Assembly (NCBI GenBank): GCA_963930775.1
Contig: OZ005690.1
Span: 10,132,411 to 10,196,410, forward strand
DNA length: 64,000 bases
From: Cliona cf. orientalis
Lineage: Eukaryota; Porifera; Demospongiae; Clionaida; Clionaidae
Reading direction: 5' to 3'
Below are positions 1 through 64,000 of this stretch, piece after piece. Position numbers and translations under genes: made by a program. Below the pieces are notes generated by a model. That model did no database searches. It was not told the origin of the DNA and saw only the letters and a list, made by a program, of their open reading frames with translations. Within the stretch, counting starts at the first letter, position 1. Each line of letters opens with the position of its first letter.

Positions 1-52
1 GTACAAATAGGTCATGTTTTTATGTGCTGTAATTAATGTGTGTCTGATGCAG

Positions 53-1089
53 GTTTTCGGTTTTGGTCGAACTCCACTCCAGCTAGCAAAAACCCCAGAA
101 ATAGTTAAACTACTGAAGCCTACAGGTAAGTGAGTTGAGATAAGGCCATGCGCTTTGTATAATACAGATACCTTGATTCTGTCTAGCTACCACCCATATC
201 CCTTCTAAGAATCAATAGGTGCCCATTATTCATGAAGGATGTGAAGCTGTATGGCTGTATTATGATTGTTAGATAACCACCTGCATAGTCTAGTCAGAAA
301 TTAAGAAAATCATGGCCTAAATAGATAAAGAGCTATAATAATGTTATTATAATATTTACTCATTTCCTCCCACACCTCAGAGAGTGCAAAATACAAAACA
401 GCTCTTTATGGGATTATAGACATAGATATTATTATAAGATACCGGGTATGCAACTGATCCAATGTCTTGTAGTCAGGCTTTAAATACGTATTAGGTATAC
501 CATCTGACACTGATACACACACTTACACATGAACATACAATAATATACAGCTGATCAATGTACACAGTGCAGCAGAAAATTTACTCTTTACAGAAGACAG
601 GTCTGTTCATGTGCCACATGATGCTTCTGCATGGCATGGATTATACACATGTATGTAATTTTTCTTTAGCATAACTGCCATAGATGTTTGGCTCCAGTGT
701 GTGATAACTGCTCCAAACACAAGTTACCCATTTATGACCTCTTATCCAAGCCAGAGAAAGTTTGTGATCGCTGCTTTGATGACCTTACAGCTCAACGCAA
801 AAATGAAAGTAAGGCTTTGCTTGAAGTAACTAAAGTTATTCCTAATTAATTTAAGGTATTTTTTAACTACTCAGGTCGACCACTGTCAGCAGATGAGCTG
901 AGAATACTCAACATCGTACTAGTGGAGTACGTGGACAAACTGAACAACATTGGTTTATATTTTGAAGCAGCCATTGCTGACCAACCAGCCACAGACCAGC
1001 CAGTGGTCACTAAGAAAAGGGTGGTGGAGTGCTTGCAACAGATTGGTCAGCGAGAGTTAGCTGGAATTTTGATCAAGAATCAAGGTTAG
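53..1089 (+). CDS. 3' end of an ankyrin/FYVE-like zinc-finger gene (partial)
   Basis: Three exon candidates are visible. The first (53-125, after AG, before GTAAGT) reads like the end of an ankyrin repeat (GRTPLQLAKTPEIVKLL). The second (670-808) has Cys pairs HNCHRC, CDNC and VCDRC, matching the second half of a FYVE zinc finger. The third (875-1089) gives a helical tail of about 71 residues ending NQG and a TAG stop. Exons two and three join in phase. The first ends in phase 1 while the second begins in phase 0, so an exon is missing or misplaced between 126 and 669. I did not find the first Cys pair of a FYVE domain. FYVE domains bind phosphatidylinositol 3-phosphate on endosomes; whether this half finger still does is unknown. 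The gene runs off the left edge. I am fairly sure it is coding and less sure of the family. Confidence 0.55.
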
Positions 1090-1548
1090 ATTTTGCAAGC
1101 AATAATTATAGTTTCACCACTTCTTATGTAAGTGCATAGCTAATTTTAAAACGGTCGCAACTTTCGAACACACAGTCTGACCATGATCATGGAAGGTAGT
1201 GCCAGTAGTATTTGAGCTGCAAAAAGGCCTATGTGGCTGGGTAGATACATTGCTGACTAATTTTTGCTCAAATACACCAGCCAAAATAAAAGTTTACATT
1301 TCGGCAGCTATACAATTGCCATCATCAGTGCAATAGACAGATACAGTGGCAAGGTGAACTTACATAGGCAAGGAATCCCCTAAAATAGAACAAATCATGC
1401 ATTGATATCATAATTCACTCCACTTGTCAATGAAAGAAGAATAAACATCACTATTAAAGTCCGAGAATGCTGTTGTACTCTGTAGACAGAGATCCAACAT
1501 CCCTTTTAAGAGTGTTTCCGATTGTTCTGATGAAGATGGCTTCCTGGG
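1090..1548. other. Non-coding stretch next to a retroelement remnant
   Basis: No credible exon is seen here. It lies on the 3' side of the minus-strand GIY-YIG remnant and could be decayed sequence of the same element. Confidence 0.3.
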
Positions 1549-1863
1549 TTAGCCTGGTGTGAGTATCAGAAGGATTAGATAAAACTGTAACCACTGGGTG
1601 TTCAACCAGACATGTTTGGCCAATGCAGAGGGGTTAAAATCCGCCAGTCTGATTACCCTCTTGTGTTCTTCTAACAGTGTACAAGAGATTTGGCCAATAT
1701 AAGATGCTGAGTAATGGCCACAGGGAATCTTATGCACAACACTACTAGACTTCTGTAGGTCAGGAATGGGGTCCTTTGGTCTCGATGAGAGATTCTTCAG
1801 TATCCGGAACAGCTTAAAATGTACCCTTACTTTCAGGGGAGCTAGTATGCTAGTTGGATACAT
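1549..1863 (-). mobile_element. GIY-YIG endonuclease remnant, Penelope-like retroelement
   Basis: The 104-residue minus-strand frame carries the consensus of the GIY-YIG domain of Penelope-like retroelements: a KDPIPDLQKSSSVVHKIPCG lead, then SASYIGQI, then LLEEHKRVIRLADFNPSALAKHVW. The Cys of the usual C-x2-C pair next to IPCG is partly lost (GHYS) and the frame ends just after HVW. No reverse transcriptase is found upstream on the minus strand (to the right), so this is a 3' fragment of a dead copy. The family call rests on the motif string; the exact element class is inference. Confidence 0.6.
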
Positions 1864-2348
1864 TTATGCTGAGCTCTTTATTGCTGGTAGCTACATTCCT
1901 CAATGTTCAGCCGTGCATACTGACTTGCATCAAGTATTACAAGTGCCTATCAACTTGTACGTAGCTAGCACTGCTCATGCAGACCCCACCTCGACTGATT
2001 TACAAGTTATAGCTATAGGAATGTACTGCTAGTCCTATCCTCATACAGATCCCACCTCATGGATAAAAAAAAATCTGGTGACAGTGGGCAAAAAGCTTGG
2101 TCAAGTCAACAACCATAGAGTATAATATTATTGTATGTGCTAATCAGATCACAGTTTAAGTCCAATTATGCTAACCACAGGAATGTAAAAGCATAATTGC
2201 TATAATACACAAATATGAATCACCCACGTCACCTTACTGAAATGGGTGTTATGTAATTACTAAACACAGACTGCAAGTTTGCAACTGTATCAACTGCAGC
2301 TGGTGGCTACTATGTTGGCCTGGGAAGGATACACCCGCTGTACTCATA
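1864..2348. other. Unassigned non-coding DNA
   Basis: No coding or structural signal stands out. An 88-codon frame (1766-2032) overlaps the GIY-YIG remnant on the opposite strand and has no recognisable content. Confidence 0.3.
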
Positions 2349-2760
2349 TACCGTAGAATCCCGCGATTACGCCCCCCCTCGCGCATAAGCCCCCCTGCAT
2401 TTTAGCTCAAGTTCCTGCATAGGTACTTTTGTCTCGCGTATAAGCCCCCCCTCCCTGACTGTAAAATGGAGCCCATAATTTGGCATAAATCAACAAAAAC
2501 AGTAGCTACAGCTAGCAAACTAGCTATTTGTGTCATATTATGCCTTACTTTGTCGTTTTTCTCGAGTTTTGCCCACCAAACAGCCAGAGAAAGTACAGAG
2601 ATCGCGCGCCCACGTGGCATTCGACGGTCGGTAATGGTCGTCACACAGAAATGTAAGGATCCCGCGTATAAGCTCCCTCCCCACTTTTGGCCAATCCTAG
2701 CATGCACAAAGGGGGGGGGGGGGGGGGGGGGGGGGGGCGTAATCGCGGGATTCTACGGTA
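2349..2760. mobile_element. TACCGTA-end inverted-repeat element with poly-G tract
   Basis: Terminal inverted repeats start TACCGTAGAATCCCGCGATT and end with the exact complement, including the flanking TA. A run of about 27 G lies against the right repeat. The interior also has CGCGTATAAGC motifs in both halves. There is no transposase, so it is a non-autonomous MITE; the TA ends suggest Tc1/mariner mobilisation (inference). Confidence 0.75.
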
Positions 2761-2857
2761 CATGATCTCAACAAGGTGTTTATTCATTTACTCGCGTATT
2801 ATCTTAGATAATACGCGAGTAAATGAATAAACACCTTGTTGAGATCATGTACCGTAG
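2753..2857. repeat. Near-perfect palindrome beside the TACCGTA element
   Basis: CATGATCTCAACAAGGTGTT and the sequence up to 2804 are repeated in exact reverse complement to 2849. The symmetry continues outward through GGTACATG/CATGTACC and a second TACCGTAGATTCTAC end. The unit looks like an inverted duplication at the right end of the neighbouring element. Confidence 0.8.
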
Positions 2858-3186
2858 ATTCTACATCATCCTCCCAGAATGTGTTTGCTTCAACACTCCT
2901 ATCTAATGTACTCCTGGTCCAGAGGAAGCCCAAGCTATCGAGCAAATAGCCCAAAGTCTCCATACCCTTTTACCTCCTTGAGGGTGGAATCTAAGGATGA
3001 AACTAATATGCTACATGCTTAACTTTAGTTTGACTGACCTTGGAAGTGTTATACCAGAAAAGTGCAGGCAAATGCAGGCATGCCGTGCAATATGAGCTTA
3101 ACGTGATGTCACATAATAAAATGGCTATAATTGTTGCATTCCAGCAGCACAACTCTGCAAGTCATCAGACCCTTTGTTTCCATAAG

Positions 3187-3322
3187 GCAGCGGTGTCACC
3201 AAGGGGGGTGCATGTGGGTTCATTTGCACCCAATCCATGCACCTGTGCACCCATGCATCCTATAGCTACATGTGTAGTACTGTTTACCTATAGCCTGTCA
3301 CAGTATGCATGTTTCATTACAG
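3187..3322 (+). repeat. Dispersed repeat copy A (GGGGGGTGCATGTGGG family)
   Basis: This block resembles 4020-4155 across its length: GGGGGGTGCATGTGGG, CACCCAATCCATGCACCTGT, then TATGCA(T/C)GTTTCA. The copies are in direct orientation and separated by the TACCGTATAGCGG element. Confidence 0.65.
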
Positions 3323-3341
3323 AACAGCAACATGTCGTGTA

Positions 3342-3852
3342 TACCGTATAGCGGGAAATTTTCGAGGGTAGCAATTTTCGCGGATGTGGGATTTTGAACC
3401 TTTTCGCGTTTTAATTTTCGAGGATAGGGTCAGCCTGAGACAAAGCCACACCCCCAATTGGATGCAATAAAAACCACGCCAGATAGCTAGTGTTAAACAC
3501 GAGCTATGTCTGAACTACAAAGCTGTGTTGTGGAGGCGATGATCCGTGGCTACCACGAGTATCAAAGCATTTGGGAGGCTGAAGTTGGAGAAAATCTGAC
3601 GTGTATCCGAGAACCCGGCAATGTCCGTGACCCCTATGTTCCTCGTTCAAGGTGCTGGTTAACAGATGCAGAGAAGCAAAACGCATCACGAGACGGCGTT
3701 TACTTGCACGTGACGTTGCTGACGTAAACAGCGCTACCTTGCTATAGCTATGTGTCGTAAGTTTAATTTCGAGGTATAAAATTTCGCGGATTCACCCTGA
3801 TCCGCGAAAACAGCGAAAATTAATACCCTCGAAAATTTCCCGCTATACGGTA
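3342..3852. mobile_element. TACCGTATAGCGGG inverted-repeat element carrying a gene fragment
   Basis: Left end TACCGTATAGCGGGAAATTT and right end AAATTTCCCGCTATACGGTA are exact complements and the repeat continues inward (TTCGAGG, TTTTCGCGGA). Total length is 511 bp with TA at both ends. It has no transposase. The middle holds a short coding-like frame, described separately. It is a TA-flanked MITE of the same broad group as 2349-2760, 15335-15545 and 62541-62931. Confidence 0.8.
3506..3727 (+). pseudogene. Captured HIRAN-like gene fragment inside a MITE
   Basis: The 73-residue frame includes IRGYHEYQSIWEAEVGENLT, then CIREPGNVRDPYVPRSRC. The pattern GYHxYxxIWxxxVGExLxCxREPxNxxDPYAVAV...GHVPR is familiar from HIRAN-like domains in invertebrate mobile-element and repeat proteins. 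Here the stretch between DPY and VPR is missing, so the core strand region is deleted. It lies wholly between the inverted repeats at 3342 and 3852, so it was probably captured by the element. Family assignment is from memory of the motif and moderately secure; function is unlikely. Confidence 0.45.
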
Positions 3853-3949
3853 TATCACTATGTGCATAAACTGTCTACATGGAATAGTACCTAGCTATGT
3901 TATTATACTATTAATAGTATTACAATGTCATGTACATGTATACTACCCG

Positions 3950-4386
3950 CTAACTTCATGCATACACCTGTGCAGTTACTTTTAATAACTTGCACCCAGT
4001 TAAACAACTGCCTAGAGATACCACTGCCAGTGGTGTTGCCAGGGGGGTGCATGTGGGCTCATCTGCACCCAATCCATGCACCTGTGTACCCATCCTATGC
4101 ATGTGTAGTTTTGTTGTTTACCTGTAGCCCATCACAGTATGCACGTTTCACTACACTGTCACAGCCAGTGATGTAACATATCACTATAATATACAAAATG
4201 AATAGACTATAGTATTATTATGTTGACTGTCTACATGGATTAGATTGTTACACTGTATTTGATAGTACTATATACATCACTTTGTATACGAGAGTGCACT
4301 TCTGGTAGCTTTATGCATCCACCTGTGCAGTTACTTTAATAACTTGCACCCAGTTAAACAGCTACCTAGAGACACCACTGGCACCG
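3950..4386 (+). repeat. Direct repeat copies of a low-copy family
   Basis: Two segments, about 3955-4027 and 4312-4386, share CACCTGTGCAGTTACTTT, TAACTTGCACCCAGTTAAAC and TAGAGA(T/C)ACCACTG. Between them 4020-4155 repeats 3187-3322. This points to a duplicated block of about 370 bp with drift. Confidence 0.6.
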
Positions 4387-4474
4387 ACTGCTGTTTTTTT
4401 TGTTGCTAGTGCCTTCTTGTTCTATTTATGCTCGAACAAACCATTGAATTAAACACTGAATGATGATATTCAGA

Positions 4475-4605
4475 GGTGTTGGAAGATGGTTTGGTAAAGG
4501 GGGCTCTATAGATCTATTGAGCCTAGCTATGTAGCTAACTATCAGAAAACATAGGGGGGCACCAGCCCCCAGAGCCCCCATGGTTCCTACCCCTATGATA
4601 TTGAT
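4475..4605. mobile_element. Decayed G/C-homopolymer MITE fragment
   Basis: GGGGGGCACCAGCCCCCAGA and CCCCCATGGTTCCTACCCCT resemble the interior and end of the element at 15910-16252 (GGGGGCAGAGCCCCCATTGT; CGTAGGAACCGGGG). Only one end is recognisable. Confidence 0.4.
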
Positions 4606-5706
4606 AATTTTATAATTGTCTTTGCAGTCATTCAGATAATTAGAGTGAGTACTGTAAGACCATGTGCTTAGGGAGTGTGCGCTACACATTAATCGAGCTG
4701 TACTCAACAACTAGTGTCTGCAATAATTAGATCAATCAGATGAATATAATGTAGCTAGCTTATGTCTGGTCTCTCTGCTATGTATGAGCATTGATTAATC
4801 CTCGCCGCAAAGCACAGGCGGAGGGATGCTGCAATCGTTTGGCGATTTTTGTCGGTCGGTCGCAACCCTCTTTTGCTAAATGGTAAGGGTCGTCATAGAG
4901 AAAGTACGCATTGTAGGCATAAAGGAAGAGTGGTCATGTTAAGTCATGCCCAGTGGAGTAGTAGTGGCAACGTGTTTACATGGCACCTACCTCAACTACA
5001 TCATTCTGTGCTTTGCTGGTCAGTTGTCAGTGTGTAAACAGGCTGTGGCTCTCAAGTGCATTATTCAGTTGAAGCATGTCACCGTGAGAGGCTTTTAGTT
5101 TATATAGTGGCATAGCCAATTGCCTTCCCCCAACTCATAGATCACTGACTCTAGTACCAGAACCCTGTTTAGGTGCAGGGTATGTAGTCAATAGTACCAG
5201 TACCCTGTTCAGGTGTAAGGAAATAATCCGAATGTACCTTGCTATAATATTATGCATGCATGTAGCGGTGAGGGTTCTGCACTCCTGTGCATTGATTATT
5301 GCATGTGATAGAAAACGAGCATTCAATGAACGTACACATCTGCATTGGCACTGCCTTTGTTGGTATGACGGTGACCAAGCTTTTTTTATCGATATTATTA
5401 CTAATAATCTCTTATACAGGCAAGGAAGGGCCTCTGTTGAGAGGAGGGAGAGCCTGGTACACACCATTCACGCATTGCATGATGCTAGTTGGCTATAGCA
5501 ATCATAATAATAATATTATAACAATAAATTAAATTAAAATTATGAACACATCAAGTAAAAATTGGGCCTTAGGAGCACTTCGATCGATACATGAAATGGC
5601 ATGAACTGCAATAAAATCCATATGCTCCCCCATATGAAAAGCCTGAAGACTTTGAAATGTGAATTTTGTACATTCTCTGAATCACACTTTGCACCTATTT
5701 CCACCT

Positions 5707-5740
<34 letters not shown>

Positions 5741-6392
5741 GTGAAATTGGCCGAGTATACCTAACTTGTAAGGCCCGATTTTACTTGATGCATTATATGT
5801 ACAGTATAGCGCTCAATAAAAGTTAATGTTCCGTTTCCTATTCTACGATGGTTGAATGGTGAAAAAATGAGAACAAAACGGTAGCTGAACAGTACGGACA
5901 GAAAGGTAAATTTAATAGTTGAGATAGTTCTTAGTAAGCACATACTAAGATAGCCATAGTAGCCCGCTGCACTGGATTTTACAGTTGCTAGGCGGCTCTA
6001 CTCCGCCACTTGCTGGAAACCAAGCCGATAGCTTTTTAGGCTCAAGGCAAATGCTTGAACTACACACGCGAAACATACCTGACAATCGATAAGACGCTAA
6101 GATACAGCTTTCTTTCGACATCTGCTACATTAATGAGAGGGTTGACTGTGCTTCTCCATCGCTCATGGCTTCATGAAAGCTCATTTCTTCCATGTGGCAT
6201 CAAGAACAGTCAATTATTGTAGTAGCTATAGTCATACCTATCAAATAAGCATTTATACTAACGTAAAAACGATGGATACGCGTGCGTGTGTGTGTAGTCC
6301 CCGTGGAATGATGTGAAATGGAGACGTTCTCACCTCAAAATGATCGTGCAACAGAACTGAATGTTAAATTGCAACTGTATCTGCACTAACAG
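4606..6392. other. Intergenic region upstream of the ROCO gene
   Basis: It contains a short tandem duplication around 5152-5220 (AGTACCAG..ACCCTGTT.AGGTG twice) and a run of about 31 G at 5709-5739. No exon is convincing. The 5' end of the ROCO gene must lie here or further upstream. An ATG at 6318 opens 15 codons before a possible GT, but that intron would be only 30 nt and the phases disagree, so I do not use it. Confidence 0.4.
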
Positions 6393-9300
6393 GCATCAAA
6401 GAGCTTCAAGATCACGTGTATAAAAACATCTACGAAAGTGCATTAAGAAGTGAAAAGGCTGAAATCCGCCTTCAAGTATTCAAGATGATATTGAGTGGAG
6501 TACCACGATCGGGAAAGACCACCTTCTGGAAGCGATTGGCGATGAAGGATTTTGTGCCAAGTGAGACATCAACAAGCACTGGAGCAGCAGAGTCACACTT
6601 TCTCTCAGCCCACATGAGCACGGAAATGCTGCTTGATTTGCACTTGTACAGCGAAACAGATACGAAAGATCTCACAACAGAAGCATTGACGATATATAAG
6701 CACATTTTAGAAGCAGCTTCAACACAGACTGATTCAAGTCAAAGTGACAGTGTGGTGCCCTCAGAATCCTCTACTACTTCCCCTGAGGAAGAATCAACGA
6801 GTGTACCTTCAAAATCAGTCAGCGAGGAAAATGATCAATCACAAGCAACCAATACTCAGACACCTTTTCCACACAGTACTGATCCTGATACTAATCTTCA
6901 ATCTGAAGCCAGCACTGCAAGTCAGATTTCAACAGAAACGAGTGAAAATGAACAAAGAGTACCAGTAAAGTTTGCATATCGTGAAATTATTGATGAAGAA
7001 ATATTGGCAGCCCAGAAGCAAGAAATTGAACAAATTTCCAAAGAAATTGATGAATATTTCAATGAATTAACTGGTCTCCTACGAAAAGGCGAAAAAGTAC
7101 CAACCAATATCCCACTTATCAAGAAAATTTGTCACTTGATTGACACTGGAGGTCAAAGGGCATTCTTGGAACTGCTTCCTACAGTGACAGTGGGCAAAGC
7201 ACTCTACCTTCTCTTCTTTTCATACAAGCACTTCGACAGCAAAATTCACGAGACAGTTCAACAGCAAGGTGCCTCTATAGAGGTACACACTGGTACATTC
7301 TACGAGCAGATGGACATAGTAATGCAGTCGCTAATCTGTGTATCGAGCACTTCCTCCGTATCGAAAGATAACGTAGCCCTACTTGTTGGTACACATGTTG
7401 ATAAAGTTGAATCTCAACATGTGGATGCTGTTAATAAAATCGTTAGTAAGAAAGTGGAACCGTTCCTAAAAAGTGGCCTTGTGTTTGCAGATGAACAAAG
7501 AGATAAGATGGTGCTGGAAGTAAGCATTGAGAAAACCACGAGGTGTAGTAATCGGCCCGAGGATTATCGAAAAGTGATTTTGGATATTGCCGAAAATAAG
7601 CTCTCTTGTCCAGAATCTGAAAAGCTGCCACCATCATGGTATATGTTCTCAATTGTTTTGCGCAGGATGAAAATTGCCGGTCATTCAGTGCTTCGATACA
7701 GCCATTGCCAGCAGATCGCTAGAAACTTGCACATTAAAGAAACACAGCTCCAGAGCTTGCTATCTCGTCTCCATAAGATCCTCGGAATTGTGATGTATTT
7801 CCCAGAAATACGTGAACTTGAGGACTTAGTCATCTGTGATCCCTCAATCGTGTACAGAGGTATATCCGAGCTAATTTTCGATTCATTCACCAAGAGCAGT
7901 ACAATGCGATCCTTGCAGTTGAGAAACTGGGGAATATTCACATATCGGGAATTAAAGGAACACTGTAGATCAAAATCGATAAAAAAAGGATGCCAGCTTC
8001 TGATCGATCAGTTGATAATTATACTTCAACATCTTGGAATCATTGCTCCAGTTCAATTCAGTGAGCCAGACGATTCTTCAGCTGAGACTAACGATGAGGA
8101 CCATTCATCGCAAAGCATTGATGCAGAATTCATAGTTATTGCTGTTCTTAATGATGCTCGACAAGAGGAGCTCCAACTGCAGCTACGAAATGGAGAGGCC
8201 TGCTCAATAATCCCTCTCAGACTGTACTTCAAGTGTGGATTTTCTCCAATGGGCGGATTCTGCTATCTCTTCACAAGATTGATATCCGATCGAAAATGGA
8301 AACTTCCACTTGAAAAGGAAGAGATGATGACCGAAAATAAAGTTTACTGGAGAAACAAAGCCACTTTTATCGTTGAAGCAGATCAGAAAAAATATTTTGT
8401 GACCCTAGTGTCAACTAAAGTATACTATGAAATTCACATTGTACACACTCATTCCAAAGAACCATTCCAGCTTGGAACGGATGGTCGCAACATTTGCAGA
8501 AAAGTTTGGAACGATATCGAAACAGTTATTTCAAACTCTCTAAATGCACCTTTGAAAGAGTACACAGTTGCTTGTCAATGCACCTTGCACGGAAAAGAAG
8601 AATTGGAACATGTGATGAAATTTGAAAGCAAACCACATGATGAGATTGAAATTAAAGCCACTTGTCTGCTGGATAAAAACCGACCACATTCACTTACTGT
8701 GGACACTTCGGAACAATCTGTAATAGTATGGTTCAAGGTAAGTATTGAAAAAAATCTGTAATGTGTGCTTTACTTGTCCTTGGTAGATTGCTTAATTTTA
8801 CCTTGTTGCCTTCATAGGAACCACATGATCATCGTGTAAAGGACTTGGGCAGTGTCGTTGAACTATCTACAGACCATTTGTTCATGATTACCACCAGCAG
8901 TGGGCAGCTTGAGTATCAGTGGTCAAGAATTATTAATGATGAAGAGGAGAAAATTGAGGACGGGGAATGTTTCAAAAACAGTGACTCAAAAACTATGGTA
9001 ATTGGTGGTTTTGAAGGCAAGTATACTGGAACCTACCGGTGTGTCGTTTCAACATCGAATCGTCCTATTGTATCAATGTCAGCTGAAGTGGAACTAGATC
9101 TACCAGGTACGTACAAACACAGTATTGTAATAGTCTCCAGAACAATAATAATTATATTAGCTACTTTTTGCAGATTTTCCTGAAGATTTTAGCACTGAAA
9201 TGAGCAATAAGGAGTTTTTACTCTTTATCAATGCTAATGGTATTCGTTATAAAGTTTGCAAGAGATTGAAAGGTACAAAGTGATGAATTATTACACTATA

Positions 9301-12300
9301 GGTAATATCATTGCTACAGGAGTGTAGTTAATCCTAAGTTTTATTGGTAGCAGGTGAGAGAAATCAAGACTTCCCTCTCTACACTTCCCTCACCTGCTTA
9401 CAATGCTAGGCTTACAATAATTATTACCCAATCAATTTCCTAACTTTTATTTCGATTGCAGAACAAAAAATCACAGCTAAGAAATTTAATCTGAGCTCTT
9501 TTGCGTCTTGGGCACCACATCTAAACCTGATACCCATGGAGATGAGTGAACTACAAGATTTATTAAGTAAGTAGTACTTTTTTACCACATAATAATATCT
9601 ACTTTATGCTCCTCAGTTGTATATCCAGGCAGGTGTTCATTAGGAAATCTCATGGGTGGGGAGGGGGTGTATATCAATTATAATAAGAAGGGTAATATAA
9701 ATTATTAATATTTATTTTGAAGTTTTATTAACAGCTAATATTCCAGAGGTGAATCTATTTTATGTAGCACTATTATAATATTAACTATTCAATACCATAT
9801 AATTTTCACTGATTTACCACAATTTGATAATTGTCTTTAATATGCATACATTTTGAATCAGCCCAAATCAGTCCTGCATCAGAAGTACAAGAAGTACAGG
9901 TAAACATTTCAATGTTGATAGCATAATAATTATTACTGTACATGGATGCACACACTCAAAGGCTGAAATGAAGTGCCCTGTGTGTCGAGTCTTGCAAGTC
10001 GATCCCTGCACACTTCAGTGCGGACACACTATTTGTCAACTGTGCTTGGCTCGTATGTACAAAAATTTTGACAAATTCTGTCCTATGTGCAAAGAGCCAT
10101 GGAGTATGTTTCCTGCAATCAGCTATGACTACAGGTATAATGATGAGAGCTCATCATGATTACTATTATAGTGTCACTGCATAATCTACTTCGGATTTTA
10201 GAGCCAACATTGAGAGTTTTTATGGTCATCAAGTTAGTCAGCTGAGAATGCAATATACTCAAGAGGACAAAGAAGTTATCGAAGAATTTTTGAAAGCAAA
10301 GAGGAGTTGTAGTCCGAAATCAGAAACTCGTGTGGGAAGAGAAGGTAGCAGCAAATACTCATTCACTCTCCTCCATACCCCCCACCACCAAGGAACTCTC
10401 TCACTCTCTCTGTCTTTTCACACTCTTTCACTTGCTTATATTTAACATCATTCATGCAGAAGGCCCACTGTTGACATTCTCAAAGCACCTGGACCATGAG
10501 CAGTTGTCTCGATGGTTATCTCACCATCCAAGATTTATGCAAGTTGATTATAGACATGATATTGACAAATTGAAAGGTATGAATATTTCAATAAAGCCAT
10601 ACATATTAAATTTTATTCATTAATTTTTACCACCGCATGTAGACGCCAAAATAAGTGGTGATATATTTCTGAGCCTGAACAAAGACTCACTGGAGCACTA
10701 TGGATTGTCTACTGAATTTCAAACACCACTGATGAAAATTATTGAGGAAGTGGTATGTAGCTAACCCTGCATACCTATTTTGAGGTTTCATTCAAACATT
10801 ATGATGTACTGTAGAAAATGCACCCACAATCTCCTGAAAAAAAGACAGAATTACAGCTATACCAGCAAAAGTCTTTAGAAAGTGTGCTTACCACAGCTGC
10901 TGATTCCTCTGGCACAGGCATTCAGTCTACAGAACAAAGTACTAAAATTATTATTAGTATGTGATACTGTAATTATTATTATGCTCACTGTCATGTACTA
11001 CAGGTGAATCCCAGAGTGAAGAAATTGATACTGCACAATCAACGTCAGCTGAAGCAACTGACCTTGGTACATACTAATTATTATTATGTAATGTAGCTAA
11101 CTACTAAAATTTTAAGCTGCTTTGACATGATCACATCATCACATGTTGTAGTATACATGCCTAACTACAATTAAATTTTGTATACACCTTTATGCAGCTG
11201 TATGGAAGTTACCTGGTGTAGAAGAGTGTGATGAAATGAGTGTTGTTGTACACTCTTCTCAAGGTCAGCTTGTCGAGTGGAATGGCTTGAAGCTTCATAT
11301 CCATGCAGGCAGCTTACCAGAAGGCTTGCAGCAATGTACCATTTTCATTAAAGCTTCTCTAGCTGGGGACTATGAGATCCCTGAGAACACTAGTCTAGTC
11401 AGTGGCGTCTTTTGGCTGCGCTGCGAGCCACAGTGCACCTTCATTAAGCCTATCACAGTTGATATCCAGCATTGCAGTACTAAACGGGATCTCTCAAAGC
11501 TTAAAATAGTACGAGCATATTGTAATCAAACTTCCCTCCCCTACAAGTTTAAGCAACTAAATGGAGGTAGATTTGATGCCCACACATCTTATGGAGTCAT
11601 AGAAGTGACTCATTTCTCTGGATTCGGAGTTGCTGAAGAAAAACCAGATTCAGAGAGGATGTACTACAACCAGCTTATCTATTACAGTAATCACAGTCAA
11701 CAGAGACATGATATTCACATTATCTATACTTGGAATACCGATGCACATATAAATGTAAGTTATTTGTTCGATTATCCGTTCCTTATAGTGAATTTGCTCA
11801 ATCGTATAATATCTAGTATGTCAGTGCAAAGTATCCTGAGGAGCGAGGTTACAGTGCCGGCTGTTATCAGGTTGTCGAGTTAGAAGGAGCTGTGATCCAA
11901 GTTGATCTTGAAAAAAGAAAGTGGACTGAAGTGATGGATGGTCAGTGGAAAATATATCCAATAAAACCATTGGTCAGTTAGCAACATTCGTGACATGGAG
12001 AGTATTTTACCTGATTCTTGATAATCATTTTCATTATAGTTGACAAAAGCTGAGCTTAATGACTTTAAACTGGGCAGAGCGATACCCAACTGTGTACTTG
12101 AGGCACGCCCGCTCCGTGAAGATTGCGATCAACTTTTACATGAAATTACCTTGATTGGAATTAAATCACCGTATAATGAGCTGACACTTAGACTCTATGA
12201 TAGTATGCCATCAAGACAAGGTAAATTCAATCACATGCATCGTGCTTTGCTAATTACTAGATTTCCAAGAGGCATGTTATGCTAAATAGCTCCTTTATTC

Positions 12301-13454
12301 AAACTTAATCTATACCAGTCTAGTAATTTTAATGACAATAACTTTTTGGACAGATTATCCCAGTGGTGCTACTGTACAGCAGCCACAATCCCCACCTACA
12401 GTTCAGACGCGATTGGATGAACACTTGCAATCATTAATATTTTCCAAGGATATGAGCAATGAGCAACTAGCACTATGGTTAAGAAACCACCCCAACCTAA
12501 GTGGGACAAATTATGAAGAAGATATCAGCAAATTGAGCGGTACATTGTTTGACACAATGCTAATCACTATGCTCATTAATATTATTGCCTTGTTTAGATG
12601 CCAGGATTAATGGCCATGTATTTCTGAGCCTGAATGAAAGCCAAATAACTCAACTAGGAATATCATTAGGATTCAAATTTGCCATCATGAATATCATAGA
12701 AGGCATGGTAAGTTCATGGGAAAGTCTCTGTAGTACATGTAGCATTATTTCAACTTGGTCCTGTTATGTAGCTACAGAGAAGCAGCCATCAACCTCCCAG
12801 TAGTGAGAGACTACCACTACAGCAACAGTCTCCAAGAAGCAGTGTGGCTACCCCCAGAACTACACAGCATCAGCTGAGCTCTTCTACTGCTGGACAACAA
12901 ATAAAACTTGGTAGGTAGTCACATCATGCATACACTCATACACACATACAATCATTAATTTTGATGCTGGCCATTGCTCATATTATTACTATACACGGCA
13001 GCACCTTAAGCTTTTCAGTATGATAGTTAACGACTGCTGTTGATGAATCAGATGTGCATACATGCATTCATACTTGTATGCGCCAATACACACATTGCTG
13101 ACCTGAATATTGTATTTGTACATAGATGAATTGCCGACATTAGACGAGTTGCTGATACTCAAGTACACCGACGAAGGAACGAGATACAAACTTCGAATTG
13201 TCGAAGAAGCTAGCCATAAATGGAAGGACATTGCCAATTTAATTTGCGGTGATGTTAACGTAACGATCAAATTAGAAGACAAATTCCGTGGTGATTCCAA
13301 CGAGTGTCTCAAACGAACATTCATTGACTACTTCATTAACAAGAAACCACAGGGGTATACTCAAGACTGGAATGGACTAATTGAATTACTGGATGATATC
13401 AATCTCCAAACACTTGCTGAAAAAGTAAAACATGCGCTTTCATGTGCTAGATAA
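6393..13454 (+). CDS. ROCO GTPase fused to Ig, RING, SAM, ZU5, SAM and Death domains
   Basis: I model 18 exons: 6393-8737, 8818-9106, 9174-9272, 9462-9566, 9862-9899, 9962-10134, 10202-10344, 10460-10576, 10643-10752, 10815-10956, 11004-11066, 11198-11754, 11817-11972, 12040-12220, 12354-12539, 12598-12707, 12772-12910, 13126-13454. All introns are GT/AG, all phases agree, and together they give about 1,755 residues. Numbered from codon 6416: P-loop GVPRSGKT (28-35), switch STSTG, DTGGQ (243), THVDK (326), COR domain (about 400-774), Ig-like (YxGTYRC, 775-870), RING (CPVC..CGHTICQLC..CPMC, about 955-1000), SAM (about 1065-1132), ZU5 (about 1210-1340), UPA-like linker (to 1498), second SAM (about 1525-1597), Death domain (about 1645-1750). 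The start is open: exon 1 is preceded by an acceptor, and the first in-frame ATG is 6485. It is probably a cytoplasmic NLR-like signalling protein (inference). The architecture is unlike any I can name. Confidence 0.85.
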
Positions 13455-14204
13455 TAGTAGTAGTACTGCATGTGTGAGTTAGCTACCTCATATTTTCTAT
13501 AATAGTTACTATTAGTATGATAACTATAACATATATCTTTAAGCTATTGGGTTGTTTTTCCCCTTATAGATGCTCTATTGTTATATATTGTTATTAGAAT
13601 GTGTGTAAACATTTGCTTATTTTTCCATCATGGAAAGTTTTCAAATTATCGTTCATTTTGCCAAACCATAAACCTTGCCAAGATATTAACTATTATAAAG
13701 AGCTCTCTCAAGCACAAAACCCTCGGGTTTCATGGCAATGGGAGTGTACCGAAGGTACAACAAGCAATAACCATGCAGAACATAATATTATGACATTGTA
13801 CAGCATGAAACTTTGTCCATAGACAAAGTCAAAGAAAAATTTAGACAAAAGTTATGTCTAAGAATAAAACTAGCTATTCATAGCTAGTCAATAGAAAAAT
13901 TAGCTAGTCAATAGAAAAATTACAAAAAAAAAACAAAAAACAAACGACAAGTATAATATTATTATCTCCGCAAGCATATATAATATAGCAGTGTCACTCA
14001 AGGTTCAACGGCTCACAGCAATGACAGCCCTAGTGTGTTGTATTGAGCGCCACACTGCAGTGCTGATATCAAGTCAACTCCCCTCATGGCCGCTGAGTAC
14101 AGACTCCAATTCTTGAGGACATTACGTAGCTACAGGTTCTTCAAAACATCTTGAAGTTGAAGGACTATGATGCAAAACCTTGGCACAAGGCTAAAGTACA
14201 CTAG
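13455..14204. other. Intergenic; small tandem duplication only
   Basis: Around 13870-13925 TAGCTAGTCAATAGAAAAAT occurs twice in tandem. The rest is AT-rich. A signal-peptide exon of the monooxygenase gene should lie here, but I could not identify it. Confidence 0.3.
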
Positions 14205-14998
14205 ATCTATCCCTTCTCATCCGTCCTGAATGCCGCTGGCGATGGCTCTCCTCTGTACACTCTCTATTGGAACTTCGACACGGCTGAACGGACGATAACG
14301 TTTGCAGTGAAGGCCAGAACTAATGGATGGGTCGGCTTTGGTATCTCCACGGGCCCCAACGGTGGCATGGTCAACTCTGACATCGTCATTGGGTGGGTGA
14401 AGATGCAAGTTAATTTACAAGTATATAAAGAGCTCAATAATTATTGAGGTAGCTAATCGCGTTATTTGTTATTATTGAGTATAAATTGAGAGTTTGTAGT
14501 AGCTAATATTAGAGTAGGTAGTTCCTGGACCATTGAGCTATACAGTAAGTAGTGCTACCGATATCTTGAAGTAAAGCTTTTGACCTTGTAGAAATCCTAA
14601 GAATATTCTGGCAAATGTATTAATTTGCTTCCATGGAAATCCTTTATTTGCATGCATTACTTTGAGTCCATATCATGATAGGGCATAATAATTAAATATT
14701 ATGGTCCAGTTGCTATTTATTTTATTGTGGTGTGCCTACATGTATAATTTATTCTATCTATTATACCATACATACCACAGGATCGCTATGCGGTTACCCA
14801 ATCCCGCCCACCAATAATTGATCCTCAACAGGACTGGAATCTGATCAGAGGAGAGAATGAGGATGGTTTCACTACTTTAGAGTTCTGGAGAAAATGGGTG
14901 ACATGCGATGATAACGACAGAGATATAGAAGTGAGTGAAGTTTGAGCATTAAATTTTATTGAGATAGCTGAAATGATAGGGAGTCGTAAAGGAAGAGA

Positions 14999-15045
14999 AG
15001 GAGAGAGGGAGGGAGGGAGGGAGCAGAGAGAGAGAGAGAGGGAGA
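14999..15045. repeat. (GGGA/GA)n microsatellite
   Basis: Purine-only short tandem repeat in the intron after the second monooxygenase exon. Confidence 0.8.
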
Positions 15046-15334
15046 AGATGCCCCATGCAGTATCGACTAATGCAATAATTATACACACTGTCATTGAATA
15101 AGGATGAAAAGAGAATTTGACTCAATTCCAATTCACATCTTTTTCTTCACCTGTGCAGATATCAGGGACAGCTCTGGAATTGAGTTCATCTACGAGAATG
15201 CCCCTCGACACTACGATGCTGGCATCCTACTGATGGGTCATCAGGTCAACCGACTTATGATAGTCCCTCCCCACGCCATAAACTACGGCGTCACTGGAGT
15301 CTGCTCTTTGGAATGCACTTCAAGGGTAAGTAGA

Positions 15335-15545
15335 TACCGTATAGCCAGAAAATTTGGCGGGGAATTAAATTTGGTGGTTTGGCGGTCTATGTTATAACCG
15401 CCAAATTAAAATCTGCCAAAATTTCCTATTCACATATATACGTATAGCAATCCTGTACAATTTAAATCCGCTAATATTCTTGCAATAGTGATTTTGTACT
15501 CAACCGCCAAATTTAATTCCCGCCAATATTTCCGGCTATACGGTA
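15335..15545. mobile_element. TACCGTATAGCC inverted-repeat element
   Basis: Left TACCGTATAGCCAGAAAATT and right AATATTTCCGGCTATACGGTA pair with few mismatches. Inner arms GGCGGGAATTAAATTTGG and CCAAATTTAATTCCCGCC also pair. It lies in an intron of the monooxygenase gene and has no coding content. Confidence 0.75.
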
Positions 15546-15804
15546 CATACCATAATTTGACATTTTAAAATTGCGACTATCCTTTAATTATGCAATTTTT
15601 TATGTTTGCATTTAATTTTTATCAAAAATTCAACATTATGTTTGCACTTGCATAAGATATTATGGTGATCAATAATTATTATTCATGATTGTTTATTTTG
15701 TAGTACCTTCCTCAAGGAGGCATCAACATCTTTGCAAATCTTCTTCACACTCACGTAGTCGGTAAGACACAAGTACCAATCTCCTTTAATATGTACAGGG
15801 GCCT

Positions 15805-16574
15805 TAGCCTCGTCCCCAGGCCCTCCCAGTTTTTTAATGTTGCACGCAAAAACGGGAGGGCCTGGTACGCGAAGTCACGTGCATAGTGTCATGATGATCG
15901 ATCGTGACGCATAGGCGTAGGAACCGGGGGGGCTGAGGGGGCTGTAGCCCCCCCAATATTTTAGGAAGGGGGGCAGAGCCCCCATTGTTCTCCAGCCCAG
16001 TATTGTTACAATAAAGATTTTTAAACATTTATCAGGCCTGATTATGAGTAAATATGCCTCAATAGCTACCAAATCTATTCTACTCGACTTACAGTTAATT
16101 TTTTCACCGAGAAACTCGTGATAGCAGCCTCGATCGTGCAAAAATGGGCGTGGTTTAACATGAAGTGGGCGTGGCCGTAAAATTTTCGCGCGCGCTTCGC
16201 GCGCAATTGGATATTCAGCCCCTCCAACCTTCAGTATCTTCCTACGCCTATGTGACGTGGCATGACGCGAACGAAAAGTAGGTCGATCGAGGTCAACAAA
16301 ACCGGGGCGTTTCTACGCTATCCATGCCTTCTATCAACTACAAACATACAGTTTGAGCCGACGAAGGATCACCTTTTACTCGTATGACAGCGATATCTCT
16401 ATATTTCTTATCATTTGCGAGCTGTAGCGCTCATAAGTCTGGTGACCTTCGACCCGCGAGGTGTTGTGGACCTTCTCTCACCTTCTCTCTCCATCACGTG
16501 ACTTCGCGTACCAGGCCCTCCCCCTTTTCTGCGTATAACATTGAAAACGTGGGAGTGGCCTGGGGACGAGGCTA
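15805..16574. mobile_element. TAGCCTCGT foldback element with 9-bp target duplication
   Basis: TAGCCTCGTCCCCAGGCC opens the left arm and GGCCTGGGGACGAGGCTA closes the right. The inverted arms run about 80 bp, to GAAGTCACGTG and CACGTGACTTC. CAGGGGCCT flanks both ends (15796-15804 and 16575-16583), a 9-bp target duplication as made by Mutator-like transposases. No transposase is present. A second element (15910-16252) is nested inside. The site is a monooxygenase intron. Confidence 0.85.
15910..16252. mobile_element. CATAGGCGTAGGA MITE with 5-bp target duplication (nested)
   Basis: Perfect 13-bp inverted ends CATAGGCGTAGGA/TCCTACGCCTATG are flanked by TGACG on both sides. The interior has G and C runs and the self-complementary CGCGCGCGCTTCGCGCGC, also present in 23861-24195. 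It is nested in the 15805-16574 foldback and so is younger. Confidence 0.85.
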
Positions 16575-17089
16575 CAGGGGCCTATAATCATTGCAATTGG
16601 GGAGGCGGGAAGGCCAAGTTCTTTCTGTGAAATAATTAATGCCATTTCTACCACCATTGAAAAAATAAGTGTGCATGCACATGATAAGAGGGGTCTAAAG
16701 AAGAAGGGGGAGCATACCCCCACTTTTGATCCTGAAACCCAATTTTTTGTACGTATATACCGTACTATAACGTATCATGAAAAACTGTTTTATATAAATG
16801 TTATGAGAATTCGTAAAATGCTAATTAATTGGATCATGCATAACTACGGTAAATTATCACTAGCAATTAAAACTCGACACTAGCTTATACCATATCCAAC
16901 TTGTATCCCACACTTTTCCTCTTCCTATCCGTAGGTCGAGGTTTAACCCTGAAGATCCTTCGTCGCACCCAGGAGTGCGGCAGTGGGCTGCAAGAACTGA
17001 AGCCAGTCGACCAAAACCTCCAGTATGACTTCAACTATCAGCAGTTCACCTATCTGCCAGAAGAGATTAAAGTGTTACCAGTATGTGCT

Positions 17090-17316
17090 TGTCACGCCAC
17101 ACTGAGTCGCAGCAGCTTGCTCGATTACTTAGGAAACAAACTATTTATTAACAACTCAAGAAGGCATGCATTTGTACAGGACTCAACAGAAATCAGACTG
17201 ACTGATACAATAGAAAAACCGGTCAGAACTAGCTGAAATGACCATACCAGTTTGACGGGTTGCTGTAACCAGCTGATCTACGAGATGACATAATGACAAA
17301 AACCTTTGACCTTACA
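17090..17316 (-). repeat. 3' LTR of the Ty3/gypsy element
   Basis: 227 bp, matching 23186-23412 at all but one position. It abuts the polypurine tract at 17317-17331. Confidence 0.95.
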
Positions 17317-17472
17317 ATTCCCCCCTCTGAGGGTGGCGCTTGTCCTCAAGTTGCACAAACACAATAAGGTGATACAAAAACAATAGAATACTGATACCAT
17401 GCACACCAATTATTACAATACATAACAGCATTAGAGTCTACAATAGTCATTAGTCTTTTAGTTCTCAATGTT

Positions 17473-20400
17473 TCAATTGTTCTCTTGAAGTCTTCGGGTC
17501 ATAGCGCGGGTCACAGGCCCGGTCGTTCTCGGCTCAGGCGGAGCACGAGAAGTAGAATTGTTAGCAGCATGCTTTGACTTTCGTTTGCGGGTCTTACGAC
17601 GACCAGTCCAACTAGTGTCGGGAATCTCTGGATAACAGTGACGTAGTCTGTCGAGAGCCACAAAGATACTTGGGTCATCAACACTATCCACAAGTTTCAC
17701 TTCGGCATTAGTGGGTGTTAGAGTCACAATACGGTAGGGACCGTGGTAGGGTCTAGCCAGTTTTCTCTCTTTACCAGTTACATCGGTAGGCATGTATACC
17801 ATCACTCTTTCCCCGACTTTGTAAGCAGGCTCTTTTGCATGCATATCGTAAAACTTTTTCTGTCTCACTTGTGCTTTCTTGATCTGCTCCCTAGCATCTT
17901 CATGAGCCTTCACCAAACAAGTAACAAGCTCCGACTTGTAATCATCCAGATCAACAGTGTACTCAGGTCGAGGGAGCTCCATGGTGCTAGTAGTAGGTAA
18001 ACGTGGGTCTCTGCCGTAAACAAGAAAGAATGGAGATTCTCTCGTAGACTCCTGAATCGTGGAACGGTATGCAAATAGGAGCATCGGCAGCTGCTTGTCC
18101 CACTCAACACCAACATCGACACTTTTCGCTATCATGTTTGTGATGGTAGAGTTGAATTTCTCTACAAGGCCATCCGTTTGCGGGTGGTATCCGGATGTAT
18201 TGACTTTCTTTATACCGAGAAGTGAGCATATTTCGAGGATTAGATCGGATAGAAAATTCGCGCCACGATCTGACAGAAGCTCCTCAGGCACGCCGTGTCT
18301 GCATACAATGTTCTCAACAAGAAGTCGTGCGATAGTTTCTGCTCGCTGATCTGGGACCGGATAGGCCTCTACCCATTTAGTCAGATAGTCTAAGAACACA
18401 ACAAGGTATTTATTCCCGCTAGAAGTGAGAGGCAGCTGTAAAATGTCAACTCCAACTCGGTGAAACGGTCCTTTGACGGGAATTGGCTGAAGCGGTGGTC
18501 GAATACCACGTCCTGGTCCTTTGCGTGTGGCACAATTCAGGCAACCTCGACAAAACTTTCTGACATCTGATCGCATGCCATGCCACCAGTAGGACCGACG
18601 GAGCCGATCGTACACTTTACGTTCGGAGAAATGTCCGGAAAACACACAAGAGTGAGCCTCCTTAAGCAGGTTACTCCTTAGCTCACAAGGAACGACTACA
18701 CACCATCGGCTGGAATCAGCAACATCTTCTCTATGCAACACTCCGTCAATCAATTCCATTCTCTTACTTTCCAAAACAATTCTTTTAGCAACACTGTCAT
18801 TCTCGGGTAGAACCTTCTGCTCAAGGTAAGTGATGTACACAGCCAGCTCTGGATCTTTCAGCTGCAGCTCACGAATCTCAGTAAGGCTCTCCTTCAGCTT
18901 GATATCTTGATCTCCACTAGTGCAGTCACTGTTTACACTGGAATCATCATTAGCTACTTCTGCATCTTCTCCAGGGCAGTCATTGTCAACACTGGAATCG
19001 GCTGATGTATCAGCGCTACCACCGGATACATTGGCGGGGTCACTAGACTTGTTAGGAGATGCAACGGACTGTACAACACCAACTGAACACATGTTGTCGT
19101 TGCTATACTCTAACTCTTCACAATTGTTCACAGAGTCAACACTTTTCGCTTCGTCAGTCACAGGATTGCGCGACAGTGCATCTGCATTTGCATTTTGTTT
19201 ACCGGAGCGATGCTTCAATGTTAGATCCATTTCTTGCACTGTCATGGCCCAACGTGCTAGCTTTCCAGAAGGGCGGGGGGTATTGAGAAGAGAGAGACAT
19301 GCTGAGTGATCAGTATACACAATTGTGTGGTGGCCTAAAAGATACGGGCGGAAATACCGAACAGCCCATACGAGCCCAAGCGTCTCCAATTCAGAAATGC
19401 AATCATTCTGTTCGTGGGAGTTAAGAGACCTAGAGGCGTACGCTATAGGATGTATAAGCCCGTCTTCTTGTCGTTGAGACAACACGGCGCCAAGGCCCAG
19501 GCCACTAGCATCCGTCTCTAAAATGAATTCTTTGTCAGAACCGAAATGAGGATATGCTAGAACAGGAGCTGTGACTAAGAGATTTTTCAGCTTGCTGAAA
19601 GCTTCATCGCACTGTGGGGTCCAATTGAATGACACGTCTTTCTTTGTAAGAGCATGCAGAGGCGCAGCTACCTTAGCAAATCCAGGTACGAATCTGCGGT
19701 AGTACGACGCCAGGCCAATAAACTGGCGGAGGGTGGTTACATCGTGAGGTACAGGGAAACACTTCACTTTGTCTGTTTTGGCGGGGTCAGGACGGATACC
19801 CTCTGCAGAGATCACATGACCCAAGTAGGGGACCTGGTCGCGGAGGAGGAGGCACTTTTTCGGCTTAAGACGCAAGCCAGCATCACGCAGTCTACCAAAC
19901 ACTTCTTTCATGTGTTGGAGATGCTCTTCGAGAGTGCGGGAAGCAATGAGTATGTCATCTAGATAGACGAAACAGCTATTCCACTCCAAACCAGAGAGCA
20001 CAGCTTGCATGGCGCGCTGAAATGTGGCAGGCGCATTGCACAAGCCAAACGGCATTCGTGTAAATTCGAACAAGCCGTGATGCGTGGTAAAGGCTGACTT
20101 TGCGCAGGCGTCTTCATCGAGTTCGACTTGCCAATAGCCTGATGCCAGGTCTAGCGACGAGAAGTATTTTGCTTCTCCAAGAGTGTCGAGAATGTCTTCT
20201 ACGCGTGGAAGCTGATAGACATCTTTCTTCGTGATAGAATTCAACTTTCTGAAGTCTACGCAAAAACGCAGACTGCCATCTTTTTTTGGTACAAGCACTA
20301 TGGGGCTAGCCCAGGGACTTCTGGAAGGTCTTACTATCCCTTGTGCTTGCATTTGAGATACCATTTGTTCAATCTTTTCGCGATAAATCACGGGAGTACG

Positions 20401-22974
20401 ATAGGGACGCTGTTTAATGGGAGTGTGGTTTTCCGTAGGGATGGTATGACGAACCAGATTAGTACAGCCCAATTCTGAATCATCCAAAGCGAATATATCA
20501 GTGGATTCAGTAAGTACTTCTTTCAACTTGTCTAACTCGATTGGGCTAAGTTTATCGACAGGCAGCTCTAAAGACTGCAATAACTGCTGAAAACGCTCAG
20601 GAGTATTGGATAATGCTTTGACTGCAGCACACCTGCTGTCATCAAGATGCTCATTTTTCTCTGGGGTATCAACTTTCACTGTCTCAGGTAGATCACATGA
20701 CCTAACAACTCCCAACTGCATTCCCTTTTTCAATTTAACAGGCAAACCCTGGTAATTCTCAACAGGGATCAAAGCCATTCCATCAATATTCAAAGTGATC
20801 AAAGATTCATGGGAACAGAGACCGTGCGATTCGATAACGTCACATGCAGGTTCAAATAAGCAACACTTAACTTCACTAGTATTACCATCAGCTTGACCTT
20901 TAGATTGGCAAGGATTACTGTCAACACGACATTTAATAAACCGTCCCTTTTGACTCGGAATTGTGGTGGCTTGCACCAAACACACACGTGAAACAGTAGG
21001 CTCAGATTGGGGGGATGTAGCTAAAGCTTCCCCATTAGCTCTGGTAATAGATACACCAAGATATGGAATAATATTTGTACCAAGTAGACATGGTTGTACA
21101 CTATCAGGTTGGACAAACAAAGTAGCACATACCGTTTTTCCATCAGCCTCCACTGTGGCGTCAAACTGAGCAGTCACAACGATCTCGGGTCCTTTGTCTC
21201 CGTCTTTCCCGAAGAGAGTAGTGCAGGGCTTTCTTAAAGTGGGTACGGGGCGTCCTTGGCGTCCTAAGTGTCTGCCAATGGCGTGGAGAACTTCGCGAGA
21301 GACGATGGAGGACTGGGCACCCGTATCAAACATGGCTCGCACGGGCACTCCTTCGATCAGGATGTCGAGGTACAGAGTAGGTCCCACTGCTCCCTTTGTG
21401 TCCTCTACTGCACTCACTGCTGAGGTAGTGCTCGCCTCGATCAGCAGCTGCTGTTCACGATCCACATGCCTCTTGGCTAAGACAGCCTTCAACTGCTCAT
21501 CAGAAAAATCATCCAGTTTAGGTACTTGTCCAACAACGGCGGTACGAGAAGTATCTGAACGACCAGGAGCTTCCGGAGGTGGTCTGGACTCCCGTCGCGG
21601 CTGATTATCTCGGGATCCTCCCCTGAAACGTCCTTTGCGGTGGGTACGGTGTCGCTCGGTCTGGGAATTGGAGGAGGTAGTCGGAGGAAGGGACTCATTT
21701 CCTGAATCCTGACGTTGTGTAGCTGGGTCCTTAGGCGGTTGGCTGGTTTGCTCATTCTTCTTACTGGACCTGTGTGCGTCACTTTTAGAGGCAGCAGATG
21801 CCGCATACTGCTTCTCATGCTGCTCGAGAGTCCTGGCTCGATCGTACAGTTCGCGAAAAGTCTCCTGCGGTTTTGGGGCGCCAAGTTTGCGCTGCCATTT
21901 GACGTGGAGGGCCTGGAAGAATCGGCCTTTGAGCAAACGGTCAAACTCCTTTCCTTTGGAGGAGGGAAACGCCTTTCGTCCTAGACGCTGCAGGTCAATC
22001 CCCAGCTGTTCTACCGTCTCGCTTCCTTGTGTCCTGTGGTGAAATTCCAAACCACGTAACTCCTCAATATCTCCTGTTCGGAACCACTTCTTAAGAGATT
22101 GGGTCGCTTTGTCATAGTTGCTACGCTCGTCTTCAGGGAGAGAACGAAACACTTCACGGGCTGTTTTGTCCAACAGCAACTTCAGTTGGTGCAACTTTTG
22201 CTCCGCAGTCCAGCCAGCAAGTGCTGACCGCTCCTCAAAGCGCTCTAGCCAGCGATCGAAACCTTCATCTTCAGCTTGCTCCTTCTCCCCAGTATATAAC
22301 AGCAAGGGAGGGAGATGATGAACCGCTGTAGCCAACGCCTGAGCTGCCATTGCTTGTGTCTGGGCCTGGAGTAGCTTGGTCATAGTCTGCATCAAAGTGG
22401 GAGGTTCAGTTGATCCTCCATCAGCATCTGAGTCGGACTGGGTTGGGTCATCTTGATGTTCTAGAGCCTTTCGAGATGTCTCCTTGTTAGTCTCGTTGTT
22501 AGCTCCCGTCCCATCATCTTCCACTTCACTTTCTCTTTCACTACCATCAGAGAGTTCACTCACTTCAAGCTCATGGAATTCACTTGGCGGGTATAGGTCG
22601 TCAGAGCGGCTTGTACTTCTGTGCGCATGCGTGGAACTTCCGGAAGCTGAGGGAGCGCGCGGGGCCGGCGTCGACAGTCTCGTAGCCTCCAGCGCTGAAA
22701 TGCGCTCCTCGAAGCGCTGCTGCTCCACCCTAAATCGCTCCTTCACGTCCTGCATCCAATCATCCATCACCTTTCGCTCACGTTCCATTGCCCGTTGATG
22801 CTCACCGCGTAGTTCTTCCAATGCTCGAAACTTTTCCACCTCAGCACGCAACCTCGAACTCTCCGTCTCTCTCGCTAGCTGTTCCTCCAACGCCTGAGAT
22901 CGCTGCTCAGCTTCACGTTGTACTTCGTCAGCTTCACGAGTAGCTTGCTCCACTTGGCTACGGAGTCTCTCCAT
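17473..22974 (-). CDS. Gag-Pol polyprotein of the Ty3/gypsy element
   Basis: One frame of 1,833 codons gives, in order: charged coiled coil (1-95), retrotransposon Gag core (about 230-400), an Arg-rich segment in place of a CCHC knuckle, aspartic protease (DTGA near 547), reverse transcriptase (YLDD near 1005), RNase H (TDAS..), integrase with an HHCC zinc motif near 1443, a DDE core near 1507-1620, and a GPY/F-like module (RPYHGPYRIV) before a basic tail. This order (RT-RNase H-integrase) is Ty3/gypsy. Gag and Pol share one frame without a stop. All catalytic motifs that I can see are present. The true Gag start is probably further upstream in another frame (23150), so the N-terminus of this copy is uncertain. 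Confidence 0.95.
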   Translation of the reverse strand: MERLRSQVEQATREADEVQREAEQRSQALEEQLARETESSRLRAEVEKFRALEELRGEHQRAMERERKVMDDWMQDVKERFRVEQQRFEERISALEATRLSTPAPRAPSASGSSTHAHRSTSRSDDLYPPSEFHELEVSELSDGSERESEVEDDGTGANNETNKETSRKALEHQDDPTQSDSDADGGSTEPPTLMQTMTKLLQAQTQAMAAQALATAVHHLPPLLLYTGEKEQAEDEGFDRWLERFEERSALAGWTAEQKLHQLKLLLDKTAREVFRSLPEDERSNYDKATQSLKKWFRTGDIEELRGLEFHHRTQGSETVEQLGIDLQRLGRKAFPSSKGKEFDRLLKGRFFQALHVKWQRKLGAPKPQETFRELYDRARTLEQHEKQYAASAASKSDAHRSSKKNEQTSQPPKDPATQRQDSGNESLPPTTSSNSQTERHRTHRKGRFRGGSRDNQPRRESRPPPEAPGRSDTSRTAVVGQVPKLDDFSDEQLKAVLAKRHVDREQQLLIEASTTSAVSAVEDTKGAVGPTLYLDILIEGVPVRAMFDTGAQSSIVSREVLHAIGRHLGRQGRPVPTLRKPCTTLFGKDGDKGPEIVVTAQFDATVEADGKTVCATLFVQPDSVQPCLLGTNIIPYLGVSITRANGEALATSPQSEPTVSRVCLVQATTIPSQKGRFIKCRVDSNPCQSKGQADGNTSEVKCCLFEPACDVIESHGLCSHESLITLNIDGMALIPVENYQGLPVKLKKGMQLGVVRSCDLPETVKVDTPEKNEHLDDSRCAAVKALSNTPERFQQLLQSLELPVDKLSPIELDKLKEVLTESTDIFALDDSELGCTNLVRHTIPTENHTPIKQRPYRTPVIYREKIEQMVSQMQAQGIVRPSRSPWASPIVLVPKKDGSLRFCVDFRKLNSITKKDVYQLPRVEDILDTLGEAKYFSSLDLASGYWQVELDEDACAKSAFTTHHGLFEFTRMPFGLCNAPATFQRAMQAVLSGLEWNSCFVYLDDILIASRTLEEHLQHMKEVFGRLRDAGLRLKPKKCLLLRDQVPYLGHVISAEGIRPDPAKTDKVKCFPVPHDVTTLRQFIGLASYYRRFVPGFAKVAAPLHALTKKDVSFNWTPQCDEAFSKLKNLLVTAPVLAYPHFGSDKEFILETDASGLGLGAVLSQRQEDGLIHPIAYASRSLNSHEQNDCISELETLGLVWAVRYFRPYLLGHHTIVYTDHSACLSLLNTPRPSGKLARWAMTVQEMDLTLKHRSGKQNANADALSRNPVTDEAKSVDSVNNCEELEYSNDNMCSVGVVQSVASPNKSSDPANVSGGSADTSADSSVDNDCPGEDAEVANDDSSVNSDCTSGDQDIKLKESLTEIRELQLKDPELAVYITYLEQKVLPENDSVAKRIVLESKRMELIDGVLHREDVADSSRWCVVVPCELRSNLLKEAHSCVFSGHFSERKVYDRLRRSYWWHGMRSDVRKFCRGCLNCATRKGPGRGIRPPLQPIPVKGPFHRVGVDILQLPLTSSGNKYLVVFLDYLTKWVEAYPVPDQRAETIARLLVENIVCRHGVPEELLSDRGANFLSDLILEICSLLGIKKVNTSGYHPQTDGLVEKFNSTITNMIAKSVDVGVEWDKQLPMLLFAYRSTIQESTRESPFFLVYGRDPRLPTTSTMELPRPEYTVDLDDYKSELVTCLVKAHEDAREQIKKAQVRQKKFYDMHAKEPAYKVGERVMVYMPTDVTGKERKLARPYHGPYRIVTLTPTNAEVKLVDSVDDPSIFVALDRLRHCYPEIPDTSWTGRRKTRKRKSKHAANNSTSRAPPEPRTTGPVTRAMTRRLQENN

Positions 22975-23150
22975 CTCGACGTCTTTTCGCTCGAGCGAGC
23001 GTTTAGCTCGGCTTCCAAGTGGGCCAGTCTTTCTTCAAGTTGCTGGTCCATGGTAGAATCACGAACTAATCCAGAGCGTAACGATTTTCTGGCAACAACG
23101 TCTCGATTACCACTCAACTCTTGTAAGGACTTTAGTTCTCTATTCGACAT
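22975..23150 (-). CDS. N-terminal Gag segment in a shifted frame
   Basis: A Met codon at 23150 opens MSNRELKSLQELSGNRD and then a coiled coil (EERLAHLEAELNARSSEK) that fits the start of the main frame. The two frames overlap near 22980 around an AAAA run. Either one base is missing or added in this copy, or a ribosomal shift joins them. I do not join them here. Confidence 0.6.
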
Positions 23151-23162
23151 CACCCAACTGTT

Positions 23163-23183
23163 GTCGTCCTGGCAGGGTCGCCA
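23163..23183 (-). promoter_or_regulatory. tRNA primer-binding site of the LTR element
   Basis: Two bases after the 5' LTR the element strand reads TGGCGACCCTGCCAGGAC. The TGG start matches the CCA end of a tRNA primer; which tRNA is not determined. Confidence 0.75.
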
Positions 23184-23185
23184 TT

Positions 23186-23412
23186 TGTCACGCCACACTG
23201 AGTCGCAGCAGCTTGCTCGATTACTTAGGAAACAAACTATTTATTAACAACTCAAGAAGGCATGCATTTGCACAGGACTCAACAGAAATCAGACTGACTG
23301 ATACAATAGAAAAACCGGTCAGAACTAGCTGAAATGACCATACCAGTTTGACGGGTTGCTGTAACCAGCTGATCTACGAGATGACATAATGACAAAAACC
23401 TTTGACCTTACA
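23186..23412 (-). repeat. 5' LTR of the Ty3/gypsy element
   Basis: 227-bp direct repeat partner of 17090-17316, followed on the plus side by the TGCT target duplication. Confidence 0.95.
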
Positions 23413-23860
23413 TGCTTACATAATAAAATTATTAATGTATAATGGTGGATGTCTCCTATACTACATTGCATAAAAGAACTATAGTGAAGGGAGTTTGTCA
23501 ATGAGTGAGTACCGTACTTAATCTAATGCAACATATGGAAAAAAAAAATTTCAAATGATTATTTTCGTGGTAAAGGTCGTCAATTGCTCTAAACATTATG
23601 CAAATTCATAAAATGCTAATTTCTTACGTTAAATTGGGTCATACATTGTTTTTAATAATTAACTATGGTATAATATTATGTCTATAAAGCTATGTGTAGA
23701 AACAAGGGCTTATAGAGAAATTTATATCACTCATAAGCCCACTTTGAGTGGAAATATCCTTTGTAAGTTAACTCAATCACACAAATTTTTTATTTGTTTA
23801 GGGTGATATATTGTTGCTGGATTGTAACTACAATACCACGAATAGAACTGGTGTCGTCCT

Positions 23861-24195
23861 CAGGGGCGTACCTTAGTTGTTTCCTCGTTGCCCGGAAACT
23901 CCCCTTGGCAGTCAGATTCAGCATTATCTTAGTATGACTTAGCTGCTATAGGAAACCCCCTTGGTTTCCAGATTCCATCTGCAGGCACTAAAATCTCTTA
24001 AAACTTAGCTTAGAACTCTCCTCTGGTGTTTTTCCTTGTGTTTCTTTGCTAAAATCTTCGAGAATCTGGCAAACTGTTACTAAAACATGCTAAACGGCGA
24101 TCGTTAATTAGAGGGCGTGGTCGCTCAATTTTTCGCGCGCGCTTCGCGCGCAACTACTTACAAACCCCCTGTATTAAATCCTGGGTACGCCCCTG
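23861..24195. mobile_element. CAGGGGCGTACC MITE inserted in a coding exon
   Basis: Perfect 12-bp inverted ends CAGGGGCGTACC/GGTACGCCCCTG; target duplication GTCCT at 23856-23860 and 24196-24200. The 335-bp body has the CGCGCGCGCTTCGCGCGC motif shared with 15910-16252 and no coding capacity. It sits one base before a splice donor, within the exon encoding GDILLLDCNYNTTNRTGVVL of the monooxygenase gene. Taking it out with one GTCCT restores a 60-nt, 20-codon exon. Read through, it gives a TAG stop within five codons. Confidence 0.9.
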
Positions 24196-25760
24196 GTCCT
24201 GGTAAGTTTTACAATAGTATTATAGTGGTCACTGTGTAAGGGAGACGCCTCTTATTGCAGCCACTTAGGGAAAGTATTATCATAGGGCAGATAACTTTGG
24301 TGAGCATTTAAATTTGGTGAAATGGTTATATGCATTGGCCTGGTATTGGCGAAATTTAAATTTGGAAATTTTGAATTCGCCAAAATAATTAAAAAAATTT
24401 TCATAAAAGTTTCCCCCTATTATCACAGTTACATATAAACAACATTGACTGTTTTCCCATGACATCAATTCTCATTATACCCCGGCCAGGGAGGTGAATC
24501 TACCCGTGAAGAGATGTGTTTCTCCTTCCCGGTCTACTACCCTCGAGCTAATCTCTCGACTTGCATCAGCAACCCTGTGATGGAATCTTTCGTACCGTTT
24601 GCCCAAGAGTATATTCCTGACCAGTAAGCTATTATTCTGCTTAAGACAAACATGTGGCAGCGTGGGAAACGTTGGCAAGATATTTGATTTAATTGGCCAT
24701 GATAATAATATTATTATTTTAGTGAATTGGTATAGATTGTCATAATGCATGCATGTGTGCCTATAATGATTATGGCGCTGAAGTTAACCTTTCTCTATCA
24801 ATAACTGTTTAATTATTAAATTTTTGTAGAGCCGCCCAACTAGCTATCATTAGTGCCTTGCAGAGCAGCACAAGTGTCTTAGAAAATGCACTGAATCAAT
24901 ACATTAGTTGGACACCAGAAGCTGCGACCGCCCTGGAAGATTCAATCAGAAGTGGTCCAATATTCGCTGGCTGTTCAACAGATCAAGTAAGTCCATGCCA
25001 TAAACTGTATTAAAATATTGTGTGTGATCCAAATAGTATAGTATACACATTCCTACCTCCCAGTTGTATGTCAAAAGCTGGGAGCTAATTAAGCCAGCCT
25101 TGTTCTTAGCTTTGTACAATGATGTAAGCCATGGGTTACAGAGAAACGGTTTGATAATGGAAAAGAGCCCCATATTTATAGGTATGTGTAGTGGGGATAA
25201 TTGTAACAGAATGTTATAGTAATATTATGTGAGAGAGTTGATGTGCATGATATGTACTAATGGCATTAATAATTACATCTCTAGTAGCAATTTACTATTC
25301 TGAAACAAGCAATAATATTTTGCCCAGTAAGGGTATCGAATTGTGAAATTTTGTACAGACACAGGAAAATAGTTCTGCAAGTATTTTAAAGTTTGCGGTC
25401 TATTTTCATTTTGTCACTTTGACACTACAGTAGGGATGTGCATGGTAATCATTCATATTATAATAATTATGTAAGGTAACGCTTTCCTTTTCTGTCACAT
25501 TTGTAGCAGGCTGCTATTTACCCATCAAAATTAATCAGTATACAGTATGTAGCTACCATGCCTCGATCATCTGTATTTTCACTACATATATTCTATGACA
25601 GCGTGGAGGGGGATTTGGTCGAGAACAACCCATCCCCGTGGCCCAGTGTCCCTACACTGCTCCTGACGTGTGCTCACTAACAGACAAGGCCTTTGGACTT
25701 GGAGCAAGTGTCATGTGCTCTCTTGGGCTGATGTTGCTTGCGACTCTAATCCTGCTGTGA

Positions 25761-26714
25761 ATAAATTACATTAAAGTTTTTTTATGAACCAGTATTATAG
25801 CCTGCATTGCTTCCATAAGTTTTTAAGACTTTTTTGTCAGTTTTATTTAATAATATTATTACTTAATTAAGGAGCAGTAGATCATTACTTTTTAGTTTTT
25901 TTATGTAGTTGCATTAATTCTTAGTCTGTTCTTCTTACATCATCTATAAGTCTATGACACTGTATTGTTTTGCTGTTGATTTTCTATCCCTGACTACCCT
26001 TTTCGACAATGGCTGAGTAATAACTATTGTTCTCGTTCTGATCATAAAATTGCCGATAAATTAATAGCTAATAGTAAATTTTACAGGTTCGATGCAATAG
26101 AGAAGTAAGTGACGGACACAATACAATGCAAGATGCCTTAAGATTGCATCATTATTATATATTGTGCATTATTGTGAACACCAGTCCAGGATGGAAGGAC
26201 TCCCCACAGATCAAAATAATTAATGATTCTCTTGGCATGCAGGATAGAATGATACCACTGTGATTATGCAAAGGAGTCATTTTATCCCAGATCGATAGAG
26301 GAATTAAATCACTTAATTTCTAGGATCAAGTGACTGGAGATCAGTTTGTTCTATAGGAAGGGGGGATTCTCCTCTCATATTATATAGGTGAGGTGTAAAA
26401 CCAGAAGTGTCCAAAGAATCATATATATATAATAATAATATTATGGTCTCCTATGACACAGAGCTGAATATATATATGTAGGTATAGCTAATGGCTAGCT
26501 TAGAAGCCATTTAGTGACAGCTGTTTATAATGTTTAGAAGACACAATAATTAGCAAATTAAGTCTGTGTTTTCCATCAGTAACTAGCTAGTTGGCCACAC
26601 AATAAGATTTGGGTCACCACAACTTCGAGGAAATCATATTATAATGAGCTCCTTAGCTACAAGTTGACCGCCAGTTATCCTTTAGAAAGAAGCGCACGAG
26701 TTTAAAATTAGAAA
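25761..26714. other. Intergenic between the monooxygenase and beta-helix genes
   Basis: AT-rich, with runs of AATAATAT. No exon, tRNA or clear repeat is seen. The promoter of the following gene should lie at its right end; no TATA box is distinctive. Confidence 0.35.
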
Positions 26715-28010
26715 ATGAAACTCACTGCACTAGTTATATTCCTGATATTATTTGGAGGCTTTGTATCTGAAGGTGAGTGTGTGGTGTACCGTGTTCTGCC
26801 TACAAAGCCAATCGACTCTTGTCCTGGAAATGGCAGCAGCTGTCCCCTGGGTCAGCTCTGTGTAACAATGGATTATTTAGTGGAGCACAGCAGCAAGCTC
26901 TTTTCATCAGATCACGTCAATGTAATATTGGTGTTCATGTGTGGAGTCCACAATTATATAAAGGACTTGACAGTACAAAATCTTCACTCATTTGTCATGA
27001 AAGGAGCTACAGAATCCAGAGAGAATGTCATCATTGACCATCAGTTTGGCACACAACCCAAATGTACAATTATTCAGTTTTTCAATATCAGTCTTGTGAA
27101 CATTATAAATCTTACAATAAGATGTCCAGCTATAAAGGTTAAAGAAAGCCACATTTCAGTGAAGAGCTCCACCATCTATGGATATCGTAGCATAAAGGAC
27201 AGCTCATCTTTTATCAACATCATAGGAAGAGGTTCACTGGCTGTGTTGGACAACTGTAAATTCAGTGAAAATTGTTTCATTGTGAGTAACTTGAGTGATG
27301 GGTTAATTGTGAGCAACAGCACATTTCGAGCCTACAGACATGAAAGTAAGTCAATTATCATGGCATATTCTAGTGAAGTGACTTTATCAGGAAGTGTCAA
27401 TTTCACAGACAGTATTAAAGGATGCCATTCTTCCAATCTTCAATCAGGGACAGCAATATTCCTTAGAACCACCCAACCTAACCTCGAAGCTTCACTTACC
27501 ATCTCAACAGGTGCAACTGTGTACTTTGTCAACCTGAAATGCAACAACGTTAACTTTGGTGGAGCAGTGTATGGGGACACTGCAATAATACACATTGATA
27601 CTAAATCGAGAGCGGTGTTCACGCGTAACAGTGAGGGAGCCATATATTTGTACAATGGGACTATTTTTATTAGAGCTGACTCAATCGTGGAGTTTACATA
27701 CAACTCTGGGCATAAGACTGACGGTGGAGGGATTTTCCTCCTCGGTAGAGTGATCCAAATTGACTCCAATGCAAGCTTGACGTTCAGCCACAATTTTGCA
27801 GATTTAAATGGTGGAGCACTTAGACTCAATAATGGAGAATTGATCGTCAAACCCAGTGCAAACTTAAATTTTAATAACAATTCCGCAACACTGGGAGGGG
27901 CTATCTTTCTAATGAATACAACGATTCATGTGGACACGGATAATGTCTACTTCTATGGCAACAGAGGTACACAGGGAGGTACGGAAGCCGAGAGGTGCAA
28001 TACGCCGCAA

Positions 28011-28262
28011 TCCGACATCATCGCCGACGTTGTCGCCGACATCATCGCCGACGTTGTTGTCGCCGACATCATCGCCGACGTCGTCGCCGACGTCGTCGCC
28101 GACATCATCGCCGACGTTGTCGCCGACGTTGTCGCCGATACCATCGCCGATATTGTCGCCGACATCATCGCCGACGTTGTCGCCGATACCATCGCCGATA
28201 TTGTCGCCGACACCGTCGCCGACACCATCGCCGATGCCTTCGCCGACGTCGTCGCCGACGGT
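28011..28262 (+). repeat. Minisatellite block, GCCGACATCATC units
   Basis: About 20 units of a 12-bp motif, GCCGA(C/T)(A/G)(T/C)C(A/G)T(C/T). It is open in all three forward frames and at least one reverse frame, giving artefactual peptides such as (ADIIADVV)n. The reverse-complement block is at 28974-29343. Confidence 0.9.
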
Positions 28263-28973
28263 TATGTAGAAAATGGCGTATTATAGGAAATATTTCCCTT
28301 AGACCTACTAAAAGGAACATTTTACGCCAGTGTTCCTTTTATATAGACCTAGCTAAAGGGCCTGGGGAGATTTAAGGCCACATTCGCCGTTTTGTACATA
28401 GCGGCTACATTTTACGCAAGGTATTTTGGCGCATATCTGCCCTTGTGTTTGAACATTATTATAACATAATAAAGGAAAGATTTTACGCCAACCATATGAG
28501 TAGCGTAAACGCTTCTCTTTATAATACTAAACAAACACAAGGGCGAGTGTATGTGCTGCGAACTCGAGGCTCTTAATGCGGTGGGCGGGGCTGAGCATGC
28601 GTACTTTTTGTACATTAGTTATTGTGGGTGGAGCTGAGCATGCGCAGACGTTCAATTTTTAGACAGCCGCGGATAGCGATGATGACTTCGAACTCCCTTT
28701 TCTTCCAAGAGAGAAATTAACAGAGGATGGGGAAAATTTGCACAAGTAATATCTCGATCTGTGTATTTATACTAGCTATTATTATTGAATTGGTAAAACA
28801 CATCACAATAGATGCAACACAATTAGTGCATGCATCCCCGCTACAGTGTAGCTAATATCCCAGTATGACATGCCCGAGGGAGAGACCACATCTTCCGAAG
28901 TACATTATTGTTGCATAATAGATCTACTTATCAATACTATCAGCGACGTAGTTACGGTGCTGCTGTCTACCGA

Positions 28974-29343
28974 ATGGCGATACTATCGGCGAAGATGTCG
29001 ACGATGGTGTCGGCGATGGTATCGGCGATACTGTCGGCGAAGGTGTCGGCGATGGCATCGGCGAAGATATCAATGATGGTGTCGGCGATACTGTCGGAGA
29101 TGGTATCGGGAAGGCGTCGACGATGTTGTCGGCGATACTATATCTTGCTGCACCTGTTGTGGTGTGTCCCATCAAATCAATGATAAGAATAATGACCATC
29201 GGCGACGACGTCGGCGAAGGCATCGGCGATGGCGTCGGCGACAACGTCGGCGACAACAACGTCGGCGACGACATCGGCGACGATGTCGGCGACAACAACG
29301 TCGGCGATGATGTCGGCGACAACGTCGGCGATGGTGTCGGATT
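28974..29343 (-). repeat. Minisatellite block, inverted copy
   Basis: GTCGGCGATGGTATCGGCGA-type units, the reverse complement of 28011-28262. A unique stretch at about 29129-29196 interrupts it. Confidence 0.9.
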
Positions 29344-31777
29344 ACGGCGGATTGCACCTCTCGGCTTCCGTAGGGAGGAGCCTTGTATTTCATTTATGGA
29401 AAGATACTCGTATGTTCAAATAGGACTATAATGTTCATAGAGAATGCTGCGCATACACAAGGTGGTGCAATTTATGTAGAATCTACCATCCACTCCTCTA
29501 TAGTAGCGGATAGTTTCTCCAGATTACTCTTTTTGAATTATTTTGCATTCCAAGGTGGTGCTCTTTCTTTTGTCCCCTCATCGTTTACGGTCGAAGTTAG
29601 ATATCACTCTAGTATTCGGTTTATCAACAACACAGCTCATGATGTAGGTGGAGCAGTGTATGCTAACGTACAACCAGCAGCACCGTGCTTATTCATGGTC
29701 ATAGATTACTCATCAGAAATATCCTTCATTGGAAACCATGCAAATAGTGGTATCGGTCATCACATGTACGGAACAAGTGTCAGATCCGATAAATGTGACA
29801 ATTGGCATATATCATTGATCAATGCACAAGGACTACCTTACTGTAGACTAGCTTAGCAGAGAAAAAGCGCAAAAATACATTGGTATGTACTTTGACCCAG
29901 GTCTAAACGAGACTCTATCGGCTGTATCTTCAGCTCCTCAGCGTGTGTGTCTCTGTGACTTCAGCGGCCAACCACAGTGTGCAAATATGTCACAAATTTT
30001 CACTAATATCTCAGTTTATCGCGGTGAAACCTTTAGAGTATCTGCTCATGTAGTTGGCTACGACTTTGAGTCTACCGTTGGTATAGTCCATGCAGGATTC
30101 CTTGATAATTCAAGTTTGTCACAATTGGGACAATTACAACACAATCAGCTTGTGAACAGCAGTGTAACTTGTACAAATTTAAAGTATACCATATTTACAA
30201 GACACGAGAGAGAAATACTGCAGTTACAAACATCGGTCCTGCCAGCGCCTGTCTACACCAATCAAGCAGCTATAAATGGCACTATGCTTTCCCAGTACAA
30301 GAAAATGATGAAAGATCAAATAACTGACTTCTTTTCACACGATAATGGTTGTCTTGCTGGAGAGCTTCTAACAACGCCAGTTTTTATCAACATCACATTA
30401 CTTTCAGGTTGTCCTCCGGGATTAACTCTAATCCATGACCACAGTACAATGTCGTGTAGCTGCTATTCTGTGTTGGCTAGCAATGATTTCAAGTGCTCAA
30501 TAGAAAATATAACTGGTCTACTGCAATGGAACAGCACTATGTGGGTGAATGCAACCTTTAATAGTGAGAGTCATGATAGCACTGCGGGTATCGTGTATAA
30601 CAAATATTGTCCACTGCTCTACTGCAAGTCCGATAGTAAAATTGTCAACATTGGAGATGATCCCAGCAAGCAGTGTGCCTCCAATCGAAACGGTATCCTG
30701 TGTGGTGCCTGCATGGACAGCTTTAGCCTGGCGATTGGATCTTCTTGGTGTATTGAATGTCCCAGCAGTCATAACGTGGCGCTCCTGCTTGCCTTTGCTG
30801 CTGCTGGTGTCCTCCTTGTGTTCTTTATCCTAGCTCTCAATCTCACTGTTACTCAAGGACTCATTAATGGAGTCATCTTTTATGCCAACATAGTATGGGC
30901 CTACAAAATAGTGCTCCTTCCCTTAGAAAGACAAGTAAATCATTGGCTAATATTTTTTCAAATATTCCTTGCCTGGCTTAATTTAGACTTTGGAATAGAA
31001 TCTTGCTTCTTTGTTGGACTGAATGGTTATTGGAAGACGTGGTTACAGTTTTTATTCCCATTCTACATCTGGGGAATTGCTGGTGTTATCATAATTGCTT
31101 GCCGCTACTCCTCTCGCCTCACTAACCTCATCGGTAGCAGAGCTGTTCCTCTTCTAGCCACACTCTTTCTTCTATCCTACATGAAGCTCCTCCGTACTGT
31201 GATAGACGCCACCTCAGTTGCAGTGATAGCACGGTACCCACAAAACACCTCCTATGCTGTGTGGTACCTAGATGGAAACCTACGCTACTGCCAACAATCT
31301 CATATTTACCTTTTCACAGCAGCCATTACTACGCTTGTGTTCTTGTGGCTTCCCTACACACTCCTGCTCCTGTTCATTCAGCCTTTGAGGAGAGTGTCTC
31401 ATCTAAGGCCACTCAAGTGGATCAACAAGCTAGCCCCCATTTACGACACTCACTTCACTCCTTTGAAGAATAAGCACCACTACTGGTTTGGAGCAATGAA
31501 CTTTTCCATTAATAAAGGATACACCCCCACGGAAGACCAATAATTACTTCCTGACGGTATAAGCTATAAAATTTTAATTACTTTCTTGATGGATATTTAG
31601 CCACTTTATATTAATTCTTGATGGTCAGCTAATGCAATTTTAATGATTCCAAACGGTGTTGTTAATAATATAGTTGGAGGTGTAATTGACAGGGTATCAC
31701 TAGAAAATGTTTTTCTTTACATGATCTACATGTGACATTGTGCAGTTAATTGTCTAATTAATGCTATCATGTGATGC

Positions 31778-32106
31778 ACAGTGGAGTAGGAAGCAATTAT
31801 ATATTGGAGGGGGGGCCAAGGTACTCGGTCATGTGCAATGCAGGGACGTAAATTAGTCATAGCGGCTATAGTTTCTAAAAGCCTACCTTTTTTAACACAT
31901 GTTACTGACATTAATCAGTATGCTAAAAATTAGACATTCGAGACCTTATCCTACTAATAAGCTAAGACTTTCTGGTCTTCTATCCTTGCTAAGTATAATT
32001 AGCTATCCATGCACCCTTTTATTGGAGGGGCCAGGGCCCCCCCTCTCCTTCTACAGGATTGGCGGGGAGCCACTGGCCCCCCCCCCCTCCCCCCCCCTCC
32101 CCCCCC

Positions 32107-32140
<34 letters not shown>

Positions 32141-32154
32141 TCCTACTCCACTGT
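31778..32154. mobile_element. ACAGTGGAGTAGGAA MITE with poly-C
   Basis: Inverted ends ACAGTGGAGTAGGA/TCCTACTCCACTGT. The right half is largely C, with runs broken by T (32080-32137). No clear target duplication. The ends resemble the CGTAGGAACCGGGG end of 15910-16252. Confidence 0.7.
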
Positions 32155-33303
32155 ATATGGCAACTTAACACACATTCAGAAGGGGGGTTGGGGGGGGGGT
32201 GAGGGAGAGCACTATAGAGAGACTCCTAGAAGTTATAGGAAACCAGTTAGCTCACTTTAATTAACATGACAGTGGGTTCAACAATCCCATGGCCACACCC
32301 CTAGCTCATTACTACTATGTTTATTTCCCTCTTGTAAGTCCATTATTCCTTGTCATGTTTCCAGGCCATGCATGGGCCACTTAACAACTTATCCTAGGGT
32401 AGCCTCGTCCCCAGGCTCCCTGATGCATGCAACATTGAATAGCTGGGAATATAGGGCCTGGGAATGACGTATAGCTATATACCCTAGGGGAAATATACTA
32501 CAATATCTATGTCTTAAGGGGCTATCAAAGAATTATTACGGGTACATAATGAGGGGAATAAGCCTACATAAAGTGGGCAGCTCGAAGTGTAATTATGGGT
32601 ATGTGATTGGGGTATGTAGGAGGGTTGAGATGATGTAGAGATGAAGTGGGTAACATGATGGGAGTATGCAGTGCAGTACTGTGCACATGGGTTTGTAATT
32701 TGGGGAATGAGATGGATTTTGTATGAGAGGGATGTGAGAGATGAAATGATCAGGACATTTGATAAAATGATTAGGGTATAGTATATTGTGTAAGAGAAGT
32801 GAATAGGGCAGTATACTACTGTAGCATGTAGCCTCGTCCCGAGGCTCCTCCCTAACTTTTGAGGCTAACACACATGCAGTGAGATGGGCATTTTGTATGA
32901 GAGATGAGTGGGGATATTATATTATGAGAGATGAAGTAATTGGGATTATGTGATTAGGGTATATAATATGTATGGGAAATGAAGTAATAGGGCAGTACAC
33001 ACACAGTGAGATGGGTATGTGTATGAGAGGTGTGAAATGATTAGGATATGTGTGTGTGTGTGCATACCAGTACGTGCTTGTGACTGGTGTATGTGCATGA
33101 TGTGATCAAGGTATGTATATAAGAGATAAAGTGACAGGGATTGGAATATGTGAGAGGTGATGTGATTAGGGTATGTGTAGTTAGGGTATGAGAAATGAAG
33201 TAATAGGGCGGTATATGACACACAGTGAGATGGGTATGTGTATGAGAGATGTGAGTGGTTGCATGGGGTATGTGTTAAAGACATGAAATGATTATGATAT
33301 GTG

Positions 33304-34185
33304 TAGCGTAAAACCTCGACTATCGGCCATGTTTTTCGCCTCCGGGCGTAACTCCAAGTAGGAACGGTTCTAGACTCTACTTCAAAGACCTACAGACTGG
33401 TCTTATGGAGCTCTACACACTGATATAAAAATAATGTACCTTAGAATAGCAGACACGGTACAGCGATCTCTCGAAACTCCTGTTCGCTGGCCTGTATTAT
33501 CGATAACCACCTGGTATTATCGGCTGTACATACACCTGCAGTACAATTATTATCGGCCAAATCGAGCCTTTTTGTCTGTCGACTCTTACCTGTTCAAAAT
33601 TGCCACTCCTGGTCAACAGTACTGAAACCAGTAGGTGTGATTACCCTTTACCAATTTCAACCAACTCGTTCTATGCAGCATTACTGAGATACAGTGAAAA
33701 CAAGCTATGAATAATCATTAGCTACTCCATTGTATACAATACATTTTATGATTGATAATGACATGATATAAATGCTAATATTAACTTCGGCGATGCTCTC
33801 TGGGGTTCATATGAGTACTGTCTCCTTTCTTCTGATCTGGATAAAAGTAAGTCAAGTGTCTAATATCAGATTAGGCAATGTAGCTAGCCTCCAGCCCTCA
33901 CGATCCACCACCATTCAGTACGCCATGTTACGCCCATTCAAATTGGTTCAACACCATTCTATACCCTTCTCTCCCTTGTATTTAAGTTGTAGAAGTAAGT
34001 TAAGCCTACCTGGTAGCTTCAAACGAGTCTAAAACCTCTGATCTAGTCTTCGAACATAAACGGAGCTCCGCATCATCTTTGTAAATTTTCCGTATAAACG
34101 CGTAAATGTCCGTAAAATATAGGTCGATAATCGATGTACGCTCAGCCGATAACACAAGTCGGCCGATAATCGAGGTTTTACGCTA
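33304..34185. mobile_element. TAGCGTAAAACCTCGA inverted-repeat element
   Basis: Ends TAGCGTAAAACCTCGACTAT and AT(A)ATCGAGGTTTTACGCTA pair, with CGGCC inside each arm; TA at both ends. 882 bp, with interior repeats of TATCGGC. No recognisable coding sequence. Confidence 0.75.
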
Positions 34186-34192
34186 TATTATA

Positions 34193-34378
34193 ATAGTTAT
34201 CTGCCAGTAATTGGGGTGCATGAGATGCATGGTCGAATGCACCCCAATTACTGGCAGATAACTATTTTGTTGGTAGTTGGCCTCTGTTCATCATTGGCCT
34301 ACTTTATGATGACCCACCCCCTTCCCATAGCCGGCAAATTGCCTATAAAAACTTTGGTTGCTAAGCAACTACCAACAA
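34193..34378. mobile_element. Compound palindrome plus TTGTTGGTAGTTG MITE, copy 1
   Basis: 34193-34265 is a palindrome with arms ATAGTTATCTGCCAGTAATT. It abuts 34267-34378, a MITE with ends TTGTTGGTAGTTG/CAACTACCAACAA. The same compound unit is found in inverted order at 41474-41660. Confidence 0.75.
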
Positions 34379-34540
34379 ATGTATGTGCATACCAGTGCTT
34401 GTGTGTGTATGACATTGTGAAGTGATTAAGGTATGTATATGAGAGATAATTGGAATATGTGAGAGGTGATGTGATTAGGGTATGCGTGATTAGGGTACGC
34501 GTGGTAAGGGTATGCATGATTAGGGTATGCATGCTTAGGT

Positions 34541-35647
34541 GGCTATGCCATGCTCAGAAGTCTAGTGAGCCTATAGTACTGAAAATCAGCAGACACCCAC
34601 AAGCATGTCTAGTGGGGTAACCACTACCACTGCCACCTGGGTGGTGATGGTGGTTTCACACCTAGATGTGTTACCACATAGTGCTGTAACTTGCCTGGGC
34701 ATGTTTCAGATCTCTGTACAACACACCACAAAAACACTCTAGCTCTGCTCCTCTGACTCATCTGCACACACCCATGCTTGCTCTCAGATTAACTCTTGCT
34801 TGAAATTTGATTCCCACCATGATCTTGCTCATCCATACAAGAGACAGTTTATAGCCTTATGGTCCTCTATACATGTGTGCCCAACTGTCACTGATGACTT
34901 ACATATACCACTAGTTTGAATATGACAATAGCATGCTAAGTTAGCCAAGAGCGCATAAGAACTATGCGCTCTTGGTTAGGTATAATGTTGTAGAGAGCTA
35001 CTTTCAGGGACATGCATGAACCTATAGCTAGTACATGCATGTAGGTACGTGTATACTATAACATGTAACAGCTATAAATGCATGTACCATGCGTATACAT
35101 TTTCATGCTTAGTGTGGTACCAGGCTGTTTCTACAAACATTATTGCAAACCATTTGTAGCAGCATGGTGGGCCAGTCTGACCTTCAGTACATACTACTGG
35201 GATGGTGTATATGCATGCATGAGCTATTAGTAACTGGAAAAGGTAGGGGTGTATATACTATACTTTCTTAATGAGAGCTCAGCTAGGGATCTAAGCAGGT
35301 TGTGTCCCTTGTCCAATTAATACACAGTGCTGTCATACAAATTAAGGTAAAATAGTTGTATGGGGAAAATTTCCTCAATAGTACCAAAAATGTTTAGCAA
35401 TGACAATGATCTATGAGTATCAATGTACCACACCAAGTCTGATCTGTTGTTGATATTAAAATAATTTTCCTATAGGTTTGTGCTGTGGTTGGCACCTTTT
35501 TCCAACCACAAGCATGCACAGAAAATTACTAGGACCACTGGCATCGTTAAAAATAGTTTCCATAGCAAATTAGCAAAGGTCTATTGTGCAATGTTGGGCA
35601 TCAGTTGTTCATGTGAAATGATTATCCAATTAAAGCCATGCAAGGGT
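34541..35647. other. Non-coding part of the island
   Basis: A small palindrome near 34950-34975 (AAGAGCGCATAAGAACTATGCGCTCTTG) resembles one at 50258-50312. Otherwise nothing is recognised. Confidence 0.3.
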
Positions 35648-36079
35648 TAGCCTCGTGCACCAGGCCTACCTTCCATACTACACATTGTCACGCTATACGA
35701 AAAATAGTAGTGTGCAGGCCCGTAGGCAGGGGGGGGGGGGTGCACGTGCACCCCCCTTTTTTCAGCCTAATAATTGCATGTCATTTCACAGTTATTAATA
35801 ATTGCATGAGCAATAGACTAAGGCTACATGCTATCCTCTCTATCAGCTTGACAAAACCACACTTAGTGCAGCTAATTAACATCACACCTCAATCAATAAG
35901 CAGTTGTGACCAATACATGCATCATAATTATAGTAGTCACTTCTGTGATTGTCATATAACTGAGTTGCGAGTATAATATTATAGTAATTAATTCCTGCAC
36001 CCCCCTTTTAAAAAGTCTGGCTACGGGCCTGGTGTGCATAGTAGCTATTATTGAGAATATAGGCCTGGTACACGAGGCT
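35648..36079. mobile_element. TAGCCTCGTG foldback with nested element
   Basis: TAGCCTCGTGCACCAGGCCTA on the left and TAGGCCTGGTACACGAGGCT on the right. Flanks TGCAAGGGT and TGCAAGGAC agree at 7 of 9 bases, consistent with an aged 9-bp target duplication. The CAGGCCCGTAGGC element lies inside. Confidence 0.7.
35715..36031. mobile_element. CAGGCCCGTAGGCA MITE, copy 1
   Basis: Ends CAGGCCCGTAG/CTACGGGCCTG with GTGTG on both sides (35710-35714 and 36032-36036). It has a G run then GGGTGCACGTGCACCC near the left end. A second copy begins at 63728 and shares the sequence from TTTTTTCAGCCTAATAATTG onward. Confidence 0.85.
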
Positions 36080-36867
36080 TGCAAGGACCATGGTTTTTAA
36101 TAAGAGCCGGGATGAGTGATTCCATGCTACAATGTCTTGGAGGGCATAATAGTTAATATTATGCAAGCTGGAGTGTAATTAATAAACAATTACCTACCAA
36201 TAGAAGTTCCTCTAAATCAGTGAAGTGTAACCAACCCAGGGATAAAGATACTAGTACTGGGAACTCAGATCTTATTACCGGTAATAGTGTCTGATGGATA
36301 GCTAAAATAACCTCTTTGTAACAGGACAATAATGTTTATTTTTATGGGAGTGAGTAGCTTGGAACAGCACAGTATGTACGTAGATAACACTATCGAGGAG
36401 AGAGAAAGGGAGCTGTATTTGATACTGAATTTGTCTTCTGGGGATGGTAGCTATGTCATATTAATAATTGTGTCATAAGTACACCAAATTACACTCATAG
36501 GGGGTGTATGATTACTAGGCATTGGTGAATTGTGCTCAAAATCTGTCCTATTATGCTATGCTGGCAATGCTAGTAAAACCCTTCATGCTCACCACAATGC
36601 CTTATAATTAGCAAAGGTACCGCTGCACTGAACAACAAAGGTTGCTGACATGCAGTCAAATATAGAAGGCAATTAGCATAAGTATTATTATGCTCCAGTA
36701 CCTTGGGCTCCAATAAGGATTCATGCAGCACACGATCGAGATGAGGAAGGAATGGTTGAAGGGAAACCTAAATAAATTATAGAATCTATTATGCTAGCAT
36801 ATGCCCATGTACTAATGGAATCTATTATGCCCAAAATTAACCTCGTCCCCAGGCCTCCACCCATTGG

Positions 36868-37005
36868 CATAATTTTGAGCTATAGCCTCGTCCCCAAGCC
36901 TCCACCCAGCCAGCTTCAATGCTGCACGCAGAAATGATTTCTGCGTGCAACATTGAAGCTGGGTGGAGGCTTGGGGACGAGGCTATAGCTCAAAGTTATG
37001 CCAGC
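36868..37005. mobile_element. TAGCCTCGT palindromic foldback
   Basis: Arms TAGCCTCGTCCCCAAGCCTC / GAGGCTTGGGGACGAGGCTA are exact complements around ATTTCTGCGTGCAACATTGA. The symmetry extends outward through TTTTGAGCTA/TAGCTCAAA. A further single TAGCCTCGT-like end lies at 36839-36863. Confidence 0.8.
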
Positions 37006-38058
37006 ATAATTCACCAATGCCTAATGGTTACAAAATCAAATAGCTAGCCCAATATACAGGCCAGCTCAGATGCCTTTAATACCCGTATTACTTTGATGTG
37101 GTCACAAACCACACCCTCCATTACTTTTTCCATAGGTGAACTCTGAGCCCATCAATGCATAGTTAGCTAAAATCCTTACAATGAGGATACCACTTGCAAG
37201 GGACGGAAGACCATTAATGACTTCTTGATGGTCTCAATACTCTAGTTAATTAATTCTTGATGGTTCATCAGCCTATAATTAGATCTAGGGGGTCATATAC
37301 CAATTTCACTCTTCCGTGGGGGTGTATCATTCATTAATGGAAAAGCCCAATGCAGCTATGCTTCTTGTTCGAGGAATACTTCTGGTACTATTGACAGTAA
37401 CCTCTGTGGCCAATCCAGAATTGAATGTGTTTGTGCTATTCATTTTCACAGCCTTCTTATTGTTTTTAACATCAGTCAAGGATGTCTACAAGCAAACTAA
37501 TGTGAGATTTCTTGAGAGTACTACCTTGCTAAACTTGCTTATTTTGAGTGCTGGAACATTGCACAAGTGGGAATTCTCGGACCAAAAAGTGGTATTGCTA
37601 CAAGTATCGATTGGAATCACTTTTGCACAATTTTGTGTCATTGTTGTATGCAGTTTGTTCCCACAATGTTTCAGAGCTGGTCTGAAGTACTGCAGGCATA
37701 GTAAAGTTTATCATGATACCATCACTGAGAATATTGACGATAATATTGCCCACGAGCGGATTGAAGATCCTGAACTTGAATCGTTGATCAGTTATCGTAT
37801 CCTACACTGAAGCACCTTCAATCTACTGATCATGATGGTTTATACCATAATTACTGCTTTGTATGAACACAATAGATTTAAGCAGACTACACAAAATTAT
37901 GTCGCTTGTCATACAATAATATTATTAATATAACAATAATATTGTGATCGATTATAATAATCGTTTGATATAGCAATTTCACATAGTCAATGAAATTAGC
38001 TAAATCCATTATGAATACATGAAACAGAATACCTGAAGAGTCTAAAATTGATTTGCAG

Positions 38059-38144
38059 GCCATGGATGATAAAAATCCCGCACTTAGCGTTGACGATCTT
38101 TACCACACAAATTACATCGATCCACGCATGCGTGATCGTGATCC
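38059..38144 (+). other. Possible orphan coding exon
   Basis: An acceptor (TTTGCAG) and a donor (GTATGT) bound an open stretch reading MDDKNPALSVDDLYHTNYID and PRMRDRDP. It does not join in frame to the kinase downstream, and the beta-helix gene has already stopped. It could be a remnant of another gene. Confidence 0.25.
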
Positions 38145-38190
38145 GTATGTATGTTCATGTAATTATGTACATGACATTGGGCTATTCCAG

Positions 38191-38440
38191 TTAATAAGGA
38201 TACACCCCTGTTGAGGAACGATAATTGTATCCTGAGGGGGTAGTTTGATTTGATGAAGTCTTGGGGGGTGTTGAGGCTATTTTAATGATGTTCTGGGGGT
38301 AAAATGGTGCATTTTAACGATGTCTTGGAGGTCAATGCCTCCATTTTAATTAAGTCTTCTGGGGGAAATTTATCCGATTACTTGTCTTCAGGGGAACTGA
38401 AAAAGCATTCCTCAACAGGGGTGTAGCTATTCTTATTAAT
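38191..38440. mobile_element. GGATACACCCC MITE
   Basis: Ends TTAATAAGGATACACCCCTG and CAGGGGTGTAGCTATTCTTATTAA pair imperfectly, continuing TTGAGGAA/TTCCTCAA. The GGATACACCCC head is shared with the left end of the 31499-37353 island. It ends 71 bp before the kinase start codon, so it may contribute promoter or leader sequence. Confidence 0.7.
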
Positions 38441-38511
38441 TGTACTGGCCCATTGTAGGTTTAGATATCGCCTTGATTTATCCGAATCACAATAGCCAAA
38501 TTAAGCACAAC

Positions 38512-40829
38512 ATGGCTAGCAACTGTAATAATCAAGAGTTGAACGATCAGCAGGTAAACAAGACGATTGGCTTCAAGACTATCATTCTTTTCAAAGACCA
38601 AATCCTTGGTATTGGTTCATACGGAGCTGTATACAAGGCAAAATGTGACGACCTCCACTGTGCTGCTAAAATCATCCACCCAACTTTATTTGATCCAGGG
38701 AGTGTACAACATCGGATGGCCCCTCACAAAGAGCACAGACTACCAATCAGGAGGTTTCAACTAGAGTGTGAGTTCTTGAGCACCATACGACATCCTAACC
38801 TAACATTGTCCAATAGCTACCTGGGCACCCATCAAGATCCTGAAACACACCTCCCAGTTCTACTAATGGAGTTGATGGATGACAGCCTGACCCTATTTCT
38901 GGAAAATTCCCTACAATCGATCCCCTACTACATCCAAATCAACATCTGCCACGATATAACGCTAGCATTATCGTTTCTCCACTCCAATGGCATCGTTCAC
39001 AGAGATCTCTCTAGCAACAATGTATTGCTTATCGGAAACGTTAGAGCGAAATTGACAGACTTTGGAATGGCAAGGCTGGGTGATCTAAGTCTTCATTCAG
39101 CTCGAGCTCATGTCACCAACACCATGTGTCCAGGCACTGATGTTTATATGCCTCCAGAAGCTGTTCAAGATAAATCAGTGTACACAGAGAAGATTGACTG
39201 CTTCTCATTTGGTGTCATCATAGTCCAGATATTGACACGGAAGTTCCCCAAACCAGGAGATCGACAGATGACAGTCCATGTCCCTCACTACCCTAGGCCT
39301 CTAAAGATGGATGTGCCAGAAATAGATCGACGACAAAACCACATCAGTGAAGTTGATCCAAACCATCCTCTTTTATTAATTGCCCTAGGCTGTCTCAGAG
39401 ATACCGGTGGTGAACGTCCCTCAGCTCAGCAGCTCTGTGAAAGAGTTGCAGCTTTAAAAGAAACAGCTAAATATAAGATTGAAGTGAAGGACAGAAATGA
39501 CAAGGAGAGAAAACATGAGCTGCTACTACATCAAAAAGATACAACTATAGCTGAAAAAGAACAGCAGCTGAGACAATGCAGAGAAGAGCTGACTCAGCAA
39601 ATTCAACAAATTCAGCAACAAAATCAGCAACTGAGCCAACAAATACAGCAGCTAGAGATAGACAAACAACAGGCAGAGAGAGAAAAGCAACAGATTATTC
39701 AACGGATAGAGCAGAAAAGGGAACAAGCTATTCAACAAAAAGAGAGATGGCAGGGACAAATAAATCAGCGGCTGGCCATGGAAGAAAGTGAGCAATCGAT
39801 AGCTGTAAACAGAAGTTGTGAGGAGCAGATTAGTGAGCTGAGAAGTCAGGTACAGAAGGAAGATGCTGGTGGGGCCAAGGCTGGAGCAGTGAATAAAACT
39901 AGCTTCAATCTGAGATGGAGAAAGGGAAGGAGGCGCCATTTGATATGCATAGATCATGCGATGCTGCTGTAGGGAACAGTATGGTGTACTGCAAGTATAA
40001 GAACTCAGTAAATGCCTACCACATACCAAGCTCCAGCTGGTTTGTGAACCCAACATAGCCATCTTGTAGTTGGAATGGATTTGCTATTACAGTGATTGAT
40101 GGCATACTGACTACAGTTGGAGGATACAGGGACGATGGTAAGAAGGACACTAACAAACTATTGAGTCTAACAGGGGAAGGAAGATGGTGGAGTGAAAAAT
40201 TCCCACCAATGCCAACTAAACGTTATGCTGTGTCTGTGCTATGCACTGGAACGTCTTTGATAGTAGCAGGGGGAGTTAATGATAAGATACGACCACTTAG
40301 AGCTGTTGAGGTACTGAATACTGAGACTCAACAGTGGCGCATTGCTCCTGATCTACCTCAGTCGTTATCGGAGTCATCACTAACCCTGTGCGGTGATTTA
40401 GTCTACCTGCTGGGGGGATACAATGAAGATGGAGCTACAAATCTAGTGTACTCTTGTCGGTTAAGTTCACTTTTGTCCACTGGCTCTAAATCGCTAGGAG
40501 AACGTCTTGTAAGTACACTAACACGATCCAGCAAAAGTAGAGTATGGAATAGAATTGCTGACCTCCCAGTAAAGGACTCCACTGCTGTGACTCTTAATGA
40601 TCGATTACTAGCGATTGGTGGGGAAGATTCAGAAGGCCAAACCCACTACAGCTGTTCATGTATACCATCCAGCCACTAACTCATGGGAGGTCGTCAGTCA
40701 CATGACAATACCTAGAAGCCAATGTTTAGCAGCCATCCTCCCTGACAGCCAACTGATGGTAGTGGGTGGTTACACCACAGGTGGCAAAAGGTGTGATTCC
40801 GTTGAACTTGGAAGAATGATATTATGATA
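38512..40829 (+). pseudogene. Kinase-coiled-coil-Kelch protein, Kelch half damaged
   Basis: The kinase frame runs from ATG 38512 to 39972. It shows GIGSYGAVYKA, AAKIIH (VAIK-type lysine), HRDLSSNNVLL, DFGMAR and MPPEAVQDK, so the catalytic set is complete. A Gln-rich coiled coil (ELTQQIQQIQQQNQQLSQQI) follows. The Kelch part (40092-40827: PPMPTKRYAVSVL, LVYLLGGYNEDG, WNRIADLPVKDST, NSWEVVSHM, LMVVGGY) is reached only through a frame change near 39920. It then meets an in-frame TAG near 40055 and a frame change near 40635. The paralogue at 42397-44536 has an unbroken Kelch part. TKL-like kinases fused to Kelch repeats are a family I associate with sponges. The product may be a truncated kinase plus coiled coil. 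Confidence 0.75.
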
Positions 40830-40864
40830 GCCCATTAGATATCTAGCTACCCGTATGCACTTTC

Positions 40865-40998
40865 TAGCCTCGTTCCCAGGCTCTCCCCCTCCTCTTTATT
40901 TCATACGCGCGATCTTATTTACGCAAAGAGATAATTTTGCGTAAATAAGATCGCGCGTATAAAATAAAAAGGAGGGGGAGAGCCTGGGAACGAGGCTA
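40865..40998. mobile_element. TAGCCTCGT foldback with exact 9-bp target duplication
   Basis: A 134-bp near-perfect hairpin with ends TAGCCTCGTTCCCAGGCT / AGCCTGGGAACGAGGCTA. TGCACTTTC is present on both sides (40856-40864, 40999-41007). Confidence 0.9.
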
Positions 40999-41007
40999 TG
41001 CACTTTC

Positions 41008-41698
41008 ATTAACACCACTACCCAGTATTTATGTATCATAGTAATGTTAATTATTATTATGAACACTCCATGCATAATAATAATATATTATTGCTAAAAT
41101 AATGTTATAATTTTTTCCTAATAATTGTACTGTAACCTACTTGTCTCATGAGTGAGGTGGCCCAAAAAGGCTATTTCACTCGTAATATTATTTGAAGTTG
41201 CATTTTACAATGTCATGCAATATTATTGCATTTTTGCATTATTACATTTTGTCACTGTCATAGCTAATTTGTAAATTTGCAGCTGTTTGTCGATGTCATG
41301 ACAGTTTTCACAATCCTGACATGTACTAGTTAATGTAAACAGTGTTCTCTCCTCTGCATTGACCTATGCAAAATATTCTACTTTGTTATTACAGTCCAAG
41401 ATAGAAATATTTTGTGGGAGTGCTAGCTAATGTTTTCTTTACAACCAAGTACTATAATTGCATGTATTATAAATTGTTGGTAGCTACCTAGCAACCAAAG
41501 TTTTTATAGGCAATTTGCCGGCTATGGGAAGGGGTTGGGTCATCAAAAAGTAGGCCAATGATGAACAGAGGTCAACTACCAACAAAATAGTTATCCTGAC
41601 AGTAATTGGGTTGCATTCGATCATGCATCTCATGCACCCCAATTACTGTCAGATAACTATTATAATATTATTATTATGAAAGCAGGTTTTTATCCAGT

Positions 41699-41730
<32 letters not shown>

Positions 41731-42396
41731 TGCTTCCCCTCCAAACTCCCTAGGTTCCCCCTGTTAAAATTTGACTTTAATTAAATTAAGCATCATAATA
41801 TCACAGTAAGTCACCAAATCAAATCACTAGCAATTGTTTTTGATCAAAAATTACCTGAAACAATCTGGAGGAATTCTACACTAAAATACGTCTCAGGGAA
41901 CTTTGTGTGCTAAATAGGCCCACTCATTTATCACGCTTCCACCCCAAATTTTTGTCACTAGATGAAACCCTGACAAACTACCCCCAGTTTATAGCTAGTT
42001 ACATAAACTTAAGCTTTTTACTGAGCCCGCTCTATGAATTATTATACTATTTGATCTCTCCTCTTAGCAGCTCCTTGGTGAATTTTGGGAAAGAAATAAA
42101 TCTGGTATGGCTGATCATGAGAGCTAGGAGAGGAGTGGAGAGAGCTAGAGAGAAAGAGAGGTAGGGTGGACAATATTATTATGGTAAAGGTTCACCATGT
42201 ATGGAAGCAGCAAATTGAGAGTATAATAATTATTATAACATCATATATAGTTGTTGCATAAATTTGTCTGTGCTAAGGTCACATTTTCATACCCTTAGCT
42301 AAATACTGCTCCTTTAAGAAACAATTTAAATCCATGATATCACTACAATAATATTATTATAGCAAGTTTATAAAAATAAACTTGTGACTTCTCTGA
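41008..42396. other. Region between the convergent kinase genes
   Basis: Holds the second copy of the compound palindrome/MITE (41474-41660), a run of about 30 G (41700-41729) followed by a decayed CCCC-rich element end, and a (GA)-rich stretch near 42120-42165. No coding signal. Confidence 0.5.
41474..41660. mobile_element. Compound MITE plus palindrome, copy 2 (inverted)
   Basis: 41474-41585 has ends TTGTTGGTAG/CTACCAACAA, and 41587-41660 is the palindrome ATAGTTATC..GATAACTAT. The order and orientation are reversed relative to 34193-34378, with several substitutions between the copies. Confidence 0.75.
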
Positions 42397-44536
42397 CTAA
42401 ACTGTAACTTCAACTTCACTTGTACACGCAAACCTAGGGTACTTTTGGACAGCACCACCCACCACCATGATCTGACAACTATTTGGTGCCACAACAGCAA
42501 AGCATTGATACCTTCGCTGTTCCATATGGCTAACGACTTCCCAACTGTTTGTTTCCGGTATGTATCTATGCACGGCAGCAGTGGGATTACCCTGTTCATC
42601 CCTCCCACCTATTGCCAGCAGAGCACCACGGAATGACACACAGGTGGAGTCATAAACTGGGAGATCTGCGAGTGTATTATTCCAAACATCACAAGCTCTG
42701 ACTCCATCCCCCCTAGGCCTGCTAGAGGCACTCTCCAAAAGACGTCTTAACGAGCAGGATAGTACGCTCCGTGAACTCACGTTAACTGTTAGCCCCCCTA
42801 GGAGATAGATGTGTTCACCAAGGAGGGTTATTGAACAGCGAGTCAGTGGTAGAGGTAGGCTAGCAGCAGTCGACCACTGTTGATCTTCCGTACGCATAAC
42901 TTTCACAGTTGTCAGTAGTCTATCTCCTTCCCCAACTCCCCCTGCCACTACAAGAGTTATTTCTTCTGCACACAGCGCTGTAGTGAGGTATCGTCTCGTT
43001 GGCATAGGTGGGTACACAGTTACCCACTGTTGGCAGTGCCGCCTTCCTTGAAGAGTAGACAGCTGATTTGATAATGGATTCTTGTCACTAATGGCTGTCA
43101 GTTGGCCATCAAGGATAGTGAGAGTAGGGTGGCCGAGCGGGCACCTCGGGAGTAGCTCCCAGCGCTGATTAGCTATGCTGTAGGAGTAGTTTATATGTAA
43201 GTTGCCACGACCAGCTCGCCTGAAATAGATCATATTTTCTCCCACTACTGCATTGCACCACCTGAACATCTCACATGGAGCAGAGCTCCCCCTATTCCAA
43301 CGTAGTGGCCTTGTTGCCACTGAATTGAATGTGGCGCCTGCAGCTACATGTACAGCTGGTATCGCAGGATTTGGATACTCTCTCCGTAGACTTGCAGATT
43401 GACGAGGGTTTATATCCAGCCTTTCACCTTGCTCCTGCCCTCTTCTCTGTCTCCAATGAAGTAGCTGTTGGTCTTGTCTACCAATCATCAGAGGATTTCG
43501 CTCAGTGACACTGTCAGCGTATTCTTGACCTTGCTTCAGTAGACTCATTTGTTCGCAGAGATCTTGAGCTGTGGGACGCCGAAATTCTTGGTCTCGCAGA
43601 CATGCAAGCGTGATGGGTAGGAGAGAGTGGTTGGGATCGATTAGACTTATGTGATTATTTCGCCGATCAATTTCTGGCACAATCTCCACAAGGTTGTGTT
43701 GGCGGTGTGCATCCGTATTGTGGACCTGTAGCTACTGGTACATGTCGATCACTTGGATTGGGAAACTGTCGAGTGAGAATCTGGACGACTAGAACTCCAA
43801 ACGAGAAGCAGTCGATCTTATTGGTATAGACAGGGTTATCTTGAACTGCTTCGGGAGGCATGTAGACAGTGGCACCAGGGCATGCGGTGAGAGAGGAAGA
43901 CCTAGAGCGATGATGGGCATCGTCTTCCATTCCGACTAATCTTGCCATTCCAAAGTCAGTCACTTTAGCTCTGACATTGCCTGGCAGGCCACTTAGTAAC
44001 ACATTATTACTGGAGAGATCTCGATGAATAATGTTGTTATTGTGAAGAAACGCCAGTGCCAGAACTATGTCGTTACAAATATTGACTTGCACATGGTAAT
44101 ATACATCTCCTTGCTGCTCTTCCAGATAGCGTGTCAGGCTCTTTTCCATCAGCTCCATTAGAAGCACCGGTAGGCTGGTGGCAGGATCTTGGTGCGTACC
44201 CAGATACTGGATGATGTTGGGATGCTGCAAGTTGCTCAAGATTTCACATTCTTGTCTGAATCTCTCAAAAGGTGTCTCTGGGCCTAAGTGGTGATGTTCA
44301 TGACTCCTCCGTGAAGCCCTTTGCCTTTGTACTGCTGTTGCGGTCGGATCAAATAGTGTCTCGTGAATGATCTTGGCAGCACAAAGGAGGTGGTCTCGCT
44401 CTGCTCTGCAAACTTTCCCATAGGAGCCCACACCCAAGACAATGTCCATGAACAGACGAACGGTGCTGGTTCTGCCCCCACGCGTAGGTACACCGTCCGG
44501 GAAGCGTCCTGTAGGAAGATCTCGTTGTCCAGCCAT
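42397..44536 (-). CDS. Kinase-Kelch protein with one frame break
   Basis: From ATG 44536: GVGSYGKVCRA, AAKIIHETLF, HRDLSSNNVLLSGLPGNV, DFGMARLVG and MPPEAVQDNPVYTNK give a complete kinase. The frame then reads out to a stop at 43667, while the next frame from about 43715 carries HRQHNLVEIVPEIDRRNNHI and continues to the end. So one base is missing or extra near 43705. The Kelch half has five or six blades (LLPRCPLGHPTLTILDG, PPMPTRRYLTTALC, IYLLGGLTV, LLAIGGRDEQG, NSWEVVSHMEQRRYQCF, IMVVGG). The coiled coil of the plus-strand copy is nearly absent. It is convergent to that copy, as an inverted duplicate. It could be a sequencing error in an otherwise live gene or a fresh pseudogene. Confidence 0.75.
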
Positions 44537-44802
44537 GCCTTTATAATTATGTTGCACTAGCTTGTCGTTGACATGGATCTACGCTGAATCGAACTTTGAA
44601 CCCAAATTCCAGAAAGTGCTTACAGCAGCTAAGGGGCGTGGCTCATTACACGCATATAATTATACAGAGCATACAATGTAGCTCCAAGTTACACTATTTG
44701 CAAAAAAAGTTCAAATATTCACAATAATAAATACACATTAGAATCTCACAATAATAAATTATCATATTTGCTCAAGGCTCTAAGTACAGATTGAAATTGA
44801 TT
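44537..44802. other. Short intergenic, AT-rich
   Basis: No feature seen; it separates the kinase start from the STARD7 stop, both on the minus strand. Confidence 0.3.
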
Positions 44803-45960
44803 CTATGAACTGTGCAAGAGATTAGTTTGATCTTTCCTCCTACTGACAGCCGCTTGATGAATCTTGGTCAAGAAATCAGGCATGGCTAAGAGGAGGGAGA
44901 GAGGGGGGAAGGGGGGGGAGAGAGAGGGGGGGAAAGAGAGAGAGAGAGAGGGGGGGGGGTGGAAGAGAGAGAGAGAAAGAGAGAGAGAAAGATTCAATAC
45001 AATACAGAGTTAGCTTTGCATAATTAATAATTATTATAATTATACTGCTGTGCATCATTACATGTACATGTAGTTAACACTGATATTGTTATACCGTACA
45101 GTGGGAAGCTTTTGAGGGAGAAAACCTTCACACGAATTGACGATTTCACAGCCACCCGTGAAAGTTTTCTCCACGAAATTTAGGAATCAAACACCCATTT
45201 ATATGATCAGTTTAACACGTGAAAGCTTTCTCTGTGAAATGCTCCCCTCCTACCGATCCACAAAAGTTTTCTACCTCTAAAATGTCCTGCTATAATAATA
45301 TACTATATGTACATTATGTAGCAATGGAAACCTACCAGCAGTTGTGACCCAGTTGACAATAGTTGAGGACAGCCTGAGTTGGGGATCATCAAAATATAAG
45401 AACTCATAGTCGAAGCCGAGCTCATCGACAAAGGAATGTGGCTTGATCACCATCTCACTGAAGTAGCGGTCCACTCGAGTGTAGCGGCTGGTCACTGGGT
45501 AGTCTGGGTGCTCTACAGACCTACACAAGAATACAAAGAACACAGTCATGTATCAGGATTTTGCTCAAAGGGGGCAAACATATAGCGGCAACAAAATTAA
45601 AGGGAGTCATATTATTACAATGTAATAAAACAGGGAAAGAGAGGGGACGAAAGCACCCCCTGGACCCCCCCCCCCCCCCAAAAAAAAACAAAACCTGTAA
45701 AGTTTTCACAATTTGATGCGACTTTCCTAAAAAATTAATATGCAATCACCACATCACATTGTAAACGCATCATAATAATAATACTACCTGCTAATAAAGA
45801 CAATGGCATCCTGTTCAGGACTGATCCACACCTTCCGAACAAATATGTAATCTCGACTGGACATGGGAAACTAGACAGGTACAGGTACATGTATGTAAAA
45901 AAGAGAAAGAAAGGGAGTGTGAGCAAGTGAAGTGGGGGAGGAAGATGAAAGAGAAAGAGA

Positions 45961-46050
<90 letters not shown>

Positions 46051-49000
46051 GAGAGAGAGAGGGAGGGAGGGAGGGAGGGAGAGAGAGAACCAAATATGGT
46101 TACTACACAAAAAAACATACAGAATTGAGTTCTTACGGGATACTTCATGATCCAATAGACAAGCTCACAGCCAGACGTGGGATCGGAGTCCACCGTATTC
46201 AAGGTAGTAGCATAACTATCCCACTCTTTACGAACATCATGGTTAACCTACATGAATGAATGAATGTAAAGACATGTATGTACATGTATGATGCAGTATA
46301 TACATGTACATGTATGAAGTATAACTCCATGCATGCAAGTTCGGCTGCTATCAGCACAGATGTGAATGGAAGGCCTAGCATCTGTGGTGTTCTCTAGAGA
46401 ACAGTTTGGCTACTATCAAGACTGACATGAATGAATGTGAAGGCCTCCATAATACATAATATTATTATATACATGTAGTACATGTACATGGTCAATATAG
46501 TATACCTGTACTTCAAGGTAGTCCCTTGCTGAGATGTCATGGTAACGACCTATGACCTTGTACTGATATAGACCTGTGTCCTTGTAGAATCTGCGATAGA
46601 CAGTGTCGGACTTCTCCTTAGCTAGCAGCTCCCAACCTTTAATGGAGATGGAGAGAAAGGGAGAGAGAGAGAGAGAGAGAGAGGGAGTAAACGAGAAGGA
46701 AAGGAAGGGAGAAGAGTGAGGGAATGGAGAGAGAGAAACTGTCAAGGTACAATGCATGAGCAACTAGATTACATGTAGATTACACACCTGACTGAGCCTG
46801 GGTATCACTTGCAGCCTCTTCACTTTTCTCTCTCTCCTCGACTGCACTTTGAACTGTCTCGCCAACTCTACTGACCTCTGAATCACGTACACGTGTGTCC
46901 ACTCTCCCCTGTTGCCGCTCCTGTCTGACCTTTAACTTTGCCATTCTGAGCATGCCCAGTAGCTCCTGGCCGAGCTCGCCGGAGAGAGGCGGTCCATTCA
47001 CTCCATCCCTGGGCACGTGCACATCGTCAAAATGATGAAAAGAGTCAATCTCAAATCTAGAACTCCTGTATTTGTTAGAAAACCTCTCATTCTGCTTAGC
47101 TTGCTTGTGCACATGAAAGCGGTCATCCGATTCTGTAGTTGAACATTTACATGTATACGCTGAGTTTTCGATAGACGTATGCGAATCTTCACTCACTGTG
47201 CTCAAACTTTCTCGTTCGATTGTTGAGTCGCGTGGATTGGTACATGTTGATGAGCTAGTGCCGTGATATCGGATAAAATCTGATAAAGACATCATTACTC
47301 TCAGCTCTTGTAGTTCGTTCACCACCTCGCTAACCACTCCTGATATTATCTGCTTCCATCGTGTTTTCATACTGTGTGAAAAAGCGTCCAAATTTCTATC
47401 CAAATGATAATCCGTGCCTAAGATGTGATCGTACGTGTGCGTAAATCTCTTGATTGTTTGTAGGACAGTTGCTAGGGGAGAACCCTGTATTAATAAGGAT
47501 AATCGATCGACGGCATTGGCCACTTTGTTGTGATCCTGTAGGCCGATGATCGGATAGAAGTGGTAGCTGAGTTCTGATTGGTCGCTTGAGAAAGAGTACA
47601 GATTCGGCTCAAACTCGGAGATTTTGTACTGAAACCAGTCGCCAACTTCATCCGCTTCGCCAACACACGTGTGGTCATGTGACGCCATCTCCAAACATGC
47701 CAAGTCAGCAATTCTCGATCTGCAACAGTCTGATTCCAAACCCTCTTGACCTTCGACCTCGAGCACAGACCCTTCCATCACATGACATAGTACGCGCGAC
47801 TTTATTTGTTTCATCCTGCGGGTCAGTTTGGCCCCAAATGTGACTCTGGATGGACCCCTTGTGCTAAGTCCTACCACAGGGAGCAGTGATTTGCACTCTT
47901 CCGTATGCCTGTGTAAGTAATCGGACATTTCTTGCATGAATTCCAACCTCTTTTTCTCTTTTTGATCAACAACATGAATGTGTACTTCAGTGCTCTCAGA
48001 GGTTTCGTCAACACTGCTTGCCGTAGTTGTTGATACGTGTTCACAGCTATCTTCCTTAGAATTTTGCTGTGCGTTGCCAAACCAGCCAAAAGTGACCGTG
48101 GACCACAGACTGCCCAGGCCCCAGGACTCTGACGATAACAGGGATGATTGTTGGCGCTCTGCCATAGTTTGCTGTGAATCGTACGATGATTTGTGATGGG
48201 GGGAGTGGGGTTGGGAGTCGAAAGTGCTCTGCAGTCGTACCCTCTCTTCGTACTGCTTCAGACACCTAAAAATTTGACAAAAAGATGAAACAAAGGGTCA
48301 CTGTAGTACAAATTCACGAATAATTTCTATTGATACGGACAGAAATAAATGTACATGAAGTACACACATACATGACATTCTACATGTATGTGTATGTGCA
48401 CGTACAGTAGGAGTCAAAAAAACGGTGACGCTTCCATTCCGTTCCGTCCCGTTCAGACGGAAGTGAAACGGCCGTTCCCCATGCCCAAGAATGGAAACAG
48501 GACGGGCAGAGGCCGATGCGACGGAAAATGCAGTCGACTATTCCGATCGTAGCTAGCACGAAAATGACGCCTCAAAAGCCTAAGAAAACCAAAAGAAGCA
48601 TCGCTCTATCCAAGCGATTACATTTGGAGGCGATCAGAGTCGATTGGCAACGCGAGATCGATCGATCGTCGATAGCAGACTTCGAACCCAGTCGAGCCTC
48701 GATCGCAGAACTCGCTCAAAATCGAAGAGCGGCAGTAGTTAACTGCCCCAGAACAGTTTAGAAGACTGTAGCATTACGAAACTATCGATTCTAGTCGGCG
48801 AGTCAACGTGTTGGCCTTCCTTTTTTTGCACGTCGAAAGACCACGCCCAATTACTAATTATGCACGCGTGCATACGGAACGGAAATGGAACGGCTGGCAT
48901 GAATGGGTGCAACGGCGTCTGAACGGGACGGAATGGAACGGAAGCGTCACCGTTTTTTTGACTCCTATTGTATATGAGAAGAGAGAGAGGAGGGAGAGAG

Positions 49001-49927
49001 AGTGCGAGAAAGGGAGAGAGAGAGGGAGAGAGAGAAAAAGAGAGAAAGAGAGAGAGAGGAGAGAGAAAGGAGAGAGAGAGCTGCTAGGGAGAGAGAGCAG
49101 ACTCACCTCATAACTTCTTCATTTGATATTCTCTCTCTTTCCCAGAGAAAGCCAGCAACGCCAAACAGGAGGTACCGAGAGGGTGGTCTGGAGGTGGACG
49201 TGGTCAGAGGGCGTGGGCTTAGAGTCCTCCTCGCACATCTCATGAGAATTGGAAATAATCTATATACATGTAGGGCACCTTTATTAAATCAATTTTACCA
49301 GTCAGTACCAGGACTGTATCCTTATTATTGTTTTTTTTTGGGGGGGGGGGGGTGGGGGTGTGGCTAGGTATATGTTTGGCAGCCAGGAGATGAGGCTGAC
49401 TTCCAAAAGTATACATAATTATTGAGCTAGAGGTTGTTTCGCTAGAAGGTCCAGGTTTGTACATGTATTCATGTAGGTCTAGGGTCATGTTTACATTATG
49501 TAAATCCGATTCATTGTTCAATGTTGTATGTGAGGGCAGAATGGAAGTATGTCATGCATACTTTAATAGGTTATTATAACATCAGAACATCATGTACATA
49601 TACGTTGCAGAACAATGGTTGGATAGCAAGCACCATTCTTTTTAGCTCTGGTAACTTTTTAAAACCACAAATGAACTACTTGTAAATTAAGATATCTCAT
49701 TCTGAATTGAATACTGCAGTACATGTGTGATACATTATTTACGTGTACCTTTTCCATCGAAGAAAGGTGAGACCACACCCCTCACAAGGCCGGCCAAACA
49801 GAGAAGCAGCAGCTCTGGTAGCAATGACAGAGGTCAAAGGAGTTCTGGCCACCTGCAGGGCATGGCTCACTCGAAACACAGCACTCCAGCGAGAGGGAGA
49901 AGAGGAAAAACCTCTCCAGGCAGACAT
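44803..49927 (-). CDS. STARD7: STARD7-like START-domain lipid transfer protein
   Basis: Eight exons on the minus strand: 49927-49749, 49238-49107, 48265-46788, 46636-46506, 46247-46137, 45870-45788, 45520-45336, 44885-44803. Phases agree throughout and give 793 residues. The last five exons match StARD7: GWELLAKEKSDTVYRRFY, LYQYKVIGRYHDISARDYLE, YPFPMSSRDYIFVRKVW, SVEHPDYPVTSRYTRVDRYF, NWVTTAAMPDFLTKIHQAA. The N-terminus (MSAWRGFSSSPSRWSAVFRV) is Arg/Ser-rich and amphipathic, as in a mitochondrial import signal. YLLFGVAGFLWERERISNEE parallels the human AALAGVFVWDEERI segment. StARD7 carries phosphatidylcholine to mitochondria. The 1.48-kb exon 3 adds about 490 residues with no recognisable domain; the human protein is 370 long. 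The exon 1-2 junction is the least certain part. Confidence 0.88.
44889..44990. repeat. Purine-rich (GGGA/GA)n tract
   Basis: Low-complexity GA with G runs in the last STARD7 intron, next to the acceptor on the minus strand, where it serves as a long pyrimidine tract. Confidence 0.8.
45092..45295. mobile_element. Decayed TACCGTA-type element
   Basis: TACCGTACAGTGGGAAGCTT on the left and an imperfect complement ending ATGTCCTGCTATA on the right, with inner AAAGTTTTC/GAAAGCTTTC arms. In a STARD7 intron. Confidence 0.5.
45951..46088. repeat. (GA)n microsatellite
   Basis: Almost pure GA for about 85 bases, then GA/GGGA. In a STARD7 intron. Confidence 0.95.
48408..48967. mobile_element. TAGGAGTCAAAAAAACGGTG inverted-repeat element
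   Basis: About 45 bp of inverted ends (TAGGAGTCAAAAAAACGGTG.. and ..CACCGTTTTTTTGACTCCTA) with two or three mismatches and TA at both ends. An 81-codon frame inside (48516-48761) is basic and unrecognised, probably not a transposase. It sits in the second STARD7 intron. Confidence 0.85.
48970..49100. repeat. (GA)n/(GGGA)n microsatellite
   Basis: Purine-only repeat beside the STARD7 exon 2 donor. Confidence 0.9.
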
Positions 49928-49941
49928 ATTAAATCATGCTA

Positions 49942-52844
<2,903 letters not shown>

Positions 52845-55800
52845 ATGGCACAAGGTCTAACTAAGGTTAGCAACTGTATAATTATGTACTACGATAATTA
52901 TCATAGCTGTGTTCACAAATAAACTTAATTCTGTAGGAAGAGGAGCAGCTACATCAGTTATGTAAGGAGGGAACAGCTCCTATCAGTCAGTTTGCTTCCT
53001 TGTTAGATCGAGCTGTTAGGGTGAATATCCATGATAAGGTAGACTGCTCGATAACTAATAGTATTATTGTGGTCTGCTCTAAGTAGCTATGGTTGTTTAT
53101 CCAATACTGTTTCACTGTAGACTGGCTTCCATCCACTCTGGTATGTTAGCTACCATGGAAGGACAGATCTTGTTGACCTATTTCTTCAACGAGGTGCTAA
53201 CGTGGACTTGGCAAATAATGTGAGAATTTATTAGATAGCTATGCATTCATATTGCAGATTATAGCTATTAGATATACAGTGGCTGGCCCAGAAATTTTGT
53301 GAGATTGGTGACTGATAGATTGGAGTAGATATCTATATAGCTAAGTAACTGTACACCATAGTGGCGTCAGAACCGGGAGGGTAGATGGGTGGCGGAGGGC
53401 TCAGCCTCCTCAGTGAAATCCCCTTTGCCCAGTAATTATGTATGCTAAAGATTTAGATCCACATGTGTGTTGCACTGGACAGCATTTAGCTACTTATGGG
53501 TTGTTAGCCACACTGATTTTATGTAGCATATGTTGTATTATGCACGTAGCTAGCCTTTAAAATATTAATTATATGCATGGACTTTCTGTAAAGGTTGACT
53601 CTAGAATGTTTTGGACGAGCAAACTCGCTGTCATAATTAAACTAAATTGCCCTAAAAATAAAATCATGCTATTTGTAAACCAATGTGCTCAGAAAATAGC
53701 TAGCTACTGCATACAAAGGATTGAGTTGAGAGGGGTGCCAGCCCATTTCACCCTCTATCCTGGATCAGCCCCTCTTATGTTCACAGTAGTCTTGAAGCAG
53801 TCAGCTAGGTTTATGGTAGAGCAGTAATAGCTAATTATGACATGAATGAGCTTAGTGGTGGCTCTAAATTTAAGACTCAGACCAACCTCTTTATTATAGT
53901 ACACATTTCATTGCATAAGTTGATTAGTAATTACTGATCTGATGGCCAATAATGAGTGTGTTGACACATGGAGAGCTCAAGTTAGAGTCAGTGTCACTGC
54001 ATGTCTTAATTCCGTCCTGTTTGTGGTAATCAATCTACCATAGAGCTATTAACAGCAGAGGGTCACTGTCACTGCTAGGGGGAGGTAAATTAGCTATGCC
54101 TGAATAATTTCAAAAATAATAGGTATGCATGAATAACGTCAACATTGGGCACCATTATTTAGATATGTAGGATACATAAGTAGCATACAAAAACCTCCCA
54201 GTGTCTTAGCCTTCTGAATGTGTGCGTGCATTACAAGCCCTTAACTGATTATTGTTTGTAGTCAATATTCATTTCCTATGGGAATATTATTGTCGATTTT
54301 TACCCACAATGCATGTGTGCATATGCCAACCATTGACCCCAACACATGAGAATAGTGGACCATGCTTTGAGAATGATGGGTACATTTTGGACCTGGTATG
54401 ATACTTCGAGAATTCATTGTAGACCAAAAAATTAATTAAAATAATTTACCATGTCTTAATTCTGTCATGTTTGTGGCAATCATAATAAATTGATCTGCCA
54501 TACCAATATAGTTCACTGCATGATGGATACAATTTGTCAACAGCTCATTGATAGGTTGCTTTTTTGCTCATGAGAAAGAGCCTGGCCACTGACTATTAGC
54601 CTAGGGATTCTCATGTGGCTATTTGCAGACTATTACATGCAGTGTGTGTGCAATTAAGATTAATATTAATTTTGATGTTAATTTTTATAATATTAATTAT
54701 GTATCATGTAAGTGAGTTCCAATACAGTGTGGTCCATGACTGTGTTGACTGCATGATGGAGTGGACTAAGTTGTGGCCATTCACAGTCTCTGTGTGTCTG
54801 TTGTGTTGCATTGTCTTAACTCATGCAGGACAAGAATGGAGAGACAGCACTGATAACAGCCTGTGTCAATGGACATCTGGCAACAGCAAAATTACTCGTA
54901 CATCGAGGTGCTGTGATCAACTTTCAGAATAAGGTGAGAATATTACCGTATTACCTCTAATTTAACGGACACCAGAAATATAATTATTTTGGCCAATGTC
55001 CGCTATAATTAGAGCTCACGAAAATAGTTGGCGTTCGAAGTGTCGTCCGATGAATTAGAACACACTTTCACGCATGCACATTCGGTAGAATGGACGTGCG
55101 ATTGATCAGCTACAGAGATTGAGTTACTGAGACTGTACCTGGAGCTCCCTGTTCATGCATGGTGAGAAAGAGAACAACTCGCCTCCTTCATACACTGATA
55201 TGGGTATAGGTTGCGCGCTAGCCGAGCTGTCCGCATTAGAACAACGATGTCCGGATGATTAGAATAATAAAAATTCAAACTTCATTGACTGTCTGGTGTA
55301 ATTAGAGGTACAAAAATAATTCGAAATGGTGTCCGGATAATTAGAGATGTCCGTTAAATTAGAGGCAATAATATAAAAAAATAATTATTATGGTAATTTT
55401 GGTGAGGAATCATATTTTACGGTTTAGTGGTCTGCCTTACAACCATCAAATTTTGAAAAAATTTGTGTGTAAGGTAACAAAAAATTGTGAATTTAGTGGA
55501 AATGTTTAATTAGCGTTCATGTGAGACATAATTGTAGGAGTATCACTTCCTTAAAGATGTATACGTTCCAAAAAAAAACACTTTCTCTGTGCATACACAT
55601 ATCCCTGACCTACATGTATGATGTGTACTATGCTACTATCTATACATTAGCTACATGTAGTTATGTATCATACATTCTGATTTGGTCCCATAAGGCTTCA
55701 CACTTCAGTCAGCTAGCTGCTAAATAGTACAGCATGACACGAGTATTTTCAATAATTACTGGTACATACACTAAATCAGTTAGTTGTGAGCATCAGCAGA

Positions 55801-57082
55801 AAGCATACAGCCTATCGATAGGTGTGGCTATGGTAGCCAACAAAAGGCACTATTTGTGATGCTCATGGGCCGTGTTCATCAATTTGAAGCATAATTGCAA
55901 ATAAAAACCAGTTTTTTGGGGGTTTTCGTCTCGTTTGATTAATTTGTTGTGGTTGTATACGAGTCACTCAGTTATTGGGATATTAATTTTTGTATGCCGA
56001 TGACATAATCGGTTACTCTATCCCTTTAAGCATGTGTGCAAGATAGTTAATATATAGGTACATACGTCCTATAATTATGGTGAACCAATTAAATTCACCA
56101 ATAATAATTATTAGTAGCTAAAGCTACAATTTTGGCCCACCCACTAAATTTTATTCTTGCCAATAATTCATAGTTGCCAAGTAAACTGGGGCAAAGTAGA
56201 AAATAGAACTAACACACACAAAGCGTGTGCAAAACTTTACGGACCACGCCCACTTTGGATGAGCCACACCCATTTTTGAATGACTATGTGCTGCCACACC
56301 CACTAAACATCGAGATATATGGACTAAAATTCGATAATATGCTGAGTTTATGCTTGTGTTACACCTCCATTTGTATAATCGAGCTGGATTCCGGGACATT
56401 GCTGCAAAATCAGGCAAACCGGGACACAACCGGGACATAGGGCCAAATTCCGGGACTGTTCCGGCCAAACCGAGACACTTGGCAACTTCGACTATGCGAT
56501 ATAACACACATACAGTGTGCCATGCAGGCACAGAATGATGTGCTCAGTTTAGAGCGATTAAGGTGGTCGGCCGGTTGGGTGGGTGGGGCATTTTGTGTAG
56601 CTAGCTATGTGCACGGTCATCACAGTGTGTGGGTCACTGATGCATGGAGAGTGCTGCAGGCTATCTGCCAGGGAGAAATTTAGACCAACATAACTCTGGC
56701 TTACTTCAGTGTGCATTTGTACATGCAGTGGGAGGGTTTAGTGGATTTGCCTTACCCTCTATGTGTCTCTCTTACAGGAAGGAAACACAGCGTTGAGTCT
56801 CACCAGCCAACGGATTCATCTTGACGTTGTAAAGTTTCTGCTAGAGAGAGGAGCCCAGGTCAATAAGGTACAGCACCGTAATGTAATGTAAGCATGCAGT
56901 GTACCAGCACATCTCAAGCTAGCATGTGGATAGCTTCATCATTCTTGGAGGTCATGTGACATTCGGCTGTTCTCACTCTATAGGGCAAAATACCACCACT
57001 TTATGAAGCAAGTTTGAATGGGCGTCTGAATATTGCCCAGTATCTCCTGGACCACGGAGCTGATGTGAATCAGCCAACTGAT
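52845..57082 (+). CDS. Ankyrin-repeat protein, 5' part (continues beyond what I can find)
   Basis: Exons: 52845-52865 (MAQGLTK), 52937-53038, 53121-53219 (TGFHPLWYVSYHGRTDLVDL), 54829-54933 (NGETALITACVNGHLATAKL), 56778-56867 (EGNTALSLTSQRIHLDVVKF), 56984-57082 (IPPLYEASLNGRLNIAQYLL). Each is flanked by AG and GT and all introns are phase 0. From the third exon on, each exon encodes one ankyrin repeat of 30-35 residues ending in GAxVN or similar, so repeats were probably added by exon duplication. The first exon is tiny and is the least certain. The last exon ends at a donor (GTGAGC), so the gene continues; I found no further exon to the right edge. Ankyrin repeats bind proteins; the partner is unknown. 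The gene fragment at 53-1089 may be a relative. Confidence 0.8.
54950..55369. mobile_element. ATTACCTCTAATTTAACGGA inverted-repeat element
   Basis: Left ATTACCTCTAATTTAACGGA and right TCCGTTAAATTAGAGGCAAT agree at 19 of 20 positions. The interior repeats GTCCG..AATTAGA. It lies 17 bases after an exon of the ankyrin gene. Confidence 0.85.
56170..56490. mobile_element. AGTTGCCAAGT inverted-repeat element
   Basis: AGTTGCCAAGT on the left and ACTTGGCAACTT on the right. The interior has CACGCCCACTTT and repeats of CCGGGACA. In an intron of the ankyrin gene. Confidence 0.65.
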
Positions 57083-57474
57083 GTGAGCAACCTCTGTTTA
57101 CATAATAATTATAGTTTTTATACAACCATAAATATCCAAATCAAAACATTTCTAATAATTTTAATGTAAACATTTCCAGTTTCATGGTTTCCAATTCAAA
57201 ATTTTGGTTACTGCCCCATTGTTAGAGTGCAGCTCACAGCTTAATTTAATATCAGGATGCTGGATTGCATGTGGAATTTCTATTCGACAATAGCTATAAT
57301 ATTATATCCCTGCCTAATTGCCAAGGCCTGATTCATAATTATTAAAATTATTGTACTATCAGAGTATCATCAGTGCCCCCACTATGACCCCAGTGTAGGG
57401 TGGGGCCAGGGAACTAGATGATTGGAGATAGGAAATGCCGAAAGTAGAAAAACAATATATCGGAGAAATTTGAA

Positions 57475-57800
57475 TTGTAAATTGGCCAGGATGTCACCTA
57501 TGCCAGTAAATTTAGGGATATACAATAATTTTAAATCTTATTTCGCAGTGACACAAAAAAGGGTCCATGAGCGGTGCACCTTACCAACTGGGAGGTGGGC
57601 TGACATGACCTTGTAGTGTGTATACATGTGAACCATACACATCCTCAGGCTTGCTGGACAGTGGAAATCCCTACTTGTTAGGTGGGCGGCAGTCTGTCAG
57701 AATTATTTCTTAATTTGCAGAAAAAAATGAGGCTAAATGAGCCCTCTTTTGTGAGACAACAGCTTATTAAACATTTCCAATATTATTTTGAATTTTATAT
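57475..57800 (+). repeat. Duplicated non-coding block, copy 1
   Basis: GGCCAGGATGTCACCTATGC, then CTTGCTGGACA.TGGAAA and GGGCTAAATGAGC-like motifs recur in the same order at 60500-60870 with many substitutions. Confidence 0.65.
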
Positions 57801-58369
57801 TAGCCATTTCCAATCTCTGACCGTACTCTGGTCTATACTCACACGCTGTTAGAATCCTCTACCAGCTATGGCCCCTGTGATTTCAACATGATAGCTAATT
57901 AAGTCACTGGGAGCATTGTACATAATGCAAATATAGTTCAGGATGCGTAGGTGGAAACGCGGTTGAACATCAAAGGAAATGCCACCCACTAGCTATAATA
58001 TACTCAGCCTCTATTTCCGTTTCCAACCCCCTTCCCCCTTTCTTTATCAAAGCTTGAACTCATATTAGCCTTCATGCAGGCCGCTGGGCACACGCGATGA
58101 ACACTTGGTCTTGCATGAGTCGCCACTCGGCACGGGGATCGTTTATGCTCACATGCACAATGCAAGACTGTCGCTAGGAGTCTACTGTGATTGCATTTTG
58201 GGAAGTTTTCACACGAGCTCTGCTACACCCACTAATAGAGTTTGAATAAAAAGAGAAAATTATGGTAGCTAATCTCCCACGCCACATCCCTGAATTAGTG
58301 TGGGGAAATATCATGCAAGCCAGCTACTCTCCAGGCTCCTCCCTCTTTTCTCACACATATCGTGTTGAA
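57801..58369. other. Unassigned non-coding DNA
   Basis: No exon or repeat is recognised beyond short matches to neighbours. Confidence 0.25.
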
Positions 58370-58520
58370 ACCACAGGGGCTCTAGCTGGCTAATAGAGAT
58401 TTGTTGAATTCACTCAGGGCTTGTGTTTCCAGGATACGCAGCATGCTAATGATCAGTGGTAGCTACCAAACGTTTAAATATTCAAATTGGAAATCTTGAA
58501 GTAATTATTATTGGAAGTGT
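58370..58520 (+). repeat. Duplicated block, copy 1
   Basis: TTGAAACCACAGGG..CTAGCTGG and GTTTAAATATTCAAATTGGA are repeated at 59525-59670. Confidence 0.65.
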
Positions 58521-59279
58521 ACATTGAAACAATTCAGTGAGCAATTGAATGGCAGTTATTGGCCACTGTAATTATCCACATTGGGTGTATGCACTGATAC
58601 TTGTACAGGGTGTCATTAAGATTTTCGTCAAGGGGGGGGGGGTGGGGTAAACCCAACAATTATCGAGTTAAGGTGGGCAAGGATTGTATTAGTATTTCTT
58701 ATCAGCCAAGAATAACATAGTGCTCATGATTAACTTGTTTATACTAAGGTCTGGGGGCATGCTCCCCCAGGAAATTTTTTTAACTGCCAGGATTTTTCTG
58801 GTGGCTTTTGAGACCAGTCTTGTCAGTGATATCTGCTGGTTCCCCTCCCTTTTAATACTGTAACGATTTTGCGGGCTTCCAAATAGCCAGGAACCAGGAG
58901 TTTAGCAGGATCCCTTCCAACAGTGAGCAAGCGCTTCTAGGGCCTTGCACGTAGCTTCAACAATGACACTGGTATTAATTGGGTATATAAAGACACCCCA
59001 ACCTAGCAGTGCTAGGCCGGGGTATTTATACCAAAAGTGACAAGAATCAGGGCTGCTCTAACCAGCCAACAGGACGTGTGTAATGGGGTGCAAATAATAT
59101 GAACCATAACAATTAGTGTCTTAATAAGAACCAATCAATAGCTGAATTAGCAATTCCGCTACAATACAGTGTGTCTCCTCCCATGTGGAGCAAAAAAGAA
59201 TATGTGTTTAAAAAGGAGCAAAAAAAGTCCCTATTTGGACACTTTCACCATTCACACTAAATTCTTATATGCACATGTA

Positions 59280-59365
59280 TTGCATATATGGTTTGCGGCT
59301 ATTCTCAAGGGGGGGCAGCCAGCTTCCAAGGTGGGGCGAGTGGCCCCCCCCCTTCCCCGCCCTTC
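59280..59365. mobile_element. G/C-homopolymer MITE fragment
   Basis: CAAGGGGGGGCAGCCAGC to GGCCCCCCCCCTTCCCCGCC, similar in style to other CAGGGG-type elements, but ends are not resolved. Confidence 0.35.
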
Positions 59366-59394
59366 ATAAATGAAACGCTGTTGTAGATAGATAG

Positions 59395-59830
59395 TCATCA
59401 AACCAGGACAAGGCTTAGAGTACTTGTGGTATAGTGGTTTGTACTGAATTAGAAGTGAGCCATTTTGCTTTGTCTGTGTATTTGCATTATATACAATGCT
59501 CTCAGTGACTTAATTAGCTATGATATTGAAACCACAGGGACCATAGCTGGGCTAATAGAAATTTGTAGAATTCACTCATGGCTTATGTTTCCCAATACTG
59601 TAGCACCTGTGAGTAGCACATTAATGATCTAACAAAAGTTTAAATATTCAAATTGGAAATCTTGACATTGTGTGCACTGACACTTGTAGACAAATCTTGT
59701 AGCTACTTTGTCCAACTATCCATCAAACCAGGACTAGCTAGAGTACTTGTGGTGCAGTGGTTTGTACTGAAGTGATCCACTTTGCTTTACCTGCACTATA
59801 TACAATGTTCCCAGTGACTTAATTAGCTAG
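59395..59830 (+). repeat. Local direct duplications
   Basis: 59398-59523 and 59712-59829 share ATCAAACCAGGAC, GAGTACTTGTGGT..AGTGGTTTGT and AGTGACTTAATTAGCTA. Copy 2 of the 58370 block lies between them. Confidence 0.7.
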
Positions 59831-60379
59831 GATCCACTATAGCAACAACATAGTATTTATCATAATGATATTTTTATTATGTTGGTGAGGTTACAATAAC
59901 TCTGGCAGGCCAGGCCTGGTGCTGGGCTAGCTGACATCAGTTTATGGGGCATTGTCTACAGTGTGCCAACTATTCTTTCCTAGTGCCAATTATTACTCAA
60001 AAAATTATTGCTAGGGAAGGAACGAAAAAAGTTACAATCATTTTAACCCTGGTTGTAGTGTTGCTTAAAATTGTCATTTCTTAAATCCCTAGCTTCTATA
60101 CAGCATATTTCTATACACCTTTCTAAATGACTCTGTTTCTTGATTCCCCTTATTGGACTTTAATCTGGATATTTGAGTTTCCGGTCAAACTAAGGACTCA
60201 AATTTGAGACCTGACTACTAAATTTCCTAACTCCCTAGTCCAACTAAGGACTCAAATCTGACACCCAAGTACAAAAAATGAGTCATAAAATGCTAATTTC
60301 CTACCGTTGTATTCAATTAATCTTCTAAAAGACTTCTATAAACATTCATCACCTACTATCAAGCACCAGCTTTTTCCCA

Positions 60380-60870
60380 CCAGTTATTAGCCTAGGGTTG
60401 AATTCTCTTGTGGCCACTGCAGGCTGTGGAATAATTATTACATTAGACTGAGTGTGTGTGTGCATCGAAGATTAAGATTTGAAATTTGATTAGCTAATTA
60501 TTGGCCAGGATGTCACCTATGCCAGTAAAGTTAGAGACACACAATAATTTTATTTCTTACGTATTTCGTGGTGACACTAGAAAGCACCCATGGGTGATGC
60601 ATCTTACCTTGATATTGTGTACTACTAAGTGCTTGTACTTGTGTAAATTACTATGCAGCAGTGTCATTTGGATCTTGTAGTATGTGTGAACCAGCCTTAC
60701 CACATCCTAAACTTGCTGGACAATGGAAAATCCCTATTAATAAACTTTTTGCTAGGTGGGCTCCTTGCAGTCTTTCCAAACATATTCATTCCTTAATTTA
60801 CAGCAAACTGGGGCTAAATGAGCAATCCATAGTGGGCCCACGGATGAACATCAAAGGCCATACTGCCCAC
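60380..60870 (+). repeat. Duplicated non-coding block, copy 2
   Basis: Matches 57475-57800; its left part (TATTAGCCTAGGG..TTCTC.TGTGGC) also matches 54594-54665 in the ankyrin gene. A 110-codon frame at 60661-60993 is a by-product and has no known domain. Confidence 0.55.
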
Positions 60871-60993
60871 TATAATTTATATTATGGGGTGCCTAATGAG
60901 ACAAAAAGCCACTTACAAGTTGCTCACCACATTTTTCAGTGGATGCATCAGTCTATGTACATTTGGCATAATAATATTATGTGTATAATATAG

Positions 60994-61469
60994 CTGATGC
61001 TATTTCTATCATAGAGTCAGTAGACTCTATAAGTAGGGATGGCACGGATACTCCCATGTATGTGTAATGTAATATACCCAAATATCTCAAAACATGTAAC
61101 TTGTGAACTTTCTAAGTGCCAAAATCAGAATCTTCAGCAAATTATCTATCTACTCTACTGAGACCAAGATCATTCATAGTACATATCAGAATCAGATGTT
61201 CAAAAAATATCCATTTGTCAATCTTTCTTTCTTTCTTTTTCATTACCAGGGCTAACTCAAGATTGCCTTGACCTATCATCTTAGTTTGAGTATAAATCCA
61301 ATATATTGCACTAGAGAATGAGTGTATAACTAGGCTTGATCCTCACTGTCCTGAGATCTTTGATAATTGGACAGCTTGGACTGAACCTCAACAATGGGAT
61401 GAATAAAGATATTTACGGGAAAATTCAGGTAGTTTTCAAAATATGACATTGTCTCTTCTCTACACTATA
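60994..61469. other. Unassigned non-coding DNA
   Basis: A duplicated AGAGTCAGTAGACTCT hairpin near 61014-61030 is the only structure seen. Confidence 0.25.
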
Positions 61470-61789
61470 CAGGGGCGGAACAAGTATATTGAAAGTGGTG
61501 GGGCTTAGAAGTGGCGCGCAGCGAAAATTTTGGATTTGCCACGCCCACTTTTGGAGTTTGAAGGATACAAAATTAATAGTTCAATATACACATGCATATA
61601 AAATTCCTCCAAGTGTGCCTTCGTTCTGTATTATGTGGTGATCGCTGACTGTGCAAAACTAATCGCGCTTGACGATCCCGTACCACATTCATTAAAACGA
61701 GTGATGCAGAGTGGTGGGGCTATGCCCCCATGCCCTGAGAAGTGGTAGGGCTATAGCCCCACCAGCCCCACCGTCTGTGCCGCCCTTGC
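61470..61789. mobile_element. CAGGGGCGGAACA MITE with 5-bp target duplication
   Basis: Left CAGGGGCGG and right CCGCCCTTG ends, flanked by CTATA on both sides (61465-61469, 61790-61794). The interior has GGGGCTATGCCCC and CACGCCCACTTTTGG. Confidence 0.8.
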
Positions 61790-61999
61790 TATAGGAATTT
61801 GTGGTATAGTCCAGTGGCACCATGTTAATTATCTTGTCGACTATAATAATTAATGACTTAATCATAGTAACTGTCATGATTAAGACATTCTTGAGGCAAC
61901 CCACACTGGTTTGATTCACCCTGTATGGTCTATATGTATTTTTACAGTGTATATGCACTTGTCGAGAATGACTTCATATCCTCCAGGAGACCAATCTGG

Positions 62000-62135
62000 C
62001 CAGCCAGATGTACATATGTGTGAGCATGTGCATGTGTATGTTTGTGTGTGTGCCACATGTGCGTGTGCATGTGTGTGTCTGTTTGTGCACGTGAATGTGT
62101 AACAGTATGTGTGTGTGCATGTGCATATGTGTGAC
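62000..62135 (+). repeat. (TG)-rich microsatellite
   Basis: Irregular GTGTGTGCATGTG repeats; the apparent short frames across it are artefacts. Confidence 0.8.
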
Positions 62136-62540
62136 AGGAAATGAAATAGCATTAATTTTTCATTGTCCGTTGGAAGTTGGTTTAATTCGTGTGTGTATAT
62201 GTGTTTGAAAGAAAAGAAATAAGAGGGATTGGAGTGATGTCTGTTGGCTATCCATGACTGGAGGCTATAATATTATGTGTATGCTCCTGAATAGAATAAT
62301 ATATTAATAATTATCACTGTGTTTCGTGACAGTTCGATCAGTTCCCGTTGGTTCATCTTTTTTTTTTACATAGTTGCACAGTTCCTTTCCTGGGATTTAG
62401 CACTAGTGCCCCATGATATGTTCCCAGTTAGTGAATTAATTACATGTAGCGAGGATGCACTGTTCAGTAGCCCTATAGCAACAACAGTAATTATGTACAT
62501 TTACCCTTAAGACTTGGACCAACAGGTGTGCACACTTAAT

Positions 62541-62931
62541 TACCGTAGAAACTGGTTGTTAAGCGCATGCGCTTATAACACGCGGCAGCAAGAAAATATG
62601 CGCTCAATAAAAAGTATGCGCTTAACAGGAAGCATACGCTTAATTAAAAGTGCTAAAACACGGTAGGTGGGGCGTGCGTAAAGAACGTATAGAGGGTAGA
62701 AAGGCCTATGGCGATGGCCAAGGAGCGAACAGAGAGTGTAATTCTCGACGTTTTCTTCTCCAGCCTACTTCTAACCTTCTTTCTTGGCTCGTGTAACCGA
62801 TCGCTCGTCGTTCAGGTGGCTTGCTGGGCATATGCGCCTAACAAAGAGCGGTAAAGCTCGCACAAAACTATGCGCTTAATAAAAAGTATGCGCTTAACAG
62901 CGAGCAGCGCTTAACAACCAGTTTCTACGGT
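62541..62931. mobile_element. TACCGTAGAAACTGGTTGTT inverted-repeat element
   Basis: Left TACCGTAGAAACTGGTTGTT and right AACAACCAGTTTCTACGGTA are exact complements, with AAGCGCATGCGCTT inside and repeated ATGCGCTTAA. TA at both ends. Confidence 0.9.
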
Positions 62932-63727
62932 ATTTAATTTAGGATTTACATGTACACTACTATTAATTACTCTAATTTTATCACTAATTCTCTGTCCCAT
63001 GTGTTCCGATGCATGTATAGGTTACATCAAGAGGTGTAGGTCTCCACGGGATTTACACACCGAGGGCTGGGGGGCCAAGGCTGTGTAAATCGCATAGCTA
63101 GAGACCAAACCGAGTGATATAACCAACTTGTAATATGGGCTATGTGGCCCCGGCAACGTATCTACGGTCTAGCGAATACAGTGCCAGCCATAAAGGAACA
63201 GTTCAAGCCATCATCGTCGATCGAGTTGCCACTAGATATCGATGAATAGTGAGCTGACACCATATTTTCTGTCCAACTACAGCTTCATCCTTGATATTCA
63301 GAACCACAATACTATCATCGTTTCATACAAAAGGCTGGCTATATCATCGCTGTCTTAATTTTAACTCGAAGTAGCTAGTCTGAGTGCAGCTACCGCTAGC
63401 GTTGTTTCTACTAGTACTGCTGATTTGGCAATCATTCGTTCAATTAACACAGTATTAAAGACCTGCCCACTAATCATCTGCATACCGACACTGACAGTAT
63501 AGTACTCTGCATAGCTATATCTTTTCACTGCTGCATTCTGTAACCACCCTAGCGGGCATAATCATATTATAGCCTCAGAGATAGGTGATCGAATAAATAT
63601 TTAGACGCCTACAAGTATTATTTAGATACCTACAAGAGGTGTACAAGTTATTTAAATACCTCGCTGGACAGCACCTATGAAGCAACCTGATCGGTCAGAA
63701 TGTTACAACCATGGTACAAGTTATAAT
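62932..63727. other. Unassigned non-coding DNA
   Basis: Less AT-rich than neighbours around 63015-63240. No convincing exon. Confidence 0.3.
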
Positions 63728-64000
63728 CAGGCCCGTAGGCAGGGGGGTGCACGTGCACCCCCCCCCCTTTTTTCAGCCTAATAATTGCATGTCATTTCAC
63801 AGAAGTTCTTAATTGCATGAGCAATAGACTGAGGCTGCAAGCTATCCTCTCTATCAGCTTGACAAAACCACACTTAGTGCAGCTAATTAACATCACACCT
63901 CAATCAATAAGCAGTTGTGACCAATACATGATTGATTATTATAGTAGTAGTAGCTTTAGCCTTGATACATATGAACTATGAAACCGAAATTCATATAGAT
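63728..64000. mobile_element. CAGGCCCGTAGGCA MITE, copy 2 (cut by the window edge)
   Basis: Begins CAGGCCCGTAGGCAGG, with GGGTGCACGTGCACCC, and follows 35715 onward almost base for base through CAATCAATAAGCAGTTGTGA. The right end lies outside the window. Confidence 0.85.

Follow-up and report, generated by a model that had tools for sequence, protein, structure and literature searches.

In DAPK1, ankyrin repeats precede the Roc domain, and in NLRP1 and CARD8 the removal of the N-terminal part depends on outside triggers. Roco proteins are divided, in the accessible text of PMC6337361, into a group with leucine-rich repeats (LRR), an LRR-kinase group and a DAPK1-type group. Cleavage occurs at SF|S in CARD8 and NLRP1, and PIDD and Nup98 have HFS; for self-cleavage the serine is required and the phenylalanine is important, and UNC5b has a leucine instead of that phenylalanine (PMC3210808, in its accessible part). 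A catalytic histidine is reported for NLRP1 and CARD8 in the accessible part of PMC8081665 and lies, by published numbering, 27 residues before the serine (CARD8 H270, NLRP1 H1186).

The gene described here lies in a window, the whole stretch of 64,000 nucleotides that was analysed, which corresponds to C2:10132411-10196410 of a 216.8-Mb genome assembly of the sponge Cliona cf. orientalis. Like DAPK1, the Roco group 3 protein of PMC6337361 as far as its accessible text goes, it has a predicted Death domain after the Roc-COR tandem and no LRR was found; it differs in having no kinase detected in the part read, in the addition of FYVE, Ig, RING, SAM and ZU5 domains and in its membership of a multigene mosaic family. 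Like PIDD, NLRP1 and CARD8, it has a predicted ZU5 followed by a Death-fold domain, with HFS as in PIDD, whereas its sensor part would be ANK-FYVE-ROCO-Ig-RING and a SAM lies between. Compared with NLRP1 and CARD8 in particular, the catalytic histidine is not conserved and the UPA is presumed. The ZU5-UPA-Death proteins UNC5 and ankyrin share the succession of ZU5 and Death, but we know of none with a ROCO or RING domain. The sequence-only reading of this DNA knew of no described protein of this full order; this agrees with our searches of the open-access literature, where none of the listed papers showed one, and PMC8195603, which surveys proteins with Death and TRADD-N domains, makes no mention of the architecture in its accessible text.

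Gene model and domain assignments

Eighteen exons were rebuilt from the sequence between 6393 and 13454 of the plus strand (Table 1). All 18 acceptors are AG and all 17 donors GT, and the phases of all 18 exons are compatible, which bears out what the sequence-only reading had maintained; the frame runs for 1759 residues up to a TAA at 13452-13454, with no stop or frameshift in any exon. The exon at 6393 opens with a phase-1 acceptor and has an in-frame stop upstream, implying that the gene must begin earlier and that this is not its first exon.

The Roc-COR identity of this exon is confirmed by profiles and fold. The G1, G3 and G4 motifs of the GTPase (GVPRSGKTTF, DTGGQ and THVDK), all three named by the earlier reading, are present, COR follows directly after Roc, and 54 of the 60 members gave a Roc match with E no greater than 0.01. 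The ZU5 and Death exons likewise lie where they had been placed, as do the RING cysteines, which begin at 9974. The RING has C3HC4 zinc ligands (zf-C3HC4, 25 bits against a cut-off of 21), and E3 activity is predicted.

Profile searches exon by exon, which had been proposed as a check, gave identities for Roc-COR, RING, ZU5, Death and Ig, several of them through relatives. In the window copy alone the Roc, COR-A, ZU5, SAM and Ig matches all fall below the curated Pfam cut-offs; the Roc, COR-A, ZU5, Ig and Death assignments are established through relatives, which is not the case for SAM. Among the domains claimed earlier for the 3' part, RING stands by Pfam and ZU5, Death and Ig stand by way of relatives, while the SAM identity in the window copy is weakly indicated and UPA, which has no Pfam match in the window model, is so assigned because of its place after ZU5. 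The window Death exon itself has no match to Pfam Death; the C-terminal Death domain is established, as a sequence-based assignment, through relatives, in an alignment that combines the window exon with four members of the family and 10 distant exons picked by hand from the genome match list (best 150 of 267 candidates scored). Pfam searches of the 5'-incomplete gene detected no protein kinase in the exons read (the 1759-residue model and the N-terminal part) and no NACHT or LRR in the model or in the 231 residues of the N-terminal part.

This N-terminal part comes from exons that end 5.3 kb upstream of the ROCO exon and are linked to the gene through paralogues. Ankyrin repeats 1 and 2 are encoded before the start of the window, at L009:8471-8575 and 8634-8732, and the ankyrin exons, the FYVE pair and a 70-residue exon splice in phase into 6393; the joined residues match Pfam Ank at 5.9e-20 and FYVE at 7.1e-14. 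In the paralogue L014, a block matching 517-1086 of the window sits just 657 bp before the ROCO exon, in place of the long window intron, and its 70-residue exon has a canonical donor (GTATGT) and lacks the in-frame stop that an unspliced window copy would show. In the comparison of upstream blocks, 29 loci were covered over their first 1600 bases, and plus-strand copies only. FYVE exons stand next to ROCO in L014, L017, L018 and L025, the flank being too short in most other loci; by match coordinates, 14 of the 27 closest ROCO exons have FYVE exon 2 on their upstream side, and the 70-residue exon is found within 12 kb upstream of 25 of the 27. No ankyrin exon was found in the 2.8 kb before the FYVE of L014, which counts against ankyrin as a fixed part. 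By their coordinates, ankyrin exons of 52-79% identity precede several copies on C2 (best 150 of 1967 candidates scored).

We conclude that the order is probably ANK-FYVE-x-ROC-COR-Ig-RING-SAM-ZU5-(UPA)-SAM-Death, 5'-incomplete, in one large and probably intracellular protein. The core of the order proposed by the sequence-only reading is thereby retained; the ANK-FYVE part was missing from it, and the order is not constant but varies between copies.

Table 1. Positions of the features in the window, with the basis of each assignment
Feature	Position	Strand	Basis
Ankyrin repeat 3 exon	53..125	+	AG/GTAAGT, phases fit; Pfam Ank on joined N-terminal part
FYVE exon 1 (first Cys pair)	551..600	+	joined FYVE match; paralogues
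FYVE exon 2	670..808	+	Pfam FYVE 8.1e-08 alone
Conserved 70-residue exon, fold not recognised	875..1084	+	phase-1 donor G|GTTAGA; paralogues
Long intron with inverted-repeat (MITE-like) insertions	1085..6392	+	inverted repeats 2344-2765, 2749-2861, 3340-3854
Roc GTPase and COR exon	6393..8737	+	motifs P-loop, DTGGQ, THVDK; profiles; fold
Ig-like exon	8818..9106	+	below cut-off in window; I-set 3e-07, above cut-off, in paralogue L047
Conserved exon, fold not recognised	9174..9272	+	exon model and paralogues
Conserved exon, fold not recognised	9462..9566	+	exon model and paralogues
Small linker exon	9862..9899	+	exon model
RING (C3HC4) exon	9962..10134	+	Pfam
Conserved exon after RING	10202..10344	+	exon model and paralogues
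Putative SAM domain 1 (exons 10460-10576 and 10643-10752)	10460..10752	+	SAM_2 0.0023, below cut-off
Linker exons 10815-10956 and 11004-11066	10815..11066	+	exon model
Predicted ZU5 exon, including start of next, UPA-like part	11198..11754	+	profiles of relatives; structure match
HFS motif, putative break between F (11614-11616) and S (11617-11619)	11611..11619	+	motif comparison
Presumed UPA (exons 11817-11972 and 12040-12220)	11817..12220	+	position; conserved in paralogues
Putative SAM domain 2 (exons 12354-12539 and 12598-12707)	12354..12707	+	SAM_2 0.001, just below cut-off
Linker exon	12772..12910	+	exon model and paralogues
Predicted Death-domain exon with stop codon	13126..13454	+	relatives

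The ZU5 exon and its HFS motif

All 58 of the 58 aligned relatives match the ZU5 profile with an E value of 0.1 or lower, the best reaching 1.7e-06, and the window exon alone scores 18.4 bits against a cut-off of 21. The structural match to the ZU5 fold is weak, and the AlphaFold model of this domain is poor (pLDDT 48.4).

Does this domain cut its own chain? In the 120 relatives listed of 276 matches, the F-S pair is nearly invariant (Phe in 119, Ser in 117). The residue before it is Gly in 56 of these, Ser in 46, His in 9, Arg in 7 and Asp and Asn in one each, and the PIDD-like histidine of the window copy is thus shared with only these 9 of the 120 listed. At the spacing of the catalytic histidine, 27 residues before the serine, the window ZU5 has a leucine, and the ZU5 relatives have no other conserved histidine in the stretch that leads from exon residue 93 to the motif. 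His 36 and His 92 of the exon are conserved and could lie near the motif in space. The leucine at the catalytic position and the rarity of HFS make self-cleavage uncertain for the family as a whole; for the window copy, we give cleavage at HF|S a roughly even chance.

A mosaic family and the exchange of cassettes

The gene belongs to an expanded mosaic family of about 27 related loci, some of them broken or reduced. The ROCO exon has at least 66 matches in the genome (best 58 of 681 candidates scored). Loci were counted from 57 ROCO entries (merged from 66 matches), all 29 matches of the 70-residue exon, 34 of 45 for RING, 38 ZU5 entries (40 of 116 matches) and 46 of 145 for Death; the remaining matches were inspected by eye, and none would add a locus. 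When the 27 ROCO exons of at least 49% identity are considered, the window included, a RING exon follows within 3 kb on the same strand in 26. A ZU5 exon lies within 8 kb in 23, one of these merely a short fragment, and the other four have none within 12 kb; a Death exon lies within 15 kb in 19, one at only 35% identity, and was not detected in the other eight. RING, the 70-residue exon, ZU5 and Death are all present at 14 of the 27. The 30 more distant ROCO exons (28-39%) are mostly without these cassettes, one having RING and Death and two Death. That a single gene combines Roc-COR GTPase, RING and Death domains, as claimed earlier, is a prediction strongly supported by this conserved neighbourhood. 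The mosaic multigene family and the possible self-cleavage site in ZU5 both go beyond that reading.

Eight paralogues were read over 10 kb. Four of them (L042, L043, L045 and L046) keep the order from ROCO to Death: L042 and L046 are ROCO-Ig-RING-SAM-ZU5-SAM-Death, and L043 and L045 are without SAM 1 and carry two SAMs further on, so that SAM copy number differs among paralogues. L044 keeps the order with extra SAMs, its Death exon lying just outside the 10-kb piece. L047 is ROCO-Ig-RING-ZU5, with no SAM or Death found within the piece and a Death exon just beyond; L048 has an extra Ig and Death, without ZU5 or SAM, and L049 has little beyond ROCO. Where the alignment reached paralogue splice ends, AG stands at 65 of 69 acceptors and GT or GC at 67 of 68 donors. 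Matches in other assemblies suggest that ROCO and ZU5 are linked there too, since 21 contigs of at least 20 kb are common to the ROCO (60) and ZU5 (48) match lists, contigs being paired by equal size only.

Most exons are under purifying selection. In 61 of 74 exon comparisons dN/dS is below 0.6, and it is 0.16 for the window ROCO exon against its 98% copy; the six comparisons at 0.6-1.13 all concern short exons, and seven gave no usable dS (five saturated, two without synonymous change).

Identity to the window differs sharply between the exons of one locus. C6:673533 is 53% identical in ROCO, 95% in RING and 79% in ZU5; C6:873004 has 53% in ROCO, 57% in RING, 87% in ZU5 and 90% in Death; and C2:14590679 has 87% in ROCO, 65% in RING and 72% in Death. 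For L042, the 98% copy, exon identity is 96-99% and intron identity 98-100% as far as about 10.2 kb, falling to 93-97% and 84-93% from there to 11.4 kb and to 70-93% and 45-69% beyond. Identity of L044 also falls near the ZU5 exon. The best single break within that exon is at 11550 in L042 and L044, some 60 bp before HFS, and at a similar position in L045 (11562); in L043 and L047 there is little sign of it. Since most pairs are better conserved over the first part of the exon, a break inside the exon alone is weak evidence, and its signal, seen in L045 as well, is partly ordinary constraint; the drop in intron identity in L042 is stronger evidence for exchange. These comparisons show that the copies exchange cassettes, with one junction near the ZU5 exon.

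Proposed function and comparison with known systems

What might such a protein do? We lean towards a sensor or scaffold that is regulated by GTP and serves innate immunity or cell death. The ankyrin repeats would bind a trigger or partner, Roc-COR would act as a nucleotide-controlled dimer, the RING would ubiquitinate partners or its own N-terminal part, and the SAM and Death parts would polymerise and recruit Death-fold partners. Less certainly, ZU5 might cut its own chain at HF|S, the UPA-SAM-Death part remaining docked for as long as the N-terminal part is there. It is conceivable, but in our judgement unlikely, that a RING switched by Roc-COR ubiquitinates its own N-terminal half, that the proteasome degrades this as far as HF|S and frees UPA-SAM-Death to assemble, and that recombination near the ZU5 exon, not far from the split, swaps sensor and effector halves. 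If so, ligase, break and effector would reside in one chain, unlike in NLRP1 and CARD8.

The same domains could instead make an adaptor of membrane or cytoskeleton that has E3 activity and is constitutive rather than inducible: ANK and FYVE would bring it to endosomes, ZU5 and Death would be structural as in ankyrins, and RING would turn over cargo. We consider this a possible reading, though on balance a doubtful one. Large clusters, cassette exchange and variable numbers of SAM and Ig domains would be unusual for a housekeeping adaptor, and the F-S at the place of self-cleavage is almost invariant. Moreover, the WxxD that usually stands before the first cysteine pair of PI3P-binding FYVE domains is absent, with no tryptophan before that pair in the joined FYVE exons, although the FYVE fold itself is matched.

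Two further readings concern the gene model. Two or more adjacent genes (ANK-FYVE; ROCO; RING-SAM-ZU5-Death) may have been wrongly joined, as might be argued from five RING exons of at least 58% identity that lack a listed ROCO exon in the 12 kb upstream, from four copies of the 70-residue exon with none within 20 kb downstream, from ZU5 and Death exons at many other places in the genome and from the weak window donor at 1084. The RING exon behind nearly every ROCO exon, the fit of all phases and the closely placed, open upstream exon of L014 make such an error very improbable. Hardly more probable is a silent or decaying window copy, whose architecture would say little about the working protein. 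The 98% copy at C2:10049405 has no upstream exon in 20 kb, the matching ANK-FYVE piece standing alone at C2:9980210-9982894, in-frame stops occur in two of the 27 ROCO exons, and the upstream intron of the window copy is full of repeats; the 18 exons of the window copy are nevertheless intact, and the low ROCO dN/dS against the 98% copy also speaks against decay.

As a candidate GTP-regulated sensor or scaffold, the protein invites comparison with other ROCO families. The brown-algal ROCO candidate immune receptors are likewise an expanded family with exon shuffling and a proposed immune role, but in the accessible text of PMC11378527 they are only LRR-ROC-COR, and it is LRR exons that are shuffled, not RING, ZU5 and Death cassettes. 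The sea-anemone protein NG3 (kinase, Death, TIR, Roc/COR, SH3) is similarly a lineage-specific ROCO with Death, ascribed to domain shuffling; it differs in its kinase, TIR and SH3, and no ANK, FYVE, Ig, RING, SAM or ZU5 is named in the accessible part of PMC5094078. In the NLR repertoire of the sponge Dysidea avara, NACHT-ZU5 genes are named and COR appears among the domains in the NLR figure, but these NLRs are NACHT-based and the accessible text of PMC12909245 does not name the order found here.

ROCO-to-Death coupling is known from a single human protein, DAPK1. Here it would occur without a detected kinase, with RING and ZU5 between, in an expanded family that trades modules. A module-trading ROCO-RING-ZU5-Death family of this kind puts ROCO beside NACHT and NB-ARC as a candidate for the switch in diversified receptors of animals. 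Should ZU5 really break, an NLRP1-like mechanism would have its ligase in one chain with the break and the effector. Swapping modules close to the presumed split would be a novel route to diversity in such receptors.

An apparently split copy on the same contig

The contig that holds the window, C2, also carries a near-identical ANK-FYVE-70-residue piece that lacks ROCO, and a 98% identical ROCO-to-Death copy that lacks the ANK-FYVE-70-residue piece. The two are separated by ∼67 kb and lie in opposite orientation, and together look like a single gene that has been split by an inversion.

Neighbouring genes and mobile-element-like frames

Coordinates of features in the window and of the two C2 pieces
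Feature	Location	Strand	Remark
70-residue exon	875-1084	+	conserved
DOMON-domain exon	14205-14393	+	just 3' of the mosaic ROCO gene
Retroelement frame	17473-23034	-	1853 residues without interruption
Long frames	26712-31543	+	D/V/A repeat tract at ∼27.9-28.3 kb
Kinase-Kelch gene	38440-40679	+	protein kinase adjoining Kelch repeats
Kinase-Kelch gene	42397-44578	-	protein kinase adjoining Kelch repeats; faces the preceding gene
Ankyrin-like exons	54829-56864	+	
ANK-FYVE-70-residue piece	C2:9980210-9982894	+	without ROCO
ROCO-to-Death copy	C2:10049405-10051747	-	without ANK-FYVE-70-residue piece

The kinase-Kelch genes have the appearance of an inverted duplicate pair. The ankyrin-like exons resemble their counterparts in the mosaic ROCO gene at about 46-47% and possibly mark the start of another gene of the mosaic type. 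Two scanned pieces of the long frames gave no Pfam match, and part of the retroelement frame (17476-19500) matched RNase H-like, H2C2 integrase and rve integrase domains. Upstream of the mosaic gene's ankyrin exons, on the piece reaching left of the window (L009:1-7100), multi-exon frames appear transposon-like, as judged by eye only.

Exons and cassettes across the genome

Twenty-five of the 29 genome matches to the 70-residue exon lie upstream of members of the mosaic ROCO family. The ZU5 exon has 116 matches in the genome and the Death exon 145 (from the best 150 of 267 candidates scored), in both cases at many places. Many of these are clustered, ZU5 on contigs C7 and C11 and Death on C9, far from the 27 loci (window copy included) whose ROCO exons share at least 49% identity, and both cassettes are therefore widely used.
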